Source of the DNA: Tubulanus polymorphus
Taxonomy: Eukaryota; Nemertea; Palaeonemertea; Tubulaniformes; Tubulanidae
Direction: 5' to 3'
Assembly: GCF_964204645.1 (NCBI RefSeq)
Contig: NC_134028.1
Span: 6,050,501 to 6,114,500 of the forward strand
DNA length: 64,000 nt
The first letter of the stretch is position 1, and each line of letters opens with the position of its first letter. Below the pieces are notes generated by a model. The model was not told the DNA's origin and made no database searches. It saw only the letters and a program-made list of their open reading frames with translations. A program made the position numbers and the translations under genes. Shown one piece after another: positions 1 through 64,000 of the stretch.

Positions 1-2505
1 TGTCCGCACATTGTTTGGCCTCTCGAACGCTAAAATGTGGGCCGGAACGCTCCATTACGGTACAAGCATTTCAGATCGGAAAATCAATTCATCTCGTTTA
101 TGGACTTTTACGTGTGCGAATTATCTTAATGTGTTGTTGTTCTCGCGATATTTCAAAAATGAAGTACATCCCGGAACTACCCGGAAACGATTGAACTACC
201 GGCGGCCATTGGATAGTCGGCTCCACTTCCGTTTTCTATATGAGACAGGAAGTCAGATCGTCTTTCGAGGAATGTTTTCGCTATAAATCGATAGAGAAAA
301 TGGGAATGAGAATTGAAAGACAGAATTAGGGAATGGAAAGAGAGAACTTCTTCGGACTTTCGATCCAAAAGTTCTTTTCTAATGATTACCTATAGAGAAC
401 TTGTAAATAATATTTCCTATATTTCATACGTATGTAACAGCGTCGGTTATACACATAAATGCTTTACTATATATTATGATAATAAAGATAATGGTTTATC
501 GTTTAGGCCTGAACGTTTTTACTGAATGGTATCTCCCTACAATTTATATTACATAGAAATATATACAACTCTATACTCTTTAAAGTAGAGCAGGGATGCT
601 TCTTAAAGGTTACCCCTCTATGTCAGTGTACATGTAGTAGACACAATAGGTAAGATTTTCACAAAAAGTCAAATTTTTGCGATATAAGGATATAGGATTT
701 TGAAATCTGAATACCTGAAAGTATACCCAACAAACCATTGGTCATGAAGAATTTATTAGTTTGAATTCATTTTCGGTGATCCTTGGGCACTTTTGGGGCA
801 AGCGTTTATCTTTGTAGTGATATTTTCAAATCTATTGGACTTTAAACATTATAGATATATACAAGACGTATGTCGAATGTATCTATGTTGATTATCGAAT
901 GTGGTCGGTGGATAAGTATTCATTGTTTTATTTGTCGAGGGTATTTACTCATTACGGTTTCCAATAATTAGTCGCTGTCCGGCTCTCAGAGGAGTCGACG
1001 AAACAAAAGCTGTCAGGACTATTGATCATAATATTCACCATCTCGAGATGCCGACTGACATTCGAGCGTGATACGGGTACAGACACCAAGGATGATAAGA
1101 TGACGCTACTTAATATCGCTGCCTCGACGTCCGAGGATGTGGAAACTTGTTAATTATTCAAAACATGACACTTTTCAACCACCTGGCGTATTCCTCGACA
1201 GTTGTGGATTTTCGTGACTTACCACTACCCCTCGGCAAGCTATCGAGTGTTTAACCGGGTGCCGCACTCTGCGATCGCCGAAGTACTGCTGCCTTATTTT
1301 TAAATCGTTCCCTGTTTTTCGGAATCGGACGTGCAGAGATGACCAAATTGCATTCAATCGAATCGAAAAACAAATACGTAAAAAAAACACAGGCCTGTGC
1401 CGTTTGTTACCCCCGAACTCCCTAGAATGTATGTCCTTCAAAAAGTCAGTGTAAAAACATCGGGGCAAGATTTTACGAAATTTGGATACAATTTCTATGT
1501 TTTTTTCTTTAAGTAAAATGTAATCCATTCTCAAATTACCTGTAAAACATTATGTATATTCGAAATGCAACCTTTGTCCGCACTTTGGGAACTCACTTTC
1601 TAACTCATCGAAAAGCTAATCTTACAGACTTTCGTATTGGTTTTAACATTAATAAATCGAATTGTGATATTCTAATCTAATTCAAATTTCCATTTTGAAT
1701 TTGTTCTCGGGTCTATCTCCCGTTAGCAATGTTGATCATAATCGACTTGAACTTTGTATTATAATGTGGATTAAATTGACTATGTTCGACCTATGAATAT
1801 CGCTTCGCAATCAGATAATTATTAAACTAGTAAATATTTGTAGAAGGTTTATGTCGTTGAGACCCTTATCAGTTTTTATTTCCAAGTTTGTTTTAGTTCG
1901 AAGCGCGGCTAAATACTATCTCCGGACAAATATAGAACACGGGATTCTTTGTTTTAGGAAACCCTAAGTATTATTATAACCTTATTGTAGTATTTTGAGG
2001 TATTTGACAATTGCGTTCATTTTGACCACACAGACGTTCCACTCACTGAGTTAAGAAGAAAATTATACTTAAGAAGATTTCGTAATTGCTGGGATATATC
2101 ATTCTAAACTATTCTAATACATCAGAAATTCAATGACTTTATCCAATCAGCTCTCTTGTTAGGGAATTTGTGTGTCCTCTGTCTACGGGTCCTAGCTTCT
2201 CCAGGGACCGTAGCTAAGAGAATTTTAATTTCCTTTGTTCTCCGTTTGCACTCGGCGAAAAAAAAAAACAATTGGGGATGAGGCCAAGACGACCATGACG
2301 AAATTGACGAAGCGTATTAAAGAGATAATTAGATTTACGGATAACTTAATTGGACCAACATGATACAATAACAATCAATTGGAGAAAAAACAAGCCTTCG
2401 AATGTCTTACGGAAACGAAATGAAAATCAAGAGAATTCTAAATGATCATGATTAGATAATTTCTGATCAATTCTCATCGAAATGCTCGGGATATTTAGAA
2501 CGTAC
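1..2505. other. Non-coding stretch downstream of the BMP-like exon
   Basis: I see no exon with convincing family similarity on either strand. Because the BMP-like first exon at 2506-2806 (minus) ends in a splice donor at 2505, this stretch is most simply the start of its first intron. The mature TGF-beta cysteine-knot domain is not visible here and must lie beyond the left edge. The open frames present (for example minus 1175-1534) have no recognisable motif. Confidence 0.5.
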
Positions 2506-2806
2506 CTATATCTGCGTATATCAATCGTACTGTATTTCCCCGTTGTTCGCCTTTCGGAAACGTACTGAATTTATACCTCTCGTACAGATCCAGCATATAT
2601 TTCGGAGGCTTCAATTCTTGCGGGAATTCTCTATTTCCACCGTGCGGTTTCTCTTTCGGTAACTCCTTGAATCCGAGCATGTTTTTGACGGCGTGTTGCA
2701 AAATAGCGCTTTGGTTTTTGCTCAAATTTTGTCTTGCCGCCGTAGCGGCGAACTGCGCCATAACGAACGCAACCACGAACAACATATTCCCGAATTTCTT
2801 ATCCAT
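2506..2806 (-). CDS. TGF-beta/BMP-family ligand, first coding exon (signal peptide and start of propeptide)
   Basis: A secreted growth-factor precursor of the BMP/GDF class; the mature domain is outside the window. The exon starts MDKKFGNMLFVVAF with a hydrophobic leader (about residues 7-23). It continues into a propeptide segment with the family landmarks LGFKELP (about 44-50), PPKYMLDLYERY (about 67-78) and GNTVRLI (about 89-95), matching the 'PPxYMLDLY ... NTVRS' pattern at the start of BMP propeptides. The frame is open until ATAG|GTACGTT, a good donor at 2505/2504. The start is the first ATG after an AT-rich leader. Which BMP/GDF subfamily this is cannot be decided from the propeptide alone. 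The family assignment is recognition from memory, not a search. Confidence 0.72.
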
Positions 2807-3860
2807 TATTACGAGTAAAACAAACAGAACTGTGAGAAATTTGTTAACGATCGTAACTTCCAGTTTTAAAGTCGTTCGAATTTCGTTTAAATAACCTTAT
2901 TTCCATTTGGTCTAATACGGGTACAGAAATCGCGAAGTATTCCATTCAGAATATGATCCGGTACCTATCGACAACGTTTTTAACTTCAACGAATCAAAGG
3001 TCATTCGACGCCCGAGACAATAATTCAGTTTTCGTGCGATAAACAGAATCCGACTCGATGTCAATCTCGCGAGATACGAGTGAAAAGTTTTTTGTCGAGT
3101 TTTAAAAAGCGAAATGACAAGTTGCACTCTCGAACGTGTGCGGTGGGCTCTAAACGCTAGTCAATCGTTGGTAGTCCAGTACTCGTCTGCTATTCGCTGC
3201 TCGTTGAACACGTGGGTTGTAGCGTGTATTTCTGTTGATAAATGGAATACTCGTACATTAATCACAATACTCCGTGTACCTGGCTTAGCGTCGATATACC
3301 TAATACCTAATTCCCTAGAAACAATTCGCCTGAAAGACTTGGCGACGGACGAGTCTCGTGCGGTTTTGGTGCGCGATGAGAAATCGCGTCTCGTCTCTCG
3401 CGATCAATCAGCCGAACTTACGAACCGCAAATCATCGTCCAAACGCCCTGTTTTAGGAATAAACAGGCTTTGTAAGAATGATGCTACCGCGGCTCCAAAA
3501 CGTCTGCCTATAAGCAGGTCATAAAATTGTCGCAGAATTTTCAATAAGCTGATCGTATTAGGAGCCAAACGGTCTCTCATCAACAGCTCTTGACTTCGTT
3601 AGTGCGATTGTCGCGCTAGTTTATACATGTCCTCATTGTAAACATCGCATTCTGGTTATTGTGCACGGATACTGAAGAAGAGTCTCCTCCCGGCAGTGTG
3701 TCCGTCCATCGACAATCAAACCACAAATTCGACGTTCTTTCGAACAAACAAATACTAATACCTTTCGAAGGCATAAAGATATTCTAACAATCTACAAATT
3801 CAAATTTGCTTTCGTGCCGGTGGTGCCTATCTAGAAAGAAATGTGAAAAAAAATTCAAAA

Positions 3861-3995
3861 ATTTGTATTGATGTTATAAAGAGAATCCCCACAATGATAA
3901 TAATGAAATGATAAAAAATATAGCCCGAAAATGTTTCCTTAGATTTAGTAAGTTTATTCGACGTTTCGACTATCTACTAATAGTCATCTTCAGGA
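3861..3995 (-). repeat. Dispersed stem-GAAACGT repeat, copy 1
   Basis: Read on the minus strand it runs CTGAAGATGACTAT-loop-ATAGTC-GAAACGTC-GAATAAACT and then, after a less conserved stretch, ATCATTGTGGGGATTCTCT. The six bases GACTAT and ATAGTC pair perfectly. The same architecture recurs at 35341-35465 and 62303-62400, in weaker form at 16380-16465, and perhaps in 8276-8450. The layout resembles ends of Penelope-like or related retroelements, but no reverse transcriptase is attached here, so the class is inferred. Confidence 0.55.
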
Positions 3996-4303
3996 ATACT
4001 TTGTATTGAGGTTTCTATGCAGTTTTTAAGCGTAAAAGCCAATCCTAGATATAATATAAATTCGTGAAAAAATCTTCGTGGAATAGTGTAATCGTCATAA
4101 ATGCGGATCAGCCCACGTATTCCACTGAAGACTAGGGAAAAATGAAATATAATGGAGTCGTTGATTTTCTATATAACTGAATAGATTTACAGTTGATTAC
4201 ATAAAATTAATGAACTAGATGTCCAAACTGAGTGATAAATCGTGTAGTTATAACAATATAGTGTTTAGTCTTTTTACGCATATTCTAGTGTAGACGCATA
4301 TAA

Positions 4304-4516
4304 TCAAACGTTATTATAAATACTTTTCTGGTCAGTGAATTTCGTGAAATGATTCTCTGCCGAGTTGTGTATAGATTCAAAAGATCGTTTTGAGTTTGAA
4401 ACCGGCGAGTTCAGTCCGAATCTACCCTCGCATTTCCAATCAGCTGCTGGGCCAGGGGCTAAACAGTTCGCCGTAATACCGGAGTTTCGAAGTTTGTACT
4501 CGAGAAACAAGCACAC
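4304..4516 (-). pseudogene. Possible short-chain dehydrogenase-like fragment
   Basis: The minus-strand frame contains LRNSGITANCLAPGP, which resembles the SDR-family segment 'L..sGItvN.laPGp.'. No Rossmann glycine motif, no YxxxK catalytic motif and no splice-supported neighbouring exon were found, and the frame is short (about 70 codons). It may be a decayed fragment, a single exon of an unseen gene, or chance. Confidence 0.2.
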
Positions 4517-6549
4517 AAATTCTGGGTGAAATCTACCTGTTCAAATTCCATATTCAAAAGTCTATTTAACTAAATTTTCAAAATCAACAATTATCAAGAG
4601 ATCTGCTTTATTTCAAAAAGTAAAAAAAACCCAGTTCCACAGTTGTGGCTTTATTGAATAATCGAAAATAATACATTCGTATTCTATAACTTAGAAACTG
4701 GGTCGATGAATCAATTTTAGAAATGCATTTACGCGTTCAATTCATTTGTATTTTCAATCGCCGCCAAGTTGAATGCGTAGATTTCAACGGAAAAAAACGA
4801 AATCGTGAAAAGAGGACATCAACGCCAACCACAAAATTGAATATTTTGTATCAAAGTTTTGTTAACTGGCGTCAAAGTTGTTTAGTAACGATCCGTCAGG
4901 CTTCAAAAGAAACAAATGGTTTTCCATTTGAACAATTAATACTGCCGTTTAAATTGGCCCGGGCGCCAAGGAGACAATAATTATTATGCTAGCGTCTACG
5001 CGAAGGTATTCAAACGAAATGGCGGAAAAGGTGCCACATTAACCAATTTCACTGTTAAAATGTTCCGGCGTTTTGCGACACAGGGACCACACGCAAATTT
5101 AGACGCGTTTAACGAAATTACCACCAAAGAGAGCACAAGATAACATCTACACTTAAAACGGCTCACGTAGAAAAAGAGATAGCGATCTGACCACGGTTTA
5201 TAAGGGTGACGCCAACCCCTCACGCTTCCACAAGTTTGTATTGTCCTCCGTGCGTGTACAACCGATCGACTTAGCTTCATAAAACCTCTTTAATCTGGTT
5301 GTTCAAGGTCGCTTCGGTTAGTGACACCATCCCTTATAAACAATAACACGATAATCATTGTTTTTACGCAGGGAATTTAACTTGTAAACTTTACTTTTTA
5401 CTCTTTATTTCATGAAGTCAAGCGACCTTTTTTGTTGGAAGTCACGACAGTCTTTTCCTCTAAAATAAGTATCCTATCTATATAAAAAAATGAATAAATA
5501 ATTTTCCTACGATTATATCATTTTTTCATCAAGGAATTTATATTTGCAGTAAATCCGTATAGCTCTAGTTGAAAATGAATTGGTTTTGACTGCAAACATG
5601 GATCTAACTCCCACTATCAAACTGGGTCCAGACTTTTGACCAGAAATTCTGATTTACTTTTCACAAAGCGTTTCTCGCGTGCAATATTCGACCGACATGA
5701 TTCGTTGTCAATTTCTTCATCGTTTTTCTTCTTCGGTATCTTCCAGGGAACGTAGACTTTCAGAAACGCATCCCACGCTAAGTAGAACCATTTAGGTAAC
5801 ATGTTGGTCTAGTGCGTAAGTTGTAAAAGACGATTTGCTATTTTACTCGGTTATTTTGACGTTCGTTAAGTGGAGCTTTTCAACAAATAGAATTATTGTA
5901 AATAGTTGAACATCAGTCGTGGCGGCTGAGATTTCGGTGCCGAAGTTATGAGCAACGCGAATCTGTTCAAAGCTCGAGAAGCTGGCGAGCATGCTTTTAT
6001 CCGGCAGACGATTTTCTGGGGCCACACTAATGAACGGAACACGCCGCGTACAACTCTTACCGACGTAACACGTGTTGAACACGACGTGTTACATGAAATT
6101 CGAGCTTGTCGACGCTTGTAAGCTTTTACTTTATTCGTAAACTGGAGCCTGAGGTTTACTTTGAAAACAAAATAGATAATAGATTGCTTGCGTTTTTTTC
6201 CTGTTTTGTAGGTGTCCTTGAAAACGATTCTAACCTTCCGGATATTTTCGGATAAGGCACGCGAAAGAGAAAGGTTAAGAACAAAGAAACTGGTCGTCTG
6301 ATGTTGGGGATTGGTCTTCAGATCTGTCAGAAAAATCTGTCAAAAGTTTATGTCCTTTTCGTTTTTTATGAAAAAGAAAAGTTTTAGAAAATGAATAAAA
6401 CACATTATGTTGAGTGCATCGTCCGGTGAAATGGTCCTGAATTAGCACTTTCCATGAGACTTGATCCTCATCCTTTCACGTTTCCTCAATTGTTCCATCC
6501 GAACAAAAATTGACCACCGAACACGCGAATAAAACAGCATAGAATCACA

Positions 6550-6555
6550 TTTATT
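6550..6555 (-). terminator. Polyadenylation signal of the coiled-coil gene
   Basis: AATAAA on the minus strand (TTTATT on plus), about 700 bp past the stop codon at 7256. It is the first canonical signal I noticed, so the 3' UTR is inferred as roughly 7255 to 6530. Confidence 0.5.
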
Positions 6556-7074
6556 GCGTCAAAAAATAGACATTTTCTTCACAAAACGTAAGGTACAATC
6601 TACATATAACATACACCGAAGAAACAAAGTAGAAAAACCACGAACTAAGTTAACAATAATACAACTAAAAACATGTACTAATATGTACAATATAAAGGAT
6701 TTGACTTTTTTTTCTTAAAAAACATCAACGATGTATACACAACACTTTGGCAAAAAATCAAACCAAACAAACCTATAACGTACAAGAGGAGTAAGCCTTT
6801 AAATGGGAAGTTTGAGGGGTTAGAACGGAGAATATACATACAGTAACGGATTGTTCCAGTTCAAGATCTTAAAGACCGAATTCATCAGATTTGAATGGAT
6901 ACACCCCTCACTCGATGTCATCTCCGAACTTTGTCTCAGTTCGAAGGCGTTTTTACGAGCAAATCCGATTTTTGCGATCGGTCGGAATGGCGTTCTCGTT
7001 CAAAACATACATTTTCATCTAATATCTGTACAGTTTAATCGGTTAAAACGGAAGCAGATCAAGGTCAAGGTAAA

Positions 7075-7122
7075 CTTAAGCATGGACTCTAAAACGGATC
7101 GTTTTAGAGTCCATGCCTTAAG
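7075..7122. repeat. Perfect hairpin with GCATGGACTCTAAAACG arms, inside a 3' UTR
   Basis: CTTAAG-CATGGACTCTAAAACG faces CGTTTTAGAGTCCATG-C-CTTAAG with a three-base loop and a single bulged C, giving about 22 paired bases. It lies inside the inferred 3' UTR of the coiled-coil gene. The same CATGGACTC/GAGTCCATG arms recur at 38780-38820 and, rearranged, near 41090-41160, so this is a small repeat family rather than a unique structure. Confidence 0.75.
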
Positions 7123-7255
7123 CAGACGAACTTGTGAAGTTTTACGTCTTTTAGTGAATATCACATTATGCTTTTGAGGGACGGGCACATTATTCGCTAC
7201 ACTGAAACTTTAAGACGCATCAACCACACGGATGGTTTGGTATAAAAGTTCAAGG

Positions 7256-10200
7256 TCACTCAGTTTGCGAATCGGATCTTTGGCCGACTCGTATCAAGCG
7301 GGCGTGTTCTCTTTCGTGTTCGTTCAACAGGTGGCGCTCCTCTTCCATCAGCGCCCGGTGTTTCATCAGTGTTTGGTAACTGTCTTCTCTTTGAGCGTGC
7401 ATCTGAAATGTATTTAATGATAAAACTCTGAATTACCAGGTATGCATTTTCCTATCCGAGCGCAGCAGGTTGCACATGGGTTATCGTATAATACGCCTTA
7501 TTTCGGGGATGCAACCCTCCCCGAATCAGACCCTAGATCAACATCTTTCCAGACCAAACAAAAACCACGACTCGAAAGCGATGGTTCGTCGTGGTATTGA
7601 ACTCGGTCGTCTTAATGATCGAGTATACAGTTCATTACACGTTTACGATATGACCATCGTCGTCGGTGCAAAGATGGAAAAATGGCTTTCGCGTCGATGA
7701 ATCTTTTCTCACCGCAAATCGTTAACGAACAGTAATTTGACGCTCGTTTTCATTCGCCGTAAAACTAGAGCCCGCGCGCGGCGCGCTATCCCCGCCGCGG
7801 TCGATATCGATATATCTTTACCCATCAAAAAGAACAACCGAGACCCGATGCGAAAATCCGGATGCGGCTCCATATTTCAATAATGTGGGATCGGATTTCG
7901 GGACAGTACGGAATAATCCCGCGTATATATATATAATCACGCGAAAAATATGTACAAAAGTCGGATGTAATTGAAACGTTTTTTAAGTCGCAGCGATCAA
8001 TTTCGGCCCACAAGAAGGCATAAGCTTAAGTCAAGGTTGTATTCAAAACCTATAATTTTTAAGTAACTTCAGTCGCAGGGCTAGGATTCGCTGACAGTCA
8101 AACGACTCGATGAGGGTAGTTAAGATTTAAATCGATTTTGCGGATTTCGAAAATCACAACACCGTACGACTGAGACCTGGAATCAGTTTGAACGATATAT
8201 CTAACTTAAGAATAAGAAACTCGGTTGGTTTCCTACAAGTTGGTTTTTACAAGTGAATATCTGATATTAATGAAGTGAAAACCCACGATATGATGAAACT
8301 AAATGAGAATTTGACGTTTCAACCAAATTCTATCGGCCATTTTCAAAAACTGAAAAAGTAGTTTTTGAAATTGGCTAGAGAATTGGGTATAAACGTCATA
8401 TTCTCATTTAGTTTTTTCATTTTATTGTGGTTTTTACTTCATAGAACTAGGTTGTTTAACTCTGCGACGTTATAGGCATCGCTGTTCAACGCGATTTTCG
8501 AAGTCAATGACGACAAAATTTACATAATTGCGGAAGACCTAACGCGAGATCGAGTCAGAAATTTGCTAACGCTCCAAAGCGTCGCTTCATTGTGATATAG
8601 CGAATGAAAAGTTAGAGATTTTTCACCGATACAAAATAAGCAAACACTTCACGTGACAGCGATGACCCGTCTTCAAACTGATATAACACGGCACCAACAA
8701 AAACGATTATTGTGTCAATGGTTATGTTATGTATTCGGGATATTCTTGACACAAGGAGAGAAATCAAAATTTGTTTACCACCGCAGCCGATATAACAGTG
8801 TTGCGTTGTCGATGTGAGAGCGAGAACTTTACACGAAATAATGATCTCAATGTCACTCTAGGAAGATAATCGCGCATTTCTCGGAATAACATTCGATAAT
8901 TATCAACGAATTTGATGGTAAACATGATTTCACGCCTAAGTGACGAGTCCCACCCTCGATGAACAGATAAGGTGTCGATATTGGATATGACACACCCGAA
9001 ACGCGAGATATTTCATTTACGAGTTCATTCAAATAAACCGATTAAGAAACCAAACTCAGCTCGCGGCGCCCAGGTTTCTGGAGGGACTAGTAAATTTTCT
9101 TCGAGGCAAGCGAATTCCGGAGCAGTCCTGGCGACAACGGGTCATCGTCACATGAATTTTAAACATTTTTCCTATTCTGTGGGGCATCTGGAACCCTTTC
9201 CACCGATGGGCCAGGAATTGTGGCTCAATGGAAAATTGGACATCAGGGGTGGATCCAGGGGACTCGGTGAGACAAGTCCATCAAAGAAATGCCCTTTTTG
9301 TATTATCAACAAACAGAAAATCGGTGCAATTCAGTGCGGGAATTAAATATTGCCTTTTTGGACTTGACTAGTTACAAGTGACAAAATTAGACACCAGCAG
9401 ATAGTTGGGGATGTAATGACTTCAATTAGCCCCTCAGTGCTGAGATTACCTAAAATTGCCTTTTTGAACATCAAAGTGCCCTTGTGAGACGTGAAAGGTT
9501 CTCCAAAATAAAATTAGCCCGTGGATCCGCCTCTGGACACTTGAAGGCCCAAATTAGAACCCGACGCTCATTACGGCGTTTTTAATTGGAACCGGACCCT
9601 TTGGACCATGCTTTCATCTTCAGTTCGGATTTTGGAGTTGCCACTCTCTCGCATTGTTTGCTCTACGAACAGTTAAACGTCTTTCCCTGTGTGAAGGCTG
9701 CTGAACAGACGGCCTTATGATACGAGGTACGTATCATAAATGGTATCTTTATGATGCTGATATAAAGTTGATGGTTGCATTATAAACTAATGGACGATAC
9801 CATATAAAATAGCATAATGCTCTGAGAAACTACATTATCCGCAAATTACATTTGCCAGGGATTGTTTCAGATGACTTAGTAGCTCAACATCAGGGGTGAG
9901 CGTAGCGTATATTGAAGGATTTCCGTAGTAATCAGGGATGTACAACACGGATAGTTAAGTATTTTCAGATTTTACCTAACAATCAGGTTCCTTGACAGCT
10001 TAAGGAAGCATTTTGATGAAGACAATCGAGATGGTATAATAATGACAGCCCTGCAAGGACAGATTTATGGGATGCACCAAAACCGAGGGCGGAACCACGC
10101 GGAACACCAATTGAGGTCGTTGACTTGGCTGCTTTATCCGAAACATACCCTTTCTTTTCTCCTGGACCCCGGCCTTGCAATTTCCCTAGATCAGTCGCTG

Positions 10201-13200
10201 GCTCTGTGTATCAAGGGAAAGCCATGATTTTCTAAAACTTCTTTTTCTGGTAGTTGACGGTTCGAAACAATGCGCGCGGAGCGAATAGTGATGTATATTC
10301 ATCAGGAACTGGATACCCCTGACTGCGGCGTCGTTAATATCCGTGATGAACATGAAATTCGAACCCGAACAGCGACAAGTGATTAGAAAAGGATAAATGA
10401 TCAGTGGGCGCTGTTGACGATCACAGCGAGAAACGCTGGCTATATATAGATTCGAATGTCACACGAATGAGATGAGAAATTTGCGCATGATTTAGGGATT
10501 AATATCAAAACCACACCCAGTTACGTACTACCGTTCAATATCCATTGCTCTAAACGAGCAACTCCTTGCTATGAAATACGCTTTCCTTCAATGTCCATCG
10601 AACAACAGTAAAACTTTATGAAGAAAAAGAACTAACTTGAAAGTTTGAAGGTTTTGTGCGAGTCGTTGTGCACTACATCATCAATATTGGCGTTCAAAAT
10701 AACAATTACGATTTCGATTTTTTTCCGATTATAATTCAATATATTTCATAACTGTTATTTTATATTTGAGAGATTATGATCTTTAGAGGATGCGCACTAC
10801 GTCATCAATACATCGCGGTCAGACTGGTTGCCGGTCATTTCGATTGGATCATCGATACATTCAAATTCAAAATAACTTTATATTGAATCCTAATATCATA
10901 TGATTTATATCATATTATTCATTGTCGACGATGTAATTTTTCGAGGCATCGATAAACTTTCAAGTTAGTTTTCTTGTGAAAGTTCCAAACACTATTTTAA
11001 AGAAGACCATATAAGAATCCAAAAATAGTTATTTGTATCAATACGTTTTCGCTGAAACAAGAAATTCAGAAACAAAAATTGTTCAGCGTTTCTTTACGAA
11101 TAAACGATTTCCGCACGAAATTAAAAGGAAATGAGGTTTAAAAAATCGGTTACATTTCTTTCTACGAAGAATGTTTGGAAATTCCGTGAGTAATTCCTAT
11201 TATTATGTATGCCGCAGGGCTCGTAACAATCGTGACTCGCGAACCGCAGAGCGCGCAAAACGCCAAAAAATGGTCGACGCCAATTAAGCCAAAAGCTATA
11301 ACAAAAGATTAACCTCTTTACGTTGTGAATAGCGCGTCGAATTTCGTAAATCACAACATAATTTAAGACGTTGAATGAAGCGCATAGAAACGGGCAACTT
11401 TGAGGCCCGGCGAGGGAGGGACGGGTAATTCAAGGAAGGGTATCATTATCACAGTGGTGTAGCGTTAATAAGGCAATGAATGGGGACGCGTGAAACTACA
11501 CGTAGAAGTGGCCACTGACTGGGAGAGATGAGTCGAACGCGCCGGGATCGGTTAGAAGTGTCTCCGGGTTCGTTTATGGATCATTCGTGATTGAATTCAT
11601 TTCGTATGCGCGACTGAATAAAGGCTAACCCGGCGTTGTGTATTTTTCGAATTTAAACCTATTCACCCCGGCCGCGCCACTGGTAGGCCTACACGCCACG
11701 AAAGTAAACAGGGACCCTTAAAAACATTTCTCTGACGTTACTTCGCCATTAGAGGGTCACGTCTCCCCTAAACAATTCAGTAATAATTTATTTGACTTTT
11801 TTGAATTTATAAAGGTCAATGATCAACCAATCATCGCGTTAAATGCAGTCACCTGACCTACGCCAGACGTACGGACGAATCAACGCGAGATGATCGATAA
11901 ACCTCCGTGGACCATGATTACCGCATCCTTAGTACCGAAACCGGGACCTCAGATGTTACGTAACCCTCGGTTATAGCTTGGCTTCTGAAACGAATCCATG
12001 GTTATGGCGAACAGATTTTCTGATATATTTCGAAGTTCGTTACAAACGACTGAATCTCATCAAGAAAAATCTACACCGAAAACTTCGTACAGTACGCGAG
12101 CACGCATGAAATAGCTATATCAGATTAATACAGATAATATTTATACGTATGAATTCTGGAAACCAGTTGCAGAAGAATGCTACGAAATTAGCAATATAGC
12201 TAACATAAGTCATCCAAATAATCCGAAATTCCAGACTGCTTCGTCATAAAATAATAGAGTTGTGTAATCAATTACCAGGCGATTCCTGTCTAAAGAAATG
12301 AGATTACACCATCTTCGTCCAGTTTTCTAGTAAAGTATCGCATGGAAATCAATACAGTAAACATCGCACCTAACTCGGACAAACTGGAACTTTGGTGTGA
12401 GTCAAGGGTAGAAAAATACGTTAGGAAATCAGAAAATGATTGAAAATGAAAATTTCATGAAATGAAAGCCCGAGTTGGCCGGGTATACAACCTGAAAATG
12501 TAGGGGGAGCAAGGTATTTTCAGGAACTATATTCTTATGACAAACGAGGATGGGTGGCTGATAAGTTTCTATTACGAAAATAGTGAATTATTTGCTACAG
12601 GGACTGTATTACTGACAATCAGTAGCGGGATGGCTGCTAACAGTACTGGAAGTATCAGTTTACGATCACTGAGATATTGACAAATTTGTTGTAGCCTGTA
12701 TAACTATCATTATAGAAATACATCGACGAATCAGTGACCAAATATGAGAAATCGACTATCAAAGTCTCAAGTGAATATAATCTGTGAAGTCTATACCCGA
12801 GAAAACCTTGACTTAATTAGATACCTTCAACAGTTATGTAATCACTATCGTCTCTATGACCAATCAGATCAATCGCTTAAATCAATAGTCGATAATGGTA
12901 AATCCAATCGCTTTTCATCTAGAGTAAATTATACGGTTATATCTTCCGAGAATTCTAAGAATATTTCTTTCAGAATCATCAGAATTGAAAGCGCAAAAGT
13001 ATAAGCCTACTTTAGAAATTAAAAACATTTTAAAAGCAATGGTCTGAGGAATGAAATGACCGAATTGGTAATTCAAGAGAGTGAAACCAGGGAAGTGAGT
13101 CTCATTGCACTTCGTTCCATAATTCGCTTCAATTCGCGTTCAAGTTTCTTAGCGCCAGAAAGTCTTCTTTAAAGATGCTGCAAGTACCGGGATATTCAAC

Positions 13201-16200
13201 TCCCCGCAAGAGGTCAAACAGGAAAGTGAAGCTCTTCAAAAGCTAATTAATAAATCATTAACTTCGTAGAAGACGCTGTACGAGGCTCTCAGGTAGACAG
13301 ATACGGCTGTAATACATCTGACAGATTATAATAACTTAGTCGTGCGCGTCGACGTATAAAACCATTGTGACTAATTTCAGATTAATACCTGCCGTCTCGG
13401 CGTACTGTAATCAAGCTAATGGCGAACAACGGACACATTAGCGTCAAACATCATTTAGAAATCCCTTCGGAATGGAAAAAATCTCTCCGGACGCGACACG
13501 ATCGCAATCGGAACCAACCGGCGAACTTTCACCGCCGTGTCTATGAATCATTCGTCAGGGAGCAGACGATTGTTTGAAGCAAAAGAGTTCATCAACTCCG
13601 GCGAGATATGAAATTACAGATATCCACCGTTGTCAGAAGTCAGTCGTACTGTGTGATATTCGAGACCGGTAATTGTGCTCGCTGTTATACCTGGATCCCG
13701 ATGAGATTTCGTTTTTCGTCTTTGTCGATGAAAAAATCGATCGGAATTTTCATTAAACATACATAGACATAACCGGTCTCAACTTACACGAAAAAACCTT
13801 CAGAGGACTTTCACAGAACGATCGACTGAATATTTCATAGATTTGAAATCCTCTGATTTGATAAGCACTCGACGTTCGGACAATGGCTTATCTTTACAAC
13901 TGAGCAAGCAAAGAATATATGAACTCTTATTCCAAGCAATGTCTCATTGGGTTGACTTTCAATCTTTCAACTTGATAGAAAACCGTTATTTCCTCGCATC
14001 TTTCAAAATATCTTCCATCGTTATATTGTAAGGCTAGTTTTTGTTCAAAGGTAAAATCGTCAACAAATAACAAACTCTAAATTTGTTTTCTATGATGTCA
14101 AAGTTAAAGGGAATTTCCCCCGTGAAGATCTATGTTTGAAATAATCTTTTGATTTATAAACGAATTTTCTTCCAATTTCCGTCGTTGTGTATAAAGCCAC
14201 CTGCGCGAGAACTTCCTGTATCGCCGTACCAGACACGTAGAACCTAATCAGCGAGCACAGATTAATCTTTTCCCCGGGTCGATAACGAATTGATCCTTAA
14301 ACTATCGCAAACAAGATCAATACGGATTTCTCAAAGTCTCCGTCTTCGCCAAGAATATATAAAGTGTCATTACATTCGCCTATCGCAAGGCGCTTAAAGA
14401 GCGAGTCTCGAAAGCCATTCCGAAGCCGACACCGTCGCAATCGCTGAAATAAACTTCCTTCAATTCAACTACGACTTCATGGCATATAAATTTACACTAT
14501 TCAAGATCCAAATGACATTTGCCTTAACATGAAATTATTTTAGTCGAATAGTCCATACACGCTGACGTGGAGAATAGACGTACCACACCTGACGATGGTT
14601 GCTAGAAAGGGTCTGAAACGTTGTGTCTTCTGATTTCAATTTTTAATAAAAGTAGCTTTTAATCTGTTCAATTTTGTATATAGTGGGTTGGAAATCATTT
14701 TGACTGCAGTTTCAATGAGTCCTTCCAGCTCATTCGAGTAAAGAGCTCTGGCCTGATGAAGTACAACTTTCAGAGCATCACGAAAAGAGTTTTTAAAGTA
14801 TAACCACGATCTAAAATCGTATTTGTAATTTTCACTTAGATACTTAGAGGCGGCATGAAAAAGAAGATATTTGAAATGAATAATTTGAATGAATAAATAA
14901 TTTTGTGAAAAAAAATCGCTGTTGCTCAAAGATTCAACGTAAAAACCCGCAAAAATGACATGAAAACAAGAGGGTGAAAATGGTCGCTGCGACATTTTTT
15001 GTGACTGACCACTCAACCATCACCGCAACACTACTCGGAAATCTCCATCCAATACTGTACCGCAGTATCATATTCACATTCAACGCATGCATCCGTTTCT
15101 TTTTAAATATCGGAGCAGTATCACTTTTCTGTTTAGAATTCTTCAGGAGATGTCTTCAGAAACTGCGGCTGGTAACAATACATCTCATCTTTTATTTAAA
15201 ACGGCGATGGTCAGTAGCAGACGACTTTTACTAATGGGATAATTAATTACATGTGAACACGAGGGGGGACGGGCAGATGGAAACATGTTTACGCTTTCTA
15301 CGAGATTAGTCTTAACACAGCAGGACTCGTAGCAGTCAGACTCCCCACAAATCTGTAATTCTTGAATATAAGGACTTTTCGAGGACATTTCAAATTTCGA
15401 GGAAGCATCTGCATCATTTTCATTTCCCAATTACAGTAGACTACTCCGAAATCGGTACTGTTTATCTCGTAAACCAATAATTCAGAGGTCTTGTAAGCAA
15501 ATTTTAATCCTTAAACACTACCTAACCTTGGTTTCTAATTTGGCAGCCGCCTAATTCGGTAAAATGAAATCCTAACTGTACCAATTTAGGCATATACTGT
15601 ACTACAAACTAGACAAAAATTTCTAATTGCCTATTTATCAAAATTAAAGCAGTCTTAAAAATGAGATTCTGACATTTAGCTCCAATTAGATTAAGCTTTC
15701 AAGGGCCTTTAAAAGCATTTTCAGTTTACCAGGAGTTATTAAGGAATCGAGGAGTCGTAAGGACCCTGCTCATATATCGGTAGGCCGTACATACCTTTGC
15801 GAGTTCAGCTTGTTCCCGTTGTAGTTTCTGATGAATATCTTTCTCGTTATTCGACCGTTCGATCATCTCCTGTTTGAGTTTGAGGGCGTTTTCACGTTTT
15901 AGACTAGCTAGCTGTGATTGCAGATGGCGCACGACTTGTTCTTGTTTCTGACGATTGTATTCGGTGTTTCGAACTTTGTTGAACAAATCGTGTTCGACAT
16001 CTTCGTCTTTCTTGACTGTTTTCTATTTTTACACGCAACAGAAACAAAATCAAAAATATGTTATCTATTCAAAAATCATTATGTTATAGCAAAAATACCA
16101 CAACAAACTCGAATAAAAACAGAAATGATCATTGTTGAATATTCATTAATTTCAGAATTTTTGAGAAAAACTTTTCTTGGTACATATCAGTGGATGTGCT

Positions 16201-19200
16201 TTTCAGAAAGTCAAAGCCCTTTTCAAAATCATGTTTTCTAACGAAACTGGAGGAATTTAATTCAATTTAAGCAAAATACCTGACGAAATCAATGTTTATA
16301 CTGAACAGTTTGATCAAATCTGGTCTTGTCTTAAATAAGCAAAACCACAATATTCGTGATTAAACAATAAATGTAAAATCCCACAATTGTTGAATGACTT
16401 AAAAAGGTTTATTCAAAAATACTCGAAATATTCCGGGTAGTTCCTACCACCCTTCTTCAGACTAAATCGATATGTTGGATAAATACACAGTAATGGTCTT
16501 GTCTTAACTGTGAAACTGCGCTGAAGTTTAAAGCTATACGGATCTCAGTTTCTCTAAACTAAAGCATTGTTTCTCAATGTTGAGGAAATTTAGAGCAATA
16601 CAAAAGGTTTTCAAGAGGATACTTCAATCTAAATCTAAATTCAGGTACAAAGACTACAATTAGCTTAATTTCACCTCCTCCTTATGTTTAATACCTGGAA
16701 ATGCTTTAAATGGTCTTCGTGTTCCCGTTTCTTTTGTTCGATCATCCTCCGTTTGAAACGATCTTCAAACACAATCTGCTGAGAGATCTCTTTCTCTTTT
16801 TTCTCTCTCATCATCTTCGATAATTTGTTTTTCTTTCGAGTTTCGGTCATCTAAAAATATACGCGATATTACTTTCAAGATAATGAACCTGATTTCGAAA
16901 ACAACGCAATTTTTTTCTTTCTATCTCACGTGGCATGTTTTAGAGTAGTTTAAAAGTTAAATCCTAATGGACTGGATAAAACAATCAGATTCTGACTTGA
17001 ATATTTCAGTTTTTTAGTTTTAGTTTAGTTTGTTGCTCCACAAGTAATTTCATTGCACAGAGGACAAAGATACAGAAAAAATTACAATTAAGTGGAATGG
17101 TAATATCTAAATTCGATGTATAGCCTTGTTTGTAATTCAATGTTAGATAATAATATTGTAGCTCTATACATAACAACAATTTTGTATGTCATACAAAATA
17201 ACTGTCAAGCAGCTAAGGCGCTTGCCCTTTTACATCTAACAATTTTTTCCAACTTATTTTCTGTTGAAGTGAATACACAACAATTTCAATAAAATGGAAT
17301 GGCAATATCAAAATTCGATCAACAATGGAATGTCAAATAACAAGTATAAACAAAACAACAGTCATATATGATGTAGTATAGATATTAAGTATATTTTTTT
17401 TCAGAGTGGACCAGATACCAAGTATAGACAGCCAGAGAAATTTGAATTGTTACAAGAAGAGTTTTACCAGAGTCTTCTATACCTGTATTTTATTGTTTAT
17501 CTCTTTAGTTTTTAGATCTTGCTCGGCTTCCATGGCTGTGATGTTTAACTGACGTTGCACGGATCGATTGTCGTTCAATTTCACTCGAGTGTCCAACATG
17601 TGACGACCCTCTGTTCAAAAAATATAATAACGTTAAACCTCCCCCGGCGAAATACAATATTTGTAAGAAGTTGACAGGTTAATTATGAATATCGGTCGTT
17701 CCTGCATAAAAGGAGTCTTCAAGGATTTTCTAAGGTGAAAATCATATCCCAACTACGGTAGGCTCCTCCTTCAGTCCTGAATCGGTACTGTTTTTTCACA
17801 GTAAAGCATTAATTCAATGGTTGGGAAAATAAAAAATCCTAGTCCCAACTGTACCTATCTAGGCATAGTTGACTGCACAATTATTTATTACCAATTGCCT
17901 AATTCTCAAAATTGAAGGAATTTTTAAGGAATTTTGGGCATTAAATGAGTTTCAACCACCTTTAAAAGTATTTTCAGTTTAGAAGGAGTTTTTAAGGAAT
18001 TGTAGGGACCCTGTTATATATAACACACCTTCTCTAGTTTTCATTGACGTTTTTGATTTCATCCGCTCTAAATTTGCGCTCAATCTTCGTTTAGTCGTAT
18101 CAGCAACCTTGACATCACTGTCACTCTTTCTAAAAGGGGAATAAATACACATACAACATGCGCTGTCGACTTCTTATATGTCTTAAAGCCGTTTTCTTTT
18201 ACTCACCCTAATTTGTTATCTAAATCTTTATCAACAGTTTTATCATCCTCAATTTTCATTTGGTTAGATTTCTTTTTATCCCTAGAAATTAAATGTTGTA
18301 TGGTTATACAAATAGGTTCCTTTCCTCAAGGCATCAAGGTGTGGCAGTCGGTAGGGACCATTAGCGAGTTACTTTTCGTTCAACACTCACTTAGCAGCAT
18401 CTGATTTCATTTCTCTGCCTTTCTGTGCCTCCATATTGAGTTCAATGGCTAAATCCGCTAATTCCTGTTTCAGTTTGAATTGTTCTTCCTAAAAAACGAC
18501 ACAGCACAAAAAAATTGATAAAAAGCCAGTAGATTCTCGAAGTTCCAGAATACCTGAGAGGCAGGACTGAAGCTTTGAAAGATTCAATTGTTGCTCAAGA
18601 GTTAAGATTCTACCTCTCTCAGTTTTAGCTTGTGTTGAAATTCGCGTACGAGGCGGTCCGCTTCGACCTCTTTCAAACCCAATTCGTCGGCTTTTGAACG
18701 AAATTTTCTGGCGAGATTCGAACTGAAAAAAAATTTTCCGAAGGATAAAATTTTTGTCATATGCCAATCGGGAATTCATTCAAAAATTATGTACCGGGGT
18801 ACAAAGAAAATCTAATCATAAACATATTTACTGCGTATAAACTTACGTGGCAAGAAACACTTTTCTTTCCTTATCTTTATTCCCTTGTTCCGTCGTTTGG
18901 ACTTTTTCGATTCTCTGTTTATTAAGCTAGAAAGAGATGATTATTATCGTGATAATAGTACAAAATGATATTAGGCATTCTCGGATGGAGCTCATCCCAC
19001 AACTATACCCAAGAATAACATTGAGAGAAAATCAATAATATCGCTTTAAACACCAGTTATTGTTTTTCTTATGTTTTGCATGGAAACCACCCATCTTCAG
19101 AGTTTATAAGATTGTGGGTTTTCTCTCATTCATCAACACTGGAAACAGTCGCAATTATTTTGACCCAAGTTACCTCTTCTTTGGCGTGGGTGTGGTCCTG

Positions 19201-20403
19201 TTGGACTTTCGTGTATTTGTCTAAACTTTTACTGAGGCGTTTTTCTTCTTCCCACCATTTTTTGTTAATGCTCTGTTGATAATCTCTCATCGAACGTCTG
19301 ACCATTCTCTGATTTTTAAGTATGTCTCCCTCGACACGTTTCAATTCGCGTTCCTCTTGTTTATGCTTCCACATATGGTCCTGATGGAAATATAATTTAA
19401 ATTTCAATGAAGTCATCATTCAACTTCATTTTGGTATTTTGTAGGTGTTTTCATCCAAAGTTCCTTGAGTGATAAATTTCAGCAAAATCCTAGGCTGTCA
19501 TTGAAGATTTTTCAAAATTCATGAGACGCAGGGGCGGATATAGGGGTGGTCTCGAGGCCCGGACCACCAAGCTGCCAACTTGACGTTCATCCTCTTGAAA
19601 TTGCATCTTTTTGCATTCATTTCTAACAATGAGGGTGGGAATAATATTAAGCTAGAAAATATAAGCTAAAAGCGCCCTTTGACACGGCTGCTCATCAGAG
19701 AAATGGCTTTTCTTCTGGACCCCTGCCCATGCAGTAGGCATCAATTTCATTAGATAAGATTAGAATCAAATGCGCTTAACGATGTCTAATCTACATCTCT
19801 GAAATTTCAATTTTAACCCTAGACCTTAATCACAGTTTAAACTTATTACAAAATGGGCCAAGTAAAACGGTAAAGGGTATGATTTATAGAGTGATATCAA
19901 ACAAACCGCAATGATTTTCATCTGGTTTTCGAATTTTTTTCGATCGGCTTCGGCACTGATAGCTACATCGACAACAGAAACAGGCTTCTTCGCGGATCGC
20001 TCAAATCTCGCAGTTGTGATGAAACCAGACTTGCTCCCTTCACCGGGCACTCCGAACATTTTCTGCTGATCCCTAAAATCGATGAGTGAAAAATAAAAAA
20101 CTATGCGGTATCTAAAACCATGTACGTAAATACATAGTTTGCTGACTGCAACTGCTGAATAAAACCTCATATAGGTCCTAATAAGAAATTTGCCATTTGG
20201 GTACTTTGCAAAGATTAATTACTACGTTTATGATGTTAGAAATATGACGTATACACTTACTTGAGAAATTTTGCATATTCTTTACTGGAGTTTTTATTTT
20301 CGCCATCTTCGTCTTCAGAAACCTTTTCATTTGACTGATTGATTAAGGCATAACGGCTCTCGATCACAGAGGGTCGAGCAAATGGAAGATCGGTTAGCAC
20401 CAT
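7256..20403 (-). CDS. Coiled-coil protein, probably ciliary/flagellar, 12 exons, 545 aa
   Basis: Exons (minus): 20403-20261, 20072-19907, 19380-19174, 18926-18847, 18722-18614, 18488-18391, 18281-18207, 18129-18029, 17610-17483, 16850-16695, 16022-15795, 7402-7256. All joins are GT/AG and phases agree, giving 1638 bp. The start is MVLTDLPFARPSVIE at 20403; the end is GQRSDSQTE then TGA. After a polar N-terminus (about 110 residues) nearly every exon is charged, Glu/Lys/Arg/Gln-rich coiled coil, for example REKKEKEISQQIVFEDRFK and LQREQAELAK. There is no signal peptide or membrane segment. It is divergently paired with CFAP299, which with the composition suggests an axonemal or basal-body role. 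I do not recognise the orthologue. The donor of exon 2 is GTTTGT, weaker than the rest. The last intron is about 8.4 kb, so an unseen exon there is possible. Confidence 0.78.
8276..8450. repeat. Large imperfect inverted repeat (about 75-bp arms)
   Basis: The left arm (CCACGATATGATGAAACTAA, GAGAATTTGACGTTTCAACC, GGCCATTTTCAAAAACT) is matched in reverse complement by the right arm (TTTTTGAAATTGGCTAGAGA, AAACGTCATATTCTC, TTTAGTTTTTTCATTTTATT). The tract could fold into a hairpin of about 170 bp. The arms carry a GAAACGT core and a GTGG(G)TTTT end like the dispersed repeats at 3861-3995 and 35341-35465, so it may be two head-to-head copies of a related element. Confidence 0.6.
9240..9536. mobile_element. 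Small non-autonomous element with GGATCC-containing ends
   Basis: It opens with CAGGGGTGGATCCAGGGG and closes with GCCCGTGGATCCGCCTCTGG, which are imperfect inverted repeats of each other. The interior has no protein. A second sequence at 19530-19735 opens with CAGGGGCGGATATAGGGG and closes with CTGGACCCCTGCCC, so the ends define a dispersed family. The class is not identified. Confidence 0.5.
15430..15775 (+). repeat. Intronic interspersed repeat, copy 1
   Basis: This shares, in the same order as 17742-18020, the blocks ATCGGTACTGTTT, AACTGTACC-ATTTAGGCATA, AATTGCCTA, CCTTTAAAAG-ATTTTCAGTTTA and a closing AGGACCCTGCT-ATATAT. The two copies sit in neighbouring introns of the coiled-coil gene, and an inverted relative lies in intron 5 of CFAP299. 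It is non-coding. Confidence 0.6.
16380..16465 (-). repeat. Dispersed stem repeat, divergent copy
   Basis: On the minus strand it reads GTCTGAAGAAGGG-loop-ACTACCC followed by CGAGTATTTTTGAATAAACC and, further on, CAATTGTGGGATTTT. The CTGAAGA start, short stem, GAATAAACC and TTGTGGGATT end match the layout of the repeats at 3861-3995 and 35341-35465. The GAAACGT core is not conserved. It lies in an intron of the coiled-coil gene. Confidence 0.4.
17742..18020 (+). repeat. Intronic interspersed repeat, copy 2
   Basis: Second copy of the repeat at 15430-15775, beginning CTCCTTCAGTCCTGAATCGG and ending AGGGACCCTGTTATATAT. It occupies the intron between exons 8 and 9 of the coiled-coil gene and stops just before exon 8. 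Confidence 0.6.
19530..19735. mobile_element. Second GGAT-ended small element
   Basis: It begins CAGGGGCGGATATAGGGG and finishes CTGGACCCCTGCCC. This is the same end design as 9240-9536. It lies in the intron between exons 2 and 3 of the coiled-coil gene. It encodes nothing recognisable. Confidence 0.45.
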
Positions 20404-21124
20404 GATGATTTAGATAAATGACAAAATACACTAAATCTCAAAGAAACCTAAAAAATGATTTGAGATTGAGGTTTAAAACATTGACTTTTTAATGGCAATT
20501 CATTCAATACGCTTCATTATCATTATTCTATGAAGTAATTGCTAGATGTAATTGTTATAGTTCAAAATGGGATTAAAAAATGATATTTATTAAACAAAAA
20601 GTACCTGAGAAAAAATATTGTTTTCATTGGAGACCGCTGAACATGTGTGATTGACAGGTGCTTAATTGATAATCTCGACGGGAGAAAATTGAAAAACGAG
20701 TATTCTTGCTTATGTGTACGTAAAATACAAATTCTAGGCAATGAAAATAGGTTATCCTTTGTAAATTGACTGACGGTAATATTTCAAAATGTTCTAAAAA
20801 TGTATATAAGTTAAATAATTAATTTTAGGGAGATTATCAATTAAGGACAGTGACATCTACAGGCCAAAACTGTAACTAATAGGCGACGGCCCTAGCAACT
20901 GAAGTTTTTAATACGCACTTGACAACAGCCCCCTTTCATAATTCTTGAAGCATATTAAATCATGAATCTAGAATTATAGAGTATTTTATCATTCAGCAAC
21001 CGAAATGGCATATTAATCTTGAAATATCACCCAAATTAGCCTTGCGCTTGCGCACTATATTGAACGCGTCGATACTCGAAGCGTCATGAACTGAGTGAGG
21101 CGGCTCTCGATGTAAACATTGAAA
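20404..21124. promoter_or_regulatory. Shared divergent promoter of the coiled-coil gene and CFAP299
   Basis: 721 bp separate the two start codons, which face away from each other, so both promoters must lie here. At 20886-20899 the sequence ACGGCCCTAGCAAC holds a perfect RFX X-box half-site (AGCAAC, consensus RGYAAC) after a two-base spacer, with a poor left half (ACGGCC, expected about GTNRCC). X-box motifs bound by RFX factors are known upstream of many ciliary genes. Calling this one functional is inference. Confidence 0.4.
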
Positions 21125-22859
21125 ATGGAGGAAGAAGTCGCTGGTGGAAGTGACAATATTGTCACCGAATTTAGTACATACGAAGATTTCCTCGACTCAC
21201 AAATCACATCTTTAGATCTTTACTACCTTGAGGTATGAGACATTCATCAAGAAATGTTAACCAATTAAATTACACACCTATGTCAATCCAAATCAATAAT
21301 GACATTGATAGGCCTAATGTTAATGAATGTGTAATGTGTTTGTCCCCACACTCGAGTGTCTGTCCTCTTCCCCATCAAGCTAGATTTTATCTACGCAAAT
21401 GCTGTATTTTTTACAAAAGATTTTTTGTTTTCTGACATTTGTCACCTAACACATTGATTACCCTCCCATCCCACAATCACTAAGCAGTTCCTACTGCAAA
21501 CACCAAGCTAATATTAGTCCTATTGCTAAATCTTTCTATTTATAAGGATGAGGAGTTAGCTCGTCAACTAGTCGAACTGGGTTACAGAGGTAGCGGGGAA
21601 GTGCTGAAAAGAGAGGAGTTCGAAGCAAGAAAACAAGCAGCTGAAGCTAGTAGATTGTCAAAAAGAAGCCAACAAAAGTATGTATGAAACATCATAGGCC
21701 TAACCACCCAAATGACTAAATTCTCATCTCAAAATGCATCGAAGTATTGATATTTTTTCTTACAAAAAGGACTTTAGCAAGTTCAGGAAAAGAATTGAAA
21801 GACTCATTTTTAAAAGCATTGGCACAAAGAGAAGAAGCAAATCGAAGTGGAAAAATGACAGTAAGTTTCTGAGGCCCTGAATTGATCTTAATCAGATACA
21901 AATAGTCAATACAAAAAGTAAGTCATAAAAATGGTTCTTGATTTCATTTTTCAGTCGATAATTTTCATTAGAGATAAAAATTCCCGAGGTCAGGAAATAT
22001 CGGGATACATAGATTACGCGCACAGATTAAAAACGGAAGATTTTGAGCCTTATTTCGCCGGAAGAAAAAGACTATTAGCAAGACCATCAGATTTAAGGTA
22101 GGCCTAGAAGCCATGAAGCATTTTGACGAAACTTAAAACTCACTACGTGCAATTAACATTTTGAATATTCTTCTACAAGTTTCTACAACTGGGAAACGCA
22201 AACTTCGACATCGAATCCGACTCCGAACTACCAAGTCATTGCAGAGAATGCATCGGGTCTTTTATTCAAGAACAAACGTGATCGGAAAATATTGAATGTC
22301 GACCCAAAGGTATGAAACTCATTCAGTGTTCCTACAACACCTTGATTCCTATAAAACTCCTTCAAAATGCAAAATGCTTACAAAGGTGCTTGAAACTCCT
22401 GTAATTTGAACTAAGTGCCCATAAACATAACTCTTACTACCCCTAAATCGATACAGTTGAGGTCTTAATTTTCCTTTTACCCATTGAGGTTACTGAATGA
22501 GAAACCATGTTTAGGTAGTGTAAATGATACAAATTTGTTTACGAAACCACCGAACTAATGAGATTAACCCCACTGATTTAGAAGGAGTCTACAGTAATCG
22601 GGATATGAAAGTGATGCAAACACTTCCTCGAAATTTTTAACATTCTCCTTTCAAACTCCTTATATCCAGGAACATGACTGATCTTAATAGGAACTCTGTG
22701 ATTAAAACATAACCTTTTTTCGTCTTCAAGACTTTCACTCTTTTTTTATTTGTCTTTCAGGCTGCATCACCCGGAGATAATTCAACTCGAACTGCTATTG
22801 AGACTATGAAGTATACACAAGTCGTTATCTATGACCACATTACTAGACGAAAAACATGA
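21125..22859 (+). CDS. CFAP299: Cilia- and flagella-associated protein 299 (C4orf22 orthologue)
   Basis: Exons: 21125-21232, 21547-21677, 21770-21860, 21955-22097, 22180-22309, 22761-22859. They sum to 702 bp, 233 aa plus stop, with every junction in phase. Landmarks I recognise from vertebrate C4orf22/CFAP299 are [10 protein letters not shown] (about 19-28), [20 protein letters not shown] (about 31-50), [16 protein letters not shown] (about 125-140), the [14 protein letters not shown] block, and the C-terminus [15 protein letters not shown]. The length also matches. It is a small soluble protein with no obvious enzymatic motif, associated with cilia/flagella and strongly expressed in testis in vertebrates; its molecular role is poorly defined. 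It shares a divergent promoter with the coiled-coil gene and converges on ASH2L. Confidence 0.95.
22310..22630 (-). repeat. Inverted copy of the intronic interspersed repeat
   Basis: Inside intron 5 of CFAP299. Segments such as GATTTAGAAGGAGTCTACAG, CATGTTTAGGTAG and the paired 'CTCCT..AAACTCCT' stretches match the reverse complement of the repeats at 15430-15775 and 17742-18020. The alignment is loose and the boundaries are approximate. Confidence 0.4.
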
Positions 22860-23068
22860 GGATGAATATTCCTAGAAAAATACAAAAATATATATTCAAA
22901 AAGACGATCGTGATCGAATATTTCACTACTGGAAACTTTTGATGCTGTGGAGAAGCGAGAAACAGCGACTTAAAAGTTTTCTTGGACAATGAAAATTATT
23001 TCCCCCCCTCGCTGATGAGGTATTTGTTATTTCTATCAGATAGTCTATTCTCGACTTATTAAGTAATG

Positions 23069-23074
23069 AATAAA
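23069..23074 (+). terminator. CFAP299 polyadenylation signal
   Basis: AATAAA, 210 bp after the CFAP299 stop codon. The ASH2L signal on the other strand lies only about 100 bp further on. Confidence 0.65.
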
Positions 23075-23174
23075 TTTTAAATCAGTGAAATGCGATGTGA
23101 ACTTAAGTTTTTTCCTTCTTCCTGGGCAGCAGTGACAAAATTCACTAAGGATTTGGAATTTTTATGCACAGTCG

Positions 23175-23180
23175 TTTATT
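23175..23180 (-). terminator. ASH2L polyadenylation signal
   Basis: AATAAA on the minus strand, 66 bp after the ASH2L stop codon, giving a short 3' UTR ending close to the end of CFAP299. Confidence 0.6.
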
Positions 23181-23245
23181 ACATATTCTAAAAAAAAAAT
23201 ATCTATACATAAATACAAAAGCTCCATCGATATTCGACATTGTTC

Positions 23246-26200
23246 TTAAAATTCAGGAATATTGCTTTCATTTTCCACATGAAACAGTATGTCGGCCAGA
23301 GCATGTTCAATCATTGCCTCGGATGTCACTTCTGATAACTGTAAGAATAAACAAACAAATTATTTTTTCATTGATTCCATAAACATCAATACTTTAAAAG
23401 GCCTGCATTTCTAGTCGATACGTACTGGTTTATATTCTTCGAGTCCTTCAGGTGGAAATTTAAATTCCGGTCCAAAATTCATGGTGACCGTCGCATTCTT
23501 ATATAACGATACAGTGGGGTAGTAATTCCCTTCGTAAATATCGTCACAGACCATGCCTTGCGATTTGCCGTTCTTGAAGAATATTATCTGTAATAAAAGG
23601 CAAGGTTTGTTGTTCATTGTTTGTCTTCAGACTCGGGGATGTCCTTTCAATCATATTGGAAAGGTTGGCAAATTTTGTACAAAATGAACAAAATTATCAT
23701 TATTAACGTGAAAGACCCAATTTTGCTCTACTGTTGTGGGAATTAACTGCTTGGAAGTCGGATAAATACATTGTAAAAGGAAGTGATTGGCAGTAAAGTT
23801 GAACATTTTACCCTAATCCTGGAGTTTGAATCCATCCGATCCAAAAAGCCATTTTCATACCTTGCTGTTTTTAAGAACTTTCAAGTTCTTCTCCGTTTCC
23901 GATACGTAATCTTTTTCCTCGTAGTACAAGTTGTTTTTGAATTTGACCAGTGGCTAAAATCAAAATAACACAATACAAATATTACAATCATCATACGAGT
24001 CGTAAGGTGTTTTTATTGAAGCTAGTCGTATCAAGAAACTACTAGTAATTTACTCCGTCGATTACTATCACTATAATAGATGACCATGACCATTACTATC
24101 AATTTAAAAGATGACCACGGCCATACTCTAGACCTGTAACCTGAAATTTCAGCGATTAAAAAACTATTCTGTTTTTTGGTCTATCGACGTTCTCTATAGT
24201 CACAGGTGCCATCTTGCAAATCAAAGCGGTGAGGATCGATTTGGCTGTGTTGGGTAATCGACGCATTGGCAATTTGATTATTTAAATGGACAAATCAATG
24301 TAGGCGATTGTTGATTGAATAATTGAACGATTCATTCAGTGATATGAGTTGCTTAAATCAAAACGCCTAACCATAGTTTACGGCGAGACGGACACATACC
24401 TTGTCCTTATACACAGTCGGTAGAAGTTTCGAAGCATCAGTGGGCCAGGGTAGTTCGATATAGAATCCTAATACATCGCCCTCTCCGTATTCCTCCGAGT
24501 AATGTTTGCCGCGACTTTGATGAAAAAACGTGCCCTTCCGCGATCTCCACGAATAACTGAATTTATCGTAGCCGCACGGAGCCTGCAGGTTTCCTGTTTC
24601 CAGAATCAATTCGAAAGAAACAAATCATGAATCTATACACAGCATAACTCGAAAGGTCAACACCCCACAAGACTATCTAACACGTTTGTCGTTATTATTG
24701 TGGTTATGCCAGCTTATATAGATACAGAAGATTTCAATTGAAGGGCATACTGCAAATACTTGACGAATATATACGAAACAAAGAGAAAAAGATTTGTTAC
24801 CTAAATGCTGTGACCATCCGATTCTTGTAGCGCTTTCAGCGGGTAGTTCATCTAAATTGACCTCGAAATACCAGCGACCTTTATTCACGCCTGAATAGGA
24901 AAAGGAATCAAATTTCTTAAGAATCAACAAAAAATAATAAGAACTCATACAATAAGCAACTACCGGTAAGCTAGAAATAAAGACTCATTAAATTCCTGAA
25001 CGTCGAACTGACTGAAGGATTTGATAAAATGACTAGATTGATAATGCAATGGGAAGTATCTACGGTATAAGTTCACTACGTACTGTGAGTAGCACGAACC
25101 ATACTGTATCCTTTTTCTCCTGTAACCGTAAAACGATCGTCGGAAATCTTCAACTGCGGAGCTGAAAAAAAATGAATCACAAGAAAATGAGAAAACCTGT
25201 CATCAGTCCATCTTTTTGACAAACGCATACCGGTATTAAGCCTGTAGTAGTGTACCGAAAATAAACATACAGTGGGTCGAGTTTCCCTCAAGCTAATCAT
25301 TGCTAGCCACTGGAGAGAAATGTCATACTGTATTTTGATTGTCAATCAGAATATCATTTATGGTCCACTTATACCTTATTCAAAACTGATCTGTAGTTCT
25401 TGGTTAAAATCAGCTAATATACATTGTATTTGTAATGCAACGTTTAATCCTGATTTCTCATGAACCGGATGAATTTCATCGGTTCCAAATGAACCGAATT
25501 AAAAAGAATCTACCACCATCTACCGTATATTTACCTCGATCGTGTAACGCTAAAAGCACTTGAGAACCTATGAACATTCTGTAGAGATAACCGGGTATAG
25601 GCTTACCGGCCCATTCGTTACTCTCGTCGAAAGCCTGTCGTCCGGGCGCGTGAGGATCCGATTCGGCGAGGTAATATCGGTATCCGTCTTTGTTGAACGG
25701 ATGCTCGAGGGGGTAGCCGTGCGGCGCGAGTTTAGCTGTCATCGATAGGTCCCTGCAACGAGAAATCAACGGTAAGATCAAAACTCTCTCAAGTTTCTTT
25801 TAGAGACCGTCGGTGGAATATCATATTCACGCGTAATACCCTCGTTTGATTTTCGACCCGGTCTGCGATTGTAATTCGGCGGCTTTTCTTTTAGCGCCAC
25901 GAGTTCGAACTGAAATAGAGACCGTACATAATTATAAATTCAATTTTCTGAATTGATCAAATGTTTCAACTTTACTTACTGTCGCTCGCTGTCCCGGACT
26001 TCGCATCTCCAGGTTTCGCGAACGCCAACGCTGCTTTCAAACTGTCGTAATTCGGGCCGAGTTTAGAGATTTCCTAAGCAAATATCAATCAGTACGGAAT
26101 ATGCATTCGATTTGTATTACGAAAATAAATCCTTTGAAATAAGGACAGAGTTTTCCACATTATAGCAACAAATTCCCTGAGTAAATCTGAGGAATTTTTC

Positions 26201-28058
26201 GGGTTAAAACGTTGCAATTTTATTCATTTTTTATGAATCACTTTTTGATAAAGAAATGCGTGGTCAATGACATACAGAAATTCCCAGAGTTTCCCTGATT
26301 TTTCTGATTCCTTGAGTTTTCCAAGTCAGTGGCCAACCTGTGCTAAAATGTAACCTACCGCATTGATCAGTCCGAAGTTTTGATCAGAACAGTGATACAG
26401 CTCTTCGCAAAGGAAAATATCAGTATCTTTCAACTGAAAAGAAAGAAAAAACATGAAAATTGAGCTCAGCCGAGTAAGGAGAACTCTCTAAGCAGTCTAA
26501 AAAAATTCTAATAAAAGCCTTGGATATGAAACAATGGTTACATATGTGCCATCAATTATCACATTATAACCAGATTCGCAGTATGACAAATTTTCGTAGG
26601 TCATTTAGAACGTACCATAGTTTTAGCGACTGTGTTATGCCAGGTTAGTTTCGTTCTACGTGGCATCGACGTTAGACTTTCCCAATGTTTGTTAATGAAT
26701 GGAATTATTTCCTGAAATACAGAAAAAGAAATACCCATCGTTTATAAACAGCGAACAAGGTTATGTCATTGAGATGTTTCGAATTTTCTCTAGTAAAAAT
26801 CGATCAAAATTCACATTCTATTTACTAGATTCAATTTCAAAGACACATCTACATTAAAAAGCTTGTTTTTCAAGCGAAAACTGGCCGTAGAACTCAGTGA
26901 TTCTTTTCTACTATAGTTCAAACTTGAATCAAACTTACTCTTTCTTTCGAGAACATTCGTCTATCCGGGTGTTGGGCTTGCAGATTTGCCACAGCAGTTT
27001 GACACATTTGACTAAAACCTTTCAAAATGAAACGAATTTCTAGTTGAATAATAATAACAATGTGTCTTACACGGGGTTACATCGAGAAAAGCTACTCAGA
27101 GCGCTTTACATTAAGTTGAATTTGTTCGTAGTTTACATTACCCAAAACACCGGGGAATGCAATACGAATGTGGGTGTTCACTTACTGGCTTGTTTCTTTG
27201 AGAAACTTTCGAGACCGTTAGGATTGCACATCTTACAGAAAAACTGATAGTTCGTCATGAACGGTACACAATTTCTGAAAATCAAGTGAAATATACGATG
27301 AATCTACCCTAAATAAACAAAAAAATCAAATGCTCTTCTTATAAAATCTCTCATTTAATATACTGTCAGAGTCCACTCTTTCTAAAGCCACTGCTTACTT
27401 TACGCCAACATTTTTCAGATAACAAATTTGCTTAATCCAACTCAAATACAATGAAACCATCATTCTTTATAACGCTAAATATGTTTTATCGCCATGTTTT
27501 TCATTGGTCCCAACAGTGGCATTATAAAGGACTTTTAACGCCTTTTACCGTATTATGTGATTTACTTACCCAACATAACATGTAATACAAGTTATGTGAA
27601 ACCATCGTAAACAAATACCACACTGAAGTTCTGATAAACTAAAATCTCGGCCTTTACCACTAAAAGTAAACAAATCATTCTTTTTAAAAAAAAGAATTTT
27701 AACAGTTTTTTAGGGATGATTATGTCATTAGCCTTAACACAGTGAAGTCTGTTCTGAAAAGTTGTCCCAAATCAACGACAGGATTACCAATAAGGGCATC
27801 GTTTAACTCTTACCAATAACAATTAATAGGTTCATCTAATCCTTTCTGACTATCGTCGTCCATAGGCTCGAGTCTGTCTCCTCCAGCCACTGCGGCCATC
27901 ACGTCCTTTTTCTCCAAAAAGTCATCGGCACCACCATCAGTTTTATCATAATCAGCAACGAGTTGTAGTTTTGGACTGAGAGGTTGCAGCAAATGCTGTT
28001 GCTGTAATAAGCTACCACCACTAACTTCAGCAGGGCTTTCTTCATCCACTTCCATCAT
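23246..28058 (-). CDS. ASH2L: ASH2L: core subunit of Set1/MLL H3K4 methyltransferase complexes
   Basis: Exons (minus): 28058-27814, 27659-27570, 27274-27182, 27011-26939, 26711-26616, 26433-26359, 26073-25980, 25909-25840, 25752-25535, 25161-25084, 24890-24801, 24593-24400, 23953-23861, 23587-23426, 23338-23246; 1764 bp, 587 aa, all phases consistent. An acidic N-terminus is followed by the atypical PHD/winged-helix region (about 80-205) with [31 protein letters not shown] and [12 protein letters not shown] basic linker ([10 protein letters not shown]) leads to the SPRY domain (about 300-525) with [77 protein letters not shown]. The C-terminal helix [14 protein letters not shown] is the DPY30-binding segment. 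It works in the nucleus with WDR5, RBBP5 and DPY30. The second of two ATGs (28055) could also start it. Exon 3 uses GTGAAC although a stronger GTAAGT lies 4 bp upstream. Confidence 0.96.
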
Positions 28059-28298
28059 GTTTTTCCAGCAGGTTGTGAAGAAATTGACTTTTTGAAGCAG
28101 ATTCTTGTGTTAAGTTGCTTGCCTAAGAAAATTATAACAAAATTCGTGCATAAGAAGCGAATGGACGAAAATACAAACAAATTCAGTCGGTTTCATTCGG
28201 TTCTTAACGCGAACGGAACTACACTTGTTTACTACATTTACAATCGTAAAATTAGTGAAAAGCTGTTTTGCAAAGATTATAAAAACGAAATATTATAG

Positions 28299-28524
28299 AA
28301 GGACGGCAGGCACCCGGTCGGCTATTATACATATAATCAATTCATTGCTTTTAAATGCTATACTTACGTCAAAATAATGAAAGATGAATATTTTCAATTT
28401 CTTGCTTCCATTTTGACTCCACAATTATCGCCACCGAACCTAGGTGGCAGCACAAAACGGTGTTAAATCTTGTCCGGCGCGGGCGGGCGCGTATCCGCGG
28501 CTATAATTTCATCATCTTATTTAG
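28299..28524. other. Upstream of ASH2L, no gene seen
   Basis: Includes a GC-rich stretch near 28470-28500 (GGCGCGGGCGGGCGCG). This may belong to the ASH2L promoter, whose transcription start must be above 28058. No coding potential. Confidence 0.3.
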
Positions 28525-28645
28525 GAAAGTATGGAATTCCTCAAGGGCCATACGAGTTACATTTTACGAATAACGACTTACGTTTTGCGAGTTACTAGTG
28601 TACGGAATTCCTGGACCGCCATACGACTTTCGATTTAGTTCCTTT
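28525..28645 (+). repeat. ACGACTTACG/ACGAATAACG dispersed repeat, copy 1
   Basis: GGAATTCCTCAAGGGCCATA is followed by alternating ACGAGTTACATTTTACGAAT and AACGACTTACGTTTTGCGAG, then a second GGAATTCCTGG and CCATACGACTT. The reverse complement of 42050-42165 has the same series (AATTCCTCATGGCCATATGA, CTTACGAATAACGAGTTACG). It is non-coding and its class is unknown. Confidence 0.6.
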
Positions 28646-28674
28646 TACGATTTGAATTTCAGAGGATCGTTGCT

Positions 28675-28911
28675 ATGTCTTACAGACGGGCTCCTACCGG
28701 ACCTGTGCCTACCTACACTGTTTTTAAAGTCGTGATCAATTTATACCATAACCCTATAAAAGACCCGGGAGGAACCGATTACAAATTTATTTTATATCTA
28801 ACCAAAATCACCCGGCCGCTGCAAAGAAACAAAGTATCACTTTTGTTTAGCCTTGAACTTGGAATTATTTATGTCACGACTTCGTGGAAGCTATGCATTT
28901 ATGAGAAATAA
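28675..28911 (+). CDS. Unidentified small open frame
   Basis: A 78-codon frame starting MSYRRAPTGPVPTY, followed within about 20 bp by AATAAA (28929). The first 15 codons look protein-like; the remainder is low-information and hydrophobic. I recognise no family. It could be the 5' coding exon of an unseen gene, a retrocopy remnant, or chance. Confidence 0.2.
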   Translation: MSYRRAPTGPVPTYTVFKVVINLYHNPIKDPGGTDYKFILYLTKITRPLQRNKVSLLFSLELGIIYVTTSWKLCIYEK

Positions 28912-29084
28912 AGCTAGAGGTTTTCATCAATAAATGTTAACGTTTTTATTCTTCGATTTCAATAAATTCTTCAATAAATTATTCTATAATTTAAGGAAAA
29001 AACAGGCGGCGGCTTAATTAGGAGGGGAGCTGTTGGGAATCAAGTAATTTATTTTTATGGCTTATTAAAGTTCTACGATTGTTC

Positions 29085-29335
29085 CGCTGGATGAGGGATG
29101 ATTCTACTGTCACGCCCTTTGTTTCTGGTATTCTGAGTCGGCTGAGGGATGATTCTACTGTCACGCCCTTTGATTTCTAGTTTGAGTGCTAGTTTTCATT
29201 GTGTCCTTGTGACAACCTCGGGCAGAGATGAAGTCTCTTGTCGGCTTGTGAGTGCTAGTTTCATTGAGTCCTTGTGACTACCTCGGTCAGTGGATGAAGT
29301 CTCTTGTCACGCCTTTGAGTGCTAGTTGAGATCCT
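29085..29335 (+). repeat. Short tandem duplications next to the LINE 3' end
   Basis: GAGGGATGATTCTACTGTCA-CGCCCTTTG occurs twice (about 29092 and 29144). GAGTGCTAGTTTTCATTG with TCCTTGTGACAACCTCGG and GATGAAGTCTCTTGTC occurs twice more, with a third partial start at about 29313. A lone GTTGAGTGCTAGTTTGGACT also appears at about 38676, on the far side of the repeat block. Non-coding. Confidence 0.6.
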
Positions 29336-29430
29336 GAATCTCACCCGGTCAAGCTGGTTGTACTGCGCTATTTGTGTTTCGAGCAATTTTACAGGTGTAT
29401 CAGTTACTGACGTCGCCCAGTACATCCTGC

Positions 29431-29455
29431 AGTTCATTTCATTTCATTTCGTTTA
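29431..29455 (-). repeat. Pentameric 3' tail of the LINE
   Basis: Minus-strand AATAAACGAAATGAAATGAA; the GAAAT pentamer repeats about four times. Short simple-repeat tails rather than poly(A) are known for several LINE clades. This marks the probable 3' end of the element, outside the TA repeat. Confidence 0.55.
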
Positions 29456-29516
29456 TTGTAACTTTGTACAAAGTACAGTATACAAATATCGTTCATGTAA
29501 TACATAATATAATATA

Positions 29517-29734
<218 letters not shown>

Positions 29735-29769
29735 TAGTATTTAGTAATCTAGTAATTTAGGGGGATACA

Positions 29770-32700
29770 TCATGGAGGTTCAAAGGCTGCTTTCAGAAAC
29801 TTACATAATTTGACAAGAGTATTTTTTGGGGAATTGAAAAGGGTTATCAGTTTATAATGACTAGGTCTTGTTAAACAGAATTGTGGTAAGCACTGTGATC
29901 TTAGAATTGTATATTCTGGACATTCAAATAAAAAGTGATATTCATTTCCAATTACATTTTGGTTGCATTTTAAACAAAATCTCTGGTTTTGAGGTGTATT
30001 ACTATATCTACCGGTTTCAATCGGTAGTTTGTGATTACTACATCTAAACCGGCACAATGTGCGTCGCAATGAAATAGGGAGGTCATGCAAATATGGTTCG
30101 AACTTTAGTTCAGTTTTGATCATAGAATACATTAGTCCTTTTGAGCTGTTACGGCAATCGGCCATCCATTTTTGCGTAAATTGGTCTTGAAGACGCTGTT
30201 TGATCAATTCACCAATAAGTTCAGGATTAACTCGCTCGTGATTTACCCAGTAGTTCATTAGACCACACTCTTCTAGGGTGCATTTTATATAACTTAACCA
30301 CTTGGTTGTTTTTCCATGGAGCAAGTGCATATTAAAAAGCATTTTATACATTTGACCCGATAATGTCGATACATCATTCCATAAAAGCTTTGCCCAGAAC
30401 TTAACCATTTTACTCTTGATGATTATCGCAAGCGGGGTTCTACCTAATTCACCATAGACCATATAATTTGGGGTAGACCGGTTTAGATGTAGTAAATATT
30501 TACAAAAACGCAGGTGGTATTTCTCTAAAATAGCAGTTGATTCGTAACCCCATATTTCACATGCATACGTAAGGATTGGTTCGACCATAGCATCAAAAAG
30601 TTCTAAACCTACGTCTGTATCTAAAGAGTACTGTTGGACCTTTTTCAAGACAAAAAATAGAGCTTTATTTGCACTTTCCCCAATTTTCTTTCGACATTTT
30701 GCAAATGTACCAGTGTAATTAAATAATATTCCTAAGTAGACAAATTCGTCAACAACTTCGACTTCATGTTGGTGTATAAAAAAAGTTGGTTTTAATCTTG
30801 TTTTCCTTTTTTGGAATATTAGTATTTTAGTCTTTGCTGGGTTGATTTTCAATTTCCATAGGTCACAATATTCAGACAAAGAATCAAGTGCTAATTGTAG
30901 GCCTTCCATCGAGTCAGATAAAATAAGGGTATCGTCTGCATACAAAAGCACTAAAAGTCTCAACCAGAAATTTACCTCATCATTATTATCAATACATACA
31001 CTTTGACAGCCTTTACTCAATAGAAAGTTTTCAAGGTCGTTTACATATAGACTAAAAAGTAGTGGGGATAGATTATCTCCCTGCTTGAGACCAATATGAC
31101 TATGAAAAAACTCGGAATTCCTTCCGTTAGTCGAAACACAACATTTGACGGACTTATACATATTTATTACGATATTGTAAAATTTACCTGTGATTCCGTG
31201 GTTATCTAATTTTTTCCAAAGTGCTTTTCTCCAGATTTTATCGAACGCTTTTTCATAATCAATAAATGCACAGTATAATTTGCGATTTTTACCCAAAAAC
31301 AAGTCAACAACTGATTTCAGTGTAAATATATGGTCAGTAACCCCATGTTTCTTACGGAAGCCGGCTTGTATAAGATTTAACAACTGGTTGCACTCTAGAA
31401 ATTCAGATAATCGACTGTTAACCAGACTAGTAAATAGTTTGCCTAGACAGCTCGTTAGTGAAATGCCCCGGTAGTTATCTGGGCAATTAGGATCCCCTTT
31501 GTTTTTAAAAAGTGGAATTATTGTTGATAGTCCCCAGTCGTGTGGGTAAATTCCTGAGTCCAAGATACGATTAAATAAGGTAGTGAGAACAGGTGATAAA
31601 TTATTTGCAACTGATTTAAGCATTTCGTTGATTATCTCATCGGGTCCGGGTGACTTGTTATTTTTTAGTTTTTTGATTGCATTTATAACCTCTTCTTCAG
31701 TTAGGTCTCTATTAAGGGCATCAAAATTCAACGTTGCAAAATCGAAATCGAAATGTCCCTCTGGGGGTTCAGTATTATCATAGTTGGGTTTTCTATTTAG
31801 TGTATGAAAATGGTTCACCAAGTCGTCAAAATTTGCTTCACATTGTGGTGCATTCGCCTTTTTGCGGAAGAACTTCCAGAAACTTTTAGGATCAGACTTC
31901 TTTAACATTCTAATTTCGTGATTAGTTCCTGTCGTGCGCGCATTTCGTTCACGATTAACCGATTGTTTATAGTTAGTGTATGCGTTGTTCAGAAATTGTT
32001 TAGTTTGTTCATTTTTGGTACTCTTATAGTGCCTTTTGGCACGCCTATATGCCCGGCGCTTTTCTATGACATTACGTGAATGGTGACGTGAGGCTTTATC
32101 ATTGTTGGTACGTTTACCTAGTAATCTTTCCCCCATTGTATCTAGAGCCGTTCGCTTTAACGTGTCACAGAGACGTTTGTTACAAGTGTTAGGTTCCGCC
32201 TGGTTTAATAAATCTTGCTGGATAATATCAATGCCCGTACTATTATGGATTTTATCCATGTAATCAACTATTTTAGTTTTGTTCCAATTTATCTTCCGTG
32301 ATCTATTAACAGGTTCTACGTTGGTGTCATTTATTATTGTTGATTTGCTAGAAATTTTGATTTCGATAGGGCAATGAACATCTGAAAATATTCGGTCGAA
32401 ACACAACACTTTAAAATGCACGATTTTTTCAAATAGGGGATAACTCGCTATGCCGTAATCGACCACATGAAAATTATCTGACTTAACGCATGTGTGTTTG
32501 CCCACATTTTTATCTTCACCGAGACGACCATTACATATAAATATAGTGTGTGATTTACAAAATTCGACTAATCTGTAACCATAATTGTTGATGCCGTTAT
32601 CGGAATTGGTTCTTTGTAGCATATCATTTACAGTTAACGAGCGAACAGCTGAAACGTCGTCTTGAAAAATTTCACTAAGGTCTAAATATTCTATATATCT

Positions 32701-33237
32701 GTCATCAATGGGCGTATAGTCTAAAAGGTTGCGAGTGTGAGCGTTGAAATCGCCACACAATAAGAGGTAATCATTGTCACAGTTATAAAGTGATATTAAT
32801 TCAGAATCTAAATCGTCGAACAATTCGACTCTTCCGTAGGTACTACTCTCCGGGGGGATATACACGGAACCTAAAAGTAGATCTTTATCTTCATTTAACA
32901 TTTTTTTATCAAATTTAAGCCAGTGAATTAGTTTACTCGTTTTCTTCTCCATGGTTACATATTTTTTCAGTACCTTTTTTATAAGAATGACAATTCCACC
33001 TGACCGTCTCACTGATAGATTTGTTCGGTTGTTCACATATGGGAAAAATCCAAGTTTTTCACTGAAGTCATTCAGCCAAAACTCGTCTGAACTGTCTAGT
33101 TTTGTCTCGGTGAGAATTACTATATCGTTACAGAGTAGAAGATCAATAAATTCATCGTATTTACTTTTCGATTTAAGCCCGCAAACATTTAAGTTCAACA
33201 GTGATATACTAGGGGTGTTTCCACTTTTCGTATCCAC
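29770..33237 (-). CDS. LINE ORF2: APE-type endonuclease and reverse transcriptase, 1155 aa
   Basis: This nicks target DNA and reverse-transcribes the element RNA. N-terminal AP-endonuclease-like domain (about 12-300): LNLNVCGLKSK (15-25), TETKLD (43-48), CGDFNAHT (161-168), and SDVHCPIEI (285-293) at the position where many elements have SDH, here with an extra Val. Reverse transcriptase (about 515-830): SPGPDEIINEML (529-540), CPDNYRGISLTS (585-596), QAGFRKKHG (624-632), FIDYEKAFD (658-666), GLKQGDNLSP (716-725) and catalytic YADD (766-769). The C-terminus has a Cys/His cluster CLKCNQ...YHFLFEC (about 1085-1105) as in several LINE clades. The single frame has no stop, so activity is plausible. 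It is preceded 6 bp upstream by ORF1, suggesting reinitiation or similar translational coupling. Confidence 0.95.
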   Translation of the reverse strand: MDTKSGNTPSISLLNLNVCGLKSKSKYDEFIDLLLCNDIVILTETKLDSSDEFWLNDFSEKLGFFPYVNNRTNLSVRRSGGIVILIKKVLKKYVTMEKKTSKLIHWLKFDKKMLNEDKDLLLGSVYIPPESSTYGRVELFDDLDSELISLYNCDNDYLLLCGDFNAHTRNLLDYTPIDDRYIEYLDLSEIFQDDVSAVRSLTVNDMLQRTNSDNGINNYGYRLVEFCKSHTIFICNGRLGEDKNVGKHTCVKSDNFHVVDYGIASYPLFEKIVHFKVLCFDRIFSDVHCPIEIKISSKSTIINDTNVEPVNRSRKINWNKTKIVDYMDKIHNSTGIDIIQQDLLNQAEPNTCNKRLCDTLKRTALDTMGERLLGKRTNNDKASRHHSRNVIEKRRAYRRAKRHYKSTKNEQTKQFLNNAYTNYKQSVNRERNARTTGTNHEIRMLKKSDPKSFWKFFRKKANAPQCEANFDDLVNHFHTLNRKPNYDNTEPPEGHFDFDFATLNFDALNRDLTEEEVINAIKKLKNNKSPGPDEIINEMLKSVANNLSPVLTTLFNRILDSGIYPHDWGLSTIIPLFKNKGDPNCPDNYRGISLTSCLGKLFTSLVNSRLSEFLECNQLLNLIQAGFRKKHGVTDHIFTLKSVVDLFLGKNRKLYCAFIDYEKAFDKIWRKALWKKLDNHGITGKFYNIVINMYKSVKCCVSTNGRNSEFFHSHIGLKQGDNLSPLLFSLYVNDLENFLLSKGCQSVCIDNNDEVNFWLRLLVLLYADDTLILSDSMEGLQLALDSLSEYCDLWKLKINPAKTKILIFQKRKTRLKPTFFIHQHEVEVVDEFVYLGILFNYTGTFAKCRKKIGESANKALFFVLKKVQQYSLDTDVGLELFDAMVEPILTYACEIWGYESTAILEKYHLRFCKYLLHLNRSTPNYMVYGELGRTPLAIIIKSKMVKFWAKLLWNDVSTLSGQMYKMLFNMHLLHGKTTKWLSYIKCTLEECGLMNYWVNHERVNPELIGELIKQRLQDQFTQKWMADCRNSSKGLMYSMIKTELKFEPYLHDLPISLRRTLCRFRCSNHKLPIETGRYSNTPQNQRFCLKCNQNVIGNEYHFLFECPEYTILRSQCLPQFCLTRPSHYKLITLFNSPKNTLVKLCKFLKAAFEPP

Positions 33238-33243
33238 CCAATC

Positions 33244-34002
33244 CTATTCCGCGTTCATCTCTAGTATTGCCCGTGCATTTTCTAAGGCGGCACTAATGCT
33301 ATCGGGTCCAGTGTTTTCAGTAATCACGCTGTCGGTCGATGTCGATGCTTTCGCTTTCTTAGGTACTTGTTTCACCCTCTCTCGTCCGCTATTATTTTGC
33401 TGCTGTTGTGTAGGGGTTTCTTCCGTGATATCTTCGGATGGGGGTCTCTCGCGTTTTTTGTCGTCTTTTCTTCTAGCTGTTTCTACCTGTCTGCTCGTAT
33501 TATCTTCTTTGGTGTTATAACGATTAGTATCGGTGTAGTTATTATCGGGCTCTTGGTTGTTGATCAATCGACCGTTGCTAGCCATTTTTAGGTTTTTTCC
33601 ACCAGGTATCATGTGTAATAGTTTACGGGTGTTAATTTCGTGAAGGCGCTCTATATGAGATTTGCTGCTTCTGAGCCATACATCTACGAATTTCCTGTTG
33701 TTTTTCAGTTTACGCTTAGCTCGCAGTATTTCGATTTTAATGTTTTTGTTCTCGAATGCTAACTTGACGAGTGGTGGTTCCTTGGTTGTTCGTTGTCTGA
33801 GTCTAATACACTTTACAATTTTAGGGGCAGGTTCTGCAAGCAGGGAGAGCATTTCGGTACATACATTGTTCAAGTTCTCGTTTTCTTCCATTCTGAGTCC
33901 AGAAATAATCACACAGTTGTCGGGGTCGTCTAGAGGATCTCGCTTTATTTTGGAATTCACTTCTATTTGCAATTCCATGCATAAATTTTCCATTTTTTTC
34001 AT
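33244..34002 (-). CDS. LINE ORF1: RNA-binding-type protein, 252 aa
   Basis: Begins MKKMENLCMELQIEVNSKIK, a probable short coiled coil. It is followed by an RRM-like region: CVIISGLRMEENENL (about 29-43), CIRLRQRTTKEPPLVKLAFE (about 85-104) and LRAKRKLKNNRKFVDVWL (about 112-129). This arrangement resembles ORF1 proteins of several LINE clades, which coat element RNA. The last 90 residues are Lys/Arg/Thr-rich and poorly conserved-looking. The stop lies 6 bp before the ORF2 start. A neighbouring frame (33821-34096 minus) is a shadow. Confidence 0.82.
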   Translation of the reverse strand: MKKMENLCMELQIEVNSKIKRDPLDDPDNCVIISGLRMEENENLNNVCTEMLSLLAEPAPKIVKCIRLRQRTTKEPPLVKLAFENKNIKIEILRAKRKLKNNRKFVDVWLRSSKSHIERLHEINTRKLLHMIPGGKNLKMASNGRLINNQEPDNNYTDTNRYNTKEDNTSRQVETARRKDDKKRERPPSEDITEETPTQQQQNNSGRERVKQVPKKAKASTSTDSVITENTGPDSISAALENARAILEMNAE

Positions 34003-35340
34003 GTCGGATTAGATGGGGAATGTGAAGCGTTGTCATTCTGGTTTTCGCGTTCTGTGTGAGGGCGTGTAGAGGGCAGTATATTCCTGGCTGGCTCATTGTC
34101 TGGTGTTCTCGGCATGTGAACGGCGACGGAGAGCTGAAAAGCTTTCGAACATTAGTTTTGTTCCGTACCAGGTTTTCATCGCTCTTCTCTTTTTTTTCAT
34201 TTCAGGACTCCCAAGAAGTTGAAGAAGAAGATGCTAGAAGGCGACTACAGAAGATGCCGAAAAAAGAATAGTGAACTCCGCAATCTTGAAAGTTAAGTTG
34301 ATACACATGTAAATTAGGATTAATGATGAAGAAATGTGTGACTACAAAATGTTTTTCTTTTTCTCAATTTCAGGTTCGACGAAACCCAAGAAGACAAAGA
34401 AGTGATTTTGAAAATTCAACCGCCGTCAAGAAAATCCTAGTCGCCACTGAACTTGGCAATCTTGAAAGTTAAGTTGATATACATGTAAATTACGATCTAT
34501 GATACAGAAAGGATTGTGTAATTACAGAATATCGTTCTATTCATTTCAGCTAAACTTAATCTGGAAAGGCCCAGCTTGATATAAACCTAAAATCTAAAAT
34601 CTACCCACCAGATCTTCAACCTTGTAATATAGATATTCCAAATCTCGATGTATTAAGATAGGCAGTCAACTTAATTGACCCCAATCAGTCGCTTGCCGGT
34701 TCAGACTGGTTGGAAGATTAATTGAATGAACCGGAACCGAAATTCCCAATTATGTGCTTGGATTTAAAGAAAAAAAAATTAATGTAAAATCGACAGCCGA
34801 TCACACAACTATATCTGTACTTCGATTTCCGATTTCGAAGTCAAACCCCGTTTCACTCTCAGTTGGTGTGGTGGGTTTGTAGTAACTGTCTACACCAAAC
34901 ACTGGAGTCTAAAAGATCTCCTAACGCCCCCTCACGAGTTCTCTCTCCTTTCACCCCAATAATCATCATTCTTCTGCTGTTTCTGATTCATATCGTTTAA
35001 TAATTGACTATTATCAAAATCAACGTATCGGTCCACATTGCTGATCTTTAATATGTTAATTATGATCCGTGATATTGGAAAGGAATTTTCCTCAAAAGGG
35101 TCTGCTCTTTTTTTCAGCTAAACTACTTATAATACGTCATAATATAGATTTCCAAAATCTCGATGTAATAAATTAGGCAGAAAAAAAAGTTAACCTTGAC
35201 ATATAGATATCCGAAATCTTGATGTACCGGTATTAAAATAGGCAGAAAAAAAGTTAATCTTGTAATATAGATATCCAAAATCTCGATGTAATAAATTAGC
35301 CAGAAAAAAAGTTAACCTTGTAATCACGATTGGTAGAACA

Positions 35341-35465
35341 CTATATCCGTGTTGACGCGATGAGGAGAGAATCCCACAATGATAATAAAAAGTCCGAAAA
35401 TGAAACTTCGAGATAGTAGTTTATTTCAACGTTTCGACTATATCCTAATAGTCATCTTCAGTTAT
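35341..35465 (-). repeat. Dispersed stem-GAAACGT repeat inserted in the 58-bp satellite
   Basis: Minus strand: CTGAAGATGACTATTAGGAT-ATAGTC-GAAACGTTGAAATAAACTAC, ending near TATCATTGTGGGATTCTCTC. The stem GACTAT/ATAGTC is perfect. It interrupts the satellite cleanly, so it entered after the array formed. Confidence 0.65.
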
Positions 35466-35763
35466 AATGCAGATATCCAAAACCTTGTAATGTAGATATC
35501 CAAAATCTTGATGTACCGGCATAAAATAGGCAGAAAAAAGTTAATCTTGTAATATAGATATCCAAAATCTCGATGTAATAAATTAGGCAGAAAAAAGTTT
35601 ACCTTGTAATATAGATATCCAAAATCTTGATGTACCGGTATTAAAATAGGCAGAAAAAAAGTTAATCTTGTAATATAGATATCCAAAATCTCGATGTAAT
35701 AAATTAGGCAGAAAAAAGTTAACCTTATAATATAGATACGGTATATCCAGATGTATAAACAAC

Positions 35764-36085
35764 TAATCAGGAGCAACTGAGACAAAAGTGTATATTATGT
35801 TCAGTTATTCAGGAGCAGCAGAGACAATGCGTATCTTATAAACACTTATTCAGGAGCAGCAGAGACAATGCGTATCTTATAAACACTTATTCAGGAGCAG
35901 CAGAGACAATGCGTATCTTATAAACACTTATTCAGGAGCAGCAGAGACAATGTGTATCTTATAAACACTTATTCAGGAGCAGCAGAGACAATGCGTATCT
36001 TATAAACACTTATTCAGGAGCAGCAGAGGCAATGCGTATCTTATAAACACTTATTCAGCAGCAGCAGAGACAATAGAATATGTAA
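35764..36085 (+). repeat. 41-bp minisatellite, about 7 good units plus one diverged
   Basis: Unit TTATTCAGGAGCAGCAGAGA-CAATGCGTATCTTATAAACAC, repeated head to tail with few changes (for example TGTGTATC in the fourth and GAGGC in the sixth). It lies within the 58-bp satellite. Decayed units recur at 38255-38465, and GCAGAGACAATAGAATCGGG occurs alone near 41945. Confidence 0.92.
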
Positions 36086-36942
36086 AGTATTGTATGTAAT
36101 ATAGATATCCAAAATCTCGATGTAATAAATTAGGCAGAAAAAAGTTAACCTTGTTATATAGATATCCAAAATCTTAATGTAATAAAATGAGGCAGAAAAA
36201 AAATTAACCTTGTAATATAGATAACCAAAATCTCAATGTAATAAATTAGGCAGAAAAAAAGTTTAGCTTGTAATATAGATATCCAAAATCTCGATGTCAT
36301 AAATTAGGCAGAAAAAAAGTTAATCTTGTAATAAAGATATCCGAAATCTTAATGTATTAAATTAGGCTGAAAAAAAGTTAATCTTGTAATATAGATATCC
36401 AAAATCTCGATGTAATAAATTAGGAAGAAAAAAAGTTTATCTTTAAATTTAGATTTCCAAAATCTCGATGTAATAAATTAGGCAGAAAAAAAGTTAATCT
36501 TGTAATATAGATATCCAGAATCTAAATGTATTAAATTCGGCAGAAAAAAAGTTAATCCTGTAATATGGATATCCAAAATCTTAATGTATTAAATTAGGCA
36601 GAAAAAAAAGTTAATCTTGTATTATAGATATCCAAAATCTTAATGTATTAAATTATTAAATTAGGCAGAATTAGATCACCGATCACACAACTATATCTGT
36701 ACTTCGATTTCCGATTTTGAAAAAACTTAGACAAAATTATCTACAACCTTGTAAACTTTCGGACTATTTACACGAAAAAAAAACAACAAAAATTATGTAA
36801 AATTAGACAACCAACTTAGGAGACCCTCGCCGATAATGAACCCAGAAATCACAAAAGGTAACTTAATATATATGGAATTATTGCAATAAATTCTAAATGA
36901 AATATTTTGTCATTACCAGGATGTCTTCTTTTAATCATTGCA

Positions 36943-37790
36943 GCTAAATTTCAACTATAAGAAACACCCAGCTTGAGATCAACTACTCGTCCAAAATCTA
37001 GAAACTGGAACAGCAAACAGGAGGCCAACTAGAATCAAACTTATCAACCAACAAACTTGAGATGATCCACGCTGATAACGAACGAAGCAATCATTAAAAG
37101 GTAACTTGATATACGTGGAATTATTTTGATGAATTCTAAATGAAATATTTTTTCATTACAGGATATCTTCTTTTAATCATTGCAGCTAAATATCAACTAT
37201 AAGAAAAAACCCAGCTCGAGATCAACTACTCGTCCAAAATCGACCAACTGGAACAGTGCACAGATGAGGTCAAATAGGATCCAACTCATTAACTACCCAA
37301 TTAATAAGATAATCGCCGATTATGAAACCAGCAATCATAAAAGGTAACTCGATATATGTGGAATTATGTCGCTAGATTCTAAATGAAATATTTTGTCATT
37401 ACAGGATATCTTTGTTTGCTCATTTCAGCTAAATCCTATCTATATGAAACTGCCCAGCTTTAAATCAATGACTCATCAAATATCTACAGATAAGCTCCGC
37501 CCACTTAACAATCCAAGCTTGAATCAAATGCATCAACCAATTGTTCTAACCGATACTGATCCCAGCAAACTTGAAATGTAAGTTGATTTTTTATGGAAAT
37601 TATTATGATAAATTCTAAATGAAATATTTTGTCATTACAGGATATCTTCTTTTAATCATTGCAGCTGAATTTCAACTATAAGAAAAAGCCCAGCTTGAGA
37701 TCAAATACTCGTCCAAAATCTACAAACTGGAACGGTGCACAGAAAAGGCCAGAACTGAACCCAACAATCTTTAAAGGTAAGTTGATATAC
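36943..37790 (+). repeat. About 240-bp tandem array of exon-plus-intron units (4 copies)
   Basis: Units start at 36943, 37186, 37428 and 37665 (spacing 243, 242, 237). Each has a CTAAAT/CTGAAT start, an exon-like body, a GTAAC or GTAAG donor-like end, and a short spacer with TTCTAAATGAAATATTTT and CATTACAGGATATC before ATTGCAG. The repeated unit therefore copies a whole exon with its intron. Confidence 0.8.
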
Positions 37791-38254
37791 ATGAAATTAC
37801 CTGTATATAGAAATTTCAGTCCTCATATGAATATCATTTAATAATTGACTATCATCAAAAATCTATTTACCGGTCCATATGGCTGAACTTTCATCTTCAC
37901 TAGTCTTAAACAGTGATGAACTAGTCCTACTACTGCAATTAATTATTGGGGTTTGAATCAGCAATTGACGTCAATGAATCTTACTTTGTGAAAAACACGG
38001 TGGCTTGTAATTTGAAATGACATGTAAATTATGATAAATCTGTCTGAAATGTTTTGCTTTCTTCATTTTGTTTCAGCCAAACTAAATTTCGGAAAAATTG
38101 GCCTGAAGAAGATACTCACAAGTAGATGAATACTGATCGACCCATTCGCTGATGAAAACTGCAGAAGCCCAGATGAAAAGTTGAGGAGCCAGCAACGGAT
38201 TAATCACTCAACGATGGATTCTTCTACAAACGGTGGCTGATTTTTATAAAATAT

Positions 38255-38465
38255 TTTATCAGGAGCTGCAGAGACTATAGTGAATCTTATAAACACTAAT
38301 TCGAGCGACAAAGCTAATGGATTAGGCCTATCTCATAAACACTGATTCAGGATGAACACTGTTTTAAAAGCAGCAAAGACAATAGTGTATCTTATTAGGA
38401 GCAGCATAGATAATAGTGCATCTTATAAACACCGAGATCCAGGAGCAACAAAGACAATAGCGGAC
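38255..38465 (+). repeat. Decayed units of the 41-bp minisatellite
   Basis: AGGAGCTGCAGAGACTATAG, AAAGCAGCAAAGACAATAG, AGGAGCAGCATAGATAATAG and AGGAGCAACAAAGACAATAG occur with TCTTATAAACAC spacers. They match the array at 35764-36085 but with many substitutions. Confidence 0.7.
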
Positions 38466-38779
38466 TTCTGTAGTAAAGTATTGATTTTTTTTACTTAACA
38501 CCTTTTTCAAACCAGTCTGATAGATGATATAGTGTTTTCGAGGAAACTATTTCATAATGTTTATGCAATGTGAGAGTCTAATAAAAGCTAAGCTCCATTA
38601 GCCTAATGCACGATTTTGGTCTTCGATCCTTGGTCGATAGATAAGTCAAGTTAAGTTAGTCACTAGGGGTAAATGGTCGTGTTGAGTGCTAGTTTGGACT
38701 CGTAGGTCTGTTGAGTTAACTCCTAAACTGAGATATAGTTTCAAGATGAATTGTGAGTTTAATCTTCCAACTTACCATA

Positions 38780-38820
38780 GTTAAACCATGGACTCTTCGT
38801 TTTAGAGTCCATGGTTAAAC
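38780..38820. repeat. Hairpin with CCATGGACTC/GAGTCCATGG arms
   Basis: GTTAAACCATGGACTC pairs with GAGTCCATGGTTAAAC across the loop TTCGTTTTA, with one mismatch. It shares arms and the TTTTAGAGTCCATG segment with the hairpin at 7075-7122, 31 kb away. Confidence 0.75.
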
Positions 38821-41089
38821 ATAGTCAACTGTGGCTATTTGTCGGTGTATCACATAGTTAGGAGACATAGAACATAACGTTAGACCAGTGGTGATGTACA
38901 AATATTAACTATTTGCTGAATTGATTTCACATTGACCTTTAAGCCTCCATCAATCTGTTCGATGATCATAGCTATGTATTTGAAAACTAAAGCTTTTCTG
39001 AAAGGAGACCATTATTTACATTTGAGAGGTAAAGCTAGGAATAACGAGGCATAAAGTTATAGCAAGGACTAATTTTTAATGTTTTAACATTGTTTATAGC
39101 TGTTTGAACTTCTTCTATTGTAATGGGTAAATCCATATCACAAGATAGCTCTCGTGAATTATCACTTAGCTTCAAATCGGGTTTATAATGATTTTTAAGG
39201 AGTGGCAGTGAATCGGTAGTGCTTTTTCAAAATGGGCCCAGAACTTTACAGTGAAAAAATGCCTGCAGTTGTAAATAGAGGAGTATAAATAGTACATTAT
39301 ACAAACTACAAGTACATAAATTAATTCTAAAAAATAAAAAAAAACTAATAAATGATAAATAGAATAAACAACAATACAAACAAACAACAAATTAATATTC
39401 TATTTACATGAAAAGGCATTTTTTCAAATATTTACCAACAAGGTTCTTCATTTATCGAACAACCTTCCCTAAGTATAGCGAAAACCCCAGATCTTTTCTG
39501 TTGTTATTCAAAGCATTGTATCAACTCAGTTATTGTAATGAACAAAACAAATAACCATAAACCTTAACTAAATCGAAAGCACGTAAAAAAATAACTGATA
39601 TGATAGAATGCTTTGAATAACTGTGATGAAAGATCGACCGTCCTTTAACTAGCCACGCTCAATCACTGCTGTGACTGTTTATTGTTATACTGGGATAGAC
39701 TTACTGTCTAAAATCTGGTAAACACTTTTTACCTTTTTAAAAGAATGTTAAACAGCTATAAACTAAGTTATTGGTGTTATTGATTAGTTACCGATTGTAT
39801 GATTACGTTGATCTTTTCAAAGCTGGAAGAAAAACTTCAGAATACTTAGTTTGTAATGTCAAGGTGTTAGGTAATCTTTAAGTCGGGGCAAAGTTGGCAA
39901 AATTCTAGTTTTCTAGTGAAAGTAATGTTAATGAAAATGAAATTAACACTGATTAATTGATACTAAGATTTCCAGAGCGAATCCGAGTTTCTCATCTCTA
40001 GTTTAAATGCTTTTATGTCGGAGACTGTTATTGTCACACAATTTGCATGTTTGTAAATTAGGAACTTGCATGATAATTCCTCGATTAAGATATTAGTGTT
40101 GTGTGAATAAAATGATGTACATTTTCATCATTCATGTTGAAACATTTCAGTGTTAGGTTTTATAGCAACAATTTCACTTTGGTGCTTTTCAGTGGTTCAT
40201 GAAATACTGATTTAATTAAGGGCCTGTCGAAAATAGCAGCAGTTTCTTGATAACTTTAGAATGCAATGCTAATTGGTTAATTGTCCTAGCTTTGTTTTGA
40301 TTATCGGTTTAACTGCGTCTGTGTGGGGCCTGTAATATCTGGACTCGAAGAATTTCTGATCTTTATATAGAGTTGTATTTATATCCACTATCAAGTTGAA
40401 TAATATAATTAAGAAGTTACTGTACGAAGCTTTGTCACTTTAACCATATTTGTTTGAAGATACTCGATTTATCTTGAATTGTCACGAAGAAAAACCTTTA
40501 TAATATTTTGCCTGGTTTGATCTAAGGAATAAATGCCACTTGACCTTAGGGCAAGCATATATGTAGTATCACTTGACCCTCAAAAATCAACTTGTCCTAC
40601 ATGAGCAGTGCGATTGTGACACATTCATCCCTTACATAGAGTGGGCGACTTTTTCGCTGTGGTGCTTTTCGATCAGTGGTTCATAAAATACTATTTTTAT
40701 TAAGGTCCTTATGGAAAATAGAGGAGCAGTCTCCTGATAAATGAGGATATATGAAGTGTTAATTAGTAGATTGTGCCAGCTGCTGTATTCAAATTGACAG
40801 GTGAACAATTTTATCTTGTTGATTGCATATAAGAGGATACCTCAAAAATACTTTGTATTAAATGTAACATGTGAGAAGATAACCAATTTGATCATGTCTG
40901 AGCAAAGGTGGCAAAACTCTAGTTATCTTGTAAAATAAAATTGATGACAATTAAATCAAAGACTGTCATAAGCTTTCCAGTTTGAGTTTGTGTTTTTATC
41001 TCTTGTTTAAATGTTTTTATATTTTATATTGGAGACTTTTTTTCTAAATACAGTATTTGGCCAGGGTTATCTCTTGTTTTAGTGCGGGG

Positions 41090-41190
41090 GCCATGGACAA
41101 TTGAGTCCATGGTTGGGCCATAGAGTTTTTTGTTTTAGAGTCTATGTTTGGACCATGGGCGTATAAACTCTTGTTTATAGTTTATACGCC
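41090..41190. repeat. Cluster of palindromes, including GGCGTATAAACT inverted repeat
   Basis: CCATGGAC-AATTG-AGTCCATGG, then TTTTAGAGTCTATG, then a perfect 12-bp inverted repeat GGCGTATAAACT/AGTTTATACGCC (41158-41190) with a 9-base loop. The first parts repeat the CATGGACTC hairpin family seen at 7075 and 38780. Confidence 0.65.
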
Positions 41191-42049
41191 TATGGTGGTT
41201 GAGCTAGTTATTTTTGAAATTCCATGTGTTTGAGGAGCTTACATTATAATTCCTCGAGCACTCCTGGCATTTTGTATAATTGTTGTATGAGAATAAATAT
41301 AATTGATTTTAAAATTTGTTAAGTTTAATATAGCAACTCCTGGATAAAGGCCTAAATCGATTTAAAAAACTGAATTAGTGTAGAAATTAAATCGATTGAT
41401 AAATTAATTTTAGTGGAAAAAAGATAATCTGTTGATCCAGTGTTAATAAGCAGTTTTTATACTACCTACAACTCTGATACGAGCCCCGGTGTTTTATTCT
41501 TGCAATGCACTTCCTTTTTCAACCCATAAATAATCCCACCAACTGGTCCGCTGGCAAACTTTCACACGTTCGGAAGACATGATTATGTGATTATATGACT
41601 CAATGGCAAAGCCAATACGACTTAGCACATTACACCGGGCCCGTTGACAGTTGTTGATGGAAGAGGACGGAGAAAGCAGTGTGATAGTGACATTAACCAA
41701 AATCTAGTAGAGATCGTGTTGATGATTTCTCTAGATAATAATTGATTATGTGGCCAGAGATGGTAGATAAGTTGAATTCGAAAGTTTTACAAATAAGAGC
41801 TGATTCTACTATGTGTCTTATGGACGTCTTTACTCCACCCGGACTTTGGGTCATTTATAACTAGCCACGGTTCAAAGGAAAGCGGCTGATGTGTGATGGA
41901 ACCTTAGGTCTGGAGTTCTTGACAAGTTGAATGACAGAAAACAACAGCAGAGACAATAGAATCGGGAACCTAACGCTGACTGGGTAGGTCAGGCCCTTCA
42001 GAAAACTATCACACACTGGCCTATAATATATCTAAAATAACTCCGGGAC

Positions 42050-42165
42050 TGAAACGTGTAATTCGTAAAACGTAAGTCGTAACGTATTGAAGGAAATGTA
42101 AGTCGTAATTCGTAAAACGTAACTCGTTATTCGTAAGTCATATGGCCATGAGGAATTGCATAGGA
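42050..42165 (-). repeat. ACGACTTACG/ACGAATAACG dispersed repeat, copy 2 (inverted)
   Basis: In plus orientation AATTCGTAAAACGTAAGTCG occurs twice, followed by GTTATTCGTAAGTCATATGG and CCATGAGGAATTGC. The reverse complement matches 28525-28645. The two copies face each other across 13.4 kb of repeat-rich DNA. Confidence 0.6.
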
Positions 42166-42695
42166 AAATCCTATCCACCAATAATATTCAGCGTCAGCCT
42201 AACCAAATCCAATGACTAACACCATCAAAATTAGAACAAGGGGTCCAGGGAAATTCCCACAATAGTTCGTTGTATCCAATATGAAATTAGTTAAATTGTC
42301 GTACTTGGGACAAAACTATATTTGCTATATCCGATGAATCGTTGTATCAGAGTTCGTTATAACGAGGTTCCACTGTAGTATCCAAGAGGTTGGACTTCTG
42401 GTAACCTTAGTGTCTGATGTACCACAGTTGGTTACACTAGGATCGTGAACGACGGAGATCTCTGTGGAGGCAATCACTGCCAGGAATGGGTGAATTCTTG
42501 GGGTATTTCGGAAACACACTCGACACTACCCTGAATGATCAGTGTGCAGACTAACGAAATTTGAACGCAGTCCGCTAAACATAAACTCAAAAATCTCTTC
42601 CATTTGTGCTCCAAAGAAAAATAAGAGCACTGAAAATCATTTTATCTAGAAATGTTATTCAATTTTCTATACATTCAAATATACAAGTTCACTCG

Positions 42696-45600
42696 TCAAT
42701 TGTCGTCGAAGTAAATATGTTTTTTCTTATTTACGTCTGTGACTATTGATTCTGCCTTCTTTAATACCTGAAAAAAACAACTGATGAGTTTAATATCACA
42801 GCTGGTAAAATCTATTAACTTGGAGGCTTTGTGATTATTTCAAGCTGAAATACTATTCTAGCATCGGGGTAACCTGTGAGATTGTCTGATACTCGACTAG
42901 GAGCTGAAATACCTACTTTTTGAGACCCGCGTTTTTTCTGTTTCGTTTTGCTGCTCAGTTTTTGTTTTCGATCGACCTCGATTCTCTCCCAATATTGCTT
43001 TTCTTCTTCACCTGAAACCCATATGAGACAATGTTCAATGAACCAAAACTCTTCAGAATTTACTTTCAGCAATTTACTTTTTCTTAATTTCAGCATGGTT
43101 TCATAGACTGGTATTATCTTTAACCTGGGCCTGGTTTTATGGACAAGAATCAACATTAACCCAGGTGTTAACTCAATTGAAAATCAATTGAGTAAGCCCC
43201 TGAGTTCAAGTTATAAAACCAGCCTCTGGGGGTTAACTCATTATATTTTCAATTTTGAGTCAACCCCAGGGTTAAAGATGAAAACAGTCTATAAAACCGG
43301 ACCTCAAGAAGTATCAGTTACCCTGTAAAAGTTGAAGCTCTATTCCTGCCACGTTAGCGTCCAAAACAGCCTTAGCGCCCTCGACATTCAAACATCTGAT
43401 GTAACCATCTACAGCCTCATCTTTCAAATCAATATAAGCTATGCCATCGGCGGGAATCTTCTCCTGAAAAGTTTTTCAAACATTCAACTTGGTGCCGATT
43501 GTTGAAAAATTATTAAGCCTGCCCCAACCTCGTTAGTTACCTTATCATTGGTGGTAAGCTTTTAAAATCAGATGGACTTATACATGCACCAACTTAATGA
43601 AAATATCCGATTGTGAAACTAAACCACGGACAGGTTACTGACTAACCCCAACCTAATCGGGGAAAACAGCCCCGCTGTATGAGCTATTCTACATGTATTT
43701 CATCATCACTATAGCTTATGCCATTCTCTCCCGTCAGTCATATGAACCTGCCTGCCGAGGGATCACTTTATATGAGTTCATAAATCAATTCGATGTGAAA
43801 TAGCATTCTTACTTTAAGTAGTTTTCGATTCGTTGGCTCGGTTGATTTCAGGTGAATTATTACGCCGGGTACGAATTCTAATTTCTTTCGACTCGCAATC
43901 GCTTCTTCTTCCATCAATTTCTGTTTTTCTTCCTCTGAAATCGTTTTCAAAAAGGAATCACGAGGCAGGAAAACGTAAATTCATCGAGTCTGGTCATTAT
44001 CCTCCGACAAAATAGCAACGTTTCAGCTATTTCTGGAATTGACTCAGGAAATAACCTTTGTTCTTTACCTTTCTGTCTTTCACGATTCGTATGTTCCTTT
44101 ATTGCCTCTTTCAATTCAGACATGCTTCTCTTTTGCAAATTAAGGTATTCGTTTCGCAATGACAGCCAACTTTTTCTGAAAAAATTCGATACCGTTATAA
44201 GCCTAGAAACGAAACAGCTAATACATGAGTTCCTACTTCTTATAAAAGTTATAGCTGTTAAAAAGACCCTAGTCTTAGTCATACTTTGTTAGAACTCTCA
44301 AACGTGGCAAATCTTTATTTTTCTTCTCGCCATTTTTCTTCTTATTTTTACGTGTTTTGTTTTTCTTCTTTCGCGGCTTTTCCTCATCAGTCTTCGCCTC
44401 CTGGTCGTGTGCGGGATCTAATTTCGGTTTTTTCGCGGGAGTCTCCGACGATTCCGAATCATCGCTATTCGAATCGTCGTCGTCCGAAGAGCCGAGTATG
44501 AATTTGACAGGTTTCGACTCGGACACGACGACGTTTGAACCATTATTTTCGCTGACGGTTCTTCGCCTCTTTTGCGGTTTCGTCGATTCTCGGTCGGTCT
44601 CCGATAAACTATGCGTTCGTTTCCGACTCTGAAGGATTTCAACTGCAAAACGAACATTGAAGATTTTTAAGTGTCAATAAATCCCCGTAACGAGTATCTT
44701 TACTTTATCCCCGACTATTCCCTGACATGCACGTTGTTTTCAATGAGTTGATCTGCTAAGAATCCAATCAATTAACACAGTCAAATACATAAGACATAGA
44801 CGGAAACTGTTTGATTATACGCACGATCTAGCAATCTCGAATTTCACTGGCTTTCCCCTAATTTTTAGCTTTTTTTCAAACAAAATTCCATGATTTTTTT
44901 CAAAGAAGATAAATTTCCCTCACTTTTCTCTGATTTAGAGGTAAAGTAGCCACTCAACTGTTTATTATAACTATATACCTTTAGAGGTCTCGATTTCATG
45001 CTGTTTCTTCTCCAGTTGAATTGTCTGTTTGCTCGTTTTCGGGAATTTTCCCGCGTGTTGAGGCGCATCGGACGGGGGATTGTTCATCATCTGTCGTAGG
45101 AAAAACCAAAAAATAACCGGTAATCGCGAAATTGAATTACCTTTTCCGAAAAACTGGTATTCTCAACATTCTTACCTTAATCGCTTCCGCGGCCTGATCT
45201 TTCGTTCGAAATTCAACGAACCCGAAACCTTTAAAGTCACCTGTACTTTTATATCGGGGTAGACTGACGTACAGAACGTCGCCGCAAACGCTGAACACTT
45301 TTTTCACCCAGTCGTGATCAACGTGAGATGGCAAACATTCCTACGTAAAACAAGATCAGAAGTATTGAGAAAATCTATCAGACTGAAAGTATTCCGATAT
45401 AAACCCACATTACATGCAAAATATTATGCAGGATGGCCACTTTTATCTGGTTGCTTTTTCCCTGACAATTCCAACATGCGCGTTGTTTCCCCGATTTGAC
45501 CTGCTCAGAATCTAATCAATTAACAACAGTCAAATGTAAGACATAGACAGGAACTATTTGAACTATCAAATTATCATTTCATTCTATGACTAGAAATTTC

Positions 45601-46620
45601 GCTGATCTTAAGCACTTTTTACAAATTTCCTTCACTTTTTTTTTTACAAGGGAATTTTATTCCCTGACTTTTCCCTGATTTCCAGGCAAGTCGCCATCCT
45701 GTTAATGTCTACTTACAATATAAACAGTACGTTCATCAACATCGCACAAAACTTTAACCGTAGATTTCCTTCGAACCATTGTCTTGTCTTCGTTCAACTT
45801 GAAAACATAGTAATGTCAGCAACATTTGTTCAGAAAAATTCATGATCAATGAAGAAATCAATTTTATTTTTGACGAAGGGCAATAACGACAGCCTACCTC
45901 TAACATGCTAGAAAATGATAACGCTTTGATGATGACTTTCATATCTGTGCTTAGAGTTCGGAGTTTGTTGAACTTCTTGAAAATGTCAAGATCCACATCT
46001 ATGAGAAAAAAAAGCACAAAGAAAGAAAGATTATCTCGAGGAGTATGATTCTTGGGTTATAAAATCTTGAAAATTTTGTAAGGGGCCTGTATAAGAAGTT
46101 TGGGGGTGAAGAGCAGCTTAGATCATCCAATATTCCATAAATAGTACCTGGTGGGACATTGGAATCTGAACTACAGTTCTCCACCCCCAAACTTCAACTA
46201 CAAGTCCTGTCAGCGCGAAAATAAAAAAAGTCAGTAGGCCCTACTTGAAGCCGAAGGGGGTACTTGGCGGTTGGAGGCCTATTATTTGGCCAATAATTGG
46301 GTTTTACTTACATCCCGCAGAATTTTCATGCACTAATTTTCCGAGAAATCGGTCTTTGCTGATGTTTGCATCACTGAAATAGAATTCCATCTGAAAAAAA
46401 GCAAATACAATTGATTGGATCGAAATTAAGATTGGAGTGATTGGACCAGTCCAATGCCGGCAATGAATCATGATTGGTGACCAGAAAATGATTGACAAAT
46501 ATGGCGAAAATAATCGCAAAAAAAGTTTTTCTTCACCTGATCCTTAATCTGTGAGTAAAGCTTCTTCATTCTTTTCTTGTACTTCTTTTTATCACCGTCT
46601 TTTTTTTCATGAACTTCCAT
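42696..46620 (-). CDS. LARP7: La-related protein 7, 7SK RNA-binding protein
   Basis: Exons (minus): 46620-46537, 46390-46312, 45998-45898, 45797-45717, 45340-45176, 45090-44979, 44642-44285, 44175-44069, 43934-43813, 43463-43322, 43011-42917, 42767-42696; 1518 bp, 505 aa, consistent phases. La motif (about 15-95): [52 protein letters not shown]1 (about 110-190): [51 protein letters not shown]. An acidic/basic linker of about 120 residues follows. The C-terminal xRRM (about 380-470) has [32 protein letters not shown] and [17 protein letters not shown]. It binds and protects the 7SK RNA 3' end and helps hold P-TEFb inactive; it also has a role in U6 modification in vertebrates. A paralogous La protein is excluded by the xRRM and the LPRLRVLTK...WLSLRNEYL segment. 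No other gene overlaps it. Confidence 0.95.
43126..43306. mobile_element. Small inverted-repeat element in a LARP7 intron
   Basis: GGCCTGGTTTTATGGAC at the left end is matched by GTCTATAAAACCGGACC at the right end (three mismatches), with inner AACCCAGG/CCAGGGTTAA also facing each other. About 180 bp, no coding content; a MITE-like element in the intron between LARP7 exons 10 and 11. Confidence 0.6.
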
Positions 46621-46942
46621 TCTGATGCGAATCAGGGCCCACTTTCTAATATTTTCAAAAAAGGAAGTCCTGAAAAATCTCCACACAACCTTCGTGACTT
46701 TGTGGCTCGCGCCGATACGCAATGTTTGGATTACGAACATTTTCAACAGGCCGAATCCGCGCCTGCTCGCACAAAAATTCCTCGATCCAGTCATGGCTGG
46801 GCGACAGTTCACATTTTTTTTCTGTAATTTTAGATTTGTAATTCATTATTATACCATTTTGGTTCCTCTCTGTGATGGCCGGCCCAGATCGAACGGCTCC
46901 GATTGCATAGTTCAAATATTATCAAATATTGAATGGAACGAC

Positions 46943-46988
46943 CATAGAACTAGTATAACGGATTAATAATATTCCGTTATAGTTCTAT
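46943..46988. repeat. Hairpin upstream of LARP7
   Basis: CATAGAACTA-GTA-TAACGGA faces TCCGTTATAGTTCTATG around a 10-base loop; apart from a 3-base bulge the arms are perfect. It sits about 320 bp upstream of the LARP7 start codon, so it could lie in the promoter or mark a small element. Confidence 0.6.
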
Positions 46989-46989
46989 G

Positions 46990-47846
46990 ATTACACCAGT
47001 GCCCCGTAACATTCATATTAGAATAAACCGATTATTGTATGATTTTTGGGGGGGAGGGGGGAATAAAGATGATTGATAAACTTGAGGCGTTTCGCGTATG
47101 CGGCCCGACTGGGGCGGGCCCGGCGGTGCGGTAGTGTCTATTTCAACTTTTGACTTCTGAAAGCATTTCAGGCCGGGTGGCCTAGCTCAATCATTTTTTT
47201 GTGGTAGATACCTGAGAACTCTTCAGAAAGGAATGACAGTTGAACTAAACTTTGGTTTTTAATCCATTCTAGCCGCGATCAGTGAGTGACTTGGCCAAAT
47301 TGTCACACCCCACGCAATTTAAAATGACATGATATATTATGGCTGCTGACTAGCTTTATCTCCCGATAGCTGTTTTAGTAGCAATAAAAAGCGATAAAGA
47401 TCATAATAGATCCCCGAAAAGTGGATGTATCAGGATCGTAGCTATATCGGCATGGGAGTTTAGATAACAACTCCGGAAAATATCACCCAATGACTATCGA
47501 ATCTTCAATAGGTTTTACTTATTAACTGTGAATACTGAGATTGATATCAGTCTTCCAGTCAAGTTCATTCGTAGTTAGTAACCCGCCTGTGGTTTAGTTC
47601 CATGATCGGACTATTTTCATAAGCCCATCCGATTAACCACCGATAAGGTAACCTAGTTCATTCGGTGACCCGGCCCGTGTGTTTGTGATTTCATCCATTC
47701 AGTAAAATGAATAAATAACTGGTGACGGCATGTATGTCACAATTCTATATCGTTGTCTATTGCAACTTGTCTGAACGGGTCCGGACCGAAGAGCCACTGC
47801 GAACGTTAAGCCAATTTTAAGTAAATTTCTTGACATTTACACTACA
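46990..47846. other. Intergenic region between LARP7 and the EF-hand gene
   Basis: The two genes are divergent, so both promoters should lie between 46621 and 47846. A G-rich run (GGGGGGGAGGGGGG at about 47048) and a GC-rich patch near 47110-47130 are visible. No coding exon seen. Confidence 0.4.
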
Positions 47847-48683
47847 ATGGTAAGTCTTAAAGGCGCCTTTTAGCGAATTAGTGTATAGATGGCCGGGTAT
47901 AAAACGGTCGTTCAAAAATTATAGATTAGCGAAAGTAAGATTACAAAACCTGTCAACGTATACTAGACTTTCCTTGATTAATTCATGAATCCTTGCGCTT
48001 ATTTTTTTTCTTTTTTTTCTTGTAATTCGTGATCGATTTTTATTGCTAATTCATCATTATTCACGATCATATACTTGTTATATACGGGTCTCATTATATC
48101 CATGAAAATATTAGGTTATTTGTCCAGATGATTGGAAAACTCTGCGGGCGACTTTCAAAGCGTTCGATTCGGACAGAAGTGGGATCCTGACGGTAGAAAA
48201 GGTAAAAAGAGTTTTCGAGAATGCTGGCGTTAAGGTAGCTGAAGATGAAATCGCAAAACAACTGGTGCTCATGGACAGAAATGAAGACGGAAAAGTTGAC
48301 ATTGAAGGTATGTTTTACACCACTATAGGATAAACGATGCAACACCTACGGCACCCAAGAGTGCATGCTGGTAGTAACCAGGGGCTAGTTGCACAGTCAA
48401 GGCTAAGGTTTGTGACCAGTCTAAGACCGTCTTGGCTATGAAGCCAATCTAACAACTTAAGACGAGTCTTAAGATTTAAGACCACTTTTGGACTTACTAT
48501 GCAACTGGGCCCAGGATTATTAGCCCCTAACGGCGGTTCTATACACGAGTGACAATTCGGCTTACGGCGTTATTGAGCAGAATTTCGAAAATATATTCCG
48601 TTATACTACGTTTAAGGTAAATTGTTAATAGAGTTTCAATTATAATTTCAGACTACATTCAAGCTATGTTAGATCCGGAGTGA
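47847..48683 (+). CDS. Small EF-hand calcium-binding protein, 75 aa
   Basis: Exons: 47847-47849 (only the ATG), 48115-48307, 48652-48683; 228 bp in total. Protein MVICPDDWKTLRATFKAF with two EF-hands: loop 1 DSDRSGILTVE (about 20-30) and loop 2 DRNEDGKVDIED (about 57-68), then YIQAMLDPE. Both loops keep the acidic Ca2+ ligands at positions 1, 3, 5 and 9; loop 2 ends in Asp rather than Glu at position 12. The length equals one calmodulin lobe. The start exon holding just ATG before an immediate GTAAGT donor is like that of calmodulin genes. It is the only way I found to give exon 2 an in-frame start, but it rests on the acceptor AATATTAG|GTTATT. AATAAA follows at 48849-48854. Confidence 0.75.
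48380..48515. mobile_element. Small inverted-repeat element in the EF-hand gene intron
   Basis: GGGGCTAGTTGCACAGTCAAG at the left and CTTACTATGCAACTGGGCCC at the right are imperfect terminal inverted repeats about 20 bp long. Inside, AAGACGAGTCTTAAGATTTA and similar short palindromes occur. Non-coding, MITE-like. Confidence 0.6.
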
Positions 48684-48848
48684 CCCGAGCCGCATATTCT
48701 TCCCTGAACGTGCCAAATGAAACAACTACCTCATATGCTTTTAATAGAGAAGCGATAGTGGATATATAATATCTATGTATGTTATTTTCTATGTTGAAAT
48801 AGCTCGGGAAATGAAAAGCTGTTTTTACTTATAAATGACTAATGTTTT

Positions 48849-48854
48849 AATAAA
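48849..48854 (+). terminator. EF-hand gene polyadenylation signal
   Basis: AATAAA 166 bp after the stop codon at 48681-48683. Confidence 0.6.
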
Positions 48855-48925
48855 TACGTAGATTCATTATGAATCTTTTATGAGATTTACTCTGCTATAT
48901 ACATGCATTTCGTTCTTTATTGCTT

Positions 48926-51095
48926 TAATTGGATCACATTTTGGTTTCTTTGGTGGCGTTAAAATCGAAGTCACGGGGTACCCGTACCTACTTTCTCATT
49001 CATGTCGATGGTGCCAGCTAAACAAATGGATTCCGATAACACTGACCTTTCTGAAAAGGACGAATTCTGCTTGTCACCTGAAAGTTCATCTATGACACCC
49101 CCAGGACTGGATGTCGTGGATGTCATACTGAGACATTTTTGATGGAATCAAAACAGTGGAACCTCGTTAATACGAATCTTGTGGCAAAAGTGAAATTGAT
49201 GTACTAAACGAGTTTCCAAGTATTATCCAAATCTGGATTGATGATATTAATATGTTGGCTAGGACATGCAGGAAATCATCGTGATAAACGGGTTTCGTCA
49301 TAATAAACAGAATCGTATTAACGAGGTACTACTGTATCAAAGAAATCTTCGGGCAAACAGATGGGCAGCGACTTACAAAAGCTAGTTCAATCAACTACAG
49401 AAAGCAATGAAATGTTACTGCATATATCCGGTACTTTATTTATAATTGCATTAGAATAGAATATAAAAGGTTCAAAAATAAGTAAAACACCAACAATGCA
49501 TATAACGATAATTATCAGTGGAATCTTATATATCCGCATTTCGATGGTGCCAGCGAAATCAAAATTCAATAATGATTCCTCCGACTGGGTGTCGTGGATG
49601 AATTGAAATGCACCATGCACTAGCGTCAAAATCTAAACACTTCCATGGTCGAGTGATATAGTCTCAATTACATCAGAATGTTCGTGACTTTTACAGCCCT
49701 AGGCTCGCACTGTCCCCCTCAACTTATGTATGTGTAAACTCTGTATACTAATGTAATGTCCCTATCTTATATCACATAGAAATATGTTATAATAATATCA
49801 TTAAAAGAATCGAATAGTCCTCATATGGGTTTTTTTCTATCGCAATCTCGTGACTGGCAACCATCCACGCGACAAACATTGACGTCACAGAAACAGATAC
49901 AAACCAGTAGACCTACTACAAAAAAGAAAATGTTTCCTTTGATATCGTGTTCGATATTGTGACCTACAGATTAATTCAAAAACTCTTCGCTTTACGGGTT
50001 ACTATTGTACGAACCTGAATAAGACATATGTAAAAAGTATACATATACACATGTGATACATGATGAAGTAAAACCTGCATATATTCCTCACCGAGCTCGC
50101 CAAAAACAACCTTGCTTGCTTCTTAAACACAGTTGACAAAAGATAATGTTTTTGCTAAGTTATTTGTTAATGTCAAAGTAGCCCGGTTAGTGAAAACCTG
50201 CTTTACTCTTTTTTTTCGATATAGCCTATAATTAGATTTTTATGACTTGAGATTCATCAAATATGTATTTCCTTTTTTATAACTTAAATTGGATCAAATT
50301 TCTTGTCTTTCTTGTGGTGTTTAGTCGGAAGTTACCTACTGTCATATCGATGGTACCAGTGAAATATGCAAATGGATTCCGGTGACACTGACTCTTCTGT
50401 AATGGACGAATTCTGTCTCTCCACGAAATCCAATTATGATACCTCCAGAACTGGATGCCGTGGATTTTATACTTAAAGATCCCTTTCTTGTGGAATTGAT
50501 ACATCACAGAAATCTTCGGACAAACAGATAAACAGAGACATTTTTAGAAAAATCTAGTCGGGTGAACTATAAAACATAGTACTAAGGTACTTTATTTAAA
50601 ATTGCATCCGAATAAGATATGAACAAGTAAAACATCAACACCGCATAGTATAACGATAATTCACCGCGGAATGTTATATAGCCATATCGACGGTGCCAGC
50701 GAAATATACAATTCGACGCCTTAAGGACTGAATGTCATGGATGTTAAAATACCTGAGCATTTTGATAGAATTTGATATCACAGAAATCTTCGGACTAACA
50801 AACTGAACAACTATTTACAAAAAATGTTAGTCGCATAAACTGAATAACACAATACCAGGTTACTGCATGTGCCCGGCAGCTTATATAGAATTGCACCAGA
50901 ATGATATAGAAAACGTTCAAAAATAAATAGACCATCAATAACGTCTATTAAAACGATAGTGTACAGCAAAACCTTGCAAAAAATCGGTAACAGGCTGATT
51001 ATGAAAACTAAATCATCAATCAATAATTTTAATAATAATAATTCGGATTAAAGCAAAACATGTATATCGATTCCATTTTTACACCTTATCTCTAT
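48926..51095. repeat. Degenerate roughly 300-bp repeats downstream of Shisa-like gene A
   Basis: Four units are marked by TCGATGGTGCCAGCGAAAT or a near variant at 49005, 49541, 50347 and 50687. Each is followed by a GACTGGATGTCGTGGATGT block and CACAGAAATCTTCGG-CAAACAG, and three also carry TTCAAAAATAAG-TAAAACA. Minus-strand frames in two units encode hydrophobic stretches (KIPLIIIVICIVGVLLIFE; DGLFIFERFLYHSGAI), but stops interrupt most. They may be decayed terminal exons or plain repeats. Confidence 0.6.
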
Positions 51096-51133
51096 TTACA
51101 CGATGAGTGATCATTGGACTGATATCGAGTAAT

Positions 51134-52698
51134 TTAACTATAGGTGTAAGCGGGAGGTGGGTATGCGGGATCATTTTGTGGAGCAAAGCCCGATGTTGGT
51201 CCGGGTGGTGGAAATGCTGGGGGATATTGGGATGGCGGTGGTGGATACATAGTTTTCTGTGGTGGATAAGTCGTCAGGCCGTATCCTTGTTGTGTGGCGT
51301 CGTTGTAGTTCGGTGGCGGAGGATATTGGCTGGTGGAAGCACTTCCCGCTGTTGTAGACACAACAACTGCCCGATTAGGTTGCACTAGTCCTGCAAAGAG
51401 AATATGTGAATTCATCTTTTGATAGAAAGATTTAATCACAAAAATTTTAATCAACGGCATGTTTTACATTTGCGAAAGGATATAATGGTGTTTTATTGAA
51501 ACTATCAACGTTATTATACTAGCGCTCTGGATACCGTTCCTGGGGTTATTGATAATGCATCTGAGTTTGAAGTGGTTGTTCTGCAATTAATTCGCGAAAA
51601 CGTCTAGAAGACGATGGCCGCTGGATTCACGCAGCGACGTCAGGAAATTAACAAACTTCACTTTTCAAATTAAAATGGAAGCTTATATAGTTCATATGGC
51701 ATTTCATATTACTCGTGATATCACAGTTATACATCATATCATTACATCCGATTCTGTGAACTATCAAATTTTCTTCCAGTTATATAAGCGACATTTTTCT
51801 CAAACTTTTGCAGAATAACCACTCCAAACGGATGTACCTTAATCTAGGAACTGTATCCCAAGCCCATCGGCGAGTGCCTGTATGATTAAAACCATTAAAA
51901 GTTCGTTCCATTGGTGTTATTGATGCCGTAACTGTGGGATAGGGTTCTCAATCAAATTCAATCAACAACCGTAAAACAAGAATTTTGATAATTATACTTA
52001 CTTCGCTGCCTGTTCTTTTTTGAGACGACCACAACCGGAATCACGATTAACAGTACTATGATGATGAACACCGATACACCTACGACAGGACCGATCCAAA
52101 ACAAATTGAGCCTGAATTGGCAAGAATAGTGACCCTCATTTCAAACAATCATTGCAAAAGATTATGGCCAATCTACATATCATGTTTTTCTTTATGCTAA
52201 CTTCAAAATTTAATCAGGTTTAAATCTTATGTATTTCAATTGACTTGATACGACGAATTACCCATAGATATAGAAAGAAATAGAATTCACGTCATTTTTT
52301 GCGAGCACAATTTCGAAAATGAAACTAAATTAAGAAAAGTTCTTTCGGGTACATTTAGACTGAATCCTTTAAGAAATACTTTAGAAAAAGGCTAAAAATA
52401 CAAATAAGAATAGGAAAAATAACAAAATAGGCCGGAAGAATAAAATCAGACATTAATTTTGATTGCCTAACCTTATCTACTTACGTCGTGGTCGTGGACG
52501 TTGATGAACTGGATTGATATTTGGAACAACTAGATTTGCTGACGTCGTAATAGTTGTCCGTCCAGTCGATGCCGCTTGATGAAATCGAAGAGCAACAGTA
52601 TTTAAATGTCTTTGACCCGCAACACTTATATGTACAATATTTCGACTCTCTGTAATAACCACTAGAACTACAATATGCGTAACACTTTCCCATCGCGT
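51134..52698 (-). CDS. Shisa/CYYR1-like single-pass membrane protein A (PPxY tail), start unresolved
   Basis: Exons (minus): 52698-52485 (cysteine-rich ectodomain), 52111-52002 (membrane segment), 51390-51134 (tail, ends in TAA). The ectodomain begins around MGKCYAYCSSSGYY and has paired cysteines (KCCGS, KYCCSS), then a Ser/Thr stalk. The membrane segment is VSVFIIIVLLIVIPVVVV, followed by basic SKKNRQR. The tail is Pro/Tyr-rich with two PPxY motifs (PPPPNY, PPPAY) and a run of YPPP repeats. This architecture is that of the Shisa/CYYR1/WBP1/VOPP1 group, whose PPxY motifs bind WW domains of NEDD4-type ligases. No signal peptide is visible; exon 1 appears to begin at an acceptor (GGCAAAG|ACGCG), so an upstream leader exon is expected but was not found. 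A near-copy lies at 56982-59244. Confidence 0.8.
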
Positions 52699-53224
52699 CT
52701 TTGCCAATTAATTGCCAAAAATTAGTAAGGAAATTGAAATGCACTATCCGCTGATATATAATCGTCAACTTAGAACGTAGAAATTCCTTGGTCTAGCGAA
52801 CGTCAGAATGTACGTGACTATTCAACCGCGAATAGATTATTCTCTGCTGATAAATAACGTCGAAAGAATGGAACGGTGATTCATGTGGGTTTTTTCTAGC
52901 GGGATCTCGTGACTGGCAACCGTCCATAAAACATAACAAACATTGTCGTCACAGAGAGATATTCAAACCAGTACTTCATAAAAGAAAATATTTCTTGATA
53001 TTGTGTTCGTTGGCGTTAATGTGACCTACAGATTATTTGAAAAGTAGCTATTCGCGTCACGGGTAACTTATTTTATGAACCTGAATAAGACATTTATATT
53101 GAAGTATACAAATAGACAAATAATATAAGCATCAAGATACAAGTAAGACATATACATATGGCAGATGTGAACTCAAACCATGGAATCAGTGGATCATGAA
53201 ACCAGTTGTATCGTATCCGTGTAA

Positions 53225-53500
53225 AGATTGGCCACATCACGACCTTTCAATTTTTGAAAAGGGACATTTCAGGTGAACAGATATGATATGATTGTTATGT
53301 CTCTAGATGAGTTTGCATCTCCGGCGAAAGATTGGTTTTGTTTGCTCATAATATACTGGGGAGATATTTGTCACGGCGTTGCCAACTTGAGCAAGGATGA
53401 TTATTTTAGATTTTAGTTTATCATATTTTTGAGTATCAGCACCAAATAACACTATAGATATCGAATCAATCAAATAGATGCAGAGACGATTACCCATATT
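53225..53500. other. Upstream flank of gene A; empty site for the copy-B LINE
   Basis: CACGACCTTTCAATTTTTGA (53238-53257) is uninterrupted here, whereas in copy B the same sequence is split by about 1.97 kb of LINE sequence (59663-61630). No exon is supported in this flank; the minus frame starting MGNRLCIYLIDSIS at 53497 is not preserved in copy B. Confidence 0.7.
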
Positions 53501-54189
53501 TCAAGATAAAAAACACAATCACAAACTCAACGTAACATCCCGCTACCAGCCTCATTATTTCCGTGATGATACATATGGTGGTTGCCACGGACTACTAAAG
53601 CCTACCTACTGAACAATAATGTAGCGGCCGCTGCAATGGATAATTTATTGACTTTGAATATAAATGTGATAACGCCTATATTTGCCCATTTCTATTCAAT
53701 TCTCTACTTATTACTCAATTCGTTCATTTATCGACTGATTTGTTTTGATTACAAGCTTCACATTCGATCTACTGGTTTCTCTACGCAGCATAGCTATGAA
53801 ATACAGTCAAAAAGCTGAGGTGATGATAGCGTAAGTCTTGCCACCGTCTTGTGCAGCCGAGTGTGAGCAATGATTTTGTTTTAAATTTCGCGTTTTTTTC
53901 ACACTAAGCTCGCGAGCCTTTCCAAACATTCAAATGGAATATTCGAGGATCACAACTTAGTCTTTGAATCCCTTGAGAGGAATAGCGAAAGTACCGGTGA
54001 GACGCCAAACGATTTGGCAGGAGATTCATAGTTTATTAGTTCTCTGATAGGAGCACATCGCAAGCGTCTCACATTGTAAATTTTCTCCCAGATGTTACCC
54101 CTTCACATTTATCGGGTTACTTAGTCAGTTTGTAAAATCCCGTTATCAATGCTTCATTATAATTAAAACGATATCGTTCTTATCGACTG

Positions 54190-54340
54190 TTAAAGAGTTT
54201 CTGATAATATTTCTCCGTGATAGGAAGATTGTTCTGGGTGGTATTCTCGAATTTGGTAAGCTGTGTCGATTATTGAATAAGCCAATGCTGAATACGAGTG
54301 CACAAGTCAGAATAGGCTACATGGGAACCCACCATAAAAA
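54190..54340 (-). pseudogene. Decayed Shisa-like tail exon (paralogue C)
   Basis: Minus-strand frame ALAYSIIDTAYQIREYHPEQ parallels the intact tail exon at 63769-63920 (PPAYGTGDTTYQNQIYPPKQ). The PPAY motif is degraded to ALAY, and a TGA lies a few codons upstream. The DNA on both sides also aligns with the copy-B right end, so this is its duplicated but broken counterpart. Confidence 0.5.
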
Positions 54341-54556
54341 AAAGATCAACGAAATATTCTTGTGAAGTTAAGTTTACGACGTTGAATAAAGATGAATAAT
54401 GAAGACTCAGTAACTGCGCTTGTGACTGAACATTTCGATAAGATTTTTTATCATCATCATTTTTATCATCAATATGGACAAATTTACAAAATACTAACAG
54501 ATCACCAAAGCAAAACCTCCGTTAATATTCCATTGTTCGGTGATTATTTTCATTAC

Positions 54557-54657
54557 GTGTGAGCAACAATATTTATACGTGTTATACTCGCCACAATTCT
54601 GTGATGGAATGGTTGTCGTACCATCCGGCCCGCAGTATGAATAGCACCACATCTTAT
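54557..54657 (-). pseudogene. Third Shisa-like ectodomain exon (paralogue C), partial or decayed
   Basis: After the acceptor GATTGCAG the minus strand encodes MWCYSYCGPDGTTTIPSQN, CGEYNTYKYCCSH. This matches the ectodomain layout of genes A and B (KCYAYCSSSG, SKTFKYCCSS) with cysteines kept, and the acceptor is at the same phase (two bases before the ATG codon row). The downstream stalk is missing: the frame either ends at a possible GTAATG donor or runs into a stop. With the broken tail at 54190-54340 this looks like a non-functional gene. Confidence 0.55.
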
Positions 54658-54779
54658 CTGCAATCTGAATTTATCACCATACCTTTTCATATAGTATCGA
54701 AATCTAAAACTTTTCATATAGTATCGATATCTAAAAATATCAATTTTAATAAGTTAAAACTCACGCATGTATCTTCATA

Positions 54780-56940
54780 ATTGCTTTAATTGGATCACAT
54801 TTTGGTTTCTTTGGTGGCGTTAAAATCGAAGTCACGGGGTACCCGTACCTACTTTCTCATTCATGTCGATGGTGCCAGCTAAACAAATGGATTCCGATAA
54901 CACTGACCTTTCTGAAAAGGACGAATTCTGCTTGTCACCTGAAAGTTCATCTATGACACCCCCATGACTGGATGTCGTGGATGTCATACTGAGACATTTT
55001 TGATGGAATCAAAACAGTGGAATCTCGTTAATACGAATCTTGTGGCAAAAGTGAAATTGCTGTACTAAACGGGTTTCCAAGTATTATCCAAATCTGGATT
55101 GATATTAATATGATGGCTAGGACATGCAGGATATCATCGTGATAAACGGGTTTCGTCATAATAAACAGAATCGTATTAACGACGTTCAACTGTATCAAAG
55201 AAATCTTCCGGCAAACAGGTGAACAGCGACTTACAAAAGCTAGTTCAATCAACTACAGAAAGCAATGAAATGTTACTGCATATATCCCGTACTTTATTTA
55301 TAATTGCATTAGAATAGAATATAAAAAGTTCAAAAATAAGTAAAACACCAACAATGCATATAACGATAATTATCAGTGGAATCTTATATATCCGCATTTC
55401 GATGGTGCCAGCGAAATCAAAATTCAATAATGACTCCTCCGACTGGGTGTCGTGGATGAATTGAAATGCACTATGCACTAGCGTCAAAGTCTAAAAACTT
55501 CCATGGTCGAGTGATATAGTCTCAATTACATCAGAATGTTCGTGACTTTTACAGCCCTAGGCTCGCACTGTCTCCCTCAACGTATGTATGTATAAACTCT
55601 GTATACTTATGTAATGTCCCAATCTTATATCACATAGAAATATGTTATATCAATATCATTAAAAGAATCGAATAGTCCTCATTTGGGTTTTTTCTATCGA
55701 AATCTCGTGACTGGCAACTATCTACGCGACAAACATTGACGTCACAGAAACAGATACAAACCAGTAGACCTACTACAAAAACGAAAATGTTTCCCTTGAT
55801 ATTGTGTTCGATATTGTGACCTACAGATTCTTTGAAAAACGAACTCTTCGCTTTACGGGTTACTATTGTACGAACCTGAAAAAGACATTTGTAAAAAGTA
55901 TACATATACACATGTGATACATGATAAAGTAAAACCTGCATATATTCCTCACCGAGCTCGCCAAAACTACCTTGCATGCTTCTTAAACACAGAACTGTTG
56001 GCGAAAGATAATGTTTTTGCTAAGTTATTTTTTAATGTCAAAGTAGCCCGGTTAAATCTGCTTTACTCTTAAATGAATTTTTCGATATAGCCTATAATTA
56101 GATTTTTATGACTTGAGATTCATCAAATATGTATTTCCTTTTTTATAACTTAAATTGGATCAAATTTCTTGTCTTTCTTGTGGTGTTTAGTCGGAAGTTA
56201 CCTACTGTCATATCGATGGTACCAGTGAAATATGCAAATGGATTCCGGTGACTCTTGACTCTTCTGTAATGGACGAATTCTGTCTCTCCACAAAATCCAA
56301 TTATGACACCTCCAGAACTGGATGCCGTGGATTTTATACTTAAAGATCCCTTTCTTGTGGAATTAATACATCACAGAAATCTTCGGACAAACGGATAAAC
56401 AGAGACATTTTTAGAAAAATCTAGTCGGGTGAACTATAAAACATAGTACTAAGGTACTTATTTGAAATTGCATTCGAATAAGATATGAATAAGTAAAACA
56501 GCAACAACGCATAGTATAACGATAATCTACGGCGGAATGTTATATAGCCATATCGACGGTTCCAGCGAAATATACAATTCGAAACCTTAAGGACTGAATG
56601 TCATGGATGTTAATACTTTGGCATTTTGATGGAATTTGATATCACAGAAATCTTCGGACTAACAAACTAAAAAACTATTCACAAAAGTTAGTCGGATAAA
56701 CTGAATAACACAATACCAGGTTACTGCATGTGCCCGGTATCTTATATAGAATTGCACCAGAATGATATAGAAAACGTTCAAAAATAAATAGACCATCAAT
56801 AACGATAGTTTACAGCAAAACCTTCTAAAAATCGGTAACAGACTGATTATGAAAACTAAATCGGCAATCAATAATTTTTCATGACTATAATTCGGATAAA
56901 AGGAAACCATGTACATCGATTATATTTTTACACTAATCTC
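54780..56940. repeat. Degenerate roughly 300-bp repeats downstream of Shisa-like gene B
   Basis: Copy-B counterpart of 48926-51095, nearly base for base, with the GATGGTGCCAGC-type marker at about 54869, 55401, 56216 and 56557. Small indels and substitutions distinguish it from copy A. Confidence 0.7.
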
Positions 56941-56981
56941 TATTTACACGATGAGTGATCATTGGACTGATATCGAGTAAT

Positions 56982-59244
56982 TTAACTATAGGTGTAAGCG
57001 GGAGGTGGGTATGCGGGATCATTTTGTGGAGCAAAGCCCGATGTTGGTCCGGGTGGTGGAAATGCTGGGGGATATTGGGATGGCGGTGGTGGATACATAG
57101 TTTTCTGTGGTGGATAAGTCGTCAGGCCGTATCCTTGTTGTGTGATGTCGTTGTAGTTCGGTGGCGGAGGATATTGGCTGGTGGAAGCACTTCTCGCTGT
57201 TGTAGACACAACAACTGCCCGATTAGGTTGCACTAGTCCTGCAAAGAGAATATGTGAATTCATCTTCTGATAGAAAGATTTAATCACATAAATTTTAATC
57301 GATGGCATGTTTTACATTTGCGAAAGGATATAATGGTGTTTTATTGAAACTATCAACGTTATTATACTAGCGCTCTGGATACCATTCCTGGGGTTATTGA
57401 TAATGCATCTGAGTTTGAAGTGGTTGTTCCGCAATTAATTCGCGAAAATGTCTAGCTTCATAGACTTTTCAAAAGACGATGGCCGCTGGATTCACGCAGT
57501 GACGTCAGGAAATTAACAAACTTCACTTTTCAAATTAAAATGGAAGCTTATATTGTTCATATGACATTCCATATTACTCGTGATATCACAGTTATACATC
57601 ATATCATTACATCCGATTCTGTGAACTATCAAATTGTCTTCCAGTTATATAAGCGACATTCTTCTCAAACTATGGCAGAATTACCACTCCAAACGGATGT
57701 ACATTAATCCAGGAAGAAAGCCACTAAATATTTGGATGGATATATGGAAGCTGTGTGTACTGGAGTGTGTAATGGGTAGTGTAGTGTGATCTGTGTGCAT
57801 TTTGGTGGCCAGCACACAGATCACATTGTTCATTGGGGTTTAGTCCATAACTCGCGAGATTTTCAACAACACGGGAGTAACGTGTAATAAATGATGACTT
57901 GAATTGCATGACTACCTACCACCCCTCATTATTGTTGGAAAACTAAACGTTCCGCACTGACTAAAAATTAGTAATAATAATCAATAACATTTTAGAAATG
58001 GCCAGAATTTTAACTTAGGTTCTATCTCATTTTTATTTTACAATTGCGATTGGTATAATTTTCTTTTAAACGGCCGTTAAGGCTTGATGTTTCGTCTGCA
58101 ATTCACTGCAAATAGTTACGCAACTACGCACATTTCAGTGTTTTTGGCAGCTGTACACTCAATCGGCACCGTTCGTGACTAGCTTCACTGCGGAATTATC
58201 ATTAATTAACATCGCCATATCACATCATCAACTTATATTGTGCCTTAAAACCCTAACAGCCGAAATAATTGAAATGCACACACGATTTCTATCATTGAAA
58301 ATTGAGAGAGTGGCCATGTTTGTGTTTGCTGCTTCGCGTAAATCCCGCGCGGTGGCGCAACCGCGCGGAGTGGGGCCGATACGTCTAGGAACTGTATCCC
58401 AAGCCCATCGGCGAGTGCCTGCATGATTATAACCATTAAAAATTCGTTCCGTTGGTGTTATTGATGCCGTAACTGTGGAACAGGGTTTACAAAAAAATTC
58501 AATCCACAACCGTAAAACAAGAATTTTGATAATTATACTTACTTCGCTGCCTGTTCCTTTTTGAGACGACCACAACCGGAATCACGATTAACAGTACTAT
58601 GATGATGAGCACCGATGCACCTATGACATGACCGAGCCAAGAATAATTGATCCTGAATTGGCAAGAATAGTTATCCTCATTTCAAACAATCATTGCAAAA
58701 GATTATGGCCAATGGACATATGATGTTTTTCTTTATACTAACAAAATTAAATCGGGTTTAATCTTGTGTATTTCAATTGACTTGATACGACGAATTACCC
58801 ATAGATATAGAAAGAAATAGAATTCACGTCATTTTTTGCGAGCACAATTTCGAAAATGAAACTAAATTAAGAAAAGTTCTTTCGGGTACATTTAGACTGA
58901 ATCCTTTAAGAAATACTTTAGAAAAAGGCTAAACATACAAATAAGAATAGGAAAAATAACAAAATAGGCCGGATTGAAAAGAAGAATAAAATCAGACATT
59001 AATTTTGATTGCCTAACCTTATCTACTTACGTCGTGGTCGTGGACGTTGATGAACTGGATTGATATTTGGAACAACTAGATTTGCTGACATCGTAAAAGT
59101 TGTCCGTCCAGTCGAGGGCGCTTTGTGAAAACGAATAGCAACAGTATTTAAATGTCTTAAACCCGCAGCAGTCGTATGGACATAATTTCGACGCTGTGTA
59201 ATAACCACTAGAACTACAATATGCGTAACACTTTCCCATCGCGT
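56982..59244 (-). CDS. Shisa/CYYR1-like single-pass membrane protein B (PPxY tail), start unresolved
   Basis: Exons (minus): 59244-59031 (ectodomain), 58652-58543 (membrane segment), 57238-56982 (tail). Exon lengths and phases are the same as in gene A. The ectodomain differs at 12 residues clustered in 15-51 (for example YTASKLCPYDCC versus YRESKYCTYKCC), with all cysteines conserved. The membrane segment is ASVLIIIVLLIVIPVVVV and differs from A mainly in its outer half. The tail has only two amino-acid changes (A to I, G to R) and keeps both PPxY motifs. Intron 2 is longer than in A because of the insertion at 57711-58383. As in A, a leader exon with a signal peptide is expected upstream but not seen. 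Open frame, conserved splice sites and conserved cysteines argue that it is functional. Confidence 0.8.
57711..58383. other. 673-bp insertion in intron 2 of gene B
   Basis: Copy A reads directly from GGATGTACCTTAAT into CTAGGAACTGTATCCC, while copy B carries this extra block. Its right part is GC-rich (CCCGCGCGGTGGCGC). A minus frame contains GLNPNEQCDLCAGHQNAH, which has a Cys-x2-Cys-x2-His spacing but no family I recognise. No clear target-site duplication or terminal repeats could be read. Confidence 0.6.
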
Positions 59245-59662
59245 CTTTGCCAATTAATTGCCAAAAATTAGTAAGGAAATTGAAATGCACTATCCGCTGA
59301 TATATAATCGTCAACTTAGGACGTACAACTTCCTTGGTCTAGCGAGCGTCAGAATGTACGTGACAATTCAACCGCGAATAGATTATTCTCTGCTCATAAA
59401 TAACGTCGAAAGAACTGGACGGTGATTCATGCGGGTTTTTTTCTAGCAGGATCTCGTGACTGGCAACCGTCACAGAGAGATATTCAAACCACTACTTCAT
59501 AAAAGAAAATATTTCTTGATATTGTGTTCGTTGGCGTTAATGACCTATAGATTATTCGAAAAGTAGCTATTTGCGTCACGGGTAACTTATGAACCCGGAT
59601 AAGACATTTATAAGAAACCAGTTGTTTCTTATCCGTGTAAACATTGGGCACTCCACGACCTT

Positions 59663-61630
59663 GGGGTGTTGGCATTATTTATATTATAGGGTAAAGGAAA
59701 ACGTGAAGCCCCTGACAACTATAGAGGGATTACCCTCCTTAGTTGTCTCAGCAAACTTTTTACTAATATTTTGAATCAGCGCCTAAATCAATATTTAGAA
59801 GTGAATAATATACTCTTAAAGAACCAGGCCGGTTTTAAAAAGGAACATGGTATTTTAGATCATATTTTTTCCCTGAAGAGTGTAATAGATCTGTTTTTTG
59901 CAAATGGGAAAAAAATCATATTGCATGTTTATAGATTTCCAAAAATGTTTCGACACTATTAACCGCAAAGCCCTGTGACACAAACTAATAACCTCGGGAA
60001 TTACTGGTAAAATTCTCAACGTAATCTATAACATATACGAAATTGCAAAGTCTTGTGTTAAAGTTAATGGGGAGACATCTGACTTTTTTGAATCTCTTAC
60101 GGGCTTAAGACAGGGAGAAAACCTCTCTCCGATAGTATTCTCTATATTTGTTAAAGACATATCGTTAATGACATATAGAACAATATCTATTAGTAAGACG
60201 AAGGTTGCCAGAGTATCGATTTTCTTAGACCTGACAACTCTATATGGTTTAAACGTTTAGTACTACTTTATGCTGATGATACAGTGTTACTGGCCGAGAA
60301 CCCAGAGAACCTTCAGATATATTAGCAAGTAAAATGGCTGAATACTGTCAGAAATGGCACCTAAAAATTAACGAAGGTTATAGTTTTTGAGAAAAGGAAA
60401 GGCCGCCGCCGACCAAATATAATCATAAACGGCCATCAGATCGAGGTAGTTGTGAATTTTAGGTATTTAGGCATTATTTTTAATAAAAATGGTGAATTCA
60501 CCCTCTGTAGAAAATCTATCGCAGAGCACGCAAACAAGGCGTTGTTTTATGTCCTAAATAAAGTTCAAGAGCATGCCCTCGGAATTGATATTGCAGTACA
60601 ATCATATGACAGTATGGTACTTCCTATTCTTACCTTCGGATGTGAAATTTGGGGATTTGAAAATGTGACTATCCTAGAAAGGATTCAATTGACATTTTTT
60701 AAGTACATTTTAAAGCTAAAGAAGTCAACTCCTACCATTTTCGTGTATGGAGAGTTAGGGCGTTTTCCACTTGAAATTATTATAGAAATTAGATTAATTA
60801 AGTTCTGGGCTAAACTGCGCAATAGCAATAAATTATCATCTGAAATATCGCATGCAATACTAAAGTCTGTGGAGCGTGGTTCCCACCATGACTGGTTAGT
60901 TTTTATCCAAAACACGCTTATAACAAACGGTATTGGACATTTTTGGTACGATAAAACCCCGCATAACCCCGATTATGTAGCGCAAAGTCTGTCACTACGA
61001 TTAAAGGACCAATTTATTCAATATTGGAGGTATCAATGTAATATTTCTAGTATTGCTGAATCATACAAGATATTCAAAACAGAATGGGGATTTGAAACTT
61101 ATCTTACTCAATTGTCAAACGATATAAGGATAACCCTTTGTAGATTTCGATGTTCGAACCACCGTTTAGTAAAACCGTGTCCCACGTGTGAACAGACTTT
61201 GCACAAAATGTAATATGTGAGTTGTCTGTGACAAATTTCATTTTATATCTGTTTGTCCGTTTTTTGCCAATTTCCGTCGATACCTTTTTAGCTCGTACTT
61301 TGTAGATAACCCACAATTACATAAATTTGTAGACTTATTAAGATCATCAGATGTAAAACTCCGAAAGCTTGCCTTATTTATACGAAGATGCCTCATACAT
61401 TTTGAATGATATTGCTGTAACATTTTTTTCGCACATTAACTGTGTAGTGTAATTTTGGTTATATATTAGCCTTGGTTATAACCTATCGTCGATCCAAAAT
61501 ACAACATAATTTTGCTTCTGATATTGTCCTGATATTGTATTGATATTGTATTGTATTGACATTCATGTTGTATTGTCTTTTTGCTCTAAGCAAATGTACT
61601 TTTGTGAGCAATAAAATATTCTATATTCTA
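59663..61630 (+). pseudogene. 5'-truncated, decayed LINE copy
   Basis: Starts within the reverse-transcriptase region (PDNYRGITLLSCLSKLF, NQAGFKKEHGILDHIFSLKS) and continues, with frameshifts and stops, through a recognisable LLYADDTVLL segment (about 60266) to a 253-codon open C-terminal part (60452-61213) containing FRYLGIIFNKNGEFTLCRKS and LCRFRCSNHR. It ends with AATAAAATATTCTATATTCT. It belongs to the same broad clade as the intact element at 29431-34130 but is clearly divergent from it. The insertion interrupts CACGACCTT/TCAATTTTTG, which is continuous in copy A. Confidence 0.88.
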
Positions 61631-61815
61631 TTCAATTTTTGAAAAGGGGCATTTCAGGTGAACAGATATGATTGTTATGTCTCTAGATGAGTTTGCATCT
61701 CCGGCGAAAGAATGGTTTTGTATATATTCTGGGGAGATCTTAGTCAAGGCGTTACCAACTTGAGCAAGAATGATTATTTTAGATTTTAATTAATCATATT
61801 TATTAGTATGGGCCA

Positions 61816-62720
61816 ACGGAAACAAAGCAAAACTTTAAACAAAATTTGCCTGAATTCATTCAACTCAGAGCGACTACGCAGATCTTCACATTTGTCAACT
61901 CCTCACTGTGCATGCACATAGAAGTTACGGCCCATCTGATAAATAGTGACTGATGAATTGGATTATTGAAACACTAGTTACCCTGACTGTACAAAAGACA
62001 TAAAAAAGGAATTCACTCTGTTAATTCTGGAGAGAAACTAATTTATTCTGAATACAAAGTTTGACCACAACGACTCAAAACATGTGGCACATCATGTGAA
62101 AATTTACATATATAGTTTCCCCGCCATAGAAATTGGAAAAAAACATTTCTCACATGAGTCGCGACACTATTGTCATGAGATTTTCTTACGAAATCAACCG
62201 AATCCATTAACCATTGATGAAACACTCGTCACGGCGTATTGTGACGATCCCACACTAGTTATTACTTTATCCTCTCCGGTAGTCGTCTTCCAGAAAACTG
62301 TATTCCTGAAGATGACTAGTAGGATGTAGTCGAAAAGTTGAATAAACTACTAGCTCAATGATGTATTCCGGACTTGACTTTTCAGTAGTGAATCAAACAT
62401 TAGGTATTAGTCTGCGGAAAGGGCCGATGGCTGCGAAGGAGTGCCAAGTTGTATAGGACATAGTTTACCGATCGAAGCATGATTGATAAATTCAGGCAAA
62501 TTATTAGCAAATCTGCATAGCTGTAATAAACATGTCTACGTGTCATAAGATAATGTAGAAAACCGATATATTTTGAATATATGTATGATTAAGTGAGACA
62601 TATATATGAAAAACGAAACAAATCCACAGCACGGATGTGAACTTGAAACCAATTGTATATCTTATCTTTGTAAACAGGTTGCGGGAATGACAACACACAA
62701 ATCGAATTAATGAAATATAT
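61816..62720. other. Additional copy-B-specific sequence
   Basis: Copy A passes from TTTAGATTTTAGTTTATCAT (about 53410) to CCCATATTTCAAGAT (about 53491) within about 80 bp. In copy B these are about 940 bp apart. The extra sequence includes the stem-GAAACGT-like repeat at 62303-62400 and no supported gene. Boundaries are approximate. Confidence 0.55.
62303..62400 (+). repeat. Dispersed stem repeat, copy in the duplication
   Basis: CCTGAAGATGACTAGTAGGA-TGTAGTCGAAAAGTTGAATAAACTACTAG. Arms GACTA and TAGTC pair; the core is GAAAAGT instead of GAAACGT. Same design as 35341-35465. Confidence 0.6.
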
Positions 62721-63075
62721 ATAGGGAAAATAACCCATATTTCAAGATTTTAAAAAAAGTAGTGTTAAACACAACCACAAAAGTAGAATTTCAAGTTCAC
62801 GTTACCAACCTCACTTATTTTCCGTGATGACATATTCACACGGACTACTAAAGGCTACCTCCTAAATAAATGTAGCGACTACTGCAATGAATTAACTTCA
62901 TGTGATAAGGTGGTCTATATCTGCCTATTTCTCAATTCTCTATTAATCATTCGTTCATTTATCGAGTGATTTGTTTTTGATTGCCAACCTCATTTATGAT
63001 CTACTGGTTTCTCTAGACAGCACAGGTATTAAGTACAGTATATAAGCCGAGGTGATGATGTCGTGAAGAGCGTTA

Positions 63076-63413
63076 AGGCGGGCGTAGGTCGGCCTTGCGA
63101 CGGCTTACGACTCACTGCGACGCGACTCACTGCGACCGCCAGCGACGATCGCGTCGCAACGACTCACCGACCTACGCTACTTTGCGACTGCCAGCGACGG
63201 GTTGCGACTGCCAGCGACGCCAGTCGCAATGAGTCGCACATGTTCTACTTTCTGCGACGCGATGCGACCGTCGCAACCGACCTGCGTGCTGTTGCGACTG
63301 GCAGCAACTAGTCGCACACAGTCGCTGACAGCCGCATCACAACCGACTTGCGCGGCCACCTGTGACGCAACGCGACGATCGCGTCGGATCGCAAGGCCGA
63401 CCTACGCCCGGCT
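63076..63413. mobile_element. GC-rich MITE with 25-bp terminal inverted repeats and TTA target duplication
   Basis: Starts AGGCGGGCGTAGGTCGGCCTTGCGA and ends with its reverse complement, one mismatch (ends CTACGCCCGGCT). It is flanked by TTA at 63073-63075 and 63414-63416. Copy A has the unoccupied sequence GCGTAAGTCTTGC at 53829-53841, differing by one base from the expected GCGTTAGTCTTGC. The interior is a dense series of TGCGACTGCCAGCGAC-type repeats, GC-rich and unlike its surroundings. A 3-bp TWA duplication is typical of PIF/Harbinger transposons, so a Harbinger-mobilised MITE is likely. The open frames across it are repeat artefacts. Confidence 0.85.
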
Positions 63414-63768
63414 TTAGTCTTGCAACCGCCTTGTGTTACATCCGGATGCAAGAAATGAGTTTCTTTAGATACCAGGTTTAACACTAAGCTCATGAGCCTT
63501 TCCGAACGTTCATATGGAATATTCTAGGATCGCAACTTTTGGACCCTTTGAAAAGAATAGCGAAGGTACCGATGAGACACCAAACGATTTGGAGATTCAT
63601 AGTTTATTAGTTCTTTGTAAAATAGATAGAAAAGCGTACATTGTCAATTTCATTTTTCTCAGATGTCACCCCTTCACATCGAAGGATTCAGCGGGTTACT
63701 TATTCACTTTGTATAATCAATTTTTAGTACTGCTTCATTTTAGTTAACGATATCGTCCTTATCGACCG

Positions 63769-63920
63769 TTAAACTGATTGTTTTGGAGGGTATATTTGAT
63801 TTTGATAAGTGGTGTCACCCGTACCATAAGCCGGTGGTAGCAGTCCGGGGGCACTTGGGACAGCGGCATTTGTGATTCGTGTATACGAACTTCGGTTATG
63901 AGACATAGCTTGTATTTGCG
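63769..63920 (-). CDS. Shisa-like protein D, terminal tail exon (gene runs off the window)
   Basis: After the acceptor TTTTTTTCAG at 63922/63921 the minus strand encodes 49 residues, QIQAMSHNRSSYTRITNAAV then PSAPGLLPPAYGTG and YQNQIYPPKQSV, and a TAA. The PPAY motif, the Pro/Tyr-rich character and the exon entry phase (one base carried over) are the same as in the tail exons of genes A and B, but the sequence is quite different. It should belong to a further family member whose membrane and ectodomain exons lie beyond 64000. The duplicated counterpart at 54190-54340 is broken. Confidence 0.6.
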
Positions 63921-64000
63921 CTGAAAAAAAAGCCAAAAATGCATCACATCTCAATCATCTGATCGTGTGACTGGGAAATTTCCTTCAGTGTAATTACTAG

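Follow-up and report, generated by a model that had tools for sequence, protein, structure and literature searches.

The closest described counterpart to the pattern that we report here is found in the human red and green opsin genes, neighbouring duplicates in which, according to the available part of a review (PMC3924837), conversion has evened out the introns and selection, by restricting conversion, holds a peak of divergence in exon 5. Another is ASSET in the viperid three-finger toxins, for which the available text (PMC2474615) describes short cysteine-rich exon segments that differ between genes while introns are similar and cysteines are kept. The genes considered below look like members of a different group, the Shisa-like or STMC6 proteins (Shisa, CYYR1, WBP1 and VOPP1). 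As far as the accessible portions of the sources go, STMC6 proteins are single-pass proteins with cysteines in the order C*C*CC*CC, a four-aromatic motif in the membrane segment and PY motifs, and they act in trafficking and degradation (PMC5578492); CYYR1 binds WWP1 via PPxY (PMC11399591); and in vertebrate Shisa proteins there is a signal peptide, and the eight cysteines are ordered somewhat differently (PMC10531659).

We have analysed a window of 64,000 nucleotides from the nemertean Tubulanus polymorphus (NC_134028.1, positions 6,050,501 to 6,114,500) that contains two neighbouring duplicates, which we call A and B. Like the opsin genes, they diverge little in the introns around one exon and have a sharp divergence peak within it (1/435 differences in the flanks against 19/107 in the peak). 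Whereas the opsin peak is attributed to selection that restricts conversion, A and B come from one species and selection on their peak is plausible only. Like the ASSET toxins they differ in a short cysteine-rich exon segment with the cysteines kept, but the differences are 19 point changes without indels, in one pair of genes, and no toxin is involved.

Results

Both genes lie on the minus strand. In gene A an ectodomain exon (52485..52698) with an open frame, splice sites, eight cysteines and an ATG at 52693 is followed by a transmembrane exon (52002..52111), recognised by its hydrophobic stretch and splice sites, and by a proline-rich tail exon (51134..51390) with the motifs PPNY and PPAY. 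Gene B has the same arrangement, with an ectodomain exon of 214 bases, as in A (59031..59244), a transmembrane exon (58543..58652) and a tail exon with PPNY and PPAY (56982..57238). Counted from the ATG within the ectodomain exon, which is a candidate start, each protein has 191 residues and, by reading, a single predicted membrane segment encoded by the one hydrophobic exon. A simple scan upstream of A, B and their relatives D and E gave no convincing phase-1 exon for a signal peptide. Another relative, F, on a different contig, has a candidate signal exon identified by eye. Among the tails of the relatives, that of D has PPAY and that of E has no PY motif.

The resemblance of A and B to Shisa-like (STMC6) adaptors lies in their C*C*CC*CC cysteines (C4, C20, C24C25 and C33C34), their one membrane helix and their PPxY tails (compare the available parts of PMC5578492 and PMC11399591). 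The six C*C*CC*CC columns are cysteine in seven of seven aligned family exons, in which nine residues are invariant (C4, C8, C20, C24, C25, G26, K31, C33 and C34). The best-scoring Pfam family for both proteins is Shisa_N, at 18.3 bits for A and 18.7 bits for B, both under the 22-bit cut-off, which D (25.3 bits) and F (33.0 bits) exceed. With two cysteines beyond the STMC6 six, C8 and C55, the full order in A and B is C*C*C*CC*CC*C, which differs from that of zebrafish Shisa, listed in the accessible text of PMC10531659 as C*C*CC*C*CC*C. A sequence search of solved structures returned 0 matches at E up to 1, and an AlphaFold2 model of the ectodomain built from seven sequences had a mean pLDDT of 46.8 and a pTM of 0.23 and was set aside.

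A preliminary description of this DNA had drawn attention to an ectodomain exon that differs far more between the two genes than the adjacent intron does, and our recounts bear out its figures almost throughout. The ectodomain exons differ at 19 of 214 bases, with no indels; 16 of the base changes, in 12 codons, alter the amino acid and 3 are silent, and all eight cysteines are kept. The changes are confined to one stretch, as had been stated, although by our count it covers codons 15-50 from the ATG and not residues 15-51. This divergent core (52544..52650, minus strand, 107 bases) holds all 19 differences, a divergence of ~18%. The membrane exons differ at 10 of 110 bases, nine of them within the outer 43 bases, and the tail exons at 3 of 257, again as described. 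On one side of the core the intron and the 3' end of the ectodomain exon form a near-identical tract (52231..52543) with one substitution and one 9-bp indel; on the other, the 5' end of the exon and the sequence upstream of it are identical (52652..52773; 0/122). Each of these low-divergence tracts reaches some way into the exon, so that the silent sites near the two exon ends are likewise unchanged, and silent divergence in the core exceeds that in the flanks (p = 0.0005). Together the flanks differ at 1 of 435 columns, a count that excludes the mismatch at 52544, which is assigned to the core, against 152 of 3259 in the other noncoding columns of the duplicated block (p = 7e-8); the noncoding flank columns alone (1/329) also fall below the rest of the block (p = 5e-6). 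Much of the contrast between exon and intron thus arises because the flanks lie below the block average. Eight core positions are invariant in the five family exons other than A and B, and one of these is replaced between A and B (I42L; p = 0.16), so that constraint on these positions of the core scaffold falls short of significance.

The duplicated block extends well beyond the genes. Copy 1 (48913..53246) differs from copy 2 (54774..59662), which has an extra insert of ~670 bp near 57715-58384, at 185 of 4169 aligned columns, and the noncoding part of the block differs at 153 of 3588 (4.3%). Mismatch density along the block is over-dispersed and remains so when the core is taken out (p = 0.0004). 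A three-state HMM divides the block into tracts of 0.4%, 4.4% and 13.5% divergence, the segments of highest divergence summing to 455 of 4169 columns. One such patch is noncoding (51011-51090; 13/79), part of it in A/T-rich repeats where the alignment is uncertain, and another (52067-52232; 18/162) also takes in the membrane exon's outer portion. This patchiness of the whole block, noncoding DNA included, is a point that the preliminary description did not contain.

The densest 107-base window among the 4,169 block columns is the ectodomain core (19 differences; 0/5,000 permutations), and when the pattern of noncoding mismatches was block-bootstrapped, a count of 19 was reached anywhere in the block in 0.3-0.5% of 3,000 runs. 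In circular shifts, for windows picked after seeing the data, 1 of 4169 placements was as high for the core at 52544-52650 and 11 of 4169 for a window of the same length one base on. For the whole ectodomain exon 143 of 4169 placements were as high; the membrane exon alone (415/4169) was unremarkable, and the whole CDS (958/4169) was not unusual.

Homology continues past the block, beyond 53246 and across an insertion at 59.66-61.63 kb, with rising divergence: 13 of 179 columns differ at 53246-53436, and then 20-22%. A duplication of a single age fails to give such a step at 53246, which conversion within an older array would produce. The divergence of the core is not distinguishable from that of this older flank (19/107 against 222/1076, or 21%; p = 0.53), where the flank figure covers three of the four BLAST-alignable stretches, 53246-53436 being excluded as transitional. 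The third of these stretches (54300-54709) includes the ectodomain exon of C/D, and against the two wholly intergenic stretches (142/679) there is likewise no difference (p = 0.52), nor is there any when the core and the older flank are compared by class of site (silent p = 0.45-0.80, replacement p = 0.67).

Silent and replacement changes were compared by Nei-Gojobori counts in seven coding regions and by codon-model likelihood in five, with p-values uncorrected for these numbers, and the numbers of silent and replacement sites were rounded for the Fisher tests. In the ectodomain, Nei-Gojobori gives 15.5 replacement and 3.5 silent differences (dN 0.105, dS 0.077; one-sided Fisher p = 0.47), and likelihood gives omega 1.53 with kappa 1.92 and 1.29 with kappa 1 (p = 0.49 and 0.69); the corresponding values for the core are 1.57 and 1.27 (p = 0.48 and 0.72). 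The ectodomain dN/dS, at omega 1.3-1.6, is not distinguishable from 1 (likelihood p = 0.48-0.72, Fisher p = 0.47-0.54), since the silent sites of the core are raised too. The preliminary description had read the excess of exon over intron divergence as a sign of diversifying selection, and had named an ectodomain dN/dS not above 1 as the result that would speak against it; the contrast between exon and intron stands, but the selective reading of it is not borne out in the ectodomain. In the membrane exon, by contrast, there are 10 replacement and 0 silent differences (p = 0.006-0.044 over tests; Nei-Gojobori Fisher p = 0.041), with omega unbounded by likelihood (p = 0.006 and 0.009 with kappa 1.92 and 1). 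The tail exon has 3 replacement and 0 silent differences (Fisher p = 0.37). For the whole CDS the Nei-Gojobori counts are 28.5 and 3.5 (dN 0.071, dS 0.024; p = 0.048), and omega is 3.4 and 3.1 with kappa 1.92 and 1 (p = 0.019 and 0.033). For ectodomain and membrane exon together it is 3.1 and 2.7 (p = 0.04 and 0.075), and the replacement rate of these two exons, 25/242, exceeds the noncoding rate of the block, 153/3588 (p = 1e-4). There is, then, a weak signal of selection in the membrane exon and the whole CDS, on p-values that are uncorrected.

A and B belong to an array in which, with rising coordinates, A is followed by C, B, D and E. Of gene C, the ectodomain-exon region (54480..54700, minus strand) was read from the sequence and has 67% identity to D; by reading, C is a pseudogene, with a stop in its counterpart of the membrane exon. 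D and E have open frames and lie wholly or mostly outside the window: gene D (63769..64000, minus strand) has its tail exon at 63769-63920, and its membrane and ectodomain exons fall just past the window end (L007, 1092-1195 and 1356-1536). D and E are an older pair (dN 0.227, dS 0.332; overall omega ~0.7). Within the ectodomain exon the initial 63 coding bases of D and E hold 1 difference and the remaining 118 hold 28 (p = 2e-5), and the same 63 bases also stand out against the introns (77/304; p = 1e-6); pseudogene C differs there from D at 5 of 63 and from E at 5 of 63. This patch suggests repeated short conversion in the ectodomain exons, to which protein constraint could add; constraint could also be an alternative explanation of the similar exon start, although silent differences are absent there. 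The stretch at 48.9-50.05 kb resembles the flanks of A at about 70-75% and may be a relic of another gene copy.

A search of the genome (267.8 Mb, 77 contigs) with the Shisa_N profile matched at 11 places with E up to 1, of which 7 were over the cut-off; the 11 take in genes A, B, D and E. A weak match at C6:21368235 (E 2.29) looks unrelated by eye and was rejected as a relative. In a genome search the DNA of the ectodomain exon matched A and B only, with no third A/B-like gene, and the gene body and the upstream part, used as queries, gave, among the matches listed, dispersed repeats and array flanks only and no third gene copy. A false haplotype duplication seems unlikely, because the two copies stand in an array with neighbours that are 20% diverged.

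Discussion

We consider it rather probable, from the distribution of differences along the sequence, that the ectodomain core of A and B is older and that gene conversion has levelled the differences on either side of it. The preliminary description had allowed that conversion of the flanks might have helped to produce the contrast, and the flank count of 1/435 and the patchwork of tracts in the block make this very likely. A and B would be tandem copies of an STMC6-type single-pass adaptor gene within an array of such genes. Interlocus gene conversion would have made most of the 4-5 kb block alike, acting most recently on the two sides of the ectodomain core, whereas the 107 bp of the core would have retained, or reached anew, a divergence of ~18%, comparable to that of the older array. 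It is plausible that selection disfavouring homogenisation of the core keeps the two ectodomains distinct. The ectodomain and the outer membrane helix may pick a partner membrane protein, the PPxY tail may recruit NEDD4-type WW-domain ubiquitin ligases, and this recruitment would then steer the partner via endosomes. The preliminary description had suggested a recognition or immune-type receptor role, which is conjectural; the resemblance that we find is to PPxY adaptors, which the accessible sources place in trafficking and degradation. We know of no outer-domain targets of Shisa-like adaptors outside vertebrates. In the literature on Shisa-like proteins, taking titles and the starts of abstracts among the matches listed, we met no divergence peak in such genes, and among the matches listed no recognition role for such adaptors.

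Counting against the conversion reading, its evidence is patchiness in a comparison of two sequences, and an unconverted island enclosed by converted sequence requires either two events or repair in patches. An unselected remainder, left where conversion tracts chanced to miss the core, would account for the noncoding tracts of high divergence (51011-51090 and part of 52067-52232, within 455/4169 columns in all) and for ectodomain omegas that, in A/B and D/E, lie around 1.5 or lower and, where tested, do not significantly exceed 1. Yet the core is the densest window in the block and exceeds the bootstrapped noncoding patches, and circular shifts give 1/4169 and 11/4169, albeit for a window chosen after the fact; we regard this neutral account as unlikely. 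We also think it quite unlikely that the block was duplicated once and recently, ~4% of divergence ago, and that diversifying selection has since changed the ectodomain and outer membrane helix fast. Such a history would fit the whole-CDS omega of ~3 (p = 0.02-0.05), the 10:0 ratio in the membrane exon (p = 0.006-0.044) and the replacement rate of ectodomain and membrane exon above that of noncoding DNA (p = 1e-4). It does not sit well with an ectodomain omega that is not above 1, with core silent changes raised over the flanks, with flanks too alike for a block of a single age, with sites right outside the block at 20-22%, or with the overall omega of ~0.7 in the older pair D/E.

That one copy imported its core by conversion from a third paralogue, now lost or unassembled, would explain why the core edges are sharp inside the exon with near-identical sequence on both sides, and exon segment switching is known in viperid three-finger toxins (available text of PMC2474615). 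We hold this to be most improbable, however, as a donor was not found: the ectodomain exon DNA matches A and B only, and the gene-body and upstream searches gave repeats and array flanks only among the matches listed.

Returning to conversion around an older core, the genes of the array might serve recognition and change fast as a family, with conversion keeping adaptor tails and gene structure uniform and selection keeping a pool of differing cysteine-scaffolded cores and outer membrane helices that are shuffled among loci and alleles; we think this very unlikely. What the comparison of A and B does indicate is that the evening-out of introns can largely account for an exon that seems to evolve faster than they do, which is a trap wherever introns serve as the neutral yardstick. 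If selection guards the core, then the core would mark the partner-binding part of Shisa-like adaptors.

Repeats, insertions and genes around the A and B array

The intron between the membrane and tail exons of A, one of two neighbouring minus-strand Shisa-like genes, contains a dispersed repeat (51529-51900) that it has in common with the same intron of the other gene, B, where the copy lies in two pieces with an insert between them. This insert of approximately 670 bp (57715-58384) lies in the B intron and is absent from A. A search with the A gene body returned at least 86 matches; leaving aside the self-match of A and the B copy in its two pieces, the matches listed map to 51529-51900.

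An insertion at 59663-61630 breaks up the homology of the two array units, A and B. By eye this insertion looks like a retroelement; its 282-codon frame had no Pfam match. We note that many short repeated GCGAC-like words are visible by eye at 63060-63415, a stretch that is missing from the homologous A-side sequence. In the sequence holding the membrane and ectodomain exons of gene D, which lie just beyond the window, a 175-base sequence is repeated exactly, with starts 178 bases apart (7131-7483 in that sequence's own coordinates).

Elsewhere, an open frame at 2495-2896 (minus strand) has no match in Pfam and by eye looks like a TGF-beta-type propeptide. A non-LTR retroelement occupies 29770-34008 (minus strand), and its 1157-codon open frame encodes an endonuclease and a reverse transcriptase (Pfam RVT_1, 119.8 bits); an adjoining 254-codon frame is without a Pfam match. 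Directly left of the array lies an EF-hand gene on the plus strand (47850-48690, limits set by eye), within which Pfam EF-hand_7 scores 36.8 bits over 48130-48309.
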